Part shown: piece after piece, positions 1 through 64,000 of the stretch
How positions within the stretch are numbered: the stretch's first letter is position 1
Layout of the letters: every line of letters begins with the position of its first letter
NCBI RefSeq assembly: GCF_002370355.1
Contig: NZ_AP017929.1
Location: 248,001 to 312,000, forward strand
Direction: 5' to 3'
Length of the DNA stretch: 64,000 nt
DNA from: Latilactobacillus sakei subsp. sakei DSM 20017 = JCM 1157
Lineage (GTDB): Bacteria > Bacillota > Bacilli > Lactobacillales > Lactobacillaceae
Notes under the pieces: model-generated
What the model saw: the letters and a program-made list of their open reading frames with translations, nothing else
Databases searched by the model: none
What the model was told of the DNA's origin: nothing
Position numbers and translations under genes: made by a program

Positions 1-1937
1 GCTTGAACGTATAAAATATCTGGTACTGTTGCTGCACTCTTTTGATAATCATGTTTGATGTGCGCACAGAAATGATTCATCGTACGACGAACCAGATAAA
101 CGAAATCATTATCGCTATGCTTTTGCTTCAAGCGATTTTCTAGAACCGTATCGAGATAATGATCAATCGTATCTGTCACTTCATTATTAAGTGCTAATAA
201 ATCATCCCGCATTACTTCACGTTGTTTAATCTGTTCTGACAATTCAGGGTTTTCGGCAATTCGCGCATCCCGGAAACGGCGTTGTTGTTCATGCGTAATC
301 ACGCGATGACTTGTATGCCACAATACTTCCTTTTTCCAATGCTTAATAGAATGTTTCATTCGCAAGGTAAAGTGATTACGTTTTGATTCGACCAGTACGC
401 GTCGTAATATTTTGTCATAAATATTAACGATTTCTGGACTATAGCGATTATTAACATCGTCACAATGAAGGAAGTTATCCACGACTTCCTTAGTTTCACT
501 CAATAATGCATTATAGTTAGCAGTCGACTGCGCGCGATCCACTGTTAATCGATTGCTCTTTTGTGATTGGAGCTGATCCGTTAGTGCTTCGCGAACGGCA
601 TGATCTTCAATTTGAGAACGCATTTGTAAAATAACGTAATCGACCATCTTATTGCGGATATGATCCAAATCGGCCATCGTATAAGCTTCCGTTTTTTGTG
701 GCAACTTACGTGGCAGCACAATCGAGCTGACCACCATACTGATTAAAATGACGAAAGTCGCGATCGCAATTAATTCGTCCCGATATGGAAAGGCATGCCC
801 TGCAATCGTATTTGGCAATGAGAATGCCATCGCTAACGTCACTGTACCGTGAATCCCACTGACTGCGAATAAACGGGCAAAAAATGGCCGCTCATCACTT
901 TTTCGATCACCAAAGAAAGCTGAAATTGAAGCACTATCCCCACGTAATGCCCAAACATAGCGCACAATCCACATGACAACGTAGATTAAAACACTGACCC
1001 CTAATAAAGCGGCAGCACCCTGCCAACCCATTTGCGTCACATTTCGAGCAACTTCTGGTAACGAAATCCCTAAAATTAAGAAAACAAAGTCATTGAGAAT
1101 ATCCGCTAGAATATTCCAAATTGTTCGTGAAGTGAGTTGAACGTTAGTTGATGTTAATCGTAAACGATCAGCTTCCCAGTTATGTTCAATCCCGGTTGCG
1201 ACCACCGCTAAGATTCCGGAAACGCCAAAATGTTCTGCTAATAAGTAAATCGCAAATGGCGTCAATAAACTAATCGGAATCGTCGTTAATTCCGGATTTT
1301 TACCATGTCGATTCAAGTTAAAGCGAAGCATTACCAATAAGACCCCGCCAATAATACCGACGACCACCCCACCAACAGCTACAAATAGGAAGTGTCCAAT
1401 CCCTTCAACAACCGAGAACGTCCCTTTTGAGAGCACTGACAAAGCAAGGTCCAGCATCACTAACCCGGTCGCATCATTAAATAGCGATTCAAGTTCGAGT
1501 GCTTCACCGACACCCTTTGGCATATCATTGTTACCGGTCATTGATTTGACCGCGACTGCATCGGTCGGTGTGACGATTGCGGCCAGCGCAAGCGCCAATG
1601 GGAATGTCCATTGGGCCTCAATTTGCTTAGTCATAACGCCAACTACCGCTGCTGTAACAACGGCTAAGACAACCGAGAGTAGGAAAATCCCTCGGAATCT
1701 TTTACGAATATTGGCAAACGATTGCTTTTGCCCATCGATAAACATCAACGGTGCAATAATCAGTAACATGAAAAATTCAGGTTCCAACTGAAAGTTGTGG
1801 AACACTGGCATAAACGATAGGCCCCAGCCCATCGCAATTAATAAAAAGGCTTCTGGTATCCGTGGTACAAGTTGCTTGACCACGTTGACCACGATGACGC
1901 CGACTAACAGTAGCGCCACTAGGTAAAATTCATTCAT
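1..1937 (-). CDS. Na+/H+ antiporter, CPA1 (NhaP/YjcE-like) family, C-terminus cut by window edge
   Basis: A membrane cation/proton exchanger for pH and sodium homeostasis. The frame is open from the ATG at 1937 to the window edge (at least 645 residues). The first roughly 400 residues are a string of hydrophobic segments with CPA1-type features: a TPTDAVAVK stretch near residue 110 and SGIHGTVTLAMAFSLP near residue 375. A long hydrophilic cytoplasmic tail rich in charged residues follows, typical of the long bacterial CPA1 exchangers. A GGAG site lies just upstream of the chosen ATG; a second ATG lies two codons downstream. The gene is monocistronic as far as visible and faces a strong hairpin at 2017-2065. 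Ion specificity (Na+ or K+) cannot be read from the sequence. Confidence 0.9.
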   Translation of the reverse strand, partial: MNEFYLVALLLVGVIVVNVVKQLVPRIPEAFLLIAMGWGLSFMPVFHNFQLEPEFFMLLIIAPLMFIDGQKQSFANIRKRFRGIFLLSVVLAVVTAAVVGVMTKQIEAQWTFPLALALAAIVTPTDAVAVKSMTGNNDMPKGVGEALELESLFNDATGLVMLDLALSVLSKGTFSVVEGIGHFLFVAVGGVVVGIIGGVLLVMLRFNLNRHGKNPELTTIPISLLTPFAIYLLAEHFGVSGILAVVATGIEHNWEADRLRLTSTNVQLTSRTIWNILADILNDFVFLILGISLPEVARNVTQMGWQGAAALLGVSVLIYVVMWIVRYVWALRGDSASISAFFGDRKSDERPFFARLFAVSGIHGTVTLAMAFSLPNTIAGHAFPYRDELIAIATFVILISMVVSSIVLPRKLPQKTEAYTMADLDHIRNKMVDYVILQMRSQIEDHAVREALTDQLQSQKSNRLTVDRAQSTANYNALLSETKEVVDNFLHCDDVNNRYSPEIVNIYDKILRRVLVESKRNHFTLRMKHSIKHWKKEVLWHTSHRVITHEQQRRFRDARIAENPELSEQIKQREVMRDDLLALNNEVTDTIDHYLDTVLENRLKQKHSDNDFVYLVRRTMNHFCAHIKHDYQKSAATVPDILYVQ

Positions 1938-2016
1938 ATTATAATCTCCAATAGCTAACAAATATTGATATATTATGCACTAAATTGTTGCTCTTTTCTA
2001 CTATTATAACCCAAAA

Positions 2017-2065
2017 CCAAAAACAGAGTAGTGTCCAATTGATTCGGACGCTACTCTGTTTTTGG
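2017..2065. terminator. Bidirectional rho-independent terminator-like hairpin
   Basis: Two 20-nt arms (2017-2036 and 2046-2065) pair almost perfectly around a 9-nt loop. They begin with CCAAAAACAGAG and end in CTCTGTTTTTGG, giving A and T tracts on both sides. It sits between the antiporter promoter region and the end of the ABC exporter gene, so it more likely ends transcription arriving from the exporter operon on the minus strand. Confidence 0.7.
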
Positions 2066-2084
2066 AAGAGCTAAAATAATCAGT

Positions 2085-2218
2085 TAATGACGCACGCTTT
2101 TTTAAACGTGCTTTCATTAACAGCTTCTTCCGCTTAGCGCTATGCCGCAAACGAACGACACTATCGTTCATTCACGTCATTGTGCTAATGCTCGGAAGCT
2201 GACCGTTAATGACACACT
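2085..2218. repeat. Imperfect fold-back element downstream of the ABC exporter
   Basis: This non-coding stretch holds nested inverted similarities: CAGTTAATGACGCACGC near the left edge against GTTAATGACACACTC at the right edge, AGCTTCTTCCG against CGGAAGCTG, and a small central hairpin. A motif from it (CGGAAGAAGCT, then about 9 nt, then AGCACGTTT, minus strand) recurs at 58091-58125. It may be a degenerate dispersed intergenic repeat. No coding potential is seen. Confidence 0.4.
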
Positions 2219-3970
2219 CTAGTCTTGATTAAATTGTGTCTCCACATATTCTCGATAGAGTTCATGGTTAGCAACTAATTCTTGATGTTTACCCGCACCT
2301 GAAACGTGTCCGTTTTCGATGAAGTAAATCTGATCTGCATCGACAATTGTACTTAAACGGTGCGCAATGACGAGGGTCGTTCGACCTTCCATCAAGGTTT
2401 CTAAAGCTTTTTGAACCATTGCTTCTGATTCAGAATCTAAGCTGGCCGTTGCTTCATCTAGCATCAAAATCTTAGGATCGCGTAAAAAGGCGCGCGCAAT
2501 TGCCAATCTTTGCCGCTGACCACCCGAAACTTTAACACCCCGAGTACCGACTTCTGTATCAAGGCCTTCAGGCATCTCACGCACAAACTTTTCAGCAAAG
2601 GCTAACTGCAATACAGCCCATAATTGTGCGTCTGCGTATTCGCCGGTTAACCCATAAGTTAAGTTATCTCGAATTGTCCCCGCCATAATAGCTGAATCCT
2701 GACTGACGAAACCGATTTGTTTCCGCCAATCCGCTAAGGAAACATCGTTAATTGACGTTTCGCCAATCTTGATTGCACCCTGATTTGGTTCGTAATACCG
2801 TTCTAATAAGCTGAAGATTGTCGATTTTCCGCCACCGGAAGGGCCTGCAAAAGCGACTACCGTATTAGGTTTCGCTTCAAATGATAAATCATGTAAAATC
2901 GTTTGATCATCTTCATAACCAAAATCAACTGATTCAACTTTCAATGTTTGACCTTCGACATCTACCGCCGTTCCATGATCAAAATCTTCTTCAGATTCTT
3001 GCATCAATTCTTGAATCCGTTCTGTCGAACCACTAGCCTTTGAGAGCGTTGTAAAGAATTGCCCTAGTGTTGCGGCTGGCCCCATTAATTGGAATAAGTA
3101 CATTAAAAATGAGAACATCGCGCCAATTGTCATTGTGCCTTGAGCAACTCGCGCTGACCCATAAGCCAAAATACCAACAATTAAGCCCATCATGACCGCG
3201 GTCATAATCGGACCCGCAACAGAATCATAAATGGCTTCCCGTAAACCAATCTTATAAAGGCTACCAATAGCTGTTTGCCCTTGTTGGCTGGCTTGTTGTT
3301 CTGCATTTGATGATTTGACTAAGCGGATTTCGCTCAATGTTTCATCCGTTTCGCCGTTGAAACGCGCTAACTCATCTTGGCGGGTGTGGCCAATGGCATG
3401 TGACTTCTTCGCAATTGGTAACATCACAGCCATAACCAATGGCACTGAAAAGGCCATGATTAAAGTCATTTTCCAATCCATGAAGAGCATAATAGCGAAT
3501 GCCCCCACAATTGTGAAAATGGCTGTTACTAACCCGGGAAATGATCGTGATAATAAATCTTTGATCTGAGTTGAATCATTCACCAACCGTGATGTCATTT
3601 CGCCCGACTTCACGTCATCAAAATAACTCACTCTAAGATGCAATAATTTATGCCAAATGTTATTCCGTAATTTCTGGATAACATCCTCCCCGAAAAAACC
3701 GAGTAGCGATCCCGAAGCGGCACTGATCACCGCACTCAAGATGAATAAAACAACAATCCCAATCAACATGTAAATATTAAATTGTTTTGAAAAACTATTG
3801 ATCAATTGTTTAGCGTAACTAGGAACCGCTAACTGAACACCAGTTGCAACTAGCCCTAATGCTAAACCCAAGAACAACTGCCAATATTTAGGTTTTGTAT
3901 TCTTAATTAAACCTAGAAAATCTTTGAAACTAAATTGACTTTTAGATGGTGCGACTCTCATTTGTTGCAT
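2219..3970 (-). CDS. ABC multidrug exporter half-transporter (LmrA/BmrA type)
   Basis: A 583-residue fused TMD-NBD exporter that would work as a dimer to expel hydrophobic drugs or lipids using ATP. About six membrane helices occupy residues 30-310. The ATPase domain follows with Walker A GPSGGGKST (near 375), a Q-loop in IGFVSQD, signature VSGGQRQR, Walker B ILMLDEATASLD and H-loop IAHR. AGGAGG lies 8 nt upstream of the ATG. It is the second gene of a two-gene operon, 12 nt after a MarR regulator, which suggests drug-responsive derepression. The substrate is not predictable. Confidence 0.93.
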   Translation of the reverse strand: MQQMRVAPSKSQFSFKDFLGLIKNTKPKYWQLFLGLALGLVATGVQLAVPSYAKQLINSFSKQFNIYMLIGIVVLFILSAVISAASGSLLGFFGEDVIQKLRNNIWHKLLHLRVSYFDDVKSGEMTSRLVNDSTQIKDLLSRSFPGLVTAIFTIVGAFAIMLFMDWKMTLIMAFSVPLVMAVMLPIAKKSHAIGHTRQDELARFNGETDETLSEIRLVKSSNAEQQASQQGQTAIGSLYKIGLREAIYDSVAGPIMTAVMMGLIVGILAYGSARVAQGTMTIGAMFSFLMYLFQLMGPAATLGQFFTTLSKASGSTERIQELMQESEEDFDHGTAVDVEGQTLKVESVDFGYEDDQTILHDLSFEAKPNTVVAFAGPSGGGKSTIFSLLERYYEPNQGAIKIGETSINDVSLADWRKQIGFVSQDSAIMAGTIRDNLTYGLTGEYADAQLWAVLQLAFAEKFVREMPEGLDTEVGTRGVKVSGGQRQRLAIARAFLRDPKILMLDEATASLDSESEAMVQKALETLMEGRTTLVIAHRLSTIVDADQIYFIENGHVSGAGKHQELVANHELYREYVETQFNQD

Positions 3971-3982
3971 AATAACAACCTC

Positions 3983-4534
3983 CTACCAAGGGAATCGTGA
4001 ACGATTCCAATCGCCGTGATTTTGATGACGCATATGGTGCCCGTATTCGAAAAAGGCTGAATCAAACTGTGTTTGTTGTACATTATTAGCAATTTTGCTT
4101 AAAATCACTCGTAATTCATTGATTTCAGATTCGCTTAAGCCAGCCAAAATTGTTTCTGATAATTTATCAGTTTCCAAATCACCTTTTTCGATTGAGTCCC
4201 GTCCTTTATCCGTAATGAAAATGAGGGAAACGCGTTTATCTGCTGCTGATGCTTGGCGTGTAACATAGCCATCTTCTTCAAGTGCCTTAACTTGCAAGCT
4301 CACTGAACTAGGACGAATATCTAGTAATTCTGTAATTTCAGCATTCGTTAGCCCATCTTTAGCGGCCAATAAATTCAATAATCGTGATTTACCCTTCGTA
4401 TTCATAAAATCGCGCCGTCTTTCTTTGCCGACCGTCATCCATGCCGATGCCACAAAATACCGCGATTGAACGAGTTTAGCGAATAACGCCATGGTTTCTT
4501 GTGTTTCATTTGTCATATTGATCACTGCTTTCAT
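3983..4534 (-). CDS. MarR-family transcriptional regulator
   Basis: A 183-residue winged-helix regulator, likely repressor of its own operon and the downstream ABC exporter. The HTH core spans about residues 50-110 (LLAAKDGLTNAEITELL, then SSVSLQVKALEEDGYV), with a D-K-R wing motif in ASAADKRVS. The C-terminus is unusual, ending HHMRHQNHGDWNRSRFPW, rich in His and Trp. An alternative ATG at 4516 (MTNETQE) is about as likely a start; neither has a strong ribosome site. Inverted AACCTAAC elements upstream (4559-4614) are the probable operator. Confidence 0.88.
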   Translation of the reverse strand: MKAVINMTNETQETMALFAKLVQSRYFVASAWMTVGKERRRDFMNTKGKSRLLNLLAAKDGLTNAEITELLDIRPSSVSLQVKALEEDGYVTRQASAADKRVSLIFITDKGRDSIEKGDLETDKLSETILAGLSESEINELRVILSKIANNVQQTQFDSAFFEYGHHMRHQNHGDWNRSRFPW

Positions 4535-4558
4535 AATTAGTTAGTTTTGATATCGGTT

Positions 4559-4614
4559 AACCTAACGAAAATTAGTTTAACGCGTTAGTTAGGTTGTGTC
4601 AGCAAAAACCTAAC
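4559..4614. promoter_or_regulatory. Candidate MarR operator: three AACCTAAC/GTTAGGTT boxes
   Basis: Perfect 8-bp boxes occur at 4559-4566 (AACCTAAC), 4588-4595 (GTTAGGTT) and 4607-4614 (AACCTAAC), covering the expected promoter region just upstream of the marR-ABC operon. Regular inverted spacing upstream of a MarR gene fits autoregulation. The assignment is an inference. Confidence 0.55.
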
Positions 4615-4623
4615 AATTAATTT

Positions 4624-4658
4624 TAAAAAAAGTTGGCACAGTATAAACTGCCCCAACT
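4624..4658 (-). terminator. Rho-independent terminator of the MFS-SDR-MerR operon
   Basis: On the minus strand, AGTTGGGGCAGT and ACTGTGCCAACT pair around a TTAT loop, followed by seven T residues. It lies 7 nt past the MerR stop codon. Confidence 0.85.
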
Positions 4659-4665
4659 TCAGTGA

Positions 4666-5067
4666 TTACTGATCAGCTCTATTTTTTTCAACCTCTCTTA
4701 ATTCTTCTTCTGTGACTGCCATATGATCTTCATAGTGATCAACCTTCCAACGCAGATGGTCAATTGCCGTTTGAAGGTCATCGCGCTTTTCTTCCATAAT
4801 TGCGATTTGTTCGTTCAACAGTTTAAACTGCTGAGCTGTATTATCTTCTTGGGCATCAAATAAACGAATATATTCCTTAAGCGCTTCGATACTCATCCCG
4901 GCTGCACGCATTGTCTTTACGAAATTAATTCTTCTAATAATTCGGTCGTCAATCGCTCGCACGCCAACATCGTTGCGATCAATCGCTGGGATTAAGCCCT
5001 CTTTTTCATAATAACGAATGGTTGTCGCGGTAACGCCTGTTTGTTGACTCGCTTCTTTAATATTCAT
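4666..5067 (-). CDS. MerR-family transcriptional regulator
   Basis: A 133-residue regulator with the MerR N-terminal HTH (KEASQQTGVTATTIRYYEKEGLIPAIDR) and a C-terminal coiled coil (about 80-125). It has no C-terminal Cys cluster, so metal sensing of the classical type is unlikely; it resembles the AdhR/YwnB-linked MerR regulators. It is the last gene of an MFS-SDR-MerR operon, 14 nt after the reductase. The operon promoter at 7051-7081 has the stretched spacer typical of MerR activation. Confidence 0.9.
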   Translation of the reverse strand: MNIKEASQQTGVTATTIRYYEKEGLIPAIDRNDVGVRAIDDRIIRRINFVKTMRAAGMSIEALKEYIRLFDAQEDNTAQQFKLLNEQIAIMEEKRDDLQTAIDHLRWKVDHYEDHMAVTEEELREVEKNRADQ

Positions 5068-5081
5068 CTCACGTAACTCCT

Positions 5082-5681
5082 TTATTGTGGCCGGTTAATG
5101 CCGACACTTGTTCGTGCATATAATTGCTCGTCTTCAAGCACCCGCCGGACTAAATCAGCAATTGCCCAGTGAGAAACGTCATGCCCGCCAAAAGGTTCAT
5201 TGCGGCCAGTCACTTCATAATCATGGCTACCTTGATCAAACCAACCGGGTCGAACCACAGTATAATTCAAAGTACTCTCCGTGACAATATCCGCGGCTTT
5301 GCGATAGGCTTGCAACATCCCATTAGAGGCCAGATTACCCGAAGCACCAATGCTAGCTAGAATTTCATTATAAATCCCCATAGAAGCAATGAAAACCAGT
5401 TTATGAATCTGCAATTTAGTCATCGTTGTCACGACTGCCTTGGCTACTTGGGGCAATTGACCACTGACCGCTACAAAAAGAGCATCTTGATTACGCATTA
5501 CTTTTTCGAGTTGCACGAGATTGGTCGCGTCTCCTTGAACCCACGTGACGCGTTCTTGATTAGGCTGATTAACGTGGCGCGCTAATAAAGTGAGTTGCGC
5601 ATCCGTTTCGTCTAATAAATGTGCGGTAACTTCTGAACCAATTGAACCTGTTGCACCAATAATTAAGATTTTTTTCATCAT
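5082..5681 (-). CDS. NAD(P)-binding atypical SDR (NmrA/YwnB-like)
   Basis: A 199-residue Rossmann-fold protein with the dinucleotide motif GATGSIG at residues 9-15. It lacks a clear YxxxK active site, and has VVRPGWFD in the region used by the atypical SDR (NAD(P)H-binding, PF13460) family. The substrate is unknown; such proteins often respond to redox or electrophile stress alongside MerR regulators. Its start overlaps the MFS stop by 4 nt (ATGA), implying translational coupling. Confidence 0.85.
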   Translation of the reverse strand: MMKKILIIGATGSIGSEVTAHLLDETDAQLTLLARHVNQPNQERVTWVQGDATNLVQLEKVMRNQDALFVAVSGQLPQVAKAVVTTMTKLQIHKLVFIASMGIYNEILASIGASGNLASNGMLQAYRKAADIVTESTLNYTVVRPGWFDQGSHDYEVTGRNEPFGGHDVSHWAIADLVRRVLEDEQLYARTSVGINRPQ

Positions 5682-7007
5682 TCAGACTCCTTTTTAAGTG
5701 TTGGTAAAATTAAGCCGATCACCGCGAGCAACGCACCAATCAAGAGAACGGTCGCTAACCCCATTGCCACGTGGTAACTTGTTAGGCCGTTTTTAAAAGT
5801 CGCTGAAACAGCCACAATAAACGACATCCCGATTGAACCCCCAATTTGATGGACCATGTTGACCACGCCCGAAGCTGCGCCAGCATCTGCAGGTAACGTA
5901 TTGGCAACACCGGCGACCGTTAATGGACTGAGTGTTAAACCTTGTCCAATCCCCATCAAGATCATGGGAACCGCGATACCTAGCGCATAGCCAACTTGCT
6001 CTGAGAAAAAGCCTAAGGCACACATCCCAATTGCGGTCTTTGCAATCCCCACGGTTAGTAATTTCGTATTACCAAAGCGCGTTGTTAATTTTGAAACTTG
6101 CAAGGCAACGATGAAATTAACCACCGTTAAGGGGAAAAAGCCAATCCCTGCTTGAAGGGGCGTAAAACCTAAATGGGTTTGCATAATTTGAGGTGTCAAA
6201 AACCACATACTCAACATTGCACCCAGATAGAAGAAGCGCGCAATATAGCCCCCTAGTCGTTCGCGATCAGCAAACAAGCGCAATGGCATCATTGGTTGTT
6301 TCGTTCGTGCTTCTTGCCAGATAAACGACTGCTACTAACAATGCTAGTAAGCGACCTTGTTGGCCAACTAGGCTATAAACAAGTGCCGTCATCCCAATAA
6401 TCGACGTCAGTGCACCGATTAAATCTAATCGCTTAGCTTGTGTGGCTTGAGTGGTTGGTATGAAAAGAACCGTTAAACCAATCATAATAATCGCAATCGG
6501 TACGTTGATGAAAAAGCCGTCCCGCCAAGATAGTAGACTGGCAAAAATACCACCAATAACTAACCCAATACTAGCACCAATACCAGCTGTGTCACCATAA
6601 GCCGCAATCGCGCGTGTTCTTGCTTCGCCTGAAAAACTGTCCATTAAGAGTGCCAAAGTCGTTGGTGCCAAGATTGCTGAACCAATGCCTTGAAATGCCC
6701 GGGCTAAAATAATCATCACCGCACTATTGGCAAGGCCAACTAATAATGACCCTACCGCGAAAACTGTCAGTCCAATCATGAAAACCCGCTTACGGCCAAT
6801 AATATCACCAATACTACCGCCAAGTAATAACAAACCACCAAACGTTAGTGAGTAAGCATTTGTGACCCACGATAATGTTGTTTGACTTAAGTTTAATTCG
6901 GCGGCAATTTTAACCGTCCCTGTAAAAATAATTGAATTATCCAATAAAATCATAAAATAACTGATGAGGATAATCGCTAAAATAACCTTCTTGTTTGTCT
7001 TTTTCAT
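5678..7007 (-). pseudogene. MFS drug exporter (DHA2-like), frameshifted
   Basis: Two reading frames make one 14-helix-type MFS transporter. The N-terminal part (start 7007) carries helices 1-7, with the GRKRVF loop motif and DNSIIFTGTVKIA. It reads through about 6325 and then loses frame, ending at 6267. The C-terminal part resumes in a neighbouring frame around 6290 (FIWQEARTKQPMMPLR) and carries the remaining helices to 5678. The shift is near 6320-6330 in a run reading GTCGTTTATC on the coding strand; removing one T or adding two restores it. The N-terminal start is placed at the ATG preceded by GGAAG. Either the exporter is inactive or there is a base error. Confidence 0.85.
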
Positions 7008-7050
7008 TTTAATAACTTCCATTTCGTTTAATCTCTAATCAACAAAATGA

Positions 7051-7081
7051 AGTATAGACCTTAAAGTACACTTCAAGACAA
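7051..7081 (-). promoter_or_regulatory. MerR-type promoter with 19-bp spacer and dyad operator
   Basis: On the minus strand, a -35 TTGTCT (7081-7076) and a -10 TATACT (7056-7051) are separated by 19 bp. The spacer contains CTTGAAGTGTACTTTAAG (7077-7060), an inverted repeat with one mismatch. Long spacers with a central dyad are the hallmark of promoters activated by MerR proteins through DNA untwisting. The regulator is probably the MerR at 4666-5067. Confidence 0.8.
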
Positions 7082-7112
7082 GGGCTATTTTTAAATTAAT
7101 TAATTTATCATT

Positions 7113-7126
7113 TGATAACGTTTACA
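7113..7126. promoter_or_regulatory. cre-like catabolite-repression site upstream of the beta-glucoside operon
   Basis: TGATAACGTTTACA matches the CcpA cre consensus TGWAANCGNTNWCA at all but one position. It overlaps or adjoins a possible promoter (TTGATA at 7112, TATAGT at 7136, 18-bp spacer), so CcpA binding would block initiation when preferred sugars are present. Confidence 0.65.
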
Positions 7127-7154
7127 TAAATAGCTTATAGTAATCATATAAATA

Positions 7155-7183
7155 GCGTGTTACTGATTCGATCAGGCATGACC
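7155..7183 (+). promoter_or_regulatory. RAT antiterminator site 1
   Basis: This ribonucleic antiterminator target has GTGTTACTG, ATTCGATCAGGCAT and ACC in the order of the BglG/LicT RAT consensus. Its 3' end overlaps the left arm of the terminator at 7180-7231, so binding of the antiterminator excludes the terminator and permits expression of the antiterminator gene. Confidence 0.85.
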
Positions 7184-7232
7184 TACTATCTCTTCACACA
7201 TATAGACTGTGTTGAATTAGTGGGTCTTTTTC
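7180..7232 (+). terminator. RAT-controlled leader terminator 1
   Basis: GACCTACTA (7180-7188) pairs with TAGTGGGTC (7218-7226), followed by a T tract, just before the antiterminator gene. It overlaps RAT 1, giving mutually exclusive structures. Confidence 0.8.
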
Positions 7233-7259
7233 TTGCCGTGCAAAAAAGAGGAGAGTAAG

Positions 7260-8117
7260 ATGAAATTTCAAAAAAATTTTAATAATAATGCTGCCCTCGT
7301 TGAAGACGGCCAAGCGCTTGAATGGATTGTAATCGGCAACGGTGTTGGTTTTGGCAAACACCCTGGCGACTTGGTCGATGAATCAAAGATTGAACGCCGT
7401 TTTATCGCAACCGGTTCAAAGGGGTTCGATGCAACCCAAGTTCAGGCACTAACAGAAATCAATGCAAAAATGCTAACCATTATGTCCGAAATCGTTACGT
7501 TAGTTGAGCCAGCATTAGATACTAAGATTAACGATCGCCAATATCTGATTCTAGCGGACCATCTCCAATTCGCCGTTAAACGCATCAACGCCCATGTCAC
7601 GTTAAACGATCAATCATTACTCTGGGAATTACGTAATTTATTTCCAACTGAATATAAAACTGCGCAGCAGACTATTCAACTGATCAATCAAAAATTAGGC
7701 TTCAAACTACCTGATGGTGAAGCAGTGCCCCTCACTTATCATTTTGTAAATATCAAAAACGGCGACAGTGAAATCGAAGACACGATGACCATGGCCAAGT
7801 TGGTCGCTAACATCATTGGTATCGTCCAAAAAAACTACGGCATTGTGCTAGACGAAGAGTCGTTCAATTACAGTCGCTTCATCTCCCATCTTCGCTACTT
7901 CATCATTCGACGTCTCAAAAAGACGCAAGAAACAGACACACAACTTGATCCGGCACTACTTGCTATGATGATCACACGTTATCCACAAGCGTATCAAGTT
8001 GTCCAACAAATTACGGCATTTTTGAAACTTGAGATAGATTGGGCCTTACAATCCGACGAAGAAGTTTACTTATTATTGCATATCTGGCGTGTCACCCAGC
8101 ATCAACAAACTGAATAA
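7260..8117 (+). CDS. bglG: BglG/LicT-family transcriptional antiterminator
   Basis: An RNA-binding antiterminator for the beta-glucoside operon. Residues 1-55 form the CAT RNA-binding domain (FNNNAALVED, IGNGVGFG), followed by two PRD domains with regulatory histidines in ADHLQFAVKR, YHFVN, ISHLRYF and LLLHIWR. These are phosphorylated by HPr (activating) or the cognate EII (inhibiting) in the family. The start is the ATG at 7260, preceded by AGAGGAG; a longer in-frame start at 7233 lies within the terminator arm and is rejected. The protein would bind both RAT sites, at 7155 and 8121. Confidence 0.94.
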   Translation: MKFQKNFNNNAALVEDGQALEWIVIGNGVGFGKHPGDLVDESKIERRFIATGSKGFDATQVQALTEINAKMLTIMSEIVTLVEPALDTKINDRQYLILADHLQFAVKRINAHVTLNDQSLLWELRNLFPTEYKTAQQTIQLINQKLGFKLPDGEAVPLTYHFVNIKNGDSEIEDTMTMAKLVANIIGIVQKNYGIVLDEESFNYSRFISHLRYFIIRRLKKTQETDTQLDPALLAMMITRYPQAYQVVQQITAFLKLEIDWALQSDEEVYLLLHIWRVTQHQQTE

Positions 8118-8120
8118 AAT

Positions 8121-8152
8121 GGTGTGTTACTGATTCGATCAGGCATTAACCC
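8121..8152 (+). promoter_or_regulatory. RAT antiterminator site 2
   Basis: The core (GTGTTACTG through AGGCAT) is identical to RAT 1 over 23 nt. It sits between the antiterminator gene and the PTS gene and overlaps the left arm of the following terminator. Confidence 0.87.
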
Positions 8153-8205
8153 AGTTAACGAATGCAACCTATTTTTAGGCTGTATTCATTAGCTGGGTTT
8201 TTGTT
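8148..8205 (+). terminator. RAT-controlled terminator 2 before the PTS gene
   Basis: AACCCAG and CTGGGTT form the base of a long stem, with AATGCAACCTA and TAGGCTGTATT extending it, followed by TTTTG and TTTT. It stops transcription before the permease unless the antiterminator holds RAT 2. Confidence 0.85.
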
Positions 8206-8236
8206 TTAACAATTATTAATCTAAGGAGGTACTATC

Positions 8237-13138
<4,902 letters not shown>

Positions 13139-13145
13139 AACATAG

Positions 13146-13177
13146 AAAAAGCCCCCGACTTTTGTCAGGGGCTTTTT
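13146..13177. terminator. Bidirectional terminator between bgl operon and pepN
   Basis: AAAAAGCCCC(C)GAC and GTCAGGGGCTTTTT pair around TTTT. It lies between the convergent GH1 copy and pepN and serves at least the plus-strand operon. Confidence 0.88.
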
Positions 13178-13276
13178 CTTATACTGTAAAAATAAATCGG
13201 TCGAATGCTTGCGTAATCCCAACATAATTGTTATCGGCAGTAATACAACATGCACTTTTGCGATAAAATCGTTTAA

Positions 13277-15808
13277 CTATAAAAGCTTTGCAATTGCCGC
13301 ATTAACCTTTTCTTTTTCACTTTCAATCAAGGCCACGCGACTTTCAATCACCTTAATGTCCATCGTTATTTCCCGGGTTAAGCCTGGGGTGTCTAATTTA
13401 GGTTCGAAGAAGGCTTTGAATTCCGCTAGGCGTTCTGGTGTCTTGAAGACTGCAGCGATTGATGTGATATAAGTTGTAAATTCCATATCGCCACCGACTG
13501 TATCTTCTAGCCATTGCCAATCATTGCGAATCCAATCCCAAGTGGCTTGTTGACTCGCATCGTTAGCGAGTAAGCCTCGGAACCAAGCCCGTAAATCTTG
13601 CGGTTTAATTGTACCAGCATCTTCAAATTTACTAATTAAAGTGGTGATTAATTCAGGATCAGTCGTCCGTGTTAAGGCGGCACTCAAGTCGTTCTTATAG
13701 CTGGCATCGCTAGTTTGACGATAAGCTTCTAAGAGTTGACTGTAAAGCACAGCATTACCAAAGTTTTGCAATTCATTCATCAAGACTAGTACCCGAATAG
13801 CAGCTGGTAAAGTTGCCAACTGATCTTGGTTAACTTGGAATAATGTGTGCGCAGCATCAATCGCTGCTTGGTTCTTAGCATACAAGGCTGCACTTAAAAC
13901 TGTTGGCCGCATCAATTGATCATCATTGGTATCTGTTGGTTGAACCGTCCAACCTAAGCGTGCGACTTGTGCTTTACTCAATTGATCAAAGAAAGTCCGC
14001 AAGTGTTGTTCGCTTGTTTCACCGGCTGTGACAAACTTCTTCAAATTACCAGCAACTGTATAAAGTGCATCAGCCACTAAGTTAGAATTACTCTTAGCAA
14101 ACGGTGCTAGAACTGGAACGACATCTGCGTAATTAATTTGACGTCCTTCAGCCAATAACCGTAAATCTTGTAGCAACTGAAGTTGTGAAATTGGTGCCAT
14201 TTCAGCACTATCTTTTAAAATATCGTCGAATAGCGTTTGATCGTAGTTAACAATGAAATGTGATTCGTTACCCATATTTAAACGGAATGGTTGTCCATTA
14301 GCGGCACGTAATTGCGCGTAATCGCCAAGCACTAATTTGCGGTCAGTCATCAACAATGGTGCAGCCGCATAGTTGCTCTTCAATGGAATTTGCCATTGCC
14401 GACCAACCTCTTGGCCTTCGCCGATGAAGAATTGTTGTTGGCTAAGCGTTAATTGTCCGTCAACGACTTTAGCCGTTACCACTGGATAACCTGGTTGTTC
14501 GAGCCATGAATTCATAATAGCGCCGACGTCTAAGTTAGCGGCTTTGCCAAGTGCGGCCCATAAGTCAGCCCCTGTTGCATTCCCGAATTGATGGGCTGCA
14601 AAGTAAGCCTTCAAACCTGCGCGTAAGGCATCATCGCCAATTAAAGCACGGACCATCACGAGCATCCGTGCACCTTTAGCATAAACAATCGCGCCGTCAA
14701 ATAAGGCGTCGATTTCAGCAGGATTGTTAACTTGCACGTGGACTGATTGCACGCCGTCAGTTGCATCTCGTTGTAGAGCGGATGATGCTTCTGAGGTTTG
14801 GAAACTTTCCCAAATGTGCCAATCAGGTTCAAGTGCATCGATGGCGACGTATTCCATCATATTAGCAAAACTTTCGTTTAACCAGAGATCGTCCCACCAT
14901 TGCATTGTCACTAAATCGCCGAACCATTGGTGCGCCAATTCGTGGGCAATCACGGTTGCTACACGATGTTTCGTTGTTAGCGCCGTATTATCTGGATCGA
15001 GCAATAAGTAAGCTTCTCGATAAGTGACTAAGCCCCAGTTTTCCATTGCACCGGCTGAAAAGTCGGGCAAGGCCAACTGCCATGAATGTGGAAGTGGATA
15101 TGGTGTTTGGTAGAAATCTTCGAAGAATTCGATTGAGCGTTTGGCAATATCCAATGCAAAGTCGAGTTCGTTGGCTTGATGAGCCTTAGTGGCAAAAACG
15201 CCTACTTGAACGCCACTCTTCGTCTTCGTTTGTGCACCTTGGAGTTCACCAAAAGCAAACGCTACAAGGTACGTTGACATCCGAACTGTCGTTTCAAAAT
15301 GATGAATGCCATCGATGACTTCTTTTTCAGGCATGTTGCTGAGAATCGTTTCGCCTTCGTGTTCGTCAAATTTAATTGCTAAATCAAAAGTGGCTTTGGC
15401 TTCTGGTTCATCGACACATGGAAAAGCTTGGCGCGCAAAGTTGGTTTCAAATTGCGTCCCAATCAATTCTTTTTGCACCCCATCGACTTGATAATAAGAA
15501 GGATAAATCCCCATCATCGAATCCGTTAAAGCGGCCGTGTATGAAATGACCAATGTCACTTCGCCTGGTTGGCCCACTTCGACCTTCAAGGCATTCGCGT
15601 CATTATCAACTGTAAATGGCACGCTCTTCCCCGCAGCACTTACCGTTTCAATCACCAAACCATTTTGATGAATTAAGACCACCGCATCCTTAGCGGTCCC
15701 GGTAATTGTTGTCCGACCACTAAATCGTTTTTGAGCCCGATTAATATCTAGAAAAACTTGATAATGTTCCGGTTGAAAGCTTTGATAAAAACGCATCAAT
15801 TCTGCCAT
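13277..15808 (-). CDS. pepN: Aminopeptidase N (M1 family, lysyl aminopeptidase)
   Basis: An 843-residue zinc aminopeptidase that removes N-terminal residues from peptides in the cytoplasm, part of lactic-acid-bacterial proteolysis. The M1 hallmarks are present: the exopeptidase motif GAMEN (near residue 253), the zinc site HELAHQWFGD (near 290) with the downstream third ligand in NESFANMMEY, and a C-terminal helical ERAP-like domain. GGAG lies upstream of the ATG. No signal peptide is seen. It is monocistronic. Confidence 0.97.
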   Translation of the reverse strand: MAELMRFYQSFQPEHYQVFLDINRAQKRFSGRTTITGTAKDAVVLIHQNGLVIETVSAAGKSVPFTVDNDANALKVEVGQPGEVTLVISYTAALTDSMMGIYPSYYQVDGVQKELIGTQFETNFARQAFPCVDEPEAKATFDLAIKFDEHEGETILSNMPEKEVIDGIHHFETTVRMSTYLVAFAFGELQGAQTKTKSGVQVGVFATKAHQANELDFALDIAKRSIEFFEDFYQTPYPLPHSWQLALPDFSAGAMENWGLVTYREAYLLLDPDNTALTTKHRVATVIAHELAHQWFGDLVTMQWWDDLWLNESFANMMEYVAIDALEPDWHIWESFQTSEASSALQRDATDGVQSVHVQVNNPAEIDALFDGAIVYAKGARMLVMVRALIGDDALRAGLKAYFAAHQFGNATGADLWAALGKAANLDVGAIMNSWLEQPGYPVVTAKVVDGQLTLSQQQFFIGEGQEVGRQWQIPLKSNYAAAPLLMTDRKLVLGDYAQLRAANGQPFRLNMGNESHFIVNYDQTLFDDILKDSAEMAPISQLQLLQDLRLLAEGRQINYADVVPVLAPFAKSNSNLVADALYTVAGNLKKFVTAGETSEQHLRTFFDQLSKAQVARLGWTVQPTDTNDDQLMRPTVLSAALYAKNQAAIDAAHTLFQVNQDQLATLPAAIRVLVLMNELQNFGNAVLYSQLLEAYRQTSDASYKNDLSAALTRTTDPELITTLISKFEDAGTIKPQDLRAWFRGLLANDASQQATWDWIRNDWQWLEDTVGGDMEFTTYITSIAAVFKTPERLAEFKAFFEPKLDTPGLTREITMDIKVIESRVALIESEKEKVNAAIAKLL

Positions 15809-15892
15809 ATTATGATCTCCAATTTCATTTAGAATACTGTTATTATACGACTTTTCATTTCAAAAAGCTGTTGTCATCCATCTCATCAACAT

Positions 15893-15922
15893 AAAAAAGA
15901 CGCTCCACAGAACGTCTTCTTT
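15893..15922. terminator. Terminator hairpin after the short-chain dehydrogenase
   Basis: AAAAGACG and CGTCTTCTTT pair around ten bases, 7 nt past the dehydrogenase stop codon. A and T tracts on both sides make it usable in either direction. Confidence 0.65.
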
Positions 15923-15928
15923 AATCAA

Positions 15929-16675
15929 TTAAACTTGTTGTTTAGCTGGGCGAATCAAGAATTCACTGACTACCACATGTTTTGGTTGGTCAATCGCATA
16001 TAAGACTGCATTGGCAATGTCTTCTGGATTGAGGGCCAACGCTGATTCTTCTGGGGCATCCATTAATTGCTTAACGCCTTCGAAAACAGCCGTGTTGCCA
16101 ATTGTATTGACCAATTCTGTTTTAACAGCACCTGGTGAGACAATCGTTGAGCGGATGCCGTTATCTTTTTCTTCTTGGCGTAACCCTTCCATAATGGCGC
16201 GTACAGCATATTTTGTCCCGTTATAAACGGCAGAAGCTGGATAAACGACATGTCCGGCAACCGAATCAGTTGAGATAATCAACCCATCTTGTTGGGCTTG
16301 CATCGTTGGTAAAACCGCACCGACCCCGTTTAAAACACCCATGATATTGATATCGAGCATCTTTTGCCATTGATCGTAATTGCGTTCGCTCAGATTTCCT
16401 TGGGGCATGACGCCAGCATTGTTATATAAGACATCTACGCGACCGAACCGATCGAGTGCTAATTGGACTAAGCTTGCCATCTGGTCTCGATTAGTGACAT
16501 CAGTGGCTTGGTAAATTGCATTTTCCCCGATTTCTGCCACTAAGGCTTGGAGCCGATCCTTGCGACGAGCGGCCAAAACAACCTTGGCCCCTTTGCTTGC
16601 TAATAATTTGGCAGTTGCTGCTCCGATACCTGATGAGGCACCTGTAATGATAACGACTTTATTTTGAATTGACAT
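15929..16675 (-). CDS. Classical short-chain dehydrogenase/reductase
   Basis: A 248-residue SDR oxidoreductase. The cofactor motif TGASSGIG is near residue 12, AARRKDR suggests NADP preference, NNAGV is near 87, and the active-site YNGTKYA supplies Tyr and Lys, with Ser in STDSVAG. The start is the ATG at 16675, with AAGGAG 7 nt upstream; an upstream in-frame ATG at 16735 would overlap the acetyltransferase and has no ribosome site. It immediately follows the acetyltransferase in the same operon. The substrate is unknown (serine/3-hydroxy-acid dehydrogenase-like relatives exist). Confidence 0.92.
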   Translation of the reverse strand: MSIQNKVVIITGASSGIGAATAKLLASKGAKVVLAARRKDRLQALVAEIGENAIYQATDVTNRDQMASLVQLALDRFGRVDVLYNNAGVMPQGNLSERNYDQWQKMLDINIMGVLNGVGAVLPTMQAQQDGLIISTDSVAGHVVYPASAVYNGTKYAVRAIMEGLRQEEKDNGIRSTIVSPGAVKTELVNTIGNTAVFEGVKQLMDAPEESALALNPEDIANAVLYAIDQPKHVVVSEFLIRPAKQQV

Positions 16676-16676
16676 G

Positions 16677-17252
16677 TTAAAACTCCTTTTCTGCTTTAAT
16701 TTGACGAATGACTTTTGCCGGTGTGCCGGCGACAATCATATTAGCTGGTACATCTTTGGTGACCGTTGCGTTGGCAGCCACAATCGCATTTTCGCCGACT
16801 GTCACACCGGGGAGAATTGTTGCCCCCGCGCCAATCCATGCGTTCTGTTTGATATGAACTGGTTTAACGAATAACCCACGCCGATCGGCTGGATTTTCCA
16901 AATGATTCACGGTAATTAATGAGGCGCGCGGCCCAATCAACACGTGATCATCAATCGTAATCCCACCTAAATCAACGAATAGAACATTATTATTAATAAA
17001 AATCTCTTTACCAAAGGTAATATGTTTACCGTAGTCCGTATAAAAGGGTAATGACACTGTCACTGATTCATCTATTTCTTGATCCGTAATACACTTTAAA
17101 TACGCCCGTACTTCGGCTGCATCGTGATAGCCTGTATTCATTTCCATCACTAATCGCTCATTATTGCCTTTGACCAAATGAATTTCTTTAAGCAACTCCG
17201 AATCATGGTAAATCGGTTGATTCGCAATTCTCGTTCGCAATGAGTAGTCCAC
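16677..17252 (-). CDS. Maltose/galactoside O-acetyltransferase-type hexapeptide transferase
   Basis: A 191-residue acetyl-CoA-dependent sugar acetyltransferase of the Maa/LacA family. An N-terminal Maa segment (about 1-60) is followed by left-handed beta-helix hexapeptide repeats, with active-site [11 protein letters not shown] and the C-terminal [24 protein letters not shown]. It uses a GTG start at 17252 with AGGAGG 8 nt upstream. It heads a two-gene operon with the dehydrogenase, divergent from the LysR gene, which probably controls it. Confidence 0.92.
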
Positions 17253-17337
17253 CTTGATTACCTCCTTTTAGCGCGCTTCTTTACTTGCTGTTTTCAGTAT
17301 ACTTCGCTAAACTAACAATGACTAATACTCATATCGA

Positions 17338-17349
17338 ATAGCTAGCTAT
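17338..17349. promoter_or_regulatory. Short palindrome in the divergent maa/lysR spacer
   Basis: ATAGCTAGCTAT is a perfect 12-bp palindrome 25 nt upstream of the lysR start, in the shared regulatory spacer. It could be part of a LysR operator. It is short and could be chance. Confidence 0.3.
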
Positions 17350-17374
17350 AACTTTTATCAATAGGAGAAGTATT

Positions 17375-18262
17375 ATGGATTTACGTGTTTTAAATTACTT
17401 TTTAACCGTTGCCCAGGAGAAAACAATCAGTAAGGCTGCTGAGGTCCTCCACTTATCACAGCCCACGCTCTCTAAACAACTTAAGGACTTGGAGGTTGAA
17501 TTAGGCGTTCAACTCTTCACCCGTGGCAATCGCGAAATCACATTAACAACCGATGGCATTTACCTGCAAAAACGCGGACGCGAAATCTTATCTTTAGTTG
17601 ATACAACGACAAATAACTTAACGCATAATCAGGTCGTCAGTGGGACCATCAGCATTGGCGCCGGTGAAACGCAGGCCTTTCAATTAATCGCGATGATTAT
17701 CAATGATTTACGTCAACGCTACCCTGATATCACTCTGCAATTATTCAGCGGCACTGCCGATGAGGTTAAAGAACGGATTGATCAAGGCTTGCTCGATTTT
17801 GGGCTCGTCATTGATCCGGTTGATAAGCAGCGCTATGAATTCGTCCGCTTACCCGTATCAGACCATTGGGGCGTACTGGTTGCCGACGACCACCCAATCG
17901 CGGCGCACTCGACCGTTGATGCAGCAACCTTGGCGCAATATCCCTTATTAATTTCGGGACAATCCCTCGTCCGTCAACAAATTAGTAATTGGTTTGGTGC
18001 TAACCTTGATCAACTTGATATTGTCGGAACCTATACGCTTTTATATAACGCCTCATTATTGGTCAAAACCAGTAACAGCGCCGCATTGTGCATCGACGGC
18101 ATTATCAATACTAAGGACAACGGCTTAAAATTCGTTCCGTTTAATCCACCACTAACCGTCAATACGAACATTATCTGGAAAAAAGGCCAAGTCTTCTCGA
18201 GTGCTGGTCAGTTTTTTAAAGAAGCCTTCACAGATCAGACAAACAAAAAGCCGTCACATTAA
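17375..18262 (+). CDS. LysR-family transcriptional regulator
   Basis: A 295-residue regulator with the N-terminal winged HTH (NYFLTVAQEKTISKAAEVLH, then SQPTLSKQLKDLE) and a C-terminal LysR substrate-binding domain (about 90-290). It is read divergently from the acetyltransferase-dehydrogenase pair with a 122-bp spacer, the usual arrangement for a LysR protein and its target. AGGAGAAG precedes the ATG. The effector is unknown. Confidence 0.94.
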   Translation: MDLRVLNYFLTVAQEKTISKAAEVLHLSQPTLSKQLKDLEVELGVQLFTRGNREITLTTDGIYLQKRGREILSLVDTTTNNLTHNQVVSGTISIGAGETQAFQLIAMIINDLRQRYPDITLQLFSGTADEVKERIDQGLLDFGLVIDPVDKQRYEFVRLPVSDHWGVLVADDHPIAAHSTVDAATLAQYPLLISGQSLVRQQISNWFGANLDQLDIVGTYTLLYNASLLVKTSNSAALCIDGIINTKDNGLKFVPFNPPLTVNTNIIWKKGQVFSSAGQFFKEAFTDQTNKKPSH

Positions 18263-18277
18263 CTGTGACGGCTTTTT
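18245..18277. terminator. Terminator at the end of the LysR gene
   Basis: AAAAAGCCGTCACA and TGTGACGGCTTTTT pair perfectly around a 5-nt loop. The left arm overlaps the last codons of lysR. Confidence 0.9.
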
Positions 18278-18374
18278 CAATATGCACTTTATTTGCAGAA
18301 TTTCTTAATTTATGTCCGTTGCTTTCCCTAAATACGGGCTCTATAATGCATATTGAATCTTATCTGGAGGTCTT

Positions 18375-19610
18375 TTGATGATGAAAAAAACTGAAAAAAT
18401 CGCAATTTTAGAAAAACTGGTCTCAATTGATACAACAGACCAAGCAGAAGGTGTGATTGCCGACTACTTAGCCGATCTATTCACACAACACGGTATCCAG
18501 ACTGAAAAAGTGGCTTCTAAACCAGGCCGCGAAAACTTAGTGGCCTATCTAGGTGAAGCAACCGACAAAGTCCTCGGCGTGACTGGTCATATGGACGTCG
18601 TCAGCATCGGCGATCGCAGCAAATGGACGAGTGATCCCTTCACCCTAACCGCTCGCGATGGTAAACTCTTCGGTCGGGGTGCAACTGACATGAAATCTGG
18701 ACTGGCCGCTCTTGTGATTGCAATGATCGAATTACACGATGAAAATGTCCCATTAAATGGTCAAATCAAACTCCTTGCAACAGTCGATGAAGAAAAGAAC
18801 GAAACTGGTGCCCAAACTTTAACAACCCAAGGTTATGCCGATAATTTGACAGCCTTATTAGTTGCCGAACCATCTGGCGTTGATAAACAAGCCTTGGCAA
18901 ACAGTAGCGACAAATTTCCCACAGAAATCGTCCAAAAACTACTCAGAGCTAATCAAACCAATGAACAACATTTTCTGATTTTCGCCCACAACGGTTCCCT
19001 TGATTTTAAAGTGACGGCGACTGGTAAAACAGCCCACAGTTCAATGCCCGAACTCGGTATTAACGCAATTGACCATTTGCTCACCTACTACAATCGACAA
19101 AAACAATACTTCGATCAAAAGCATCCCATCGATGATGTCCTCGGCGATATTGTTCCCGTCACAACCTTAATCAATGGTGGTGAACAAATTAATTCGGTCC
19201 CCGGTCACGCAGAACTCACTTGCCGCGTTCGCACGACCCCCGCATTAACTGGCGACCAAGTCATTGCCGATCTCAATGCCATTATTGCTGAACTTAACCA
19301 ACAAACAGACATGAATTTAGCATTAACTGTCATTAATAACCAACCACCGGTTAAAAGTAATCCACAGGCACCATTCATTCAAAGTGTTCAAAAAATCGGC
19401 GCACAAAAGTTATCCCAAGCTTATCCACTGATGCACGTTGCTGGTGGTACTGATGCCGCCCACTTTGCTAAGAATAACCCCAACTTACCAGTGGCAGTTG
19501 TCGGCCCCGGCAATGATACCAGTCATATGATCGACGAATACGTTGACGAAGAAATGTACCTCAAACACATCGACTTCTTTAAAGCAGTCATGACGGATTA
19601 TTTAAAATAG
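18375..19610 (+). CDS. M20 family metallopeptidase, DapE/ArgE-like
   Basis: A 411-residue dinuclear zinc deacylase or dipeptidase. Metal ligands are visible in GVTGHMDVV (His, Asp), GRGATDMKSG (bridging Asp), catalytic DEEKNETGA and late HVAGGTDAAHFA. A dimerisation domain lies about residues 205-310 (TGKTAHSSMPELGINAI). GGAGG precedes the ATG. It is monocistronic, so lysine-pathway context is absent; succinyl-diaminopimelate desuccinylase is the closest named relative, but a peptidase role is possible. Confidence 0.88.
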   Translation: MMMKKTEKIAILEKLVSIDTTDQAEGVIADYLADLFTQHGIQTEKVASKPGRENLVAYLGEATDKVLGVTGHMDVVSIGDRSKWTSDPFTLTARDGKLFGRGATDMKSGLAALVIAMIELHDENVPLNGQIKLLATVDEEKNETGAQTLTTQGYADNLTALLVAEPSGVDKQALANSSDKFPTEIVQKLLRANQTNEQHFLIFAHNGSLDFKVTATGKTAHSSMPELGINAIDHLLTYYNRQKQYFDQKHPIDDVLGDIVPVTTLINGGEQINSVPGHAELTCRVRTTPALTGDQVIADLNAIIAELNQQTDMNLALTVINNQPPVKSNPQAPFIQSVQKIGAQKLSQAYPLMHVAGGTDAAHFAKNNPNLPVAVVGPGNDTSHMIDEYVDEEMYLKHIDFFKAVMTDYLK

Positions 19611-19825
19611 ATAGATTGCAAATTTGATCTAAATTTTTTAATAAATTAGTCAACATAATCTGGTAATATCGCCTCGGTTAAGCGCTTCAATCAAAGTTCG
19701 GTTAATTCTGAGTAACATAGTCGTCATATTTTGAGCACTAATGTACTTTAACCTATTCTATTTAAGTATTGGACAGTTCTAGCTCACAAAAAATTTCGAT
19801 TTTAATTCGTTCAGAATAACTTACA
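19611..19825. other. Non-coding stretch, no recognisable gene
   Basis: About 215 bp of AT-rich sequence between the M20 peptidase and the IS200 stump. No long frame, strong hairpin or ribosome site was recognised. It may include eroded distal parts of the insertion sequence. Confidence 0.4.
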
Positions 19826-20052
19826 CTAAACAAAAGAATCAATTCCTAAAAATATGTCTGTGATAAACACTATGTGATACTTACACTGCCATCTGGTATG
19901 TGCTGCTAAACTACTATCGTCTTTTACTTGAGACATGATAAAAATCCCTTTCGCTTTTAGATTTGGTTGGTAGCCATTCTCTATAGCGAAAGGGATTTTT
20001 AATGCTGAAGCTAATTCTAACTCCCGCACCTAAAAGGTGTGGTTTATTTTTT
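19826..20052 (-). mobile_element. IS200/IS605-type remnant: left end and first codons of tnpA
   Basis: From the ATG at 19936 (minus), the peptide begins MSQVKDDSSLAAHT and RWQCKYHIVF, the conserved N-terminus of IS200-type Y1 transposases, then diverges and stops after about 36 residues; the HUH and Tyr motifs are gone. Immediately upstream is a perfect 16-bp inverted repeat (19940-19955 and 19985-20000), whose arm contains the AAAGGGA ribosome site. This is the RBS-sequestering hairpin typical of IS200. A second hairpin (CCGCACCT, AGGTGTGG, 20024-20042) resembles the subterminal left-end palindrome. The right end is not identifiable. Confidence 0.75.
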
Positions 20053-20056
20053 CCTA

Positions 20057-20112
20057 AAAAAATGAAACTAGGCGGCACATCGCCGATAAAATATCGACAA
20101 TGTGCCACCTAG
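20057..20112 (-). terminator. Terminator downstream of the decayed MFS gene
   Basis: CTAGGCGGCACAT (20068-20080) pairs with ATGTGCCACCTAG (20100-20112) with one mismatch, plus additional pairing toward the loop. On the minus strand it is followed by TTTCATTTTTTT. It fits the end of the transporter transcript. Confidence 0.7.
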
Positions 20113-20203
20113 AAAAGACAACTAACTATTTACTTTAACTTTTGGGGTATTTGTTACCCATACTAACGTTTCTATTTATTTGGTAAAAACATCTGTCATA
20201 ATT

Positions 20204-21379
20204 TTAATTTATATATTTATCTTCACCAGCAAAGAATCCAAATCCCCCTAATAAAATAGCAGTCACAATTAAAATAATTAATGATACATTCCAATTATGA
20301 GTCATATCATGCATAAAGCCAAAGAGAGTTGGGCCAATTGCAGCTAACAAGTAACCAATTGATTGAGCCATGCCTGATAGTTCTGCCCCTTCTCTTGCAT
20401 TTCTTTTTTTAGGTTAAAAAACATCATTGATAGTCCAAATGCACAGCCACCACTGATTCCAATAAAAGCAATTCCTATAATAATAGTATTATTTATAAAA
20501 AGCCCACTAATTCATAAACACATTAGGATTGATGTGTTTATGGCAATTTTACTCTGTCTTTTGACCCTCCCAGCAATAATTGGAATTATAAATGTAAATG
20601 GTAATAAAAATAATTGCATCATTGACAATAAATAACCAGCTTGTTCTGCAGTGAATCCCTTTTGAATAAGCATTTCAGGTAACCACGCGACTAACACGTA
20701 GAATACTAGTGACTGTAGGCCCATAAATATAGTAACTTGCCACGCAGTTTTTGAATGCCAAATACTATTCTCTATAGGTAATTCCTCTATCTTATCTGGT
20801 TTATCATGTCTTTTCAATTGTGGAATCCATGCGATACAAGCAATTAAAGCCAAAATAAGCCAAATCCTAAGTGAATTATTCCAACCTAGATTTAGATTAT
20901 TAGCTAATGGAAAACTAACTCCAGATGCAATTGCCCCACATAAATTCATACTAATTGAATAAATACCAGTAATTAGGCCTAAGCGATGATTAAATTCTCT
21001 TTTTATTAAACTTGGAATTAATACGTTACACATGGCAATTGCACTACCTACTAAAATAGTTCCAAATAATAAAGTGCTTGTTTGGGGAATTGATCTAATA
21101 AATAACCCTATAACTAATACGATTGTAGAATAACCAATAGTATATTCTAGACTCAATTTTTCAGCTATTTTGGGTGCCACTGGTGATAAAATAGCAAAAG
21201 CCAATAACGGAATTGTCGTTAAAAATCCCGCAATAGTTCCAGAAATACCAATATTGTCCTTAATTAAACCTGTTAAAGGGCCAACTGCAGTTAATGGTGC
21301 TCTTAAATTTGTTGCGACAAATATAATTCCTAGAAGTAATACAGTTACCTCTACACTCTTCTCTTGTACTCTCTCTCAT
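20204..21379 (-). pseudogene. CynX/NimT-type MFS transporter, multiply disrupted
   Basis: A 12-helix MFS transporter of the cyanate/2-nitroimidazole type, recognisable from VATNLRAPLTAVGPL near the start to AELSGMAQSIGYLLAAIGP near the end. Three lesions are visible. The ATG at 21379 (RBS GGAGGG) runs into a GA-repeat one GA unit short of frame. An in-frame TGA at 20512-20514 sits where Trp is expected. A seven-A run at 20404-20410 is one base off frame. The largest surviving frame is 20512-21204. Base composition is more AT-rich than the neighbours, suggesting acquired DNA. It pairs with the adjacent XRE-cupin regulator. Confidence 0.87.
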
Positions 21380-21395
21380 ATGAACCCTCCAAAAT

Positions 21396-21427
21396 ATGCA
21401 ATTATATATTATAGTATATAATTGCAT
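21396..21427. promoter_or_regulatory. Perfect inverted repeat upstream of the MFS gene
   Basis: ATGCAATTATATA and TATATAATTGCAT form perfect 13-bp arms around six bases, 6 nt upstream of the transporter ribosome site and just past the XRE-cupin stop codon. Placement fits an operator of the XRE regulator, or a weak terminator of its gene. Confidence 0.6.
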
Positions 21428-21433
21428 ATTATA

Positions 21434-21991
21434 TTATAGGTTCTCATATTTTACAACTATGTTCATCAAAATATCTTCATTAGTATCATTAATATACTCA
21501 TGCGAATTATTATTTATGAAGTAAATTGTATTGTGTTCATGAACAATATAACTATCATGCTCAACTCTAAGATTTAATGTCCCTGATAGTACAGTTATCA
21601 CCTCTAAAGTATTAGAAGTCTGGCTATCTAGATAATACTTACTATTAGCTTTTAGCCGAACTTTATATACCTCGAAATCAAATTGACCTACAATTGGTTC
21701 GACTTCCCACTTGTGATTTTCATCTTCTAAAAAATAACCATGATTTTCAGTTGAAAAAACGACATTACTTCCTCTATTTTTAAATAGAGACATTAGTGGG
21801 GCTTCTAGACATTTTGTTAACTTCCATAAAGTATTTATTGTTGGATTCGATTTTCCATTCTCTATCTTTGTTATAGTTAGTGAACTTAGTCCTGATAATT
21901 CTGATAATTTTTCTACACTTATTTTTTTACTTTGCCTTAATTGTTTAATTTGTTCTCCGATATTATTAACTATATTATTATTTGAACTCAT
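21434..21991 (-). CDS. XRE-family regulator with C-terminal cupin domain
   Basis: A 185-residue regulator. The N-terminal HTH (about 10-65) reads IKQLRQSKKISVEKLSELSG and TITKIENGKSNPTINTLWKL; a cupin sensor domain fills about 100-180 (VITVLSGTLNLRVEHDSY, HEHNTIYFINNNSHEY). The start is the ATG at 21991 with GGGGAT about 9 nt upstream; an ATG at 22006 is also in frame. The gene is 54 bp upstream of, and co-directional with, the decayed MFS gene, which it likely regulated. Codon use is AT-rich, consistent with recent acquisition. Confidence 0.9.
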   Translation of the reverse strand: MSSNNNIVNNIGEQIKQLRQSKKISVEKLSELSGLSSLTITKIENGKSNPTINTLWKLTKCLEAPLMSLFKNRGSNVVFSTENHGYFLEDENHKWEVEPIVGQFDFEVYKVRLKANSKYYLDSQTSNTLEVITVLSGTLNLRVEHDSYIVHEHNTIYFINNNSHEYINDTNEDILMNIVVKYENL

Positions 21992-22245
21992 AGTAATTAT
22001 CCCCATTATATTAATTTTTGGCTAAAATGCTTAACTAAGCTCCTTAGTTTATATATATTATACTCTGTTATATTTATAATAGACATTTTTATAATAAAAT
22101 ATATATTCTTATAAATTAGTTAGCAATAGTCCTATTAGGTAGGATTATTGCTGATCCAATACCTTCCCCAAAAAGCTACTAGCATTAAAAGAGACTGCTT
22201 TAAGTTTTTTCTGCTCGAATTAATTTTAGAACTTACTACTAAATA

Positions 22246-22286
22246 AAAAAGGATGACAGCAAAGTACCTTCGCCGTCATCCTTTTT
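22246..22286. terminator. Terminator downstream of trxA
   Basis: AAAAAGGATGAC and GTCATCCTTTTT pair perfectly around a 17-nt loop, 11 nt past the thioredoxin stop codon. Confidence 0.85.
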
Positions 22287-22296
22287 AAATGTTTAT

Positions 22297-22614
22297 TTAT
22301 GCTAATGTGGCATCTAGTTTTGTCGCTAATGCTTCTTTACGTTGCAACCCAACTAGTTGTTCTTGTAATTGACCGTCTTTCATGATTAATAAGGTTGGAA
22401 TGGCTTGAATGCCAAATTGCGCTGCCAAATTTTGATTTTGATCAACATCAACTTTGGCAATTTTAGCCTTTCCTGCATAATCATCTGCTAGCTGTTCAAC
22501 AATTGGTCCTTGCATCTTACATGGTGGACACCACGTTGCCCAAAAATCGACTAGTGTGACCCCTTCTTTAATCTCATCGTTAAAATTGGCTTCATTTAAA
22601 ATTTGTGCTGTCAT
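22297..22614 (-). CDS. trxA: Thioredoxin
   Basis: A 105-residue cytoplasmic dithiol reductase with the active site WATWCPPCK (CPPC rather than the commoner CGPC) and cis-Pro in IQAIPTLLIMKDG. The start is the ATG at 22614 with AGGAAGG 8 nt upstream; an upstream TTG at 22635 is rejected. It follows the ArsR-rhodanese gene by 87 bp on the same strand and may be co-transcribed with it, linking thiol reduction to sulfur transfer. It is probably a second thioredoxin rather than the housekeeping copy. Confidence 0.92.
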   Translation of the reverse strand: MTAQILNEANFNDEIKEGVTLVDFWATWCPPCKMQGPIVEQLADDYAGKAKIAKVDVDQNQNLAAQFGIQAIPTLLIMKDGQLQEQLVGLQRKEALATKLDATLA

Positions 22615-22701
22615 CACAATCGCCTTCCTCTTCAAAAGTTAATCAACGTTTCCGTTGAATTGATACTCATAATATATCATCTTACTTTTTGTAAGTCAAC
22701 T

Positions 22702-23358
22702 TTAGGAACTCATCAACTGATTCCATTCCCACACCGATTGATTAAAGGTCGCCACTTTGAAACCCGCATCATGCAACGCCTGACTAGCGACATTGGCATA
22801 AGCACATAGCCGACCGCGACAGTAGACAACAATTTCCTTATCTTGCGGTAATTCGGCTAAATGTTGTGGTAACTCATCATATGGGATATTATGCGCTCCC
22901 GGCAAGTGTTGCGTCTCATACTCATCATTGGGTCTAAGATCAACTAAGTACGTTGATTCAGCGGTTAATTTCGCTTTTAACGCCGAAATCGTTAACGCCT
23001 GTGGTGAACCAGTTTGTTGCTTGAACGTTGTCTGAATGGCTGCCAATTCAGGCTGTGACTGTTCTGCGACCGTGACTAATAACGATATAAGCTGCTTAAT
23101 CTGATCTGACGTTAAGCGGTAGGTTACAAAATTTTTATGTCGTTCAATTTCAACCAAGCGCGCCTTCTTCAAAATCTGTAAATTGCGTGACGTTGTCGCA
23201 ACGCTTAACCCAATCGTATTGGCTAAATTTTCAACCGTTTTGGGACCCTGCACCAATAAATCTAGTATCCGCAAGCGCGTCACATTCCCTAATGATTTCC
23301 CTACCTTGACGACTTGCTCATAAACGGCATCTCGATATTGTAATATCTGTTCTTCCAC
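22702..23358 (-). CDS. ArsR-type regulator fused to rhodanese domain
   Basis: A 218-residue two-domain protein. An ArsR winged helix (about 15-90; LGNVTRLRILDLLVQGPKTV, SVATTSRNLQILKKARLV) is followed by a rhodanese domain (about 120-215) with the active loop YCRGRLCAYA. Loop Cys residues could carry persulfide, making this a candidate sulfur- or redox-responsive regulator. It uses a GTG start at 23358 with GGGAGGG 6 nt upstream. The open frame upstream to 23604 has no ribosome site and is excluded. Such regulator-rhodanese proteins are known in Firmicutes. Confidence 0.9.
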   Translation of the reverse strand: MEEQILQYRDAVYEQVVKVGKSLGNVTRLRILDLLVQGPKTVENLANTIGLSVATTSRNLQILKKARLVEIERHKNFVTYRLTSDQIKQLISLLVTVAEQSQPELAAIQTTFKQQTGSPQALTISALKAKLTAESTYLVDLRPNDEYETQHLPGAHNIPYDELPQHLAELPQDKEIVVYCRGRLCAYANVASQALHDAGFKVATFNQSVWEWNQLMSS

Positions 23359-23491
23359 TATCCATCCCTCCCGATAATCAATGATTTTATTGAATAGCAT
23401 TAACTTAACACGTTCATTTGTAACGGTCAACTGGATTAGTCCAAAAAAATAAGCGACCGCTATTTCGCAGTCGCCTATTTCCAGTCTATTC

Positions 23492-23878
23492 TTATTGTTG
23501 TCCAAGAAAACTACGACCCAAAGTTGGAACCGCCGTGCTTTGACGGTGCTCTTCCCATTCGGTAATATCGCGATTAACCTTCTTGTAGATCTTGCGACCT
23601 TCATCGGTAATTGTAATGTTGACTAAGCGTTGGTCCTGGCGTTCGCCACGTAGCTTTTCAATCATTTTTTTGTCTTGCAAGACATTTAACTTACGGGTCA
23701 CAATCGGACTCGATATTTTAAATACCATTGCCAACTCACTCGGTGATTGGGTACCTTCCATAACAAGTCTTTCTAAGTATAAAAATTGTTCTAAACTAAT
23801 ATCGTGTTTATGGCAAATCGCATTCAAGTTAGATGACACTGATCGGTATTCAATATACCACTGGCTCAAATAATCCAT
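23492..23878 (-). CDS. MarR-like regulator linked to WxL cluster 1
   Basis: A 128-residue winged-helix protein. The core reads QSPSELAMVF, SSPIVTRKLNVLQDKKMI and ERQDQRLVNITITDEG. It is clearly related to the copy at 35755-36159 (QSPSELA, PIVTRKLN, RLDQR) and more distantly to the broken copy at 46099-46527; all three lie beside WxL clusters. The start at 23878 has GGGAGGA upstream. Its gene follows the cluster 1 WxL gene; a palindrome at 23908-23924 lies just upstream and may be its operator. Confidence 0.85.
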   Translation of the reverse strand: MDYLSQWYIEYRSVSSNLNAICHKHDISLEQFLYLERLVMEGTQSPSELAMVFKISSPIVTRKLNVLQDKKMIEKLRGERQDQRLVNITITDEGRKIYKKVNRDITEWEEHRQSTAVPTLGRSFLGQQ

Positions 23879-23907
23879 GTCGCCACTTCCTCCCAAGTTA
23901 AACTATC

Positions 23908-23924
23908 GATGAATTTAATTCATC
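23908..23924. promoter_or_regulatory. Palindrome upstream of the cluster 1 MarR gene
   Basis: GATGAATTTAATTCATC is a 17-nt palindrome with perfect 8-bp arms, 30 nt upstream of the MarR start. Size and position suit an autoregulatory MarR operator. This is an inference. Confidence 0.55.
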
Positions 23925-23935
23925 TATGTATGTGT

Positions 23936-23957
23936 AACGAGCTAATATTAGCTCGTT
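23936..23957. other. Perfect 22-nt palindrome between WxL gene and MarR gene
   Basis: AACGAGCTA, ATAT, TAGCTCGTT form a perfect palindrome 12 nt after the WxL stop codon. No T tract follows on the minus strand, so it is a poor terminator; it could stabilise the 3' end or act as a second operator. Confidence 0.4.
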
Positions 23958-23969
23958 GCACCTAAATAC

Positions 23970-24968
23970 TTATTTACCAGTTTCCAATGTCCATATTAAT
24001 GATGTCTTGTAGATTGCATTTGCAACTGCAGCATCTGTTGGCATAACTAATTGGATATCTTCTGGTGCCCATGCGAAGACGTTAGCACCTGTACCTGTAT
24101 CAGTATCTGCTTTACCTACTGTACCGGCTGCAGTATCCAACTTACTTGTTGGTGCTGCTAGTGATAATGAGAATGTATCTGTGATTGCATCTTTAGCAGT
24201 TTCATTGATTGCAACATCCCCAGCTGATGGTGCTGGCGCTGGATCGCCACCATCACCATCGCCATCATCACCGTCGGCTTTAGGAGTAGCCGGTGGTGTT
24301 GCGATACTTGCTTTATAATCAGCAAGATCTTTCGCAAAAGTCTTATCTTGATCTGAGTTTGTTAGTTCATAAACACCAGATGTCAATGCATATTTAGTAT
24401 GTTTGAATAAGAGGTTAGCACCATCAATTTCTTGACCACTTGTCGTTTTCAATGGTTCAGCAGTTGATACTTTTAAATCCCAATCCCCAGCTTTTTGAGT
24501 TGTGGCAGCATCCATGCCGTCTGCATGTTGACGTGTCACTTGTTTATCAACAACTGTGACCCATGCTTTGTTAGCAACTTCGTTAAGCGCTGTATCACTA
24601 CCAGCATTTAAGAGTGGTGTCTTGCTAGCAACTGAGTTGTCATATGACGCATGTTGGTTATTCTTGTCATTGGCGTAGTTTTTACCATCGGCTGTGAATG
24701 TTGTGAATGCTTTGTCAAAAGTTGCGTGGTTACCAAAATCTAAAACCTTAGGCACTTTTTGAAGGCGTAAGAAACCAGTATTCCCGTTATCGATGTTATC
24801 ACCGAATGAGATACCAACTTCTGTTTTGTCAGTTTGTGCTAATGGTGTCCCACCATTATCGATGACGCCACCTTCATGAGTTGCGGCAAATGTTGTTGTC
24901 GCTGGAGCCAAAATGCTTAATACTGTTGCGCCGGCTAATGCAGCACTTGTTAATTTCGTAAATTTCAT
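23970..24968 (-). CDS. WxL-domain surface protein (CscB-like), cluster 1
   Basis: A 332-residue secreted cell-wall protein. The signal peptide starts MKFTKLTSAALAG and ends near TTFAATHEGG. The C-terminal WxL domain holds both motifs, GDWDLKVST in the middle and SLIWTLETG at the end, which bind peptidoglycan in the family. An Asp/Gly/Pro-rich acidic linker (near residues 220-245) interrupts the domain. The start at 24968 has GGGAGGA upstream; the leader and ribosome site closely match the broken paralogue at 48511, showing duplication. It is the last structural gene of cluster 1. Confidence 0.92.
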   Translation of the reverse strand: MKFTKLTSAALAGATVLSILAPATTTFAATHEGGVIDNGGTPLAQTDKTEVGISFGDNIDNGNTGFLRLQKVPKVLDFGNHATFDKAFTTFTADGKNYANDKNNQHASYDNSVASKTPLLNAGSDTALNEVANKAWVTVVDKQVTRQHADGMDAATTQKAGDWDLKVSTAEPLKTTSGQEIDGANLLFKHTKYALTSGVYELTNSDQDKTFAKDLADYKASIATPPATPKADGDDGDGDGGDPAPAPSAGDVAINETAKDAITDTFSLSLAAPTSKLDTAAGTVGKADTDTGTGANVFAWAPEDIQLVMPTDAAVANAIYKTSLIWTLETGK

Positions 24969-25187
24969 ATGAAATTCCTCCCTAGAATTTATATAGATGC
25001 GATGCAAGCACCGCGGTTTTTTATAGCTTAATCTTGCGATTAAGATTATAAACAAAGTAAGTTAGTTTGCCTGATCAGCAATTGATTTTCCCACAAACCA
25101 ATTACTGCCAGGCGTCGTTTTTAAAATGACACTATGATTGATAACCATTAGTGATTCGGCCAGCGCAATCAGTCTTTATAGTGATTA

Positions 25188-25361
25188 CTAATTCATCGTA
25201 ATCGTTGTGAAACTATTGAAGTCTTGGTAAACCCGAATTGCAAAGTACGTGCTAACGATAAATGCAGCTGCTAACACAACGGTGAGTGCAATCATGCCCC
25301 ACTTAACCTTGCGATAATTGGTTTGATTAACATAACTCGTTATCCATAAGCGTTTCATCAT
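25188..25361 (-). CDS. Small single-pass membrane protein of the WxL cluster
   Basis: A 57-residue protein, MMKRLWITSYVN then a basic stretch, one hydrophobic segment (about 23-43, MIALTVVLAAAFIVSTYFAI) and a short tail ending TTITMN. Its ATG overlaps the TGA of the preceding DUF916 gene by 4 nt (ATGA), so it is translationally coupled. A homologue occupies the same place in cluster 4 (48574-48727, frameshifted), sharing a Y-x-A-I-x-x-Y-x-D core and the ITM end. Conservation of position supports a real gene. Function is unknown; it may be an assembly or anchoring factor for the complex. Confidence 0.8.
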   Translation of the reverse strand: MMKRLWITSYVNQTNYRKVKWGMIALTVVLAAAFIVSTYFAIRVYQDFNSFTTITMN

Positions 25362-26407
25362 TTTGCCTTCTTTCGTTTAATCATCACCCAAGTACCAATC
25401 ACGATAATGATTAGCGCGGTGATCCCAGCAGCAAGCCATCGTAGGAATTGTTGTTGTTCTTTTTGGTAAGTGTTCTTTTGGATAAATTCAATCTTATTGT
25501 TCTTAATCCGCACATAGCTCGTTTGTTTTTTCTGATACTCGTCGTTTTGATTCTCAACGGTTAAGCGATAATAACCATCCACCAATCGCTTGCCCCCTAA
25601 GGCTAAGTTATCGGTAAATTTAGAACTAGGCGCAATCTTCATATCCTTTTGGTACTTTTCATATTTAAAGAAGGCTACTTTCTGATTTACTAACGTCGTC
25701 TTCAAATTCATTTGCTTGAGATACATCGGCATCTGATTTTCAAAATGGAATTTAATTGCCGTTGCTCGATCACCAGATTTTTGAACATCGATCTGATCTA
25801 TCTTAAGCGGTTGAACATCCTTCTTCGTTAACCTACGACCATTAAGCAGCACTCCGATTGTATAAACATACTCGTTTTGAACAGCCGCCTGACTAGCTTC
25901 TTCATCGCTCGCTAAGATTTGAATCGCTGATGCTTTAATCCCACTAAAGGCAGTTGGTTTATCAATCTTAATCGGGATATCGATGCTTTCTTGTGGTTTA
26001 ATCATCAGACTCTTAGGGACCTCAATTACTTGACTCCCAGCTTGTTTCAACAAGCCCTTTTCAGGTTGACGCGCCTTTGTATAGTCGATTGATCCATTAT
26101 TATTGGTTGCGGCATCTACGACCTTAATTTTGAGTCTAATTGTCTGGTTGGTTGGATTAAAAACATTAATCTTTTCCACACGTTGTTGCTTCTTTTGCTG
26201 AGGCAAATTGAAGTAACCGAGATATTTCCCCCCAATATTATCATTCGGTAATTTAGGTAAAATCGTAATAGTTACCGGATCTTCATCTGGCGACTTATAC
26301 TTGGCCTTTTTCCCTTCGACACTCATCGGTTGTAACAATAAACCGGCCGTTATGAAACAAATAGCAATGATTAGCCAACTATTCTTCCGTCCGTTAAGCC
26401 ATGACAT
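25358..26407 (-). CDS. DUF916/DUF3324 WxL-interacting membrane protein, cluster 1 copy 2
   Basis: A 349-residue CscA-type protein. It has a signal segment (about 12-32), an extracellular DUF916 peptidoglycan-binding domain (LGYFNLPQQKKQQ to about 190), a DUF3324 host-binding domain (about 190-310; LLNGRRLTKKDVQPL, then SSKFTDNLALGGKRLVDGYYRL), one C-terminal membrane helix (about 326-343) and a basic KRKKAK tail inside. Such proteins partner WxL proteins at the surface. It starts 1 nt after the stop of the first copy. The cluster 4 paralogue (46511-47563) has a stop right after LNGR. Confidence 0.92.
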   Translation of the reverse strand: MSWLNGRKNSWLIIAICFITAGLLLQPMSVEGKKAKYKSPDEDPVTITILPKLPNDNIGGKYLGYFNLPQQKKQQRVEKINVFNPTNQTIRLKIKVVDAATNNNGSIDYTKARQPEKGLLKQAGSQVIEVPKSLMIKPQESIDIPIKIDKPTAFSGIKASAIQILASDEEASQAAVQNEYVYTIGVLLNGRRLTKKDVQPLKIDQIDVQKSGDRATAIKFHFENQMPMYLKQMNLKTTLVNQKVAFFKYEKYQKDMKIAPSSKFTDNLALGGKRLVDGYYRLTVENQNDEYQKKQTSYVRIKNNKIEFIQKNTYQKEQQQFLRWLAAGITALIIIVIGTWVMIKRKKAK

Positions 26408-26408
26408 A

Positions 26409-27437
26409 TTATTTACTTCCCGTTAATAGTAATTTCAGTAACTCAACAAGTGAAATCAGCATCAACCCACCAGTTGCCATACTAATGTAGAACCACTTAT
26501 TGATTGGTTTGCGCATAATCTTATCATTGATATTATCAGCGGCTTTCTTATCCACTTTGATATTCTTAATGAATTTCCAAGTCATTGGTAACTTGTTCCA
26601 GTCATTTTCACCTTTGACCTGAACTTGAACCTTATATTTACCTGGTTTCAATTCATCAAATTGCCATTGAACCGGTAATGTCACAATTGAGTTTGGTGCG
26701 ATTTTACTATTATTAACGCTAAAAATCCGTTTTTGTGAAAAGACACCTTGTTTGGTGATAACGGCCTTCATTTGCACATTTTGGAGCATCATTGGTTGCG
26801 TGTTCCGAAGATTAATTGACATTGCCGCATGTTTTTGGAAAAGCATTGGTTTAACGCTGTCGTACTTCAACTCTGGATAAACCTTGTAGTGAGCGCCACG
26901 TAGGGCAATCCCCATTGAGTAGGCGTAATTACTAGAAACATGAGAATCTTTACTCTTACTTGTCGTTTCTTCAAGGAAATGCCAGTCCCCATAGACTAAC
27001 CCGCGGAAACCATCACTTGGCATCTTAATCGTTGCCGAAACTGTTCTTGTTTCTAATGGGTTAAGGGTGATGACACGATCCTTCTTATCAACATGCCCAA
27101 TACTTGTTAGTGGATATTTCAAGCTTTCATCCAAACCCTTAGCTGTAGAAACGAAGTTAACGCCCCCACCGACTTGCGTCATACTATTTCTGAGTTCTGA
27201 TTTAACCTTCACTTTATGATCCGTATAATTCTTAACCTTCATCATAATGACTTGTTTCTTACCCGGTTGGATCTGCATATCGAAGTAATTAACGTCATTA
27301 TTAACTTGCGTTTCGACCGGAATTCTTTGGATTTCAAAATCAGATTGTTCATCAGTCGCCGCTGATACAGAATGCATTTGTAAGCCTAAGCCGACTAAAC
27401 CGGCTAAAAGGCCAAATGCTATGCTTTTCATTTTCAC
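26409..27437 (-). CDS. DUF916/DUF3324 WxL-interacting membrane protein, cluster 1 copy 1
   Basis: A 342-residue paralogue of the next gene. It has a signal peptide (about 1-26, ending SVSAA), DUF916 (VNYFDMQIQPGKKQVI onward), DUF3324 (about 185-300; ALRGAHYKVYPELKYD) and a C-terminal helix (about 316-335) with little cytoplasmic tail. It is closest to 48730-49776 in cluster 4 (ALRGxxYxVYPELKY is shared as LRGKPYEIYPELKYQ), so the two clusters have matching pairs of partners. The start lies 32 nt after the large WxL gene; all are one operon. Confidence 0.92.
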   Translation of the reverse strand: MKMKSIAFGLLAGLVGLGLQMHSVSAATDEQSDFEIQRIPVETQVNNDVNYFDMQIQPGKKQVIMMKVKNYTDHKVKVKSELRNSMTQVGGGVNFVSTAKGLDESLKYPLTSIGHVDKKDRVITLNPLETRTVSATIKMPSDGFRGLVYGDWHFLEETTSKSKDSHVSSNYAYSMGIALRGAHYKVYPELKYDSVKPMLFQKHAAMSINLRNTQPMMLQNVQMKAVITKQGVFSQKRIFSVNNSKIAPNSIVTLPVQWQFDELKPGKYKVQVQVKGENDWNKLPMTWKFIKNIKVDKKAADNINDKIMRKPINKWFYISMATGGLMLISLVELLKLLLTGSK

Positions 27438-27469
27438 AGTTCAACATCCTCTTCTTTATAAAATGTGCT

Positions 27470-30400
27470 TTATGGGGCAACCGTTAGATTCCATAATAAG
27501 GTTGTCGAATAAGTCGTGTTATATCGCTTCGTTGCTCCTGGTACAAACAATCCAATACTGTAATCCGCTGTTTTTTCATCACCAAATTGATACTTATAAA
27601 CTGCATATCCAGGGCGATCATACGTTACTCTATTATCAGTACCGTCATCTGCAACAGAGCCATTAGTGTTATCCTTGTGCAAGAATTGGCCCTCTTTTTT
27701 ATGTGTTACAAGGCGTCTTGGTGTGCCATTAGGAACTAGATTGAAATGATCTAGGGATTCAGTCTTATCACCTTTACCTGAACCTTCCGTCGATTTCCCT
27801 TCAGAATGCGTCATCAAAAATTTCGCATTACTAAATTGAAGTCGAGCACCTTCTAATTCAACGTGTTTACTTGGTGTATTAGAATCACCCTTGTAATCGC
27901 TTTGGAACTGACCAACCTGTTTAACATCTAGCGCCCAACTATCAATTCCCCAATAATCAGAGATTTCAACACTATATGGTGTTTTCTGATATTTCATTGA
28001 TTTTGGTGCAGGATCTTTAGGTGCTGGCATATAGAAAGTACGGTCAATCTTAGTATCGTAGAACTTACCAAAATACATTTTCTTAGGTAACGCTGTGAAT
28101 CCTAAACGCGCCTTTTCGTAGTAAATTTTGTAGGTTACCTCATCCATTGCAATCGCGGGGTCAATATCCTGAAGTAATTTTTCAGGCGCTGTATTGGCAT
28201 CAATTGTATATTCGACAGGTGTATAACCTTCTATATACGCTGGTCGAATCTTATTTACATCCTTACTTCCATTAAGATCACCTTCAATAATTGTTCCGGT
28301 TGAAACGTGTTCACCAATTTTACCCTGAACAGTGATTGGATCATTAATAGCTTTTCCAGTTGCACGGTCAATATATTCGAAGTGCACTTTACTGTCTTTT
28401 GGCTTCACCGTTTCCATGCTAACTTCAGATTCACTTGCTGTAGTACTTGTATCAGGCAATTCACTAAGCGTTGTTACCTTATTGCTTAAAATATCACCTT
28501 CAATAGCGGTATCCATAACCTTCGCTTTGTAAGTAATCGTCGCGGAATCTCCTGGCTCCATTTGTTTTAACGTCATGCTCCCTAAACTATCAAACTCCGC
28601 TGTCGTCCCATCAGAATAATCAACTTTAATCGGCTTCTTACCAGTTTCTTTAACCAATTCCAATTTCTTATCCATTTCATCGAGTAGAGCTGTTGTTTTC
28701 ATAGTGCTACTCTTCTCATCAACCGTGAACTTAAGCTTAAATCCTAGAACATCGCGTGCATGAACTTGCGTTGTATCCTGATATTCAGTTTCTTTTTCAC
28801 TTTCATTACGAACCGTTTTATCAATAACAGTTGGTGCCAATTCTACTGGAATATCTGTCTGCGCTGACGCCTTGTTATAAAGTGCTTTACCGCCTTGAGA
28901 TACCATGCTTGGCTGTAAGGTCTTATTAGAGGCCTTACTATTAATTTTCGTGTCAACCGATACTGTGGTCCATTCGTTATCCGCTAAATCTTTAGGTAAC
29001 TTATAAGTTATTTTATGAGTAGAGGCGTTATAACTCTTAACATCAACATTAACTTCCGAACCATCATTCAATTTAGCTTTCATAGTTTTAGGATCTACTG
29101 TTAATCCTGCTGGAATCGTTGCGGTCATTGTGATGTTATCCCACACACTCTTGAATCCAATATTATGAGTTGCAAAATTTAACGTTATCTCATCCAAGAC
29201 ATGATTCTTTTTATCAGTAGTCGTATTATTTGTGTATGACACTACGGCTTCCGGCACAACCACACCCTCATTAAAGAACCCAACATCATTACGATAATGA
29301 TAGACCTTAGTAGCATCTAAAGTTTGTGGTTCCCACATCGCGCCAAGCGCAGAATCACCAGCACCAGCAACAAGACTTCCTTCATCAACCGTAAACGGAC
29401 TCAAATCCGCTCCACCCAGTGACGATCCATAATAGGTATAATCTGCCATCCCATATTTTGATTGCGTATCCATCTGTGCGCCCGCGGTTTGGTAATGGAT
29501 ACCTTGATAATGATCCGGTCCATCGGCTATTTTATCTTGCATAATGAATTTGTAACCTTTTTCCGTCATGTACATCCCATTTCGGTTACCTTGTGCATAG
29601 ATATCAGGTCCTTGATTATCATCAAGTTCCGTATCTTCTGCGTAGAAAATTCTGACGGTTTCATTACCTGTACCAACGTCTTGAAGATACATTTCTTGTT
29701 TAATGACGGGCTGTTCCTCTGATGGGCGTAAGACGAATTCCACTTTTAGTTTGACACCTTTTACAGTTGCGATTCCGACAGCTTTCAAGGCTGGCTTATT
29801 ATAACTCGTGGTTCCGTCATAAATTTTAAAACCTTTATCCATTAAATAAGGAATAGATGTCTCAGCTAAAATTTGTTTTTGATTACTTGTTTCCGTTGTT
29901 AAAGCGTAACCATACGAGGTAGTCAGTCCTTGATTTCCTTTATGGAACCCATTAATAATTTTTCCATTTGCTAATATGAACACGTTTGTCTTAGGATCCA
30001 CATAATCACGTGTCGTAGGCGCTGGATCATTAGAATTATATTCACTCTTAAGTGACCCATCAGAATTCCCAAAGGTATATCCCAACTTAACGCCTGGATC
30101 ATCTAATGGTAAATATTCAATGGTATTTTGTGGCACTTCCTTCCAATCCGTAATACCATCATTGAACCCATCTGGTGAAACCCCTACACTTTTACTTGTG
30201 CTTTTACCGTTAACTAATTGTTCACTAGCTTCCTTAACACTCTCGATACTAGGTAACTTTCCTGATGAACTCGATTGAACAAGAACCGATTCGGTTGACT
30301 TACTGCTGGATTTCGAACTTGTACTCGACTCCGCCTCATCACTCGAACTCGAAGTTGAACTCGAAGTTGAATTCGATACTGATTTAGAGCTAACAATTTC

Positions 30401-30568
30401 ACTAGTGTCTTTTGTTGAACTTGAGTTAGATTTTAATTTTGATTCTGACTTTAGACTTGTACTTGCCTTAGGAACATCTTGTTGCGCTGCGATTACATTA
30501 CTGCTCTGAATAATAAACAAGCACACTAACATAACGCCTAACATTATACACGTCGTTAACTTCTTCAT
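27470..30568 (-). CDS. Large WxL surface protein (CscC-like) with MucBP-like domain, cluster 1
   Basis: A 1032-residue secreted protein and the only intact large one here. It has a signal peptide (1-28), a Ser-rich low-complexity stretch (about 35-100), a large beta-rich N-terminal region (about 130-520), a DUF11/isopeptide-like domain (about 610-745; TVIDKTVRNESEKE), a MucBP-like domain (about 755-845; VHFEYIDRATGKAIND), and a C-terminal WxL domain with DSWALDVKQ and LLWNLTVAP. The gene heads cluster 1, preceded by about 940 bp of non-coding DNA. The architecture suggests binding of host or plant polymers while held to peptidoglycan by WxL. Confidence 0.9.
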   Translation of the reverse strand: MKKLTTCIMLGVMLVCLFIIQSSNVIAAQQDVPKASTSLKSESKLKSNSSSTKDTSEIVSSKSVSNSTSSSTSSSSDEAESSTSSKSSSKSTESVLVQSSSSGKLPSIESVKEASEQLVNGKSTSKSVGVSPDGFNDGITDWKEVPQNTIEYLPLDDPGVKLGYTFGNSDGSLKSEYNSNDPAPTTRDYVDPKTNVFILANGKIINGFHKGNQGLTTSYGYALTTETSNQKQILAETSIPYLMDKGFKIYDGTTSYNKPALKAVGIATVKGVKLKVEFVLRPSEEQPVIKQEMYLQDVGTGNETVRIFYAEDTELDDNQGPDIYAQGNRNGMYMTEKGYKFIMQDKIADGPDHYQGIHYQTAGAQMDTQSKYGMADYTYYGSSLGGADLSPFTVDEGSLVAGAGDSALGAMWEPQTLDATKVYHYRNDVGFFNEGVVVPEAVVSYTNNTTTDKKNHVLDEITLNFATHNIGFKSVWDNITMTATIPAGLTVDPKTMKAKLNDGSEVNVDVKSYNASTHKITYKLPKDLADNEWTTVSVDTKINSKASNKTLQPSMVSQGGKALYNKASAQTDIPVELAPTVIDKTVRNESEKETEYQDTTQVHARDVLGFKLKFTVDEKSSTMKTTALLDEMDKKLELVKETGKKPIKVDYSDGTTAEFDSLGSMTLKQMEPGDSATITYKAKVMDTAIEGDILSNKVTTLSELPDTSTTASESEVSMETVKPKDSKVHFEYIDRATGKAINDPITVQGKIGEHVSTGTIIEGDLNGSKDVNKIRPAYIEGYTPVEYTIDANTAPEKLLQDIDPAIAMDEVTYKIYYEKARLGFTALPKKMYFGKFYDTKIDRTFYMPAPKDPAPKSMKYQKTPYSVEISDYWGIDSWALDVKQVGQFQSDYKGDSNTPSKHVELEGARLQFSNAKFLMTHSEGKSTEGSGKGDKTESLDHFNLVPNGTPRRLVTHKKEGQFLHKDNTNGSVADDGTDNRVTYDRPGYAVYKYQFGDEKTADYSIGLFVPGATKRYNTTYSTTLLWNLTVAP

Positions 30569-30794
30569 AAAAAAATCTCCTCTCGTTCATTGACTATCGA
30601 GAATATTTAAAATTTTCTATCCCTATAGCACTCATATTCATTAGATATCATCCAATTAAGAATTATGTATAAATAAAACCACTATATGACTATCATTAAG
30701 ATTATCATTAATACTATTCATGGTTTCTAACATAAAATATAAACTATGTAACTACAAATGAATTCTATAATATATTTTAATTGATTGCAAGTGG

Positions 30795-30844
30795 GTTTTA
30801 TGCAAGTTATTACCCACCAATAAGTATTTATGCAGTTTACCACC
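30795..30844 (-). repeat. Two direct repeats of a GTGGGTAA-TGCATAAA motif
   Basis: On the minus strand the copies read GGTGGGTAATAACTTGCATA-AAAC (30818-30795) and GGTGGTAAACTGCATAAATA-C (30844-30824). They lie about 230-275 bp upstream of the large WxL gene start. A third copy is at 31442-31464. They resemble the dyad upstream of the cluster 2 MarR gene, suggesting a shared regulator. Confidence 0.55.
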
Positions 30845-31441
30845 TCTGAAATAACTTATTAAATCAGCAATGAATACGGTTAATTAAAAAAACGATATAC
30901 TATCCCAATACAGTTAACACAGCTAAACAGTAACTATATATACAATGTTAAGCGAACCAATTTTTAGTTCATGCACTTTATATTTGTTGCTGATAAACTC
31001 TTTTGTGAATTATATTCATTCCGTCTTAAAGTTCATTTTTTTTAAAATAATTGTCTTTAATTGAATTTCTTATTCAAAATTCCCCTTTTTATTATCTAAT
31101 TCTAATCTACAGTCGGTTTCTAGTTCTGATTTTTGCCTTAATATACATTTCCAAACCTTTTTTTGCATAAATATTCTTTTTGAGTAAAAAATACATTTTT
31201 AGCAAACATAATCATTAACGAATTAAATGATTTCATCCATTTCCCAAAAATGTTAACCGCTACAAATCCCGCTCTCATAAGATTGTCTAGTCATTAAAGT
31301 AATTCATCAATACTATTCAACCGTGTTAACTTATGTCGCTAAATAAGTCGTCATTAATTTCATCATCATTTTTTAACTATTATTTATTATCTTTCAGACC
31401 ATTTTTGGTCAAATAATTGCATATTATTGGTTACTCTACAT

Positions 31442-31464
31442 GTATTTATGCACTGATTACCCAC
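31442..31464 (-). repeat. Third copy of the GTGGGTAA-TGCATAAA motif
   Basis: On the minus strand it reads GTGGGTAATCAGTGCATAAA then TAC, matching both copies at 30795-30844. It lies just downstream of the terminator of the preceding gene. Confidence 0.5.
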
Positions 31465-31511
31465 AACCGCCTCTTAGTCGGTGGATAACTTGTTCATGAC
31501 TTTTCCCCATT

Positions 31512-31553
31512 AAAAAAAGCCGCGTTAACAAGGCATACTTTGTCTACACGACT
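31512..31553 (-). terminator. Terminator of the lipoprotein/TcaA-like operon
   Basis: On the minus strand, AGTCGTGTAGACAA and TTGTTAACGCGGCT pair (13 of 14 positions including wobbles) around eight bases, followed by seven T. It is 28 nt past the distal stop at 31581, supporting that stop as the original end of the gene. Confidence 0.8.
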
Positions 31554-31580
31554 ACTTTTCTTCCTATATAAATACCAACG

Positions 31581-32666
31581 TTAGGTTTCCTGTTGTTGAT
31601 TTGCCTGCCAATTAGCCTGATTAGGTTGCTTCAACCGAACTTGTCGTTTATGCACCCACTCGCTTGGTGCTTGCTCGTAGGTTTCAAAATCGAGCGTTTG
31701 TATCAACCACTGCTTTTCATCCGTACTGTATTGCATCGTGACCGTTGCATTTTGTCAATCATCATTGGTTAATTCAAGAGTCGTTTTTGCTATCACTTGA
31801 ACGGCTTGTTTTAAATCAATATATAAATCAAAGGTAACTTGAGGTTCTTGTCCACCATCTATCTTTAACGAATCCACGTTCATCGCTAGTTCTTGAAATT
31901 GTTGCTGATAGGCCTTTAGATTTGGTTTTAACATAGCAAATACCTGTGCAACCTCCGCACGATCCTTGGCGGTTACACCCTCCAAGTGACTGAAATCTAA
32001 TTGCTGATTGATGCTTTGATTTAACGATTGATAATAGGTCAATACGTCAGCTAATCGGTGATTTTGAAAATCAGGTTGGTTTATAAAATAATCGGGCGTT
32101 AATTTCAGTTGATAGTTGTGCTGATTCAGGTTAACTTGGCGGTGTTGCGTGACTTTCCCATAACATTGATTATTGATTGTCAAATCCAATTGATATTGTC
32201 CTGGGAAATAAGCCTGCTGCGTCTGATGGCTTTGGTTAGATAATTGCCACAACTGATTTTGCCCACTAATATAGGTGGTCGTTTTACTGGGCACATCGCT
32301 TGCCGACCAACTTAGATAGCGCGCTTGTGGTAAAAACTTCTTTGGTTTGAACCAGCTCGTCTTATTTTCTATCTGATAAGCCGTCGGTTTTGTCAGTTGT
32401 TGCATAAAAACCTGTTTTGCTTTTTTGGTTGTTAGTTGTACTTCAAATAATTGATAACTTTCTTTAGAAATTTTACGACCATTTGCAAACCGCGGTATCA
32501 TTTTTTCAACAACCGTCCATTGGTGCTTATTGACTGCCGTTTCTAGACGTGCCATCTGCGCCGGTAGTGATTGATAACGCCAATAGCAACCCGACGCTAA
32601 AACAATCGTTAGCAAAAAGCCGCCCAGAAAAAGAATCTTTTTCCAGCCGGCTTTCATTTTAGTCAT
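31581..32666 (-). pseudogene. TcaA-like membrane-anchored protein with in-frame TGA
   Basis: The frame begins with a membrane anchor (about 10-28, KKILFLGGFLLTIVLASGCY) and a large extracytoplasmic region resembling TcaA/YvbJ-type proteins. A TGA at 31755-31757 stops it after 303 residues. The same frame continues for 57 more sensible codons (ATVTMQYSTDEKQWLIQTLD, later PSEWVHKRQVRLK) to a TAA at 31581 followed by a terminator. The C-terminal piece looks like a normal domain end, so a single nonsense change (Trp or Arg codon) is likely. The truncated form might still be made. Its ATG overlaps the lipoprotein stop by 8 nt. Confidence 0.75.
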
Positions 32667-33738
32667 CTAAGCCACCCATAAAGGCTGTTTGCAATTCACC
32701 AAAATCATAGTTGTCTGAGCTGTCTTCGCTATCAATAGTCCATTTTCCTTTTTCTTTGACTAACTTAACTTTATACCCCTCACCATCCATATATTCTGGT
32801 GTGCTGACTTTGGCACTTTCGAATTTGGTTGGTAATTGTTGCAAGAGATATTTTTCGGCATCTTGTGTCGCTTTTTCATAATCATCATACTTATCTTCAT
32901 GTTTATCCGTAAAATCATCAATAATTGCTTCGAAATCAACATCATCGAAGTTAATCACTTCCGATTTAACGTAAATGATTGCTGCCTTAGGAAGCATCTC
33001 AGCGACCGAATATTCAACAGTTGCTTTTTTGGCATTGATTTGGTTGAAACTAGTGACCACTTTTTGTAATTCTGCAGTTGATGGTTTGTAATTATCAAAC
33101 TGTTTACCTAGTCTTTCTGCAAAAGCCGTTTTAAAATCGTCATGCTCCTTTTGTAAATCATTCGTTAAGGCCGCTTTATCGTCAGCCTTAGTGCCTAAGA
33201 AAACTTGGTCGACATATTCCTTAGCGAGTTTCGTCATTTGTTTGGTATGATCTGGATACTTGTCGGCATCAATCTTGACCTTCACATCTTTTTGCTTTTC
33301 TTCGCCATCGTTACCCTTATAATGCAATTCATATTCTTGGCCTTTTTGAACGTTAAAAACAACATAGCCGGTTGTACTCTTACCACCAGAAATATTACCA
33401 CTTTCTAATTCTTGGAACCCATTATCATCATCGTAGACACTGGTATCGGCCATTTTATTACCGTCTTTATCATATAAGCTCATGTCATATGATGATACTG
33501 ATAGGGCCTTTTTGGTTTTATTATCAATTTTGATGTTTAAAGCCAAATATTTCTTACTGTCACTCGCCTTTTTACCGTCGGGCACCACATAGACCCCACT
33601 CTTCACGGAAAGACCAACTGCCCCTGTGCTCGCCGTTGCTTGACCTTCCTTGTTTGATTTCGATGAACAGCCTGCTAACAACACCATGCTAGCTAAGCTC
33701 ACTGCCCCAAATTGCCATACGCGTTTCATTTTCACCAT
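32659..33738 (-). CDS. Lipoprotein with DUF4352-like and DUF5105-like domains
   Basis: A 359-residue exported lipoprotein. The signal ends in the lipobox LLAGC (Cys about residue 24), followed by a Ser/Lys linker, an immunoglobulin-like DUF4352-type domain (about 45-155; YLALNIKIDNKTKKALSV) and a helical DUF5105-type domain (about 165-355). AGGAGG lies 5 nt before the ATG. It forms a two-gene operon with the TcaA-like gene. Function is not known; similar lipoproteins are common beside membrane-stress genes. Confidence 0.85.
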   Translation of the reverse strand: MVKMKRVWQFGAVSLASMVLLAGCSSKSNKEGQATASTGAVGLSVKSGVYVVPDGKKASDSKKYLALNIKIDNKTKKALSVSSYDMSLYDKDGNKMADTSVYDDDNGFQELESGNISGGKSTTGYVVFNVQKGQEYELHYKGNDGEEKQKDVKVKIDADKYPDHTKQMTKLAKEYVDQVFLGTKADDKAALTNDLQKEHDDFKTAFAERLGKQFDNYKPSTAELQKVVTSFNQINAKKATVEYSVAEMLPKAAIIYVKSEVINFDDVDFEAIIDDFTDKHEDKYDDYEKATQDAEKYLLQQLPTKFESAKVSTPEYMDGEGYKVKLVKEKGKWTIDSEDSSDNYDFGELQTAFMGGLDD

Positions 33739-33914
33739 TACTGCCTCCTATATCTGTCTTAGCTTCGATTCTATCAAACCTAAATTACAGCTATATACCA
33801 AAGGTGTATATTTTATGTATATCTTAAATAGCATAATTAACGATTACGCTTGTATAATAGCGCGGTTGGCAACAATGATTATCACATTAGTTAATCATTT
33901 CGAACTATACCGAT

Positions 33915-33950
33915 AAAAAAAGAACCGTGTCTTAATCCGACAGGTTCCTT
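33915..33950. terminator. Terminator downstream of the CoA-disulfide reductase
   Basis: AAAGAACC(G)TGTC pairs with GACAGGTTCCTTT, 6 nt past the reductase stop. A and T tracts flank it. Confidence 0.65.
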
Positions 33951-33955
33951 TGATA

Positions 33956-35623
33956 TTATCCGTTTTGTTGTAAGTAGGTTTTAACCAACTGGTAATTCTT
34001 ATGACCGCCACTCAGATTATAAACGGTCTCAAAGCCCATATTTAATAGTAAGTTTTGCGCAGCATTCCCCGTAACACCCTTGTTGCAATAAACAACTGTC
34101 GGCATCGTAGGATCTAATTCAGCAATTCGTTTTCTGATTTCACCTAAGGGCATACTGATCGCTGTTTCGATATGTTGTTGTTCATATTGTTTTTGCGAAC
34201 GGACATCAATCACCTGCAGACTATCCCCCATGGTTAGTTGTTGATAGAGTTCGATTGGCGATAATAACGGTCTGCCGTTGCGCGCATTTTCCAACGCCAT
34301 CCCCGTATACAACACTGGATCCTTAGTTGTTGCGTAGAGCGGTTGATAGGCTAAGTCGAGGTGGAACAAATCAGCCACTTTGGCGCCAAACGAAATGGCC
34401 GTCACAAAGACATCGATTCGCTTATCAACACCATCTTGCCCGATAATTTGTGCGCCAAGTAAACGTCCTGTTTGATGATCGGTGATTGCTTTGATGACAT
34501 TTTCCGTGCCGTTTAGGTAATCAGCATGTCCCGGTTTGATATTGTATAACACATCGATTTCATAACCTTTTGCCCGTGCGACCTTTTCCGTAAAACCAGT
34601 CTGGGCAACTGTCGTATCAAATAACCGGACAATACCAGTGCCTAAAATACCGCGATGTGCTAATGCACCACCAGTCATTGCATCCCCTGCAATCCGTCCC
34701 ATCTTATTGGCAGTTGAGCCCATTGGTCGGTAAAGTGGTGACCCGTCAATTAAGGAAAAGCTTTCGGCAACGTCCCCCACCGCATAGATGTTTGGGACCG
34801 AGGTTAGCATTCTATCGGTCACTTGTATTGCGCCAGAGGTCCCCTTGGCAATTCCCATATGATGGACTAATTGCGTTTGTGGGATAACCCCCGTTGCCAA
34901 TAGTACTAAATCGGCTGGTAATTGGGTGCCATCACTCAACTTCACGGCGGTAATTCGTTGTTCTTCGACTTCCAGTGACTCAGTCGTCACGCCTTTAATG
35001 ACATTCACGCCATTTTCAAGGATCACTTGTTCGGCGCGATACGCGATTTCGCCATCATAATTGGTCATGATTTGCCGACTGCGTTGCACAAGGGTCACTG
35101 ATAATCCCCGTCGATGGAATTGTTCCGCCATTTCAAGACCAACATACCCCGTTCCAAAAATAAGCACATTGGAAATAGATTTCGTTTTGAGATAGTCATC
35201 AATTGCACGGGTATCGTTCATATGATGCAGTGTAAAAACATTGTCATAACCTTGATCAAATGGTGCGATCACGCGTGGTGCTGCACCGGTTGCTAAAACC
35301 AGCTTGTCATAGTGATCTTCAACAATTTCATTAGTCGGTAAATGCTTGACCAGTAGCGTTTGGTGGACCTCATCAATTGAAACGACTTCTGTGGCCGTTA
35401 TAATATCAACGTTAAAACGGGTTTTAAACCAAGATGCGTCCCGCGGAATTAAGTCATCGAGCGCTTCAACTTCACCCCCGAGATAAAATGGCATGCCACA
35501 AACTGAATACGAGATATCGGTTCCTTTTTCGTAGACCACAATTTCGTGATCCTCATTGTTCCGCCGGGCCTTAGCAGCAACACTCGTCCCTGCTGCTACT
35601 GAACCAATTACGACGATTCTCAT
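33956..35623 (-). CDS. CoA-disulfide reductase fused to rhodanese (CoADR-RHD)
   Basis: A 555-residue flavoprotein of the pyridine nucleotide-disulfide oxidoreductase class I family that reduces CoA disulfide, persulfide or peroxide using NAD(P)H. It has an N-terminal FAD motif GSVAAGTSVAAKARR, the single active Cys42 in SYSVCGMPFY, an NAD motif FGTGYVGLEMAE, FAD motif YAVGDVAE, the dimerisation domain, and a C-terminal rhodanese domain (about 460-555) with active loop YCNKGVTG. The start is the ATG at 35623 with AGGTGA upstream; a GTG three codons earlier is rejected. Together with the ArsR-rhodanese and TrxA it forms a thiol/sulfur theme. Confidence 0.93.
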   Translation of the reverse strand: MRIVVIGSVAAGTSVAAKARRNNEDHEIVVYEKGTDISYSVCGMPFYLGGEVEALDDLIPRDASWFKTRFNVDIITATEVVSIDEVHQTLLVKHLPTNEIVEDHYDKLVLATGAAPRVIAPFDQGYDNVFTLHHMNDTRAIDDYLKTKSISNVLIFGTGYVGLEMAEQFHRRGLSVTLVQRSRQIMTNYDGEIAYRAEQVILENGVNVIKGVTTESLEVEEQRITAVKLSDGTQLPADLVLLATGVIPQTQLVHHMGIAKGTSGAIQVTDRMLTSVPNIYAVGDVAESFSLIDGSPLYRPMGSTANKMGRIAGDAMTGGALAHRGILGTGIVRLFDTTVAQTGFTEKVARAKGYEIDVLYNIKPGHADYLNGTENVIKAITDHQTGRLLGAQIIGQDGVDKRIDVFVTAISFGAKVADLFHLDLAYQPLYATTKDPVLYTGMALENARNGRPLLSPIELYQQLTMGDSLQVIDVRSQKQYEQQHIETAISMPLGEIRKRIAELDPTMPTVVYCNKGVTGNAAQNLLLNMGFETVYNLSGGHKNYQLVKTYLQQNG

Positions 35624-35698
35624 CACAGTCACCTACTTTCGCTTATTAACCTCAATATAACAAAAAATAACCGATTATAAAAGCGGCACGCCACCTAG

Positions 35699-35742
35699 CA
35701 AAAAAGGGTGACAACAAAATCACTTTTGTTGTCACCCTTTTG
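35699..35742. terminator. Strong bidirectional terminator after the cluster 2 MarR gene
   Basis: AAAAGGGTGACAACAAAA and TTTTGTTGTCACCCTTTT form a perfect 18-bp stem with a 4-nt loop, 13 nt past the MarR stop codon. Confidence 0.92.
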
Positions 35743-35754
35743 ATTAATTCTAAT

Positions 35755-36159
35755 TTAGCCAACTAGAAAGAAACGTTTAAAAGTCGCAGTTTCTGTGGCC
35801 TGTTGTTGTTGGTACCAACTTGCTAATTCTGCAGATAATTGGTCGTAGAGTACTTTTCCTTGTTCTGTCATTGAGATACTAACTACTCGCTGATCTAATC
35901 GTGTCCCACGAGTCTTTTTAATCAAACCTTTATCCTTTAACGTATTGAGCTTTCGAGTCACAATAGGACCCGATGTATTAAACTTAACCGCCAATTCGCT
36001 AGGTGATTGCGTCCCATATTGCACAAGTTGTTCTAAAAATAAGAACTGCTCAAACGTCATACAGCGCGTCCGACACAAACTATTTAATTGCTTCGAAATA
36101 ACACTCGTTTCAAAATACCATTGGCTTAATGCTAATACCTGTTGCTTTTTATTTTTCAA
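35755..36159 (-). CDS. MarR-like regulator linked to WxL cluster 2
   Basis: A 134-residue winged-helix protein, paralogue of 23492-23878 with shared QSPSELA, PIVTRKLN and DQR segments. It follows the broken large WxL gene by 71 bp on the same strand and is ended by a strong terminator. A 23-nt dyad at 36201-36223 lies just upstream and is the probable operator. With its partner WxL gene broken, it may now act on cluster 1, whose upstream region shares the TGCATAAA word. Confidence 0.85.
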   Translation of the reverse strand: MKNKKQQVLALSQWYFETSVISKQLNSLCRTRCMTFEQFLFLEQLVQYGTQSPSELAVKFNTSGPIVTRKLNTLKDKGLIKKTRGTRLDQRVVSISMTEQGKVLYDQLSAELASWYQQQQATETATFKRFFLVG

Positions 36160-36200
36160 TTTAACTTTCCTCTATTCTCTTTCTAAAAATCTATGTATCG

Positions 36201-36223
36201 ACACTGCATAAAATGCAATGTCT
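36201..36223. promoter_or_regulatory. 23-nt dyad upstream of the cluster 2 MarR gene
   Basis: GACACTGCAT, AAA, ATGCAATGTC form an inverted repeat with 9 of 10 positions paired. It lies between the large WxL stop codon (36231) and the MarR start (36159), and its core TGCATAAAATGCA resembles words in the cluster 1 upstream region. Confidence 0.6.
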
Positions 36224-36230
36224 AATCACA

Positions 36231-38584
36231 TTATGGCGCAACCGTTAAATGCCATTTTAGGGTTGTTTGATAATGCGTTTGATACCGTTTGGTTGTTTGT
36301 GGGACGTGAAGACCGATGCTATAATCGGCCGTTTGGGGATCGCCAAAGCGGTACTGATAGATCGAATAACCTGGTAAATCATAGGTTAGGTTCCCCTTAT
36401 TATCAGTTTGTTGATGTCGATACTGCCCACGTTTGTGGTAGGTCACTAACGTTTTGGGCTTATCACCTGGGATCAAACTGAACGCCGCGATACTTTCAAT
36501 CTGATCGTTATTTTGCTGACTATTATTGCCATCAGTTTGAACGAGCTTGAAATTAGCATTATTAAATTGAAGCTGCGCATTATCTAGTTGAACATCCCGC
36601 GTCTTTTGATAATGGTCTGTATATTGGCCGGTAAATTGCGTTGTCTGAGAGACACCTAATTGCCAGTCGTTAATACCCCAATAATCGGAAACTTCAACCC
36701 CATACGGCACCTTCTTATCACCTTCACGTTGTCCTGGTAGATAATACGTCCGTTCCGCTTGCGTATCAGAAGTGGGGTTAAAGTTCATGTCAGCCGGTAC
36801 CGTCATCGCTAGGCGAGAACGTTCATAACGGAACGTATAATCTTGCGGCGTGGCAGTAATTAGCGGATCAACATCCTTAATCCGGTAGAACTTAGCCGTG
36901 CTCAAATCCGCTTGGTCCGTATAGTCGACTGGGACATAGCTTGAAATATTTGCTGGTCGAATTTGGTTAGGATCTTGATGCCCACTGACATCAGCGAGTG
37001 TCGCTTCAGAAACTGGCTTACCAATTAATCCTTTGACCGTCACCGCTTTAGCGCCAATCGGACTACCTGTTGCCCAATCAATATAATGGAAAGTAATTTG
37101 CCCCTTAGCCGGTTTAGCTGATTTAACGGTCGCATCAGTTGCGCCTCTTAAAACCGTTGTACTATCAGCAATTGCCGTTTTGGAAGTGACTGTATTTTTT
37201 AAATCGATATCTGGTATCTGATCATGGGCGACTTTCACCTGATATTCAATATCAGCATGCTGTCCCGCAGTTAACGCATGGAGTTTAACAGCCTTTAAGT
37301 CACTCGCCTTTTCACTCGTTCCGTCACTGTATTTAATCAAAATAGAATCAGGGACCAGCGTTAAACCTTTAGGTAACGTATCTTGTAACTCAGTTGTCGA
37401 TATTTTGTCAGTCATCTTATCATCTGCTGAAAAACGGATGCGATAATCTATCGTGTCATCTGGATGAACCGTCGTTGTTGTTTGATAGTCTTTTTCACCC
37501 ATCGTTTCATTGCGGACTTGCTTGTCTAATGCCACTTGCTTTTTATGAATCAAAATCTTGGTGGCGTCCTCAGCACCAGCAATCTGATCGGTGCCACCTT
37601 CAGCAAGATTATCCGCCTCAAGCCCCACACCACTAAAAGTAGCTGGTCGATAATGTCGATAATCATAGTTTGAAGAATCATATGCCAATCCACTTTTAGA
37701 AAAATCGGTTGCCATATAATGAAGTGGCCCATCTGCCGTATTCATATTCATGAAGAGTTTATACCCATCATTTGCAATAGATAATCCCGCATTATCTGCC
37801 TGGGCGTAAACTGGGGCGCCATCGTTACCATTTAAAGCAGTATCTTTTGCAAAAAAGATGCCTGCCTCTCTTGGTAAAAGATAACTATCATTGGCAATAT
37901 ACAACTCTTGTTGAATGACTGGCTTCTTCAGCGATGGTCGTAGGACTAATTCAACTTGATAGGTATCTATCAGATACTGCACTTGTCCTTCAGCCTTCAA
38001 TACTGCTTGTCCTTTTGAATCCGTTCCACGGTATACCTTAAACGAATTAAAATGTCTACTAATCGACGTATCACCAATCGATTGACCGGTTTGATCCTTT
38101 TCCTTGGTTAATGCATAATCATACGAACTGGTTAAGCCACGGGCCGGAAAATAAGAAAACGGTATTTTACGGCCATTATCCACTAAAAAGATATTCATCT
38201 TAGGCGGCATCCCTTAGTCAAGGTTGAACTGTCAGCACTTTTTTGTTCCTCTAGCGTGCCATCATCATTACCAAACGTATAGTTTAGCGTCTGTTTATCA
38301 CCTACTGGAATCGATTCAATTGTTGCTTGCGAAACCTCTTGCCAATTATGAATACCGTCATCAATCGCGATTGTTCTCAATGGTTGAATTGGTTCCAAAG
38401 GTTGTTTCTTTTGGATCACGCTCTCCTTTTTTGAAGACTGTTGACTAGCCGACTGCTTATTCGAAGACATTTGCGTCTCACTTTTTTGAATGTCTTTGGC
38501 GGCTTGACTCATATTCACCTGAAAATAAACAAAACCGATTAATGTCATACATCCGACTATCAACGCCGTTAAGTTTTTACGCAA
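36231..38584 (-). pseudogene. Large WxL surface protein (CscC-like), cluster 2, frameshifted
   Basis: A paralogue of the cluster 1 large protein. The first 125 or so residues (signal peptide to FVYFQVNMSQAA, Ser/Gln-rich linker, GIHNWQEVSQATIESIP) are in one frame ending at 38195. The rest (659 residues, from about 38210) is in another, resuming at NIFLVDNGRKIP, where cluster 1 reads NVFILANGKIIN. The shift is at about 38205-38215. The distal part holds the DUF11-like domain, a MucBP-like domain (ITFHYIDWATGSPIG) and WxL motifs NDWQLGVSQ and LKWHLTVAP. The C-terminal 650 residues lack a signal, so no surface product is expected. Confidence 0.9.
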
Positions 38585-39024
38585 ACTTCATTCCTCCTCC
38601 AAAATATATCATCAGTTTTAATTAATTTCGTTAGTGTGCATTTAAATTGACAACTGTTAATACGAACAAAGTTTATAATAATATATCGTGTAACGCAAGT
38701 TGAAAAAGTTATGAAAACATTATTATATCAAGGTTTTTATGTGGTTATTTGATACGCTACTTGTCCAGGGTAACTAGTTAGTTTTTAGTCTCACAAACCG
38801 TTTTAAATCCATACCGATTTGACCTGTTATGATTAATTTTTTTACCTATTAGCGTTACTAACAGCTATCAAAAATAAAGATTACATAATGGATGTTTGTT
38901 AAATACGCGTAATTTGTGACAAAAACACCTTACATAAAATATGCATAAATATTTAAAAAATCTTTTCTAAATTTATTAAGGTCATTGATTATCATGCGGA
39001 TTAAAACCGCTTAACTTGACATCA
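38585..39024. other. AT-rich intergenic region upstream of the cluster 2 WxL gene
   Basis: About 440 bp without a credible gene. It carries a GGAGGA ribosome site for the cluster 2 gene at its left edge and a TGCATAAATA word at 38942-38951 similar to the cluster 1 repeats. It presumably contains the cluster 2 promoter. Confidence 0.45.
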
Positions 39025-39057
39025 AAAAAAGCTAGCCCGATATGGACTAGCTTTTTC
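39024..39057. terminator. Terminator at the end of WxL cluster 3
   Basis: AAAAAGCTAG and CTAGCTTTTT pair around CCCGATATGGA, 10 nt past the last gene of cluster 3. It is usable in both directions. Confidence 0.8.
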
Positions 39058-39066
39058 TTAACACGA

Positions 39067-39453
39067 TTATTCACTTAATGGTCGTTTTAATAATGTCCGT
39101 GATGGGACACGCCCACCAAAAATTAACGTCCCGGAAATGTTCCGATAAAGTTGCCCTAAATAATAATTCTCAACGTCAACTGGTGGAAAATAGACTGGCA
39201 GATGCTTCAATTGCTGTCTCGTTGGCGCATAATCGACCGGTGTATTCAAAAGCGAGTAGTGCTGATCCTTTTTGGGCTTTTTTCGATAAAAGCCGACACT
39301 CACACTATCCTTATCACCATCTGAGCCTTGACTATCTGCCGCAACTTCAACCATCATCCCGGCATTAGGACTGGCTTGTGTATCAACCTGATTAAAAAAA
39401 GCGACTGCTGAAAAAACCATTGGGGTCACCCACAATAATGAGTTTAATCGCAT
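39067..39453 (-). CDS. Small secreted protein of WxL cluster 3, unknown function
   Basis: A 128-residue protein with an N-terminal hydrophobic signal (about 5-22) and likely cleavage near DTQASPN. The mature part has an acidic stretch and a VSVGFYRKKPKK segment; VGFY also occurs in the LPxTG protein of the same cluster (ARVGFYETGQ). It has no LPxTG, WxL or membrane anchor, so it may be a derived or truncated relative. Its start overlaps the Mga-like regulator end by 10 nt. I do not recognise the family. Confidence 0.65.
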   Translation of the reverse strand: MRLNSLLWVTPMVFSAVAFFNQVDTQASPNAGMMVEVAADSQGSDGDKDSVSVGFYRKKPKKDQHYSLLNTPVDYAPTRQQLKHLPVYFPPVDVENYYLGQLYRNISGTLIFGGRVPSRTLLKRPLSE

Positions 39454-40886
39454 CGTTTAGCCTCCTTAATCCGTGCCACTAAATTACCGAATACTTCCCA
39501 ATCAATTGCATTTGGCGGACTATTCCAAATAATGTAGTCGGATTGGACATGTCGACTCAAAACATCCGATAAATAAATATCCGTTTCTTCTGAATATTGA
39601 TTATTAATCTGAATATTATTAAATGGCAATGCCCGTAAATTAGATTCAATGAACCGATTATACGACATTCCTAGTGAAAAGTTAACGGTTACCGTAATAC
39701 TTGGGACAAGTGCTTTAAAATCCAAATTGTTCAACGCAATCATGACAAGCTCCATGATAAAGGTCTTATGGTTTTTCACTTTCTTCAATAACTGTTCTTC
39801 TTCCAACGTATCAATAAACCTTAGACAACCTTGATACAACTCGTAATAGTTTTCTTCAAAGACGCTCAAGTTAGTACTGAAAAAACCATCTAAGACGATA
39901 TTATCATCGTAGTAATAACGTTGACAAAGTTTCCATAATTTTCCAAGAATTGGACTATCTGTTAGATTTAATTGCACCGGTTCTTGATGTTTTCTAAACG
40001 ATGACTGCAAAATCGCCAAGACCCGCTTTTTAAAATCAGCTGGCAATAAATCAACATTTTGATGAGGTGCTTTTTCCCAGCCCAAAATATTTAATAGCTG
40101 ACATAAATAGGCAATCTCGTCCGACTTAATTGGCAACATGCCTTTAGGCCATTGTGCTTGTACTTGTTCTATTTGCGACTGATATTCGCCAAGTTTTGCT
40201 TGCCATGCTGGTTCAACATTAAATTCAAACCCTTGCTGTATGCGTGTACTAGCAATCAAACAATAAAAGGTTAAAAAGACCCGCTTAGCATCCGTCATAG
40301 TCGCAATAATACCTTGTTTTCCAATAAGCTCAACCAGATAATCTGCACGTTGAATTTTAACCTGTTCAAACGGTAATTCATAATCTTTAAACGCATGGTA
40401 ATAAAGTTGCGTTAAGACTAACCGTAATCGGAATTCATCATGCACATTTTTAGTATCGAACCCTTTAATTTGGTATTCCTTCAAGAAGGTCCGAACAGAT
40501 TTACGAACCTTATAAGCTTTCGTCAAACTAATGTAGGCTTCATCCGAAAACTCTTCAATTGTTGCCCCAGGGTGTTTGAGCATGAAATCAATCAGACTAA
40601 AACTCAGCGAGCGTCGACAATAAACCCACAGCAAGCGTTTGATTGAATCTAAGCCGTTTTTTCGATAGTGGTATTCACCATTTTCTTTTTCAATATAAAA
40701 ATACTGATCCAAATCTAATTTTTCTAAATCTTGAATTAAATCTCCCATTAAACGATTAACCTTAAAATAAGTTAAATCAAACTTATCTTCGATCATTTTA
40801 ACCGAAACAGCATTCGTCGGTGAAGATTCGATATAAGCAAATAAAAGAAGGCTCTGGTAATCTTCTGCTTCCAATAAGTATTCCAT
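39444..40886 (-). CDS. Mga-like helix-turn-helix regulator, cluster 3
   Basis: A 480-residue regulator resembling the Mga/RofA family: an N-terminal HTH (about 25-75; VSVKMIEDKFDLTYFKVNRLM), a second Mga HTH (about 95-150; PGATIEEFSDEAYISLTKAY, then KVRKSVRTFLKEY) and a long PRD-like C-terminal region. Mga-type proteins activate surface-protein genes in Gram-positives. Here it lies inside the operon it probably controls, after the DUF916 gene and before the small secreted gene. No transmembrane helix is evident. Confidence 0.82.
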   Translation of the reverse strand: MEYLLEAEDYQSLLLFAYIESSPTNAVSVKMIEDKFDLTYFKVNRLMGDLIQDLEKLDLDQYFYIEKENGEYHYRKNGLDSIKRLLWVYCRRSLSFSLIDFMLKHPGATIEEFSDEAYISLTKAYKVRKSVRTFLKEYQIKGFDTKNVHDEFRLRLVLTQLYYHAFKDYELPFEQVKIQRADYLVELIGKQGIIATMTDAKRVFLTFYCLIASTRIQQGFEFNVEPAWQAKLGEYQSQIEQVQAQWPKGMLPIKSDEIAYLCQLLNILGWEKAPHQNVDLLPADFKKRVLAILQSSFRKHQEPVQLNLTDSPILGKLWKLCQRYYYDDNIVLDGFFSTNLSVFEENYYELYQGCLRFIDTLEEEQLLKKVKNHKTFIMELVMIALNNLDFKALVPSITVTVNFSLGMSYNRFIESNLRALPFNNIQINNQYSEETDIYLSDVLSRHVQSDYIIWNSPPNAIDWEVFGNLVARIKEAKRCD

Positions 40887-40904
40887 TAACGCGTTCGCTC
40901 CACT

Positions 40905-41969
40905 CTATTGATTGCTGTCTCGTTTACTGGCTGCTAATTCACTTTCTAATAACTTGATTCGACGTTGTTTCCGCCAATAAATCACAATGATTAAGATTAA
41001 TAACAATACAATGCCGGTAATGATTAGACTTAGACCTAACCATGAATCGTCTTCTTTAATCACCGCTTTTTGGTTATAGTGCCGTGCTTGTTTTTTAGTA
41101 ATCGTAAAGTCTTTGGTAAATTGCCAGTGTTGTTGTTTAGACGTTACTACGACCTGTGCCGTATACCGACCTGGTCTAAAGGCCGTTTCACCAATCCTAA
41201 CCGGCAACTCGTAAACTGAATTAGGTGCCATCTGACCGTCAGATGTTTTTTGTGTATAAACTGCTTTGGCTTGCCCTTGCTTTTTAATTGTGACCTTCGT
41301 TGTCACCTTATTTAAAAAGGCGGCAGTTTGGTTATTCAACGGGATACTGATGACGTTGCGATTATTAATTTGGCGCGTCGTTATCTTACCCAGACTCATT
41401 TTATTTTTTGTTAATTCTTGTTGCCCATGTAAGACCATTGCGATTGTATAGGCGTATTGGTTCTTAACACCCATACTACTGTTAGTTTTTACTTTGTCAT
41501 CGGTCACCTTTTTAACAAAATTCAACCCACCCACGAGTTCGCCATCAAACGCCGCTTTGGGCATCTTAATTTGATAAGCCACGGGTTTCACTTCGCCCGG
41601 CTGTAATTGTATTTTATTTTGATCAGTCGTGACTACTTTTTCAATATTAGCAGGTAGTCCCCAACTTTTATTTTGTTTAAAAGCCTTATATTCAACAACC
41701 CCGTTGGTATTCGTAGTTGCTTTGGCCACTGAGGTTTCAACAGTGATGGGTGTTTGACTCGTACTCTTAACATTCACCGTCACCGTTGTGGCTTGGTTTG
41801 GCGCTAGTTTTAAATCAAAATAGGTTACTTTTTGATTTAACTGTTGTTTAGAGGCGACCGGAATCACTTCAAAGCCGGCGTTATTAGCGGCGTCGGCTAC
41901 TTTAACATTAACGAACACGCTCATGAATAAAACGAGTCCCCAGATCATTAAACGATATTTGCGTTTCAT
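40905..41969 (-). CDS. DUF916/DUF3324 WxL-interacting membrane protein, cluster 3
   Basis: A 354-residue CscA-type protein with a signal peptide (about 1-27), DUF916 domain (TYFDLKLAPNQATTVTVNVK), DUF3324 domain (about 185-295; VLHGQQELTKNKMSLGKI, ending AFRPGRYTAQVVV), a C-terminal helix (about 312-333) and a basic tail (YWRKQRRIKLLESEL). It is the only such partner in cluster 3. It lies 88 bp after the WxL gene and 18 bp before the Mga-like gene. Confidence 0.92.
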   Translation of the reverse strand: MKRKYRLMIWGLVLFMSVFVNVKVADAANNAGFEVIPVASKQQLNQKVTYFDLKLAPNQATTVTVNVKSTSQTPITVETSVAKATTNTNGVVEYKAFKQNKSWGLPANIEKVVTTDQNKIQLQPGEVKPVAYQIKMPKAAFDGELVGGLNFVKKVTDDKVKTNSSMGVKNQYAYTIAMVLHGQQELTKNKMSLGKITTRQINNRNVISIPLNNQTAAFLNKVTTKVTIKKQGQAKAVYTQKTSDGQMAPNSVYELPVRIGETAFRPGRYTAQVVVTSKQQHWQFTKDFTITKKQARHYNQKAVIKEDDSWLGLSLIITGIVLLLILIIVIYWRKQRRIKLLESELAASKRDSNQ

Positions 41970-42057
41970 ATTCTAATCCCCTTGCCTTTTTTCCAGTAAG
42001 CAGAAATAGATGAGACTAAATTAGCCTCATCTATCTTGATTATTTTAATATGGCACC

Positions 42058-42648
42058 TTAGTTGTCGGCTGGGGCATCTGCTAAATTCCAAGTCAACATT
42101 GTTGTATAATCCTTAGCCACTTTAACTGTCTTACCAGGAACGTCTAATGTCACTGAGCCCGTATTCATGTCAGCAATGGCAGTCCCATTACCTTCACCTG
42201 CTGCAGCACCCATTATTTTGTGAGCTGTATTATCAGTTGTTAATACCAAGCTTTGATCGACAGTTGCTGTGGCTGTTGAAGCAGTATCTAATGTTGGTGT
42301 TTTGATTGTTATTTGCGCACCTGTTAATTCAGTGTTATCACTCGTTTTAAATTGCGCATTTTGGGCAACTGTCAATGTCCAGCCAGCTGCTGTCCCTCGA
42401 ATATCTTGAACGGTTGCTTTAGCATCATTGATATTGGAATAGGTCTTATCATCCGCTGAGATGGGATTTGACCCAAAATCGATATTTAAAGCATCTGTAT
42501 TAGTCATTGTTAAACCACCAGTATCTGGTGCTTTAAAACCAACCTTACCAGTCGTATCGTGGCTATCAGTATCGGCCGCATGTACTTGGCCCATTGAAAT
42601 GCTTAACATCCCGCTCAATAATAAAGTACTCATCATAAATTTTTTCAT
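42058..42648 (-). CDS. WxL-domain surface protein (CscB-like), cluster 3
   Basis: A 196-residue secreted protein that is almost entirely a WxL domain: signal peptide ending VHAAD (about residue 25), VGFKAPDTG, first motif AGWTLTVAQ, and final LTWNLADAP. These domains bind peptidoglycan non-covalently. It is 1 nt downstream of the LPxTG gene, so translationally linked. Confidence 0.92.
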   Translation of the reverse strand: MKKFMMSTLLLSGMLSISMGQVHAADTDSHDTTGKVGFKAPDTGGLTMTNTDALNIDFGSNPISADDKTYSNINDAKATVQDIRGTAAGWTLTVAQNAQFKTSDNTELTGAQITIKTPTLDTASTATATVDQSLVLTTDNTAHKIMGAAAGEGNGTAIADMNTGSVTLDVPGKTVKVAKDYTTMLTWNLADAPADN

Positions 42649-42649
42649 T

Positions 42650-42952
42650 TTAAAAATTCCCCCGTCTTTGTTTGAATAACCCTAAACTGCCGATCAGTAA
42701 AACAATGCCCACAATCGTGCTTAACCCGACTGAGCTTGTCCCGGTCTGTGGCAATCTAGCTTGCTGTTTTGTTTCGGTTTGTATTGGCGCTTGCTTGTGT
42801 GGTTGACCTGTTTCGTAAAAGCCAACTCGTGCAACACTCTTAGTCGCTGTTTGTGCGTTAGCACTTGTATGAGTTGGGTTTACAACGATTAGGCCGCTTC
42901 CGATGATCAACATTAGCACCACAAATTTTGATTTGTTTTTTAACCAGCGCAA
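42650..42952 (-). CDS. Small LPxTG-anchored protein (CscD-like), cluster 3
   Basis: A 100-residue precursor with a signal segment (about 8-30), a short mature part (VARVGFYETGQPHKQ) and a sortase signal LPQTG followed by a hydrophobic helix and RR-rich tail (KQRRGNF). Small LPxTG partners are a regular member of csc clusters. It would be linked to the wall by sortase A; no sortase is encoded nearby. Confidence 0.9.
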   Translation of the reverse strand: MRWLKNKSKFVVLMLIIGSGLIVVNPTHTSANAQTATKSVARVGFYETGQPHKQAPIQTETKQQARLPQTGTSSVGLSTIVGIVLLIGSLGLFKQRRGNF

Positions 42953-43083
42953 CTGCTAATCACCCCCACTCTTTTTACATCTCAACTTTTGACTATCGCA
43001 ATCATTAACCTTAATGACACTATAGCATAAGCGCTTTTCTTAATTTTTTTTCTAATTTAAATCAGCATTTGAATTTCCGAAAA

Positions 43084-46002
43084 TTATTCGTTAGCAACAC
43101 CATCTTCCAACGTCCATTCGACTTGAGCCGCGTATTGATCGATTAAAGCACCGCCGACTGGCACGACTAATTGCGGCCCTAATTGATTCTGCCATTGCCC
43201 AGAAATATCAACCGGATCATGACTCGTCGTTGTAGTCGTCGCAATAATCGTTGATTGCGCCGTAATCATCGTTGGTAATTGGTTGGCACGCTGGTAAGTT
43301 AAGTCGCCTTCTAGCGGTGCTTTTTGCGTATCACCTGTAAAAGGTTGTACGAGTGCTGCTTTCAAAGTCCACTTCGATCCTAGTGCGCGTTCGTCCTGGA
43401 TGCTTAATGCTTGATTGACTGTTGGTTGATAACTTTCAGTCGTACTTGCCAAAGTATGTTGGCCAAAGTCCATCTCACTAGGCACTGATTTAAAATAGAC
43501 TCGGTTATAATACGGATTGTAATTCAGTAACACCGTCACGTTCTGATCGACAGCCACATCATCATCAAATACTAAGCCATCGCTCGGATATGGATTATCG
43601 GCAACGGTATAGCCCTTATCCGCTAAGGCTGCTAAAGTAGCGTCGGTTCGATAAACACTGATTTGGCCACTGACGCCGGTTAATTGATCGGCTTGAATGA
43701 CGGCCTGATTATCGCTTCGTTGATAAGTAACCGTGGCTTTTTGCGCTTGTCCTGTGTAAGTGACCGTCGCCGTAATATCGGCTGAGTCTTGAGTAATATT
43801 TTCAACCGCCGGAACAGTTAATTGATCAGCGGTATAACCTTTAATCACCGGACTCGTCTGTTTTGCAAACGTCGTTGTCCCTTCTGTTGAGACCCACTTC
43901 GTAAAGCCAATCGATTGGTTGGTGACTTGATCAATCTGGTCATGTCTTGTAAAGGTTATTTTATCGACCACATCCGGTGCTGCTTGCTTATTAGATTGAT
44001 AGCGATAATGAATCGTTCGTTTGACTTGCTTGCTTTCATCCGGTGCCGCTTTAATCGCATGTTTTAAGTGCACTGTAAAGGGCTAATCTTGGTCGCTAAA
44101 AAGCAGTGTTGCGCCATTGGTTTCATCACTCACTAATTGATAACCCTGTTTTTCATACGCTGCTAATTTCGTTTGTGTATTGTATTTTGAATTTTCATCA
44201 ACAACACCCGACATCGTATCGGTCGCTAATTGCTTCCCTGTTGTGTCGTCGACATAGGTCACGTCAATTTTTTGTTTATTTTGGATAAAGCGATACAAAA
44301 TATCATCAACTTTACCTGCTTCTTTGGGATAACTTAAAGTGAGCGCACCAGTATCTGGATCAGCGCCTTTGGGTAGATTCGACTTATCTAACGTATACCC
44401 CGGAATTGTTAAATCTTGCGTTGTGATTTGTAATTTATCTGTATCAGGCCAACCATAATGAGTTTCAATCGGTTTGATGTATTTACCATTTTGATCAGCA
44501 TAATGCACCTTGATTGTGGTTTGCCCATCTGTTGAAGCACTGGGTGGTGATGATGGTTGGTTAATCGTTTCTGTATTATTAAGTGTATCTTTGTACGTTG
44601 CTTGGACCGTATTTTCGATACTTGGATCATTAAAACTAATATTCATTGTGAAATAAGTTGAAGTCGCTAAGGCCGAATAATTGTTATTCGATAGCCGGTT
44701 GAGCGCGTAATCTAATCCCTCTTGGGTCCCATCCCAAGAATTATTCATAACCCCTTTGGTAATCGTATCGACCGGTAACTCATAAGGCCGTGTCAAATTG
44801 CCATAGTTCAAGTAAAGGGTCATACTGCCATCCGAATTATGCAAAACACCATAGGTTTGCGGCGATGTTTTAGCGATAATCTCATCGTCAGTCGCATCGG
44901 CGGCGACACTGCCGCTGTTATTAATCGGCACAGCTGCGGGGGCTTTAATGAAGAGCATCGGCCCAGTTGTCCCCGCTTTGGCAGCCATATGTTGCCCATC
45001 CGGCATTAACGCTGGCATGTAAGTTTTTAAATCAAAGCTAACTTTATTAATATTTTGTGCTGACTCTTTATCAATGCGATAAATTCGGACATAATTAGCC
45101 GTTGGCACGCCCTTAAGGTTAGGCGTGCCATCTAAGGCTGACTGGAAGTAGGTTTGGTCTTTTGTATAACCACTTAAGGTTAATGTTCCTTTTTTGTCAG
45201 AACCAACTGCCGCATTAGTCACTTGAAAACCATTAAAATGCGTGGCCGGAATGACCGTCACTGATGATTTCGTCCCATTAATCGTACTGCCGGCATAAGC
45301 CGCCGTGTAATCAGGCGTTGTTTCATTCGTTAAAGTTGCCACCCCACCCGAACTCTTAGGCAAGTCACTCGACGCATCGACCGCTTTATCGGGAACATAT
45401 TCACTGCCCAGTACCAACGACTTACCGTCATATTGGCCTAATTCCCTGAGTGAGACGCTGGCCATCGTAACCGGTCCCTGACCACTTAATTTTCCAGTAT
45501 ATCTAAGCACACTGAAACTGATGGTATCACCAGGTTGTAGCACATTATTAGGTAATACCGAGAATTTAATTACTTTAGGATAATAGGTTCCTGTATAGCC
45601 CTGAGAGATATCGTCTTCTGACTGACTATAAATATCCCAGGTGACAGTCGTTTTAACGCCCCCTTGATCAATCAAATCTTGGATCTTATAGGTCGTTGCT
45701 GCGCGCGCTACCTTTTGTGTCACTGGTGTTTGTGTCTTAGCCAATGATGGCATAACTTTAACTGGATTGGTCGACTCGCCTTTTGTTTCAGGCGCAATCT
45801 TAGGCGTTTCCGAAGCGAGCGTTTCGCTCGATGATTGACTGGATGTGCTCTCCGAATCACTACTTAACTGACTGGTGAGTGTCGCATCACTGCTAGCTTC
45901 AGTCGCATAACTATGCGTCACATCTTGTCCTAAGCCGAATCCAACGACATATAAGGCTAGTCCAAACAGTAACACTTTTCTAAACCCTTTTTCCCGATTC
46001 AA
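43084..46002 (-). pseudogene. Large WxL/mucus-binding-like surface protein, cluster 3, with in-frame TAG
   Basis: A single frame of 972 codons interrupted at 44083-44085 by TAG. The N-terminal 639 residues have a signal peptide, a Ser/Thr-rich linker, a large beta region and two MucBP/Mub-type repeats (TIKVHYADQNGKYIKPIE; KIDVTYVDDTTGKQLATD). Past the stop the text continues as PFTVHLKHA, a typical Mub repeat end (so DxPFTVHLKHA), then further Mub-like units and a C-terminal WxL domain (SKWTLKAAL, VEWTLEDG). A CAG-to-TAG change explains it. The shortened protein would lack WxL and could not be retained on the wall. Confidence 0.92.
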
Positions 46003-46054
46003 TTCAGTTCCCCCTTCCCCACTATGTCGTTAATATCTCACAGTAATAACTTAC

Positions 46055-46078
46055 GTAGGTAAATTATTGTTTTCAAAA
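46055..46078 (-). promoter_or_regulatory. Upstream element shared with cluster 4, copy 1
   Basis: On the minus strand the block reads TTTTGAAAACAATAATTTAC then CTAC. It lies 53-76 nt upstream of the cluster 3 large-protein start. A similar block (AAACAATAATTACCACC) stands at the same distance upstream of the cluster 4 large gene. It may be a promoter or activator site. Confidence 0.45.
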
Positions 46079-46098
46079 ACATTTACATAGTCGATTAA

Positions 46099-46527
46099 TT
46101 ATTTTTTTAGTATTTGATTTGAAATGACGATGAATTGTGCCATTAACGCATCGCTTCGCGTACTATATGGCAACAAAATCGCATCATATTCATCATTCAG
46201 AGTAGCGACGATTGCCTTGCCCTCTGCCGTGACCTACAAACTCGTTATACGTTGATCTTCATCTTTTAGGTTATATAATTTTTTAATCTTGCCATTCCGA
46301 AACAGAACCGTTAGCTTACGAGACATCGCGGGCCGTGAAATGGCAAAGGCCTTTGCTAACAATGATGGTTCATTACAATCATTTTCAACAATTTGTTTCA
46401 AAATTAAGTATTGGCTAAAGCTCACACCATGCCGTTTCGCAATTGTATCCAAGCCATTTTCTAACCTTGTTAATAATTGGTAACCTTCTAAATATTGATT
46501 TTTTTCACTCTTAATCATCGTGCTCAT
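46099..46527 (-). pseudogene. MarR-like regulator, cluster 4, with in-frame TAG
   Basis: A 142-codon winged-helix regulator gene. The core reads QYLILKQIVENDCNEPSLLA, ISRPAMSRKLTVLF and DEDQRITSL, then a TAG at 46234-46236, then VTAEGKAIVATLNDEY to a TAA at 46099. MarR proteins run DQR-xxxL-T-x-x-G-K at this point, so the stop replaces one residue (probably Gln, CAG). The truncated product lacks the C-terminal dimerisation helix. The start overlaps the preceding DUF916 gene by 17 nt. Confidence 0.87.
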
Positions 46528-47563
46528 CTCTCTTCATATGCTTTACCTTCAAAATCCGATACCCGCCAATAACGCCCATTAAGACCATCACAAAACCACC
46601 CAATAATAGGAGATTGCGATACTTCAAATATTGATCGTTATTTTGGTTGATGTAGCGGGCCTGGCCCTTACTAATTGCGATATTCTTATGAATAATCTGT
46701 TGCTGATGCGCCGTTTTAATTGTTAGCGTCATCCGATAAACACCCGCTACTAACCGCTTGCCACCTAGTGGGACATCTTCATAGAAGCGAGAATTCGGGG
46801 CAATTTTACGATTTGATTTCTGATCCTGATAACGAATCAATGACCACTGTTGGTTTTGTAAATCAACTTTAACGGTCGCCGACTTCAGATAAGCTGGATT
46901 GGGATTAGCAATCGCAACACTAATTGCTGCCCGCTTTTGCTTCACAAAGCGCGTCTTGATTTCAGCCGAACGTAGCGGTTGCCGGTCTTTGACCGTTAAT
47001 TATCGTCCATTTAAGATTAAGGTAATCGCGTAAACATAATGATTTTCAACAGCATTATGTTTAGCCAACTGATTGGTGCTTAAATTAATCGCCGTCGCTT
47101 TTTGCCCTTTAAAACCTTTGGCAGGAGCTTGAATTGTAACCTTTAATCGTTTTGTTTCGTTTGGTTGTAATTTTGTTGCTCGTGGTACTTTAACTAATTG
47201 ACTCCCCGGTTGTTTTAATAACTGCCGATCAATCGGGTTGGCCCCCAGATAATCAACTGTCGCATTATCATTAGTTGTCGCATCTTTGACGCGACCATAA
47301 ATCGTCAACGGTTGGGCGGTTGGGTTAAAGACTTTTAAAAATACGGTGCGTTGTTGCCCACGCTTCAATTTTAGATTAAAGTACCCTAAACGCTTACAAC
47401 CCAGATTATCCTTCGGTAATTCAGGTCTTAACATGAACGTCGCCTTGGGCTCAGCAGGAATAGCTAACCCCTCACTCTTAGCGAAGACTGGATTACTCGT
47501 TTGAACGGTTAATAAATCCACTAAGATCAAGCAAAACCACAACATATTCAAACGTTTAAACAT
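46511..47563 (-). pseudogene. DUF916/DUF3324 WxL-interacting protein, cluster 4 copy 2, with in-frame TAA
   Basis: One frame of 350 codons with a TAA at 47000-47002. The N-terminal 187 residues carry the signal peptide and DUF916 (LGYFNLKLKRGQQRTVFLKV) and stop at AITLILNGR. The continuation LTVKDRQPLRSAEI matches LTKKDVQPLKIDQI of the intact paralogue 25358-26407, followed by DUF3324, a C-terminal helix (about 310-328) and a charged tail. The truncated form would be secreted without its membrane anchor. Confidence 0.92.
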
Positions 47564-47654
47564 ACCAGCCTTCCTTTCTAATCACTTATGTATAAAACCA
47601 AGTGCCCTCCCAAGATAGCGCTTGGTTTCATGATGTTTTAGTTGATATGTCCGC

Positions 47655-48511
47655 TTAGATTGTTGTGTTTAATGTCCATGTTAAACCAGCGTGATATTCA
47701 CCAGTTGCCACATCGTTTGAACCGTTTAAAGCTAAACGAATATCGCTTGGGTTCCAACCAAAGACGTTAGCGCCATCGCCAGCATCTTTAGCAGCTGTTC
47801 CAACCACTTTTTCTTCATTTGGTGTACTCAAGTTCAAGCTAACTGATTTTGCGTATGTTGCATCTGTTGTCCCAGCGCTGTATAACCATCATTATCTTGA
47901 TCTTGGTTTGTTAAACCATAGATATCAGCTGTCCGACCGTATTTTGTATTACCAAATACTAAGTTAGCGTCTGCAATTGTGTGTCCGCCAGCTTTTAGAC
48001 CATCGCCATCAGCTGAAACAGTTAACTTCCAGTCACCAGCTGTATTAGCCTTTGGTGTAGCAGCTGCTAATTCTGGGTTTTCAACTTGTTTATCAACAAC
48101 TGTTGCCCAAGCTGTCCCTTGAACGGCCTTTAAATTAGCGTCACTCGTTGTTAATGTTTCTGTTTTATTGCTATCTTGTTGATCGTATGAAGCGTGTGTA
48201 TCATTACCAACAACGCCTAAATTAGCGCCCGTTGCATCAAAGTTTGTGTGTGCTGCGTCATACTTAGCATGGTTCCCAAAATCTAATGTCTTTGGTACCA
48301 TTTGTAATCTTAAGTAGCCTGAATTGCCGTTATCATGTGTATCACCAAATGAAATGCCAGCATCTGTTGTGTCAGTCATTGGTAACTTAGTACCACCATT
48401 AGCTGCTGCATCGTCTTTTGGTGTTGCAGCACTAGCGATAGTTGCAGGTGCTAGAATTGCTAATAATGTTGATGCTGTTAAAACTGTGCTTGTTAATTTT
48501 GTGAATTTCAT
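47655..48511 (-). pseudogene. WxL-domain surface protein (CscB-like), cluster 4, frameshifted
   Basis: The leader MKFTKLTSTVLTAS and the body (GDTHDNGNSGYLRLQMVP, GDWKLTVSADG) are close to the cluster 1 WxL protein. The first frame ends at 47834. The last WxL part (KSVSLNLSTPNEE, NVFGWNPSDIRL, LTWTLNTTI) is in a neighbouring frame. The shift lies around 47870-47890 within the GGTTATACAGCGCTGGG stretch on the coding strand. Without the last motif the product should not bind the wall normally. Confidence 0.9.
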
Positions 48512-48573
48512 GTGAAATTCCTCCCTTTTTTAACTATATTTTCTTTCGCTGCCCACCCATCCCCCGTAACTTG

Positions 48574-48727
48574 TTACATTGTGATAATCGTTATTTTTTG
48601 TAAGTCTAAATAAAATTTAATGGCCAGGTAGAGGGTCAATACAAACCAAATTGTTAAGCCCCCCTGATACTATGAAGGTCGCCAAGCGAGCCTTTTTAGG
48701 GCCCCATTTTGTAATTAAGCGTTGCAC
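48574..48727 (-). pseudogene. Small single-pass membrane protein, cluster 4, frameshifted in a G run
   Basis: A GTG at 48727 (AAGGGGG 8 nt upstream, 2 nt past the DUF916 stop) opens QRLITKWGPKKARLATFIVS. A run of six G follows. With five G the frame continues as GGLTIWFVLTLYLAIKFYLD and LQKITIITM to a TAA at 48574. That product has one membrane helix and ends like the intact 57-residue protein at 25188-25361 (ITM end, Y-x-A-I-x-x-Y-x-D core). As sequenced, the frame runs to an early stop. Coding status is inferred from the paralogue. Confidence 0.7.
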
Positions 48728-48729
48728 GT

Positions 48730-49776
48730 TTAAAGCCCCCTTGTTAATTTCAATACCCGATAAACAAACCAGAATGAAACAAGCATCAAAATGCCACTAG
48801 CAGTCGCGACATACGCCCATTTATTAACGGGTTTCTTCACTGATGCTTGATTAATCTTATCGGCTTGTTGTTGATTGATCGTGATTTTCTTTCTAAAGTG
48901 CCAGCTCATTGGTAATTGGTTCCAATAACTATTACCTTTAACACTGATGGAAATGTTATAACGACCGGGTTTCAATCGATCGAACGCCCATGAGATTGGC
49001 ACAGTCCACTGCGAATTAGGTGCAACATCAACGCTGTCTGTTTCATAAACACGCTTGTCTTTAAAGAAGCCATTCTTGTAAACGACCGCCTTCACCTTGG
49101 CATTCTTGATGGCCATTGGTTTCGTATTATTCAACTGAATCCCTAACGCTGGATGCCCGTTTCTGACGGTTGGGTTAACCCCTTGATATTTCAACTCTGG
49201 GTAAATCTCGTAAGGCTTACCGCGCAAAACGATCCCCATATTGTAGGCATAACTCCCGGAGACATTCGAATGATTGTCAGTTTCTTTTTGACCGTATTCA
49301 ATAAAATGCCAAGCGCCGTAAATCATCCCTTTGGTTTGTTCAGATGGCATCGTAATCGTCGCACTGACCTTTTTGACCTCATTAGGGCCTAGCGTAATCA
49401 CTCGATCGGCCCGATGAACTTTAGCAACATCCATCAATGTATGCGATGTTTCTTTGATAATGCCATCTTTCGTAGGGCGATAAATAATCCCCCCACCTTG
49501 TTGCGTCAAACTATTATCAATCTCTGAATGAACTTTAATATTTTTATCACTGAAATTATGAACCAAAACCTGAATGGTTTCTTTTTTACCCGGTTCAATT
49601 CCTAAATCAAAAAAGCGATTTTCTTGATCCACTTGGCGGTTCGATTTAACTTTTTCAACTTCAAAATCGATATGTTCCTGTGCTGCTGAAACCGGCTGGT
49701 TGCTAGCCAATAATAGCCAGCCGAACAGCCCAACTGCTAACCCTGTTGTCCATTTTCTTAATCGCATTTTTATCAC
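48730..49776 (-). CDS. DUF916/DUF3324 WxL-interacting membrane protein, cluster 4 copy 1
   Basis: A 348-residue CscA-type protein and the one intact gene of cluster 4. It has a signal peptide (about 1-31, ending PVSAA), DUF916 (FFDLGIEPGKKETIQVLVHN), DUF3324 (about 185-300; VLRGKPYEIYPELKYQG), and a C-terminal helix (about 318-340). It is closest to 26409-27437. It lies 64 bp after the large gene and directly before the small membrane protein. With its WxL partners broken, it may be orphaned or serve the cluster 1 proteins. Confidence 0.92.
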   Translation of the reverse strand: MIKMRLRKWTTGLAVGLFGWLLLASNQPVSAAQEHIDFEVEKVKSNRQVDQENRFFDLGIEPGKKETIQVLVHNFSDKNIKVHSEIDNSLTQQGGGIIYRPTKDGIIKETSHTLMDVAKVHRADRVITLGPNEVKKVSATITMPSEQTKGMIYGAWHFIEYGQKETDNHSNVSGSYAYNMGIVLRGKPYEIYPELKYQGVNPTVRNGHPALGIQLNNTKPMAIKNAKVKAVVYKNGFFKDKRVYETDSVDVAPNSQWTVPISWAFDRLKPGRYNISISVKGNSYWNQLPMSWHFRKKITINQQQADKINQASVKKPVNKWAYVATASGILMLVSFWFVYRVLKLTRGL

Positions 49777-49840
49777 TCAACCCTATTTTTAATTGCCAAG
49801 CTATTCTGATTTGATTGTTCCTCCCAAGAAACAAGTGTTA

Positions 49841-52800
49841 CTATGGGCCAACTGATAGTGACCACGTCAATTTCGTTCGATAATGACCGGTATATCGTTT
49901 AGTAGTTGCCGGTACATTTAAACCAATACTATAATCGGCACTTTTTTCGTCACCAAAGCGATAAGCCCACTGCCCTTGTCCAACTTGGGTATAGGGATTT
50001 TCGGGATCACTGGTATCCGGTGAATCGGATTGGAAATGACCACTCTTAGTCATCGTCATTAAAGTGGCACTCTGGCCTGATGCCAATGTGAAGTGCTCAC
50101 TATTATTAGTGACAGTCCCCACATCGGTGTTCGATAACGTCTTAACGTTGCCATTTGAAAAGGCCCATTTTGCATCGGTTAACTCATGTTGTTCACTATC
50201 AACAAACGGTTTTGCTTGGCTAACCTGTAATTGCCAATTTTGAACGCCATAATTATCGGTGACCGTCACTGCTTGTGGCGTGCCCTGATTATGATTTAAA
50301 TAATACGTCCGGTCCATGGGTTTATTATTATAATCACCAAATTCCCAACTGCTAGGCGCATCAATCGATAACATTGCCTTTTTATAACCGTAAGTAATGA
50401 TTCGATCTTGGTCGCCAATTTGAGGATCATCGCGATACGCTTTTTGCCAATTCTCCGGTTTTAAATCTGGATCTTCACTGACTGAATAAATCGTGTAACC
50501 CTCAATCACCTTAGGGGCGACTTGCTGCCCTGGTAAAAGGGTTGATAAAGCTGTGCCAGTTTTACCAGACACCGTAATCGGCGCGGCAATTTGAGTCCCC
50601 GCACTAGCAGGCTGGCTAAGATCCTCATCTAAATCAACATACCGAATGGTTAATTGATGCTCTGATTGGACCACGTTCATATCAACTGTATTCGAGGTAA
50701 CTGGTTGACTCACGTTATCTGGTTGCTAGTGGCGCCCGTCGTGTTTTGATAATCGAGCTTAAAGCCGACTCGATCACCCGGACTCACATCCTGTTTGGTG
50801 TCCCAATCCGTATCCGTCGTTTCATTTTTTATCGCTTCGGTTAACGTCAATGGTTTCTTGACGTGTACGATAGCAGTGTTTGAAGTGGTACCGGCACCGT
50901 AACTTCCAGAAACCAATTTGAAAAGATTATCGATTTCTGGCGCACTATCGTCGTTGACAATCGCCTTAATTAGGACTTGTGCTTTTTGTCCGATTGCTAA
51001 ATTTTCGCCGAGTGCAATCTGCCATTGATCGTTAAATTTAATGAGCTGTTCTCCATGAAAATCACCATTTTCATCAGAATATGAAATTGATAGTTCCTTA
51101 TTATTATTAAATTTCAAATGTGAATCAAGTACATCTTCAAAGACCGCACCCCGATCTAATTGCTGACCACTTGGCTGGGTGATATTGACTTGGTAATCAA
51201 CTGTGTCACCCTTTTGAGCCGTTGTTGCCGTCTTAAATGGGGCATTATTACCATCAGCTGTCACATTACGTACCAACTTGGTAATCGTTGGGGGTGTTGC
51301 GACGGCCCAATAATAATCACCAGTTGGAACAGTCGTCCCATCGTACTGGGCCATTAATGCTGCTGATGTATAGGTATTCCCAACTTGATTATCATTTGCA
51401 TCATGTCGTTGCCACTTCCCAAAATAGGGTGTTTCAGTGCTGGGTTCTGCTAATGATGGTCCAGTTGAGGCACTCGTTAAGAATTTAAATTTGGGTCCCA
51501 ACCGCAGGTGCGCTAATTGTTGATCATTCAAAAACATGCCGCCCATATTCGTTACCTGACTCGTATCCCAATTCGTGAAATAAGCACCCGTTAATTTCGT
51601 CATCCCACGCAGCATATAACTCATATCGGTTACACTAGCGGTATTCCAATCAGGATAATCAAGCGTTGTTAACTTCGTCGCATCAAACATGAGTCGCATA
51701 CTTTGGACGTTGCTCGTATCCCAATCAGCAATTTCTAACTGATCAACGCCACTCTTGGCAAACATGCCCGCCATGGTTGTCACTTTAGTGGTCTGCCAAT
51801 CTTTAACCGCTAAAGTCTTAACACCGACAGTCCCGGAAAATGTTGAAGCCATATTCGTCACATTAGCGGTTTGCCACTTAGAAACGTCTAACTGCGTTAA
51901 TCTTTGATCACCGCTGAACGTGTAAGACAACGATGTATTTTTGCCGAGCTGCCATTTTGAGACATCTAAGGTTTCAAGTCTTGAACATCCCGAAAAAGTA
52001 TAAGCCATTGTCGTCACTTGGCTTGTATCCCAATTCGAAACATCTAATTCGGCAATACTAGTATTCAGAAAAGTACTACTTAAATTAGTAACGTGACTGG
52101 TATCCCAATTTGAAACATCTAAAACAGTAATGCCCGATTGTGAAAAGGTACTCCCCAGATTAGTCATTTTTGCCGTCTGCCATTTTGAAACATCTAAGTT
52201 CGTTAAGGCCGTACAATTGAAAAATGTGTTATTCATATTTTGAATATTAGAAGTGTCCCAATTCGTACTATTTAGCTGACTTAATTTTTTATCACCACTG
52301 AAGCATCTTACCATTGTGGTGACTTGCCCAAGCTGCCAATTCGCTGTGTCGCCAACAGATACTAGGTTGGCACAATCACTAAACATCGAATTCATTGCTG
52401 TCACTTTTGAAAAATCTAAGTTAGTCGCGTCAACTGATTGCAGCGCACTGTCACTGGCAAATAACATCGTAAAATTAGTGGCCCCTTTTAGATTAGCTAA
52501 CCCCTGAACCGTTGTTAAGTTGGTCAACCCCCAAAATATATAGGAGACATCTTTAGCTGTAATTTCACCATCAATGCTGATATGCGCAATCCGCGCAATA
52601 TAAGGCGAATTAGGGAAATACCAAGGTGTATTAGTATTATCATTAGCCACCTTATCTGGCAATACACCGCCTGATAAATGTAAGGTCGCCGTTGTATCAT
52701 CGATATACCAGGTGACTGTTCCCAAACTGGTGCCTGCTCGTTGATCAAGTTGCTGCTTTTGGGGTTGGCTAGTTTTTTTAGTCTGCGGTGCTTCAAGTAG

Positions 52801-53067
52801 CGTCGCTTTTTCACCTGACGTTGCTGGCGTTATGGTTTGTGTTTCCGCATCTGAAGCCGCCTTTTTTTGAATGACACTATTTGATTGTTTAGTTGGTGTT
52901 GAACCTGAAATAGCGTCCTGAGCTATTTTAGTGATCGTTTCCGAAGACGCATTAGCAGGCGCTTCAACAGCATTTACTTCAGTCGTCATTACCGAACTCG
53001 CTAACATGTTTACCATTAATAATAAAGTCATGCATAATTTAAATAGCCTCAATACGTACCACCTCAA
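49841..53067 (-). pseudogene. Large BspA-repeat WxL surface protein, cluster 4, frameshifted
   Basis: The 785-residue N-terminal frame has a signal peptide (about 1-33), a Thr/Gln-rich linker, and from about residue 150 to 530 a long array of about 23-residue BspA-type (DUF285) repeats of the form LDVSNWDTSxVTxMxxTFxx. A DUF11-like domain follows (TITKLVRNVTADGNNAPF) and the frame ends at 50710. The remaining 290 residues (MucBP-like IRYVDLDEDLSQPASAG, WxL motifs QNWQLQVSQ and LTWSLSVGP) are in another frame from about 50715; adding one C in the AACCAGATAACGTG stretch joins them. The N-terminal product would be secreted but unanchored. Confidence 0.9.
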
Positions 53068-53123
53068 TCATCTCTTGCCAATTTAATTAATCTATAATTC
53101 AATTAATACCTTAGCATTTAACA

Positions 53124-53146
53124 GGTGGTAATTATTGTTTAAAATT
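53124..53146 (-). promoter_or_regulatory. Upstream element shared with cluster 3, copy 2
   Basis: On the minus strand the block reads AATTTTAAACAATAATTACC then ACC, about 57-79 nt upstream of the cluster 4 large-protein start. It parallels 46055-46078 in sequence (AACAATAATT(T)ACC) and distance. Confidence 0.45.
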
Positions 53147-53205
53147 CAAATGCCAATTTGAATTTTTGAAAAAAACCTATATTGACAATCATCAGCTAGA
53201 CACAT

Positions 53206-53240
53206 AAAAAAACCGTTATCCATTTTGGGATAACGGTTTG
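53206..53240. terminator. Terminator downstream of the choloylglycine hydrolase gene
   Basis: AAACCGTTATCC and GGATAACGGTTT pair perfectly around six bases, 12 nt past the hydrolase stop codon. Confidence 0.85.
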
Positions 53241-53251
53241 GTTATTTTTAG

Positions 53252-54244
53252 TTAGTTAAGGATGGTATTTTGCTGACCTTGCGGTAAATGATATATTACT
53301 GGTTCCTTTTGATTCTCAATGAGGTCAGTTGTTAAATTGGTTTGATAAACATGACGATTATCGTAATTGACCATATAATAAGCCAAGTTGTTGAGCCCGC
53401 TGATGCCTTGATATTGCGTATAATCTGAACTACCACCCGAACCAATATTAACACCCTTTGGAATTGTGACATTATCTAAGATATGCAAAATATGATTAAC
53501 CCCTTCGGCCACGTTATTGGCTTCTGGCATATATTGCCGACTATAGGCAGCCCGGACAAACCGATCTGGTGGCGTATAACTTCCGGGTAACGCCTGGGTC
53601 CCCGTCCCTTGGCTAAAAGGACCTGCTTGATAATTACCAAAAGGCCGCTCCATAAAGGGTTGTGGTTGTAAATTCAAATAATTACTCAAATTCTTAATGT
53701 GCCAGTCTAAATCCGGCGTATTAGTCATCACCCCAACCGGATCATCAATTAACTGAAGCCCATTGCCGCGGGGTTCAATCACCATTGTTTTACCGGAACG
53801 ATCCGATAATATCCAATGTAGTGGTTGGTTCGCGCCCATTACACCTTGGTCGCTTTCGATAATCCGCACGTTGTCTAAATCCGCAGCCACTTCTTCTAAA
53901 GTTTGATAGTTTCCCAAAACCCACACGATAAATTCTTCAGCCACCAAATTCAATTTATTAGGTACTGGTTGTGGCTCGTAAACTGCGGCGTGCGCGAAAT
54001 ATAACTCAGCACAGCCTAAGCCATGTTCATTAAAACCATCGGCTACTAGATATTGATCACCCAACTTAGCACCGGCCCCCATCAACGCGTATTGATTTTG
54101 AATCGCTTGCTTTTCCAAAACCGGTTGCCATTGATGTTGGCGCGGTAAAAAGAGCGGATTACCATTTAATTCAAATGAAAAATCCATGGTTCTTGCTAAA
54201 AAATGATGCCCGTCAACGGTTGAATAAGTGAGACTTGTACACAT
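53252..54244 (-). CDS. Choloylglycine hydrolase family protein (bile salt hydrolase or penicillin V acylase)
   Basis: A 330-residue Ntn-hydrolase. The start at 54244 puts the nucleophile at Cys2 (MCTSLTYST), exposed after Met removal; AAGGGGA lies 8 nt upstream. Other family residues are visible: Arg18 and Asp21 (LARTMDF), Asn in VMTNTPDLDWH (near 175), and Arg near 228. The enzyme cleaves amide bonds of conjugated bile salts, penicillin V or N-acyl homoserine lactones; the choice cannot be read from sequence. It is monocistronic, just upstream of cluster 4. Confidence 0.92.
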   Translation of the reverse strand: MCTSLTYSTVDGHHFLARTMDFSFELNGNPLFLPRQHQWQPVLEKQAIQNQYALMGAGAKLGDQYLVADGFNEHGLGCAELYFAHAAVYEPQPVPNKLNLVAEEFIVWVLGNYQTLEEVAADLDNVRIIESDQGVMGANQPLHWILSDRSGKTMVIEPRGNGLQLIDDPVGVMTNTPDLDWHIKNLSNYLNLQPQPFMERPFGNYQAGPFSQGTGTQALPGSYTPPDRFVRAAYSRQYMPEANNVAEGVNHILHILDNVTIPKGVNIGSGGSSDYTQYQGISGLNNLAYYMVNYDNRHVYQTNLTTDLIENQKEPVIYHLPQGQQNTILN

Positions 54245-54440
54245 TGTCATTTCCCCTTTAATCATGATTAAAGTCTATGCTAGCACTAGCAAAGTCCGCA
54301 AAATAACACGATTTTTAACTCATCATTTAAAAATTAAATAACATATCGCCAATTAAATGGCTCTTAATTAAAGTTTAACGTTTTCGCCACCCATTTCACG
54401 CTATACTATTAGTATTTAGAAATAACGGGAGGTGTTTCAT

Positions 54441-55058
54441 TTGTCCAAAAAAGTTCTGACGATTCATGCTATTATCCTGCTCTTTTTCGCGTTAATTTTA
54501 CTCTATCAAAGTCGGTTTGCCTTCTTAATTTGGAACATCATTTTAGCCCTAATACCGTTTGATCTGAGTTTACTGGGGCGCTTATTCAAAAATAGTCGTT
54601 GGCGCTACTTAATCGGAGTAGTTTGGCTACTCTTTTTCCCCAACGCACTCTACATGATTACCGACTTCAGTCACCTCTCATCAATTGGTGTTGGCTTGAG
54701 CACCGCCTTCCAATTTGTGGAATACGCGATTTTAGCCGGCGGGATTTTTGTCGGTGTCACCTTAGGGCTGACGAGTTTATTCATCCTTTATCCACTCTTT
54801 ATCCCCAACTATCAACGCCTCGTTAATCAAGCAGCGACCTTCGGTGTTTTAAGTGTTTGTTCCTCAGTCGCCATTTATATCGGGCGCTTTTTACGAATCA
54901 ACTCGTGGGATGTTTTCTACCAACTCCACACAACAATCGCGAGCGTTCTCGGTGTTTTGAACCAATCTGATTTTTGGATTTTCGTGATCGCATTTTCAAT
55001 TCTACAACTGATATTGATGTTGATGGGCTACCAATTAGCACAACTCGATGACCTATAA
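54441..55058 (+). CDS. DUF1361 integral membrane protein
   Basis: A 205-residue protein of about six membrane helices with the family feature WLLFFPNALYMITDFSHL near residue 65. It uses a TTG start at 54441 with GGGAGG 8 nt upstream; a GTG three codons earlier overlaps the ribosome site and is less likely. Function is unknown. It is monocistronic and convergent with the DUF308 gene. Confidence 0.85.
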   Translation: MSKKVLTIHAIILLFFALILLYQSRFAFLIWNIILALIPFDLSLLGRLFKNSRWRYLIGVVWLLFFPNALYMITDFSHLSSIGVGLSTAFQFVEYAILAGGIFVGVTLGLTSLFILYPLFIPNYQRLVNQAATFGVLSVCSSVAIYIGRFLRINSWDVFYQLHTTIASVLGVLNQSDFWIFVIAFSILQLILMLMGYQLAQLDDL

Positions 55059-55062
55059 ACCA

Positions 55063-55099
55063 ATAAAAAAAAGCCCTCGCATACTGCGAGGGCTTTTTC
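55063..55099. terminator. Bidirectional terminator between DUF1361 and DUF308 genes
   Basis: AAAAAGCCCTCGCA and TGCGAGGGCTTTTT form a stem with a short loop between two convergent genes. Confidence 0.92.
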
Positions 55100-55114
55100 A
55101 CTGTTTAACTGCGC

Positions 55115-55651
55115 TTATTTTTGCCAAGCTAAGTAATGCGCAACTTTAAAGATACCGAGAACCACTAGAATTGCGCCTAATAAGGTCCACAGCATAACTG
55201 CCCCGTAGAGCGGTGTCATCAGAAGAATTATCCCTGCAACAATACTCAAGACCGCAGAGAATATCGTCCAACCCTTAGAAACTGCTAAGCGCACTGTTCC
55301 CAATTCCACAAAGCCTTCTACCAACCACGTGATTCCTACAAAAATCCCGACTAGTAGGAATAAGTAGGTTGCGCTAGCAGCTAAATTAACGCATACAAAG
55401 ATCCCAACAATGAGATACAAAAGGCCTAAGAGCAAGTGCCCTAGTCGAACCCATGTATTTTCATCAACTTCTTTAAAAATAGAAAGGATGTCGAACAGAC
55501 CGATAATGATAAAAACAACACCTACCATCACCGTGACACCCATGGCTGATTGCCCGGGTAAAAACAGGATTAATAGACCCAATATTAAGGACAATAAGCC
55601 ATTCACACCAGTTGCTTGGCGTAACTTATTCGAAATATTCTTTGATAACAT
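55115..55651 (-). CDS. HdeD-type (DUF308) membrane protein
   Basis: A 178-residue protein with about six membrane helices in three HdeD-like pairs (GLLSLILGLLILFLPGQSAM; WTIFSAVLSIVAGIILLMTP). HdeD relatives are linked to acid or envelope stress. It begins 35 bp after clpL on the same strand and probably shares its heat-inducible promoter. Confidence 0.87.
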   Translation of the reverse strand: MLSKNISNKLRQATGVNGLLSLILGLLILFLPGQSAMGVTVMVGVVFIIIGLFDILSIFKEVDENTWVRLGHLLLGLLYLIVGIFVCVNLAASATYLFLLVGIFVGITWLVEGFVELGTVRLAVSKGWTIFSAVLSIVAGIILLMTPLYGAVMLWTLLGAILVVLGIFKVAHYLAWQK

Positions 55652-55686
55652 CTTGAGGACTTCTTCCGTAAAAAAATTTTCAGTCT

Positions 55687-57810
55687 TTAGTTTTCAGAGT
55701 CGACCGCTTGAATGACAATCTGATCATCAACTAAATCTGCCTTTAAGTCTTTGACATCTGCATGATCGAGGTAAAAATCAGTGACCTTATCTCTGATTTG
55801 TTGTTCAATAACCCGTCTTAATGGACGAGCCCCCATTGCCTCATCGTAGCCTTCTTCCATCAACCAATCCTTAGCTTCTTTTGAAACAACTAAGGTTAAT
55901 TCTTTTTTAGCTAATGTTTGTTCAACGTTGGTTAACATTAAATCCACAATTTGTGACAAGTCAGCTTTCGTTAAATGCGTAAATTCAACAATCCCGTTAA
56001 ACCGGTTTAAGAATTCTGGTCTGAAGTATGGTGCTAACTTATCTAATAACTTAGCATCTTCTTGGTCGTTCATGGTTAATTTTTCATTACCAAAACCGGC
56101 ATTAGATGTCGCGATAATCACCGTGTTCTTAAAGTCGATCACGTTCCCTTGACCATCCGTTAAGCGACCATCGTCCATCACTTGTAGTAATAATGTTAAA
56201 ACTTGTGGATCAGCTTTTTCAATTTCATCAAACAAGACAATTGAATATGGGTTACGACGAACGCGTTCGGTTAATGTATTCGAATTATCGTCATAGCCAA
56301 CATAACCGGCTGTCGTCCCAATCAATTTAGAAACGGCTGTCCGGTCAGCATATTCACTCATATCCAAACGGATAATCGCTTCTTTGTTACCAAACATATC
56401 TAAGGCTAATTGTTTTGCTAATTCAGTTTTCCCAACCCCAGTTGGACCAACAAATAAGAAGCTCCCAATTGGTTGATTACCTTCCGAAAAACCTGCCCGA
56501 TTTCTGCGAATAGCCCGCGCTACCATTTCAACAGCTTCATCTTGACCAATGACCTTATCTTTTAAGCGTTGGCCTAAGTTCTTCAAGCGTTGAATATCAT
56601 TGCTCCCCATTTTGGCAACGGGAATCCCAGTTAATCTTTCAACAGATTGTGCAATATCATCAACAGTCGCAATCACTTCTGCCGCATGCTGATCATCGGT
56701 TGCCAATTGCGCTTTAATTTTTTCAATTTTAACTTTTAGCTCTTCAGCAGCTTGATAATTTTCAGCTTCGACAGCTGCGGCTTTATCAGCTTCTAATTGT
56801 TTAAGTTCAGCCGCCAATTTAGCTTTATCTGTTTCTGGGCGTTTAGCTGCTAAATGAGCCGCAGTCATATCTAATAAATCGATTGCCTTGTCAGGCAACG
56901 TCCGTTGTGGAATATATTGAGCAGAATAGTCAACGGCCGCCTTCAAAACGTCATCTGGTAGTTCAATGTGATGGTGTTTTTCATACAAGCCTTTAATCCC
57001 CTGTAAGATTTTAACCGTATCTGCTGCGCTAGGTTCATTGACCAGCACATCGTTAAATCGTCTTGCTAATGCGGCATTTTTCAAAATTGTGTTGCGATAT
57101 TCATCTTGGGTTGTCGCACCGATGACCGTCAACTCACCACGTGATAAAGCTGGCTTGATAATATCGGCTAACCCTTTGCCGCCATCTTCGCCACCAGTTG
57201 AACCAATCCCTAAAATTTGATGAATTTCGTCGAAAAAGAGAATAACATTGCCGGCTGCTTTTACTTCTTTAATTAAATTTTTAATATTTTCTTCAAATGA
57301 ACCACGATATTGTGTCCCAGCTTCTAGTGAGGACAAATCGATTGAATAGATTTCTTTATCCTTAATGGCTTCGGGTACTTTCCCAGCCACAATTTCTTGT
57401 GCTAATCCTTCAACCACTGCGGTCTTCCCAACACCTGCATCCCCAACTAGAATGGGATTATTTTTAGTCCGGCGACTCAATATTTCAGCTGTTTCTTGAA
57501 TTTCATTATACCGGCCAATCACAGGATCTAATAAACCATCCCGTGCTTCTTGGGTTAAGTTTCGACCTAATTTTTCAAGAATGCCACCTTTTTTAAGGGC
57601 ATGTTCACCATTTTGCTTAATTTCAATTTCTTTTTCTCGATTAGGTAATTTACCAGTTGCCCGATACTGAGCAAACTCATCCGGTGATAATTCTCGTCCG
57701 TTAATCACATATCGCGCTGACTCTGAATTACCCATTCTTCTGAAAACTTGATTGAAGATATCATCCATATCATTATTAAAAAAAGGATCATTTCCGTACA
57801 TATTTGCCAT
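55687..57810 (-). CDS. clpL: ATP-dependent chaperone ClpL
   Basis: A 707-residue Hsp100 disaggregase that resolves aggregated proteins during heat and other stress. It has two AAA+ modules: Walker A GDAGVGKT at 123-130 with Walker [10 protein letters not shown], and GPTGVGKT near 455 with [15 protein letters not shown]-like coiled middle segment sits near 330-380 ([20 protein letters not shown]), and the protein lacks the ClpC N-domain, as ClpL does. GGAGG lies upstream of the ATG. A CIRCE-like element at the promoter suggests HrcA control. ClpL lacks a ClpP-docking loop in the family, so it acts as a chaperone. Confidence 0.95.
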
Positions 57811-57891
57811 ACAACTGCACCTCCATTATATTAAACATTAAATGACTAGTGGCTATCTTATCAATAACCTAATCATTTTGCTTATGGTTCT

Positions 57892-57931
57892 ATTATAACA
57901 CTTTTTAGCACTCGATCAAGAAAAGTGCTAC
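57892..57931 (-). promoter_or_regulatory. clpL promoter with CIRCE-like (HrcA) operator
   Basis: TTAGCACTC (57905-57913), nine bases, then AAGTGCTAC (57923-57931) match the CIRCE form TTAGCACTC-N9-GAGTGCTAA with two mismatches in the second arm. On the minus strand, TTGATC (57919-57914) and TATAAT (57897-57892), 16 bp apart, form the promoter, and the operator covers the -35. Confidence 0.8.
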
Positions 57932-58044
57932 GAAGTTTCAGTGGTTAACTATCTTCAAAGTTGATGGGTAGTGCATATTTTCACTAAATAGGCACACTCG
58001 GTATTACTTTTCAGTGTACAAATTTAGCATAGCCACTTTTAAGC

Positions 58045-58083
58045 AAAAAAATAGGCTAATCCCCTGCGGGACTAACCTATTTG
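58045..58083 (-). terminator. Hairpin terminator-like structure upstream of the clpL promoter
   Basis: On the minus strand, AAATAGGTTAGTCCC and GGGATTAGCCTATTT pair around GCAG, followed by a T run. It lies upstream of the clpL promoter and could stop readthrough from gpmA. Confidence 0.75.
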
Positions 58084-58090
58084 AGTAAGC

Positions 58091-58125
58091 TAAAACGTGC
58101 TTCCTCCCTAGCTTCTTCCGTCTAG
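58091..58125 (-). repeat. Second copy of a short intergenic motif
   Basis: On the minus strand, CGGAAGAAGCT, eight bases, AGCACGTTTTA match a segment of the element at 2085-2218. Both are intergenic. The significance is uncertain. Confidence 0.35.
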
Positions 58126-58130
58126 TTACA

Positions 58131-58176
58131 AATAAGCGCCTATCATCAAAAGTTCAGATGATAGGCGCTTATTTTA
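58131..58176. terminator. Terminator downstream of gpmA
   Basis: AATAAGCGCCTATCATC and GATGATAGGCGCTTATT form a perfect 17-bp stem around nine bases, about 32 nt past the gpmA stop codon. Confidence 0.8.
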
Positions 58177-58205
58177 CACTATACTCAGAAACCAACCGCA
58201 CTATA

Positions 58206-58895
58206 TTAGTTTAATTTCTTCTTGCTTACTACGTTTAAGTTTTCATCTAAATCATAAACAACTGGTTCGCCTGTTGCCATTTCAACGTCCATGATGTCTT
58301 CATCAGAGATGTTTTCGATGTATTTTGTTAAGGCGCGTAGTGAGTTACCGTGAGCTGCAACAATGATGTTTTGGCCGTCGATTAATTTTGGAGCGATTTC
58401 GTCTTCCCAGAATGGGATAACACGTTCCAAAGTAACCTTCAAGTTTTCGCCACCAGGAATCGCTTTTGGATCTAAGTGTGCGTAACGACGGTCGTTTGCT
58501 GCTGAACCTTCATCACTTGCATCCAATAGTGGAGGAAGTGTATCGTATGAACGACGCCAGATGTGAACTTGTTCGTCGCCCCATTTTTCAGCTGCTTCAG
58601 CTTTGTTTTGGCCTTGTAATGCACCATAATGACGTTCGTTTAAACGCCATGATTTTGTTTCAGGAATCCATAATTGGTCTGAACCTTCAAGTGCATAGTG
58701 TAATGTCTTGATGGCACGAGTCAATACTGATGTGTAAGCTTGGTCAAAAAGGATGCCTTCTTTTTTCAATAAAGCACCAGCGTTTTGAGCTTGGCGTACG
58801 CCTTCTTCGCTTAAGTTAACATCAACCCAACCAGTGAATTGGTTTGATAAGTTCCATTCACTTTGTCCGTGACGAATAAAAACTAATTTAGCCAT
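58206..58895 (-). CDS. gpmA: 2,3-bisphosphoglycerate-dependent phosphoglycerate mutase
   Basis: A 229-residue glycolytic enzyme interconverting 3- and 2-phosphoglycerate. The phospho-acceptor His9 lies in [12 protein letters not shown], with the family segments [10 protein letters not shown] (near 85) and [13 protein letters not shown] (near 180). Length is normal for the dimeric dPGM. It is monocistronic with its own terminator. Lactobacilli often carry several paralogues, so this need not be the main one. Confidence 0.96.
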
Positions 58896-58990
58896 GTGTA
58901 AGTAACCTCACTTTTTTTATTTTTACTCTGTCCATTTTACACTGTTTCCATCACAATTTACAGTCTTATCTTTTCAGAAAATAATGAACT

Positions 58991-60550
58991 TTATTTTTGG
59001 GGTTTTTGATCGACACTTTTTGTTTCTTTTAATAAGAAAAGTGCTGCTAAAATGGCAATCACCATTAAAACTAAGGACGTCGTGACCACAGCAATCATCC
59101 CTTTATCAAAAGCTGTGACCACCATTTGTTGCACCTTGGCAGCATACGGCGTCTTCACTAATTGCTGCCCCCATGCGATTGCATGCCCTGAAAAAGCACC
59201 CGCTTCGACTAATGATTGGTGAATCCCAGTTGCTGCCGCCTTTGGGATTGAACTCCCACTAAAGCCAGTACTTAAGCTACTCTCATAGGCGTTTGTTTGT
59301 GACAATCCGAGAATCACGACCCCCACGGTAATCCCAATTTGACGGAAAACGTTCAACAAACCGGAGGCCATTCCGATTTCTTGAGGATTAATATTGTCCA
59401 TCGCCGCTGTATTGATCATTGGATTGATAATCGCATTCCCTAACCCAGTTAGCGCAAGCAACGGTAATAATTGCATGTAAGTAAAATCGGTCGTGGTCAC
59501 TTGTCTAAAGATTAATAAACCGAGTGCCGAGACTGTAAACCCAAAAGCAATCAGCCATTTTTTACCAAATTTATAACCTAATACCCCGGTGAATGGTCCC
59601 AAGACAAGTGACCATAGACTCATTGGCAATTGATGGACCCCAGTTGAAAAGGCTGAATATCCCATATAATTTTGCATCAAACTCGTTTGATAAGCGGCTA
59701 AGGCAAAGATCCCAGCCCCTAATGAGAAGGCCAAAATCACAACACCCACGAAATGGCGATTTGTAAGTAACGTCAAGTTCATCATTGGTGCTTTGGCTTT
59801 CAATTCCACAAAAACGAAGAGCGCTAGAATCAAAACGGAAGCGACTAACCACCCCATAATCCGCATGTCGGTCCAAGCCCAGTGCATGTGTTGTTCTTTT
59901 TGAATTAAGCCATAAATCCCGGAGAATAAACCAATTGCTGATAAAAACATCCCCATAAAATCGATTGATTCGCCTGCACCATATGCTGGTGTTTCTTTAA
60001 CATTCCGAATCACTAAGTAAACCGAAATAATCCCAACTGGTAAGTTGACGAAGAAAATTGATGGCCAACCGAAACTTTCGACTAAAAAGCCACCCACCAA
60101 AGGTCCGATGGCAGTTGAAAAACCAATGACGGAGCCTAAAATCCCCAGTGCTGTTCCCCGTTCACGCCCTTCAAAGTTCGATGCCACTAGCGCCATCGAT
60201 AAACTCATCATCCCAGAGCCACCAATTGCTTGAATTGCACGACCAATATCCAATACCAATAAGTTTGGTGCCAGTCCGTTAACGACAGAAGCGGCCGTGA
60301 ATAAAATCATACTCATAATAAAAATTTTCTTGCGCCCGAACATGTCCCCTAATTTGGAAACAATTAACAAACTGACCGCATACATTAACGTGTAGGCGTT
60401 CAATACCCATTGTAAGTTACTGAAAGTGGTTTTAAAATCAACCGCCATACTGGGCAAAGCCACATTAACGACGGTGACATCTAGTAGCCCCATAAAGACC
60501 CCTAGGCTCATAGCGACCAGCGCTATCCAACGATTTGTTGTTTTTTTCAT
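58991..60550 (-). CDS. MFS multidrug exporter, DHA2 (EmrB/QacA) family
   Basis: A 519-residue, 14-helix proton-driven exporter. Motif D1-like LDVTVVNVALPSM is in helix 1, GDMFGRKKIF in loop 2-3, and GSVIGFSTAIGPLVGG (antiporter motif C) in helix 5. Its start overlaps the stop of the padR gene by 4 nt, so the pair is translationally coupled. The likely role is extrusion of drugs or phenolic compounds, derepressed through PadR. The C-terminal tail is short and charged (KETKSVDQKPQK). Confidence 0.93.
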   Translation of the reverse strand: MKKTTNRWIALVAMSLGVFMGLLDVTVVNVALPSMAVDFKTTFSNLQWVLNAYTLMYAVSLLIVSKLGDMFGRKKIFIMSMILFTAASVVNGLAPNLLVLDIGRAIQAIGGSGMMSLSMALVASNFEGRERGTALGILGSVIGFSTAIGPLVGGFLVESFGWPSIFFVNLPVGIISVYLVIRNVKETPAYGAGESIDFMGMFLSAIGLFSGIYGLIQKEQHMHWAWTDMRIMGWLVASVLILALFVFVELKAKAPMMNLTLLTNRHFVGVVILAFSLGAGIFALAAYQTSLMQNYMGYSAFSTGVHQLPMSLWSLVLGPFTGVLGYKFGKKWLIAFGFTVSALGLLIFRQVTTTDFTYMQLLPLLALTGLGNAIINPMINTAAMDNINPQEIGMASGLLNVFRQIGITVGVVILGLSQTNAYESSLSTGFSGSSIPKAAATGIHQSLVEAGAFSGHAIAWGQQLVKTPYAAKVQQMVVTAFDKGMIAVVTTSLVLMVIAILAALFLLKETKSVDQKPQK

Positions 60551-61101
60551 TTTACTATCTCCATTTTCTCGATCTCTTTTATTTGGGCTTCGAGCCAGTC
60601 GACCTTTGCTTTAAGCGTGGTGATTACAAAATCCATTGAACGAACCTGCCACTGATAATAATTAGTATTGGTCCCCTCTTCATCCCGCAAATCTGTTAGA
60701 TGGTTTTTGATACCCAGATAGACGTGTAAATCTTCAGCTAACTCATTGCGGTAGTCTTGTAAAATGCTGATTTGTTCTTCGGAATCGATATAGTGCATCC
60801 CGCGCATCTTAAAGCGATAAGCGTCATCCCACTTCGCATCATGAGCGACTGGTTTAGTCATTAATTCAGCAAAATAGCGCCGGCCTTCTTCCGTGATGTG
60901 CGCAATCTTTGTGCCCCGTGAATCCTGATCAGCTTCATCAAAACCAATGCAGCCTTTGTTTTCCAATTTATCTAACAACGGATACAAAACCCCATTTGAG
61001 ATTTTCCGTCTGGGCAGCATGGCATTTTCCAAGATAATCCGCAACTTATAGCCCGACATATTCCGACTCATTAAGGCTGATAACATCAGCAATTCATACA
61101 T
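60547..61101 (-). CDS. PadR-family transcriptional regulator
   Basis: A 184-residue regulator with the PadR winged HTH (ALMSRNMSGYKLRIILENAM, GVLYPLLDKLENKGCI, RGTKIAHITEEGRRYFAEL) in the first 80 residues and a helical C-terminal domain (about 95-180) for dimerisation. It is the first gene of the padR-MFS operon and most likely represses it. The usual ligands are phenolic acids or drugs, but none is indicated here. Confidence 0.92.
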   Translation of the reverse strand: MYELLMLSALMSRNMSGYKLRIILENAMLPRRKISNGVLYPLLDKLENKGCIGFDEADQDSRGTKIAHITEEGRRYFAELMTKPVAHDAKWDDAYRFKMRGMHYIDSEEQISILQDYRNELAEDLHVYLGIKNHLTDLRDEEGTNTNYYQWQVRSMDFVITTLKAKVDWLEAQIKEIEKMEIVK

Positions 61102-61165
61102 ATCCTCATAACCTCACTTTTCAATCGGTCTTTCCGACATATTTGCAAGCTTTTTTTATAAAGCA

Positions 61166-61224
61166 CAAAAAAAGACGGCCTACATTCGGTTGGCAAATTG
61201 CCAAGCCTAGTGTCGCCCGTACTT
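61166..61224 (-). terminator. Terminator at the end of the ribose operon
   Basis: On the minus strand, ACGGGCGACACTAGG and CTTGGCAA pair with TTGCCAACCG and TGTAGGCCGT through a long imperfect stem, ending in a seven-T run. It lies 21 nt past rbsR. Confidence 0.75.
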
Positions 61225-61244
61225 TTTGGTCCTTAATTTAATTT

Positions 61245-62252
61245 TTATTGCGCTTGAACACTATCTCGTTCAACCAATTCAACTGATAACATTTTTTGTT
61301 GCATCCCTAACGTGGGTTTTTCAATCCGATTTAACAACAAGCGGGTCGCTTCTTGGCCCAACGCCAAAATCGGTTGTTTAATAGTGGTTAGTCGCGGTGT
61401 GACGTATTCACACCAATCAATATCATCGTAACCAATAATCGAAATTGACTCTGGTACCGCATGACCTAATTCGGCTAACCCCCGTGCTAAGCCAATCGCC
61501 AACTCATCATTGACGGCAAAGACCGCAGAGACCCCACTATCAATCACCTGCTGGGCAACTTGATAGCCTCCCTGTTTAGATAAGGGGGTCGTTATTTGCC
61601 AATCCGGATTAACCGTGATTTGATGACTAACCAAGGCTGCTTGGTACCCAATAAAACGCTGCTCGATATTCCAAGCCCGCTGTTCTGGCAACACGATCCC
61701 AATTTGACGGTGCCCTTTTTCAATCAGATAATTAGCCGCCATTCGGCCGCCTTCCGTATCCGCCACAGCGATTTCATCACTTTGATGTTGCTTTTCCGAT
61801 TGATCTAACAGAATATACGGTATTTTACGTTGTTTCAAGTGGCCCTCTAGCGTTTCTTCTTCAATATGTGAAACCGCCAAAATAAACCCATCGACATTTC
61901 GTCGGACCAGCTCTTTCAGATAATAATTAACTTTCTGATTATTCTGGCCCGCACTATAAATCAACGGAATAAAATCGTACTGATAGGCGACTTCTTCAAC
62001 CCCTTGAATAAACTGACTAAAAAAAGGATTATTGATATCCGGTACTAAAACCGCAATTGTTTTGGTTTCCTTATTGACCATATTCTGGGCAAAATAATCC
62101 GGTTCATAGCTGATTTTTTCACGCGCTGCTCTTACCCGGGCAATCGTCTCTGCACTAAAGCGTTGGCCCTTATTATTTAAAATTAGTGAAACAGTTGTCA
62201 CCGATGTTTGGGCCAAGGCAGCGACATCTTTAATCGTTACTTTTCGTACCAC
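61245..62252 (-). CDS. rbsR: Ribose operon repressor, LacI family
   Basis: A 335-residue repressor with an N-terminal LacI HTH (VTIKDVAALAQTSVTTVSLI, then LNNKGQRFS) and a periplasmic-binding-protein-like effector domain (about 60-330; DINNPFFSQFIQGVEEVA). A GTG start at 62252 with GGGGGAAG 8 nt upstream is preferred; an in-frame ATG at 62267 lies within that ribosome site. It is the last gene of the rbs operon, 79 bp after rbsK. Ribose or a ribose phosphate is the expected inducer. Confidence 0.92.
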   Translation of the reverse strand: MVRKVTIKDVAALAQTSVTTVSLILNNKGQRFSAETIARVRAAREKISYEPDYFAQNMVNKETKTIAVLVPDINNPFFSQFIQGVEEVAYQYDFIPLIYSAGQNNQKVNYYLKELVRRNVDGFILAVSHIEEETLEGHLKQRKIPYILLDQSEKQHQSDEIAVADTEGGRMAANYLIEKGHRQIGIVLPEQRAWNIEQRFIGYQAALVSHQITVNPDWQITTPLSKQGGYQVAQQVIDSGVSAVFAVNDELAIGLARGLAELGHAVPESISIIGYDDIDWCEYVTPRLTTIKQPILALGQEATRLLLNRIEKPTLGMQQKMLSVELVERDSVQAQ

Positions 62253-62331
62253 GTTAACTTCCCCCATTGTAAAACCCGCTATCATTTAAAAACGCCCACA
62301 GCCGACTAAGCCATGAGCGCCCTTTAATCTA

Positions 62332-63240
62332 TTATAACTGAATATCCTTTTCATATGGAATTGAATTTTGTGCACCTTTAGTTTGCACGGCAATTGATGA
62401 CGCCTTATTGGCATAAGTCATCGCAGCTTCGATATTGCTGTAATCCAATTCAAGTTTTGTACTTAACGCACCGATGAAAGTATCACCAGCAGCTGTTGTA
62501 TCCACTGCGTTAACCTTAAAGGCAGGGACAAAACCAGTTGCAGTTGGTGTTGCATAGAATGACCCTTTAGAACCAACCGTGATAATGACCACTTTGATCC
62601 CTAATTTGAACATTGCTTCAGCGTTGGCTTGCATTGAAGCTTCGTCAGTCACTTTAATGCCAGTGATAATTTCTGCTTCAGTTTCGTTAGGGACAATCAT
62701 GTCCGTCACTGCTAATAATTCGGCTGGAATATTCTTGATGGCAGGTGCTGGGTTCAAAATTGTTTGAACGCCGTTTGCACGGGCAATCTTGAAAGCTTCG
62801 ATAATGGCAGGGATCGGTACTTCGAATTGCGCCACAATTCGGTCGGCTGCTTTAATGGCTGTTTCTGCTTCGTGAACATCTTCAACAGTCACGTCTTGGT
62901 TAGCGCCACCGTAAATTAAAATACTGTTTTGACCTTGAGCATCAACCATGATATAAGCTTGGCCTGTCCCAGCTGTTTCTGAACAGCGCACGTGATCAAC
63001 GTTCATCCCGTCTTTTTTGAACGTGTCGATCATGAAATCAGCGGCACCTTCTTTACCAACCTTACTAATGAAAGCTGTTTGGGCACCTGAACGAACAGCT
63101 GCGATTGCTTGGTTAGCACCTTTACCGCCACCAGCAACTGCGCGGCCATCCATTGCTAACGTTTCGCCAGGTTGTGGAAAACGTTGAACGTTTAAAATTG
63201 TGTCGACATTGGTTGAACCTAATACGATTACTTTTTTCAT
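62332..63240 (-). CDS. rbsK: Ribokinase
   Basis: A 302-residue PfkB-family kinase that makes ribose-5-phosphate with ATP. It shows the N-terminal VLGSTNVDTIL, GGGKGANQAIAA substrate-binding motif, and the catalytic AVDTTAAGDTFIGAL (Asp base). The start is the ATG at 63240, with AGGAGGG 8 nt upstream; the longer frame to 63276 overlaps rbsD. It lies 19 nt after rbsD. Confidence 0.96.
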   Translation of the reverse strand: MKKVIVLGSTNVDTILNVQRFPQPGETLAMDGRAVAGGGKGANQAIAAVRSGAQTAFISKVGKEGAADFMIDTFKKDGMNVDHVRCSETAGTGQAYIMVDAQGQNSILIYGGANQDVTVEDVHEAETAIKAADRIVAQFEVPIPAIIEAFKIARANGVQTILNPAPAIKNIPAELLAVTDMIVPNETEAEIITGIKVTDEASMQANAEAMFKLGIKVVIITVGSKGSFYATPTATGFVPAFKVNAVDTTAAGDTFIGALSTKLELDYSNIEAAMTYANKASSIAVQTKGAQNSIPYEKDIQL

Positions 63241-63259
63241 TTGAATACCCTCCTGGTTG

Positions 63260-63655
63260 TTAAAAGACAACGCCACTTTCTAAAATAATGTTGGAATAAG
63301 GTGTCATTTCACCTGTTCTGACAAATGCTTTGGCCTTATTTAAGTCTTGTTTCATTTGTGAATGATCAATAAATTCGATTGGTGTCTCCCCAATTAAAGC
63401 TTTAATCGCCGCTAATTGTTCTGGATTTGCTGTTTTAATTTCATTTGCTAAGTAAACTTTTTGCACTTCTAATTCACTTAAGATATTTGTTAAAACTTGG
63501 ATAAAACTCGGTACACCATTTTCAATGGCCACATCAATCTTCTTCGTACCAGCTGGTACTGGCATACCAGCATCCCCAATACTTAATGTATCGAAATGTC
63601 CCATATCTGAAATAACGCTCGAAATTTGTGTGTTAATCACCTTAGTTTTTCTCAT
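63260..63655 (-). CDS. rbsD: D-ribose pyranase
   Basis: A 131-residue enzyme converting beta-ribopyranose to the furanose used by ribokinase. Family residues include His20 in [19 protein letters not shown] and the C-terminal [12 protein letters not shown]. It is 20 nt downstream of the transporter gene, forming the rbsU-D-K-R order typical of L. sakei. Confidence 0.96.
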
Positions 63656-63675
63656 GACACCAATCTCCCTTATTT

Positions 63676-64000
63676 TTATTTAATAAATGCTGTGACAGAA
63701 CCTGCCACCAAGACTAATAATAAACCAACCATTACGGCGATCATTTCTTTTTTTGATTTCTTTTCTTTTAAGATGTAAATCCCACCAATTGTCGCAAAGA
63801 TAACACTGGTTTGTGATAGAACGAAACCGGTTGCTAAACCGTTGACAGATGGTTGTGCTGAAATCAAGTAAGTTAATGCCGCAAAAGCGAAGAAGAACCC
63901 ACTGAAGATGTTCTTATATGAAGTTGCTTCTTTAAATGGTTTATAATCTTTTTTAGTTTGGGTTAAGCCGAAGATAATGCCGACAATTGTCATCCCAATA
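63676..64000 (-). CDS. rbsU: Ribose transporter RbsU (GRP/GlcU family), N-terminus beyond the window
   Basis: The C-terminal 108 residues of a 10-helix sugar transporter of the glucose/ribose porter family; a full protein is about 290 residues. Helices are visible at [40 protein letters not shown] and [20 protein letters not shown], with a KEKKSKKE loop before the last. The frame is open at the right edge, with the start outside the window. Operon position before rbsD supports ribose uptake. Confidence 0.87.

Follow-up and report, generated by a model that had tools for sequence, protein, structure and literature searches.

A small gene for a predicted single-helix membrane protein marks a distinct type of WxL cluster in Lactobacillaceae

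The window analyzed here is a stretch of 64,000 nucleotides from Latilactobacillus sakei subsp. sakei DSM 20017 = JCM 1157 (contig NZ_AP017929.1, positions 248,001 to 312,000), and it contains several clusters of genes for WxL proteins and their WxLIP partners (DUF916-DUF3324-TM). Cluster 2 is transcribed in the order large WxL, WxLIP1, WxLIP2, a small gene, and small WxL (Table 1). The small gene consists of 57 codons read from an ATG, which overlaps the stop of the WxLIP2 gene by 4 nt, as had been stated in the initial annotation, and the sequence AAGAAGG lies immediately 5' of this start codon. The listed frame of the small WxL protein starts with a TTG at 25055, but the likely start is an ATG at 24968, 219 nt past the small gene. 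A promoter and terminator scan of cluster 2 gave no hit on the coding strand in the gap that separates the small gene from the small WxL gene, and a scan of the window for TTNCCNSARAC gave 2 matches, compared to the 1.94 expected.

Cluster 3 was different: it contained one WxLIP (40905-41969) and a CscD-type protein, and was without the small gene. Genes for MarR/SarA-type regulators were a recurrent neighbor, with one located downstream of all four small-gene clusters in this genome and after eight of nine other Latilactobacillus clusters inspected (the exception was L071); none was found at 15 small-gene clusters of other genera. A further copy adjoined a large WxL gene at 36231, and the 97-aa copy at 46234 fell under the Pfam cut-off.

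Table 1. Coordinates of the small gene, its remnant, and associated genes (window positions unless a locus is named).
Feature	Position	Strand	Remark
Small gene, 57-aa protein with one predicted membrane helix	25188..25361	-	tail ends NSFTTITMN
WxLIP2 (DUF916-DUF3324-TM), cluster 2	25358..26407	-	directly upstream of small gene; in WxLIP2 clade
WxLIP1 (DUF916-DUF3324-TM), cluster 2	26409..27437	-	in WxLIP1 clade whose loci carry small gene
Large WxL protein, cluster 2	27470..30568	-	upstream end of cluster
Small WxL protein, cluster 2	23970..24968	-	next gene after small gene; diagnostic segment GNTGFLRLQKVPKVLDFGNH
Small-gene remnant, cluster 4	48574..48727	-	frame-broken; N part 48617-48727, C part ends 48574
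WxLIP1, cluster 4	48730..49776	-	intact
Small WxL protein, cluster 4	47655..48511	-	two frames (47834-48511, 47655-47837); same diagnostic segment
WxLIP2, cluster 4	46511..47563	-	two frames
CscD-type short LPQTG protein, cluster 3	42650..42955	-	contrast to small-gene clusters
MarR/SarA-type regulator gene	23492-23896	-	
MarR/SarA-type regulator gene	46234-46527	-	
MarR/SarA-type regulator gene	35758-36171	-	
MarR/SarA-type regulator gene	L004 7534-7911		
MarR/SarA-type regulator gene	L005 5219-5635		

The initial annotation had also pointed to a counterpart of the small gene at the equivalent place in cluster 4. Such a counterpart exists, and the Y-x-A-I-x-x-Y-x-D core and the ITM ending are present in both clusters, but no single open frame spans it: the N-terminal 36 aa and the C-terminal part are read in different frames. 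The equivalence of place was likewise partial, in that the small WxL gene is next downstream in both clusters, but the small gene follows WxLIP2 in cluster 2 and WxLIP1 in cluster 4. Across cluster 4 (46511-53067, minus strand) the small gene, small WxL, WxLIP2, and large WxL were each spread over more than one frame, the large WxL over two overlapping frames, and WxLIP1 was intact. In the close relative L135 every one of these genes, including the large WxL, is a single frame, and elsewhere in the genus two more genomes (L039 and L034) have the small gene in its cluster-4 version as one intact frame. Because the small WxL, WxLIP2, and large WxL genes are also broken and their relatives in L135 are not, decay of the cluster or assembly errors are likelier than a programmed shift.

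The frame at 25188-25361 is a real gene. A chance frame was ruled out by paralogs in the same genome, homologs in the family, and dN/dS. Two further intact paralogs were found in the 1.94 Mb genome (46% and 44% identity, E 9.1e-10 and 4.1e-7), each immediately preceded by a tandem pair of WxLIP genes and followed by a small WxL gene. This genome encodes 12 WxLIP domains, eight of which belong to the four clusters with the small gene or its remnant; the other four (cluster 3 and L125-L127) had no small gene adjoining. Five of the six genomes of the genus contained the small gene, in up to six copies, and the sixth (G003) was without it and had two WxLIPs. Short hydrophobic frames downstream of a WxLIP did occur by chance at two of 30 control loci (L095 and L107), but these were 50 or 30 aa long and dissimilar.

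Purifying selection was assessed by the Nei-Gojobori method over 44 codons in 16 pairs. dN/dS ranged from 0 to 0.47, so the constraint whose lack the initial annotation had named as a refutation was found. Two pairs had synonymous changes only (5 and 4), ten had ratios from 0.07 to 0.47, three were saturated, and one was identical. One orthologous pair had 3.0 nonsynonymous versus 10.0 synonymous changes, while a ratio of 0.32 in another pair was based on two changes, and the highest ratio fell inside the cluster-2 group.

Convincing short-frame homologs (50-91 aa, E ≤ 3e-9) were found in 21 of the 397 Lactobacillaceae genomes sampled, representing 6 of 40 genera; one of the 21, G079, has an internal stop. 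At E ≤ 0.01, 89 of the 397 genomes matched, but most of the matches that were not short frames were inside longer frames and were discounted. These weak profile matches, many in frames of approximately 384 aa, were treated as false positives; three such frames were inspected and had one common sequence, which we take to resemble a conjugation-type cell-wall hydrolase. There was also a weak match in a 54-aa frame of G119 (E 0.001). The broader profile A3 (E ≤ 1e-4) matched 7 of 395 genomes in the order sample, all of them Lactobacillaceae, and 1 of 398 in the class sample, which was the window's own. No genome outside the Lactobacillaceae matched at that threshold in either sample; as these are samples of genomes, rare cases may occur elsewhere. 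The plasmid collection and a PDB profile search each gave no matches. Searches of 24 members against Pfam, NCBIfam, and PHROG gave scattered matches, at most two of the 24 members per family and none consistent, the best being to a transporter model (E 0.0006). The small protein contains neither DUF916 nor DUF3324, so it is outside the WxLIP family.

The neighborhood of the small gene was examined in named genomes by a scan with six aligned WxLIP1 sequences, each taken from a cluster that has the small gene or its remnant; such a scan reaches that clade first, and it returned 23 loci of the WxLIP1 type. These were from Latilactobacillus (fuchuensis, graminis, and fragifolii), Lacticaseibacillus (8 species), Lapidilactobacillus (2), Loigolactobacillus (2), and Lactobacillus sp. 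ESL0246. In 22 of the 23 loci a homologous frame lay directly after a WxLIP, and the remaining locus (L085) ends at a contig edge; the absence of such frames that the initial annotation had named as a refutation was thus not observed. The next frame was a small WxL in 20 of the 22; it was broken in L068, and none was recognized in L073. Over all 39 small-gene matches, 36 had an upstream WxLIP on the same strand within 2.1 kb. Two of the other three also have a WxLIP directly upstream (L048/L144 and L086, an identical frame), and the third lies 117 bases from a contig end. Of 27 small genes, 25 had a start, as picked by rule, between -29 and +29 nt relative to the stop of the WxLIP gene, the exceptions being L083 (+83) and L088 (no start in range). 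In L088 of Lapidilactobacillus mulanensis (7023-7181), one of these 22 loci, the tail of the small gene is interrupted by an in-frame stop, and G079 contains the same frame; this perhaps represents a recent loss. Locus L086 of Latilactobacillus fuchuensis (4923-5988) has a WxLIP1 in several frames beside an intact WxLIP2 and small gene. Lactobacillus sp. ESL0246 contains three loci of the form WxLIP1 - small gene - WxL (L079, L081, and L087) with no visible WxLIP2; the available portion of a paper on lactobacilli of the honeybee gut reports a region with DUF916 and WxL genes and does not mention the small gene.

The small gene was absent from all 30 WxLIP loci taken from control genomes of other genera. 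It is therefore not a general WxL component; the clusters that carry it fall in one WxLIP1 clade. The narrower claim, of a conserved and uncharacterized component of WxL clusters, was borne out by the family distribution, the constant WxLIP and WxL neighbors, and the low dN/dS.

A phylogenetic tree of 104 WxLIP proteins (369 columns; 7 of 111 frames were left out for being under 300 or over 449 aa) was inferred by a quick method with a simple model, and 13 of its rows, several WxLIP2 among them, were flagged for odd letter composition. In this tree the WxLIPs of small-gene clusters grouped into two clades, a WxLIP1 clade of 27 rows and a WxLIP2 clade of 23, both supported by an SH-aLRT value of 100. 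The label "none" changed 4 times on the tree, versus 34.5 in shuffles, and the exceptions were at a contig edge (L085), at a locus border (L133), and in clusters with a fragmented WxLIP1 (L086 and L144). Of the 28 clusters with the small gene, 24 had two WxLIPs; the four with no visible WxLIP2 were L068, L079, L081, and L087. In L066, L135, and window cluster 4, WxLIP2 lay downstream of the WxL gene. In other words, the presence of WxLIP2 and the gene order varied, while WxLIP1 and the small gene remained together. A requirement for two WxLIPs was also considered and rejected: the four clusters without a visible WxLIP2 keep the small gene with one WxLIP, and L143, which has two tandem WxLIPs from other clades, is without it.

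The small WxL proteins encoded after the small gene had their own diagnostic segment, GYLRLQxVPxxLDFG[NS]H, mostly in the form GNTGYLRLQxVPxxLDFGNH and in ESL0246 as GxGYLRLQxVPxVLDFGSH. The pattern matched 25 of 26 small WxL frames (L068 and L073, in which no unbroken WxL frame was recognized, were not counted), and the 26th (L072) contained ANTGFLRL by eye. The pattern had no match in a comparison set of 16 further WxL frames, which included two pieces of large WxL proteins. A CscD-type protein was found in none of the 28 small-gene clusters compared to 9 of 19 other loci (window cluster 3, L125-L134, and L136-L143), a contrast with a Fisher p of 7e-5 that ignores kinship, several of the 19 being near copies of each other. 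LPxTG calls rejected by eye were those in L066 (the 206-aa C-terminal end of another surface protein approximately 1.9 kb upstream), L068 (two chance frames), and L121 and L122 (frames of membrane enzymes). The absence of CscD may reflect one or a few ancestral events. The small gene thus marks a distinct type of WxL cluster, with a WxLIP1 of one clade, usually a WxLIP2 of another, and a small WxL protein with the diagnostic segment.

The small protein was 50-57 residues long in the 24 diverse rows aligned, and columns 13-56 were free of gaps. The N-terminal part averaged 4.5 K+R and 0.1 D+E, and the hydrophobic part that follows, 20 residues long, had a mean Kyte-Doolittle value of 2.45. Column 37 was S or T in 20 of the 24 rows, and column 41 was A in 17, T in 6, and G in 1. 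Conservation was high in the tail: Y45 in 15 rows, N49 in 17, an aromatic residue at column 51 in 21, T53 in 18, T55 in 20, and M or L at column 56 in 22. The chain ended 0-2 residues past column 56. No LPxTG-type sorting motif was visible in the aligned members, and no catalytic motif was recognized in the small protein. An AlphaFold2 monomer run with 18 rows from the window and the named loci gave one helix over residues 6-56, with a pLDDT of approximately 95 over residues 21-40. The pLDDT at the C-terminus was approximately 59, with the helix drawn through the tail and no ordered tail structure. The model supports a single helix and not a strand. By the positive-inside rule the basic end of such a protein stays cytoplasmic; because the N-terminus is basic and the tail is fixed, the charge and hydropathy of the alignment suggest a topology with the N-terminus inside, one helix, and a conserved tail of approximately 15 residues outside.

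Small single-helix subunits that stabilize larger membrane complexes, and are encoded together with them by overlapping genes, are known in CydX and KdpF. By analogy, the small protein is similar in its single helix, its size, its co-encoding, and its gene overlap, but the complex that it partners would lie on the outer face and would not be a membrane enzyme.

Pairwise distances between small proteins were compared to those of their cluster partners in 21 of the 28 small-gene clusters. Five were left out because they were broken (L068, L086, L088, L144, and window cluster 4), one because of the distance limit (L083), and one because it had no WxL (L073). The correlation with WxLIP1 was 0.91, and 0.83 as a partial correlation given WxL; with WxL it was 0.68 and the partial correlation was -0.11. 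In the set of 16 clusters with a WxLIP2, the values for WxLIP1 (0.90), WxLIP2 (0.88), and WxL (0.83) were close together. These correlations suggest that WxLIP1 is the most likely partner, although the r values are no proof of binding because the genes of one operon share their history.

The identification of the small protein as a component of a distinct type of WxL (Csc) complex is well supported. Its role as an assembly or sorting factor, suggested in the initial annotation, is kept here as a hypothesis. The reading that we favor, with about an even chance of being right, is that the small protein is a membrane-side companion of WxLIP1 that holds or assembles the complex at the membrane face. 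The small gene would be co-translated with the WxLIP gene just upstream, and its product would insert with the N-terminus in the cytoplasm, span the membrane once, and expose a tail of near-constant length. The helix would lie beside the anchor of WxLIP1, and the conserved tail may dock on WxLIP1 or on the WxL protein held by it. In this way the small protein could keep or guide the WxLIP1-WxL complex at the membrane before or during its binding to peptidoglycan, and in these clusters it may stand in as an anchor for CscD, the short LPxTG protein. In Enterococcus faecalis, according to the accessible portion of the report, the WxL protein ElrA is lost when its partner genes elrB-E are deleted, while its transcript persists (PMC4522977); therefore, partner-dependent stability has a precedent in such clusters.

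Several other roles were weighed against the companion role. The helix might act by itself, as an accessory subunit that stabilizes WxLIP anchors by helix-helix contact within the bilayer, leaving the tail incidental. The conserved small or polar residues at columns 37 and 41 would fit this, as would the small size, the overlap with the WxLIP gene, and the two anchors provided by the 24 clusters with two WxLIPs, but the tail is among the best conserved parts of the protein (T55, T53, N49) and the four single-WxLIP clusters keep the small gene, which makes it a rather unlikely explanation. Alternatively, the helix might be a signal peptide cut near column 41, releasing the last 13-16 residues as a signal or for incorporation into the wall. 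The basic N-terminus, the hydrophobic stretch, and the A at column 41 are all consistent with a secreted-peptide precursor. Signal peptidase I, however, normally does not accept T at -1, the residue at column 41 in a quarter of the rows; in addition, the frame belongs to a structural operon, and the 24 rows matched no consistent peptide-signaling family (two matched a Phr-type N-terminus, best E 0.068), so that we consider such a precursor very improbable. Least credible is a relic of CscD with little function, in which part of the signal-peptide region of a former short LPxTG protein is all that is left. It would account for the lack of CscD in the small-gene clusters and for the similar slot, as CscD-type genes lie just downstream of a WxLIP in four of the 30 control loci (L100, L115, L116, and L117), yet the low dN/dS, the strict length, and the conserved end speak for function, and no likeness to the CscD sequence was noticed by inspection.

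The tail might instead be a membrane-tethered strand donor that temporarily fills the open edge of the WxL or WxLIP1 sandwich until WxLIP1 takes over, so that assembly would include an exchange of strands. It is rich in T, I, V, and aromatic residues, with fixed spacing and a free C-terminus, and the small gene sits between the WxLIP and WxL genes; furthermore, WxLIP is predicted to bind WxL by strand addition, a hairpin strand of WxLIP completing a gap in the WxL sandwich in the AlphaFold2 model given in the available part of PMC10599100. Against this, the monomer model had no strand, and the divergence of the small protein did not track that of WxL once WxLIP1 was allowed for. Strand donation is therefore unlikely. 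Also doubtful is the broader proposal of a membrane-tethered assembly factor whose strand-forming tail hands WxL to WxLIP1 on the outer membrane face and which replaces CscD, with WxLIP anchored in the bacterium's own membrane, contrary to the proposal, in the same available part of PMC10599100, that the WxLIP helix enters host membranes. If it were true, these clusters would encode a separate class of WxL surface machine.

The clusters described here are similar to WxL/Csc clusters in the accessible text of Siezen 2006 (PMC1534035) and Hassan 2023 (PMC10599100), in that a large WxL, a WxLIP, and a small WxL are found in one cluster. They differ in the additional 50-57-aa membrane gene, in usually having two WxLIPs of separate clades, in the N-terminal segment of the small WxL, and in the lack of CscD in the 28 clusters examined. 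CscA-D were defined in 2006, with CscD as an LPxTG protein of 90-140 residues (PMC1534035, as far as available). Both CscD and the small protein are short products of WxL clusters, but the small protein lacks an LPxTG motif, is roughly half as large as CscD, and has a polar tail after its hydrophobic stretch rather than a short basic one. A membrane component of 50-57 residues is not mentioned in the accessible portions of PMC10599100, PMC1534035, PMC4522977, PMC9772566, PMC3792948, PMC4449606, and PMC13413889. The small gene is apparently an undescribed component that defines a sub-type of WxL cluster.

That a membrane protein under selection accompanies one WxLIP clade, even where there is no second WxLIP, favors a site of assembly or holding in the bacterial membrane. 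The small gene offers a small, deletable handle on WxL assembly in food lactobacilli, and it divides WxL clusters into types that can be tested, one with the small membrane protein and some with anchors of the CscD type.
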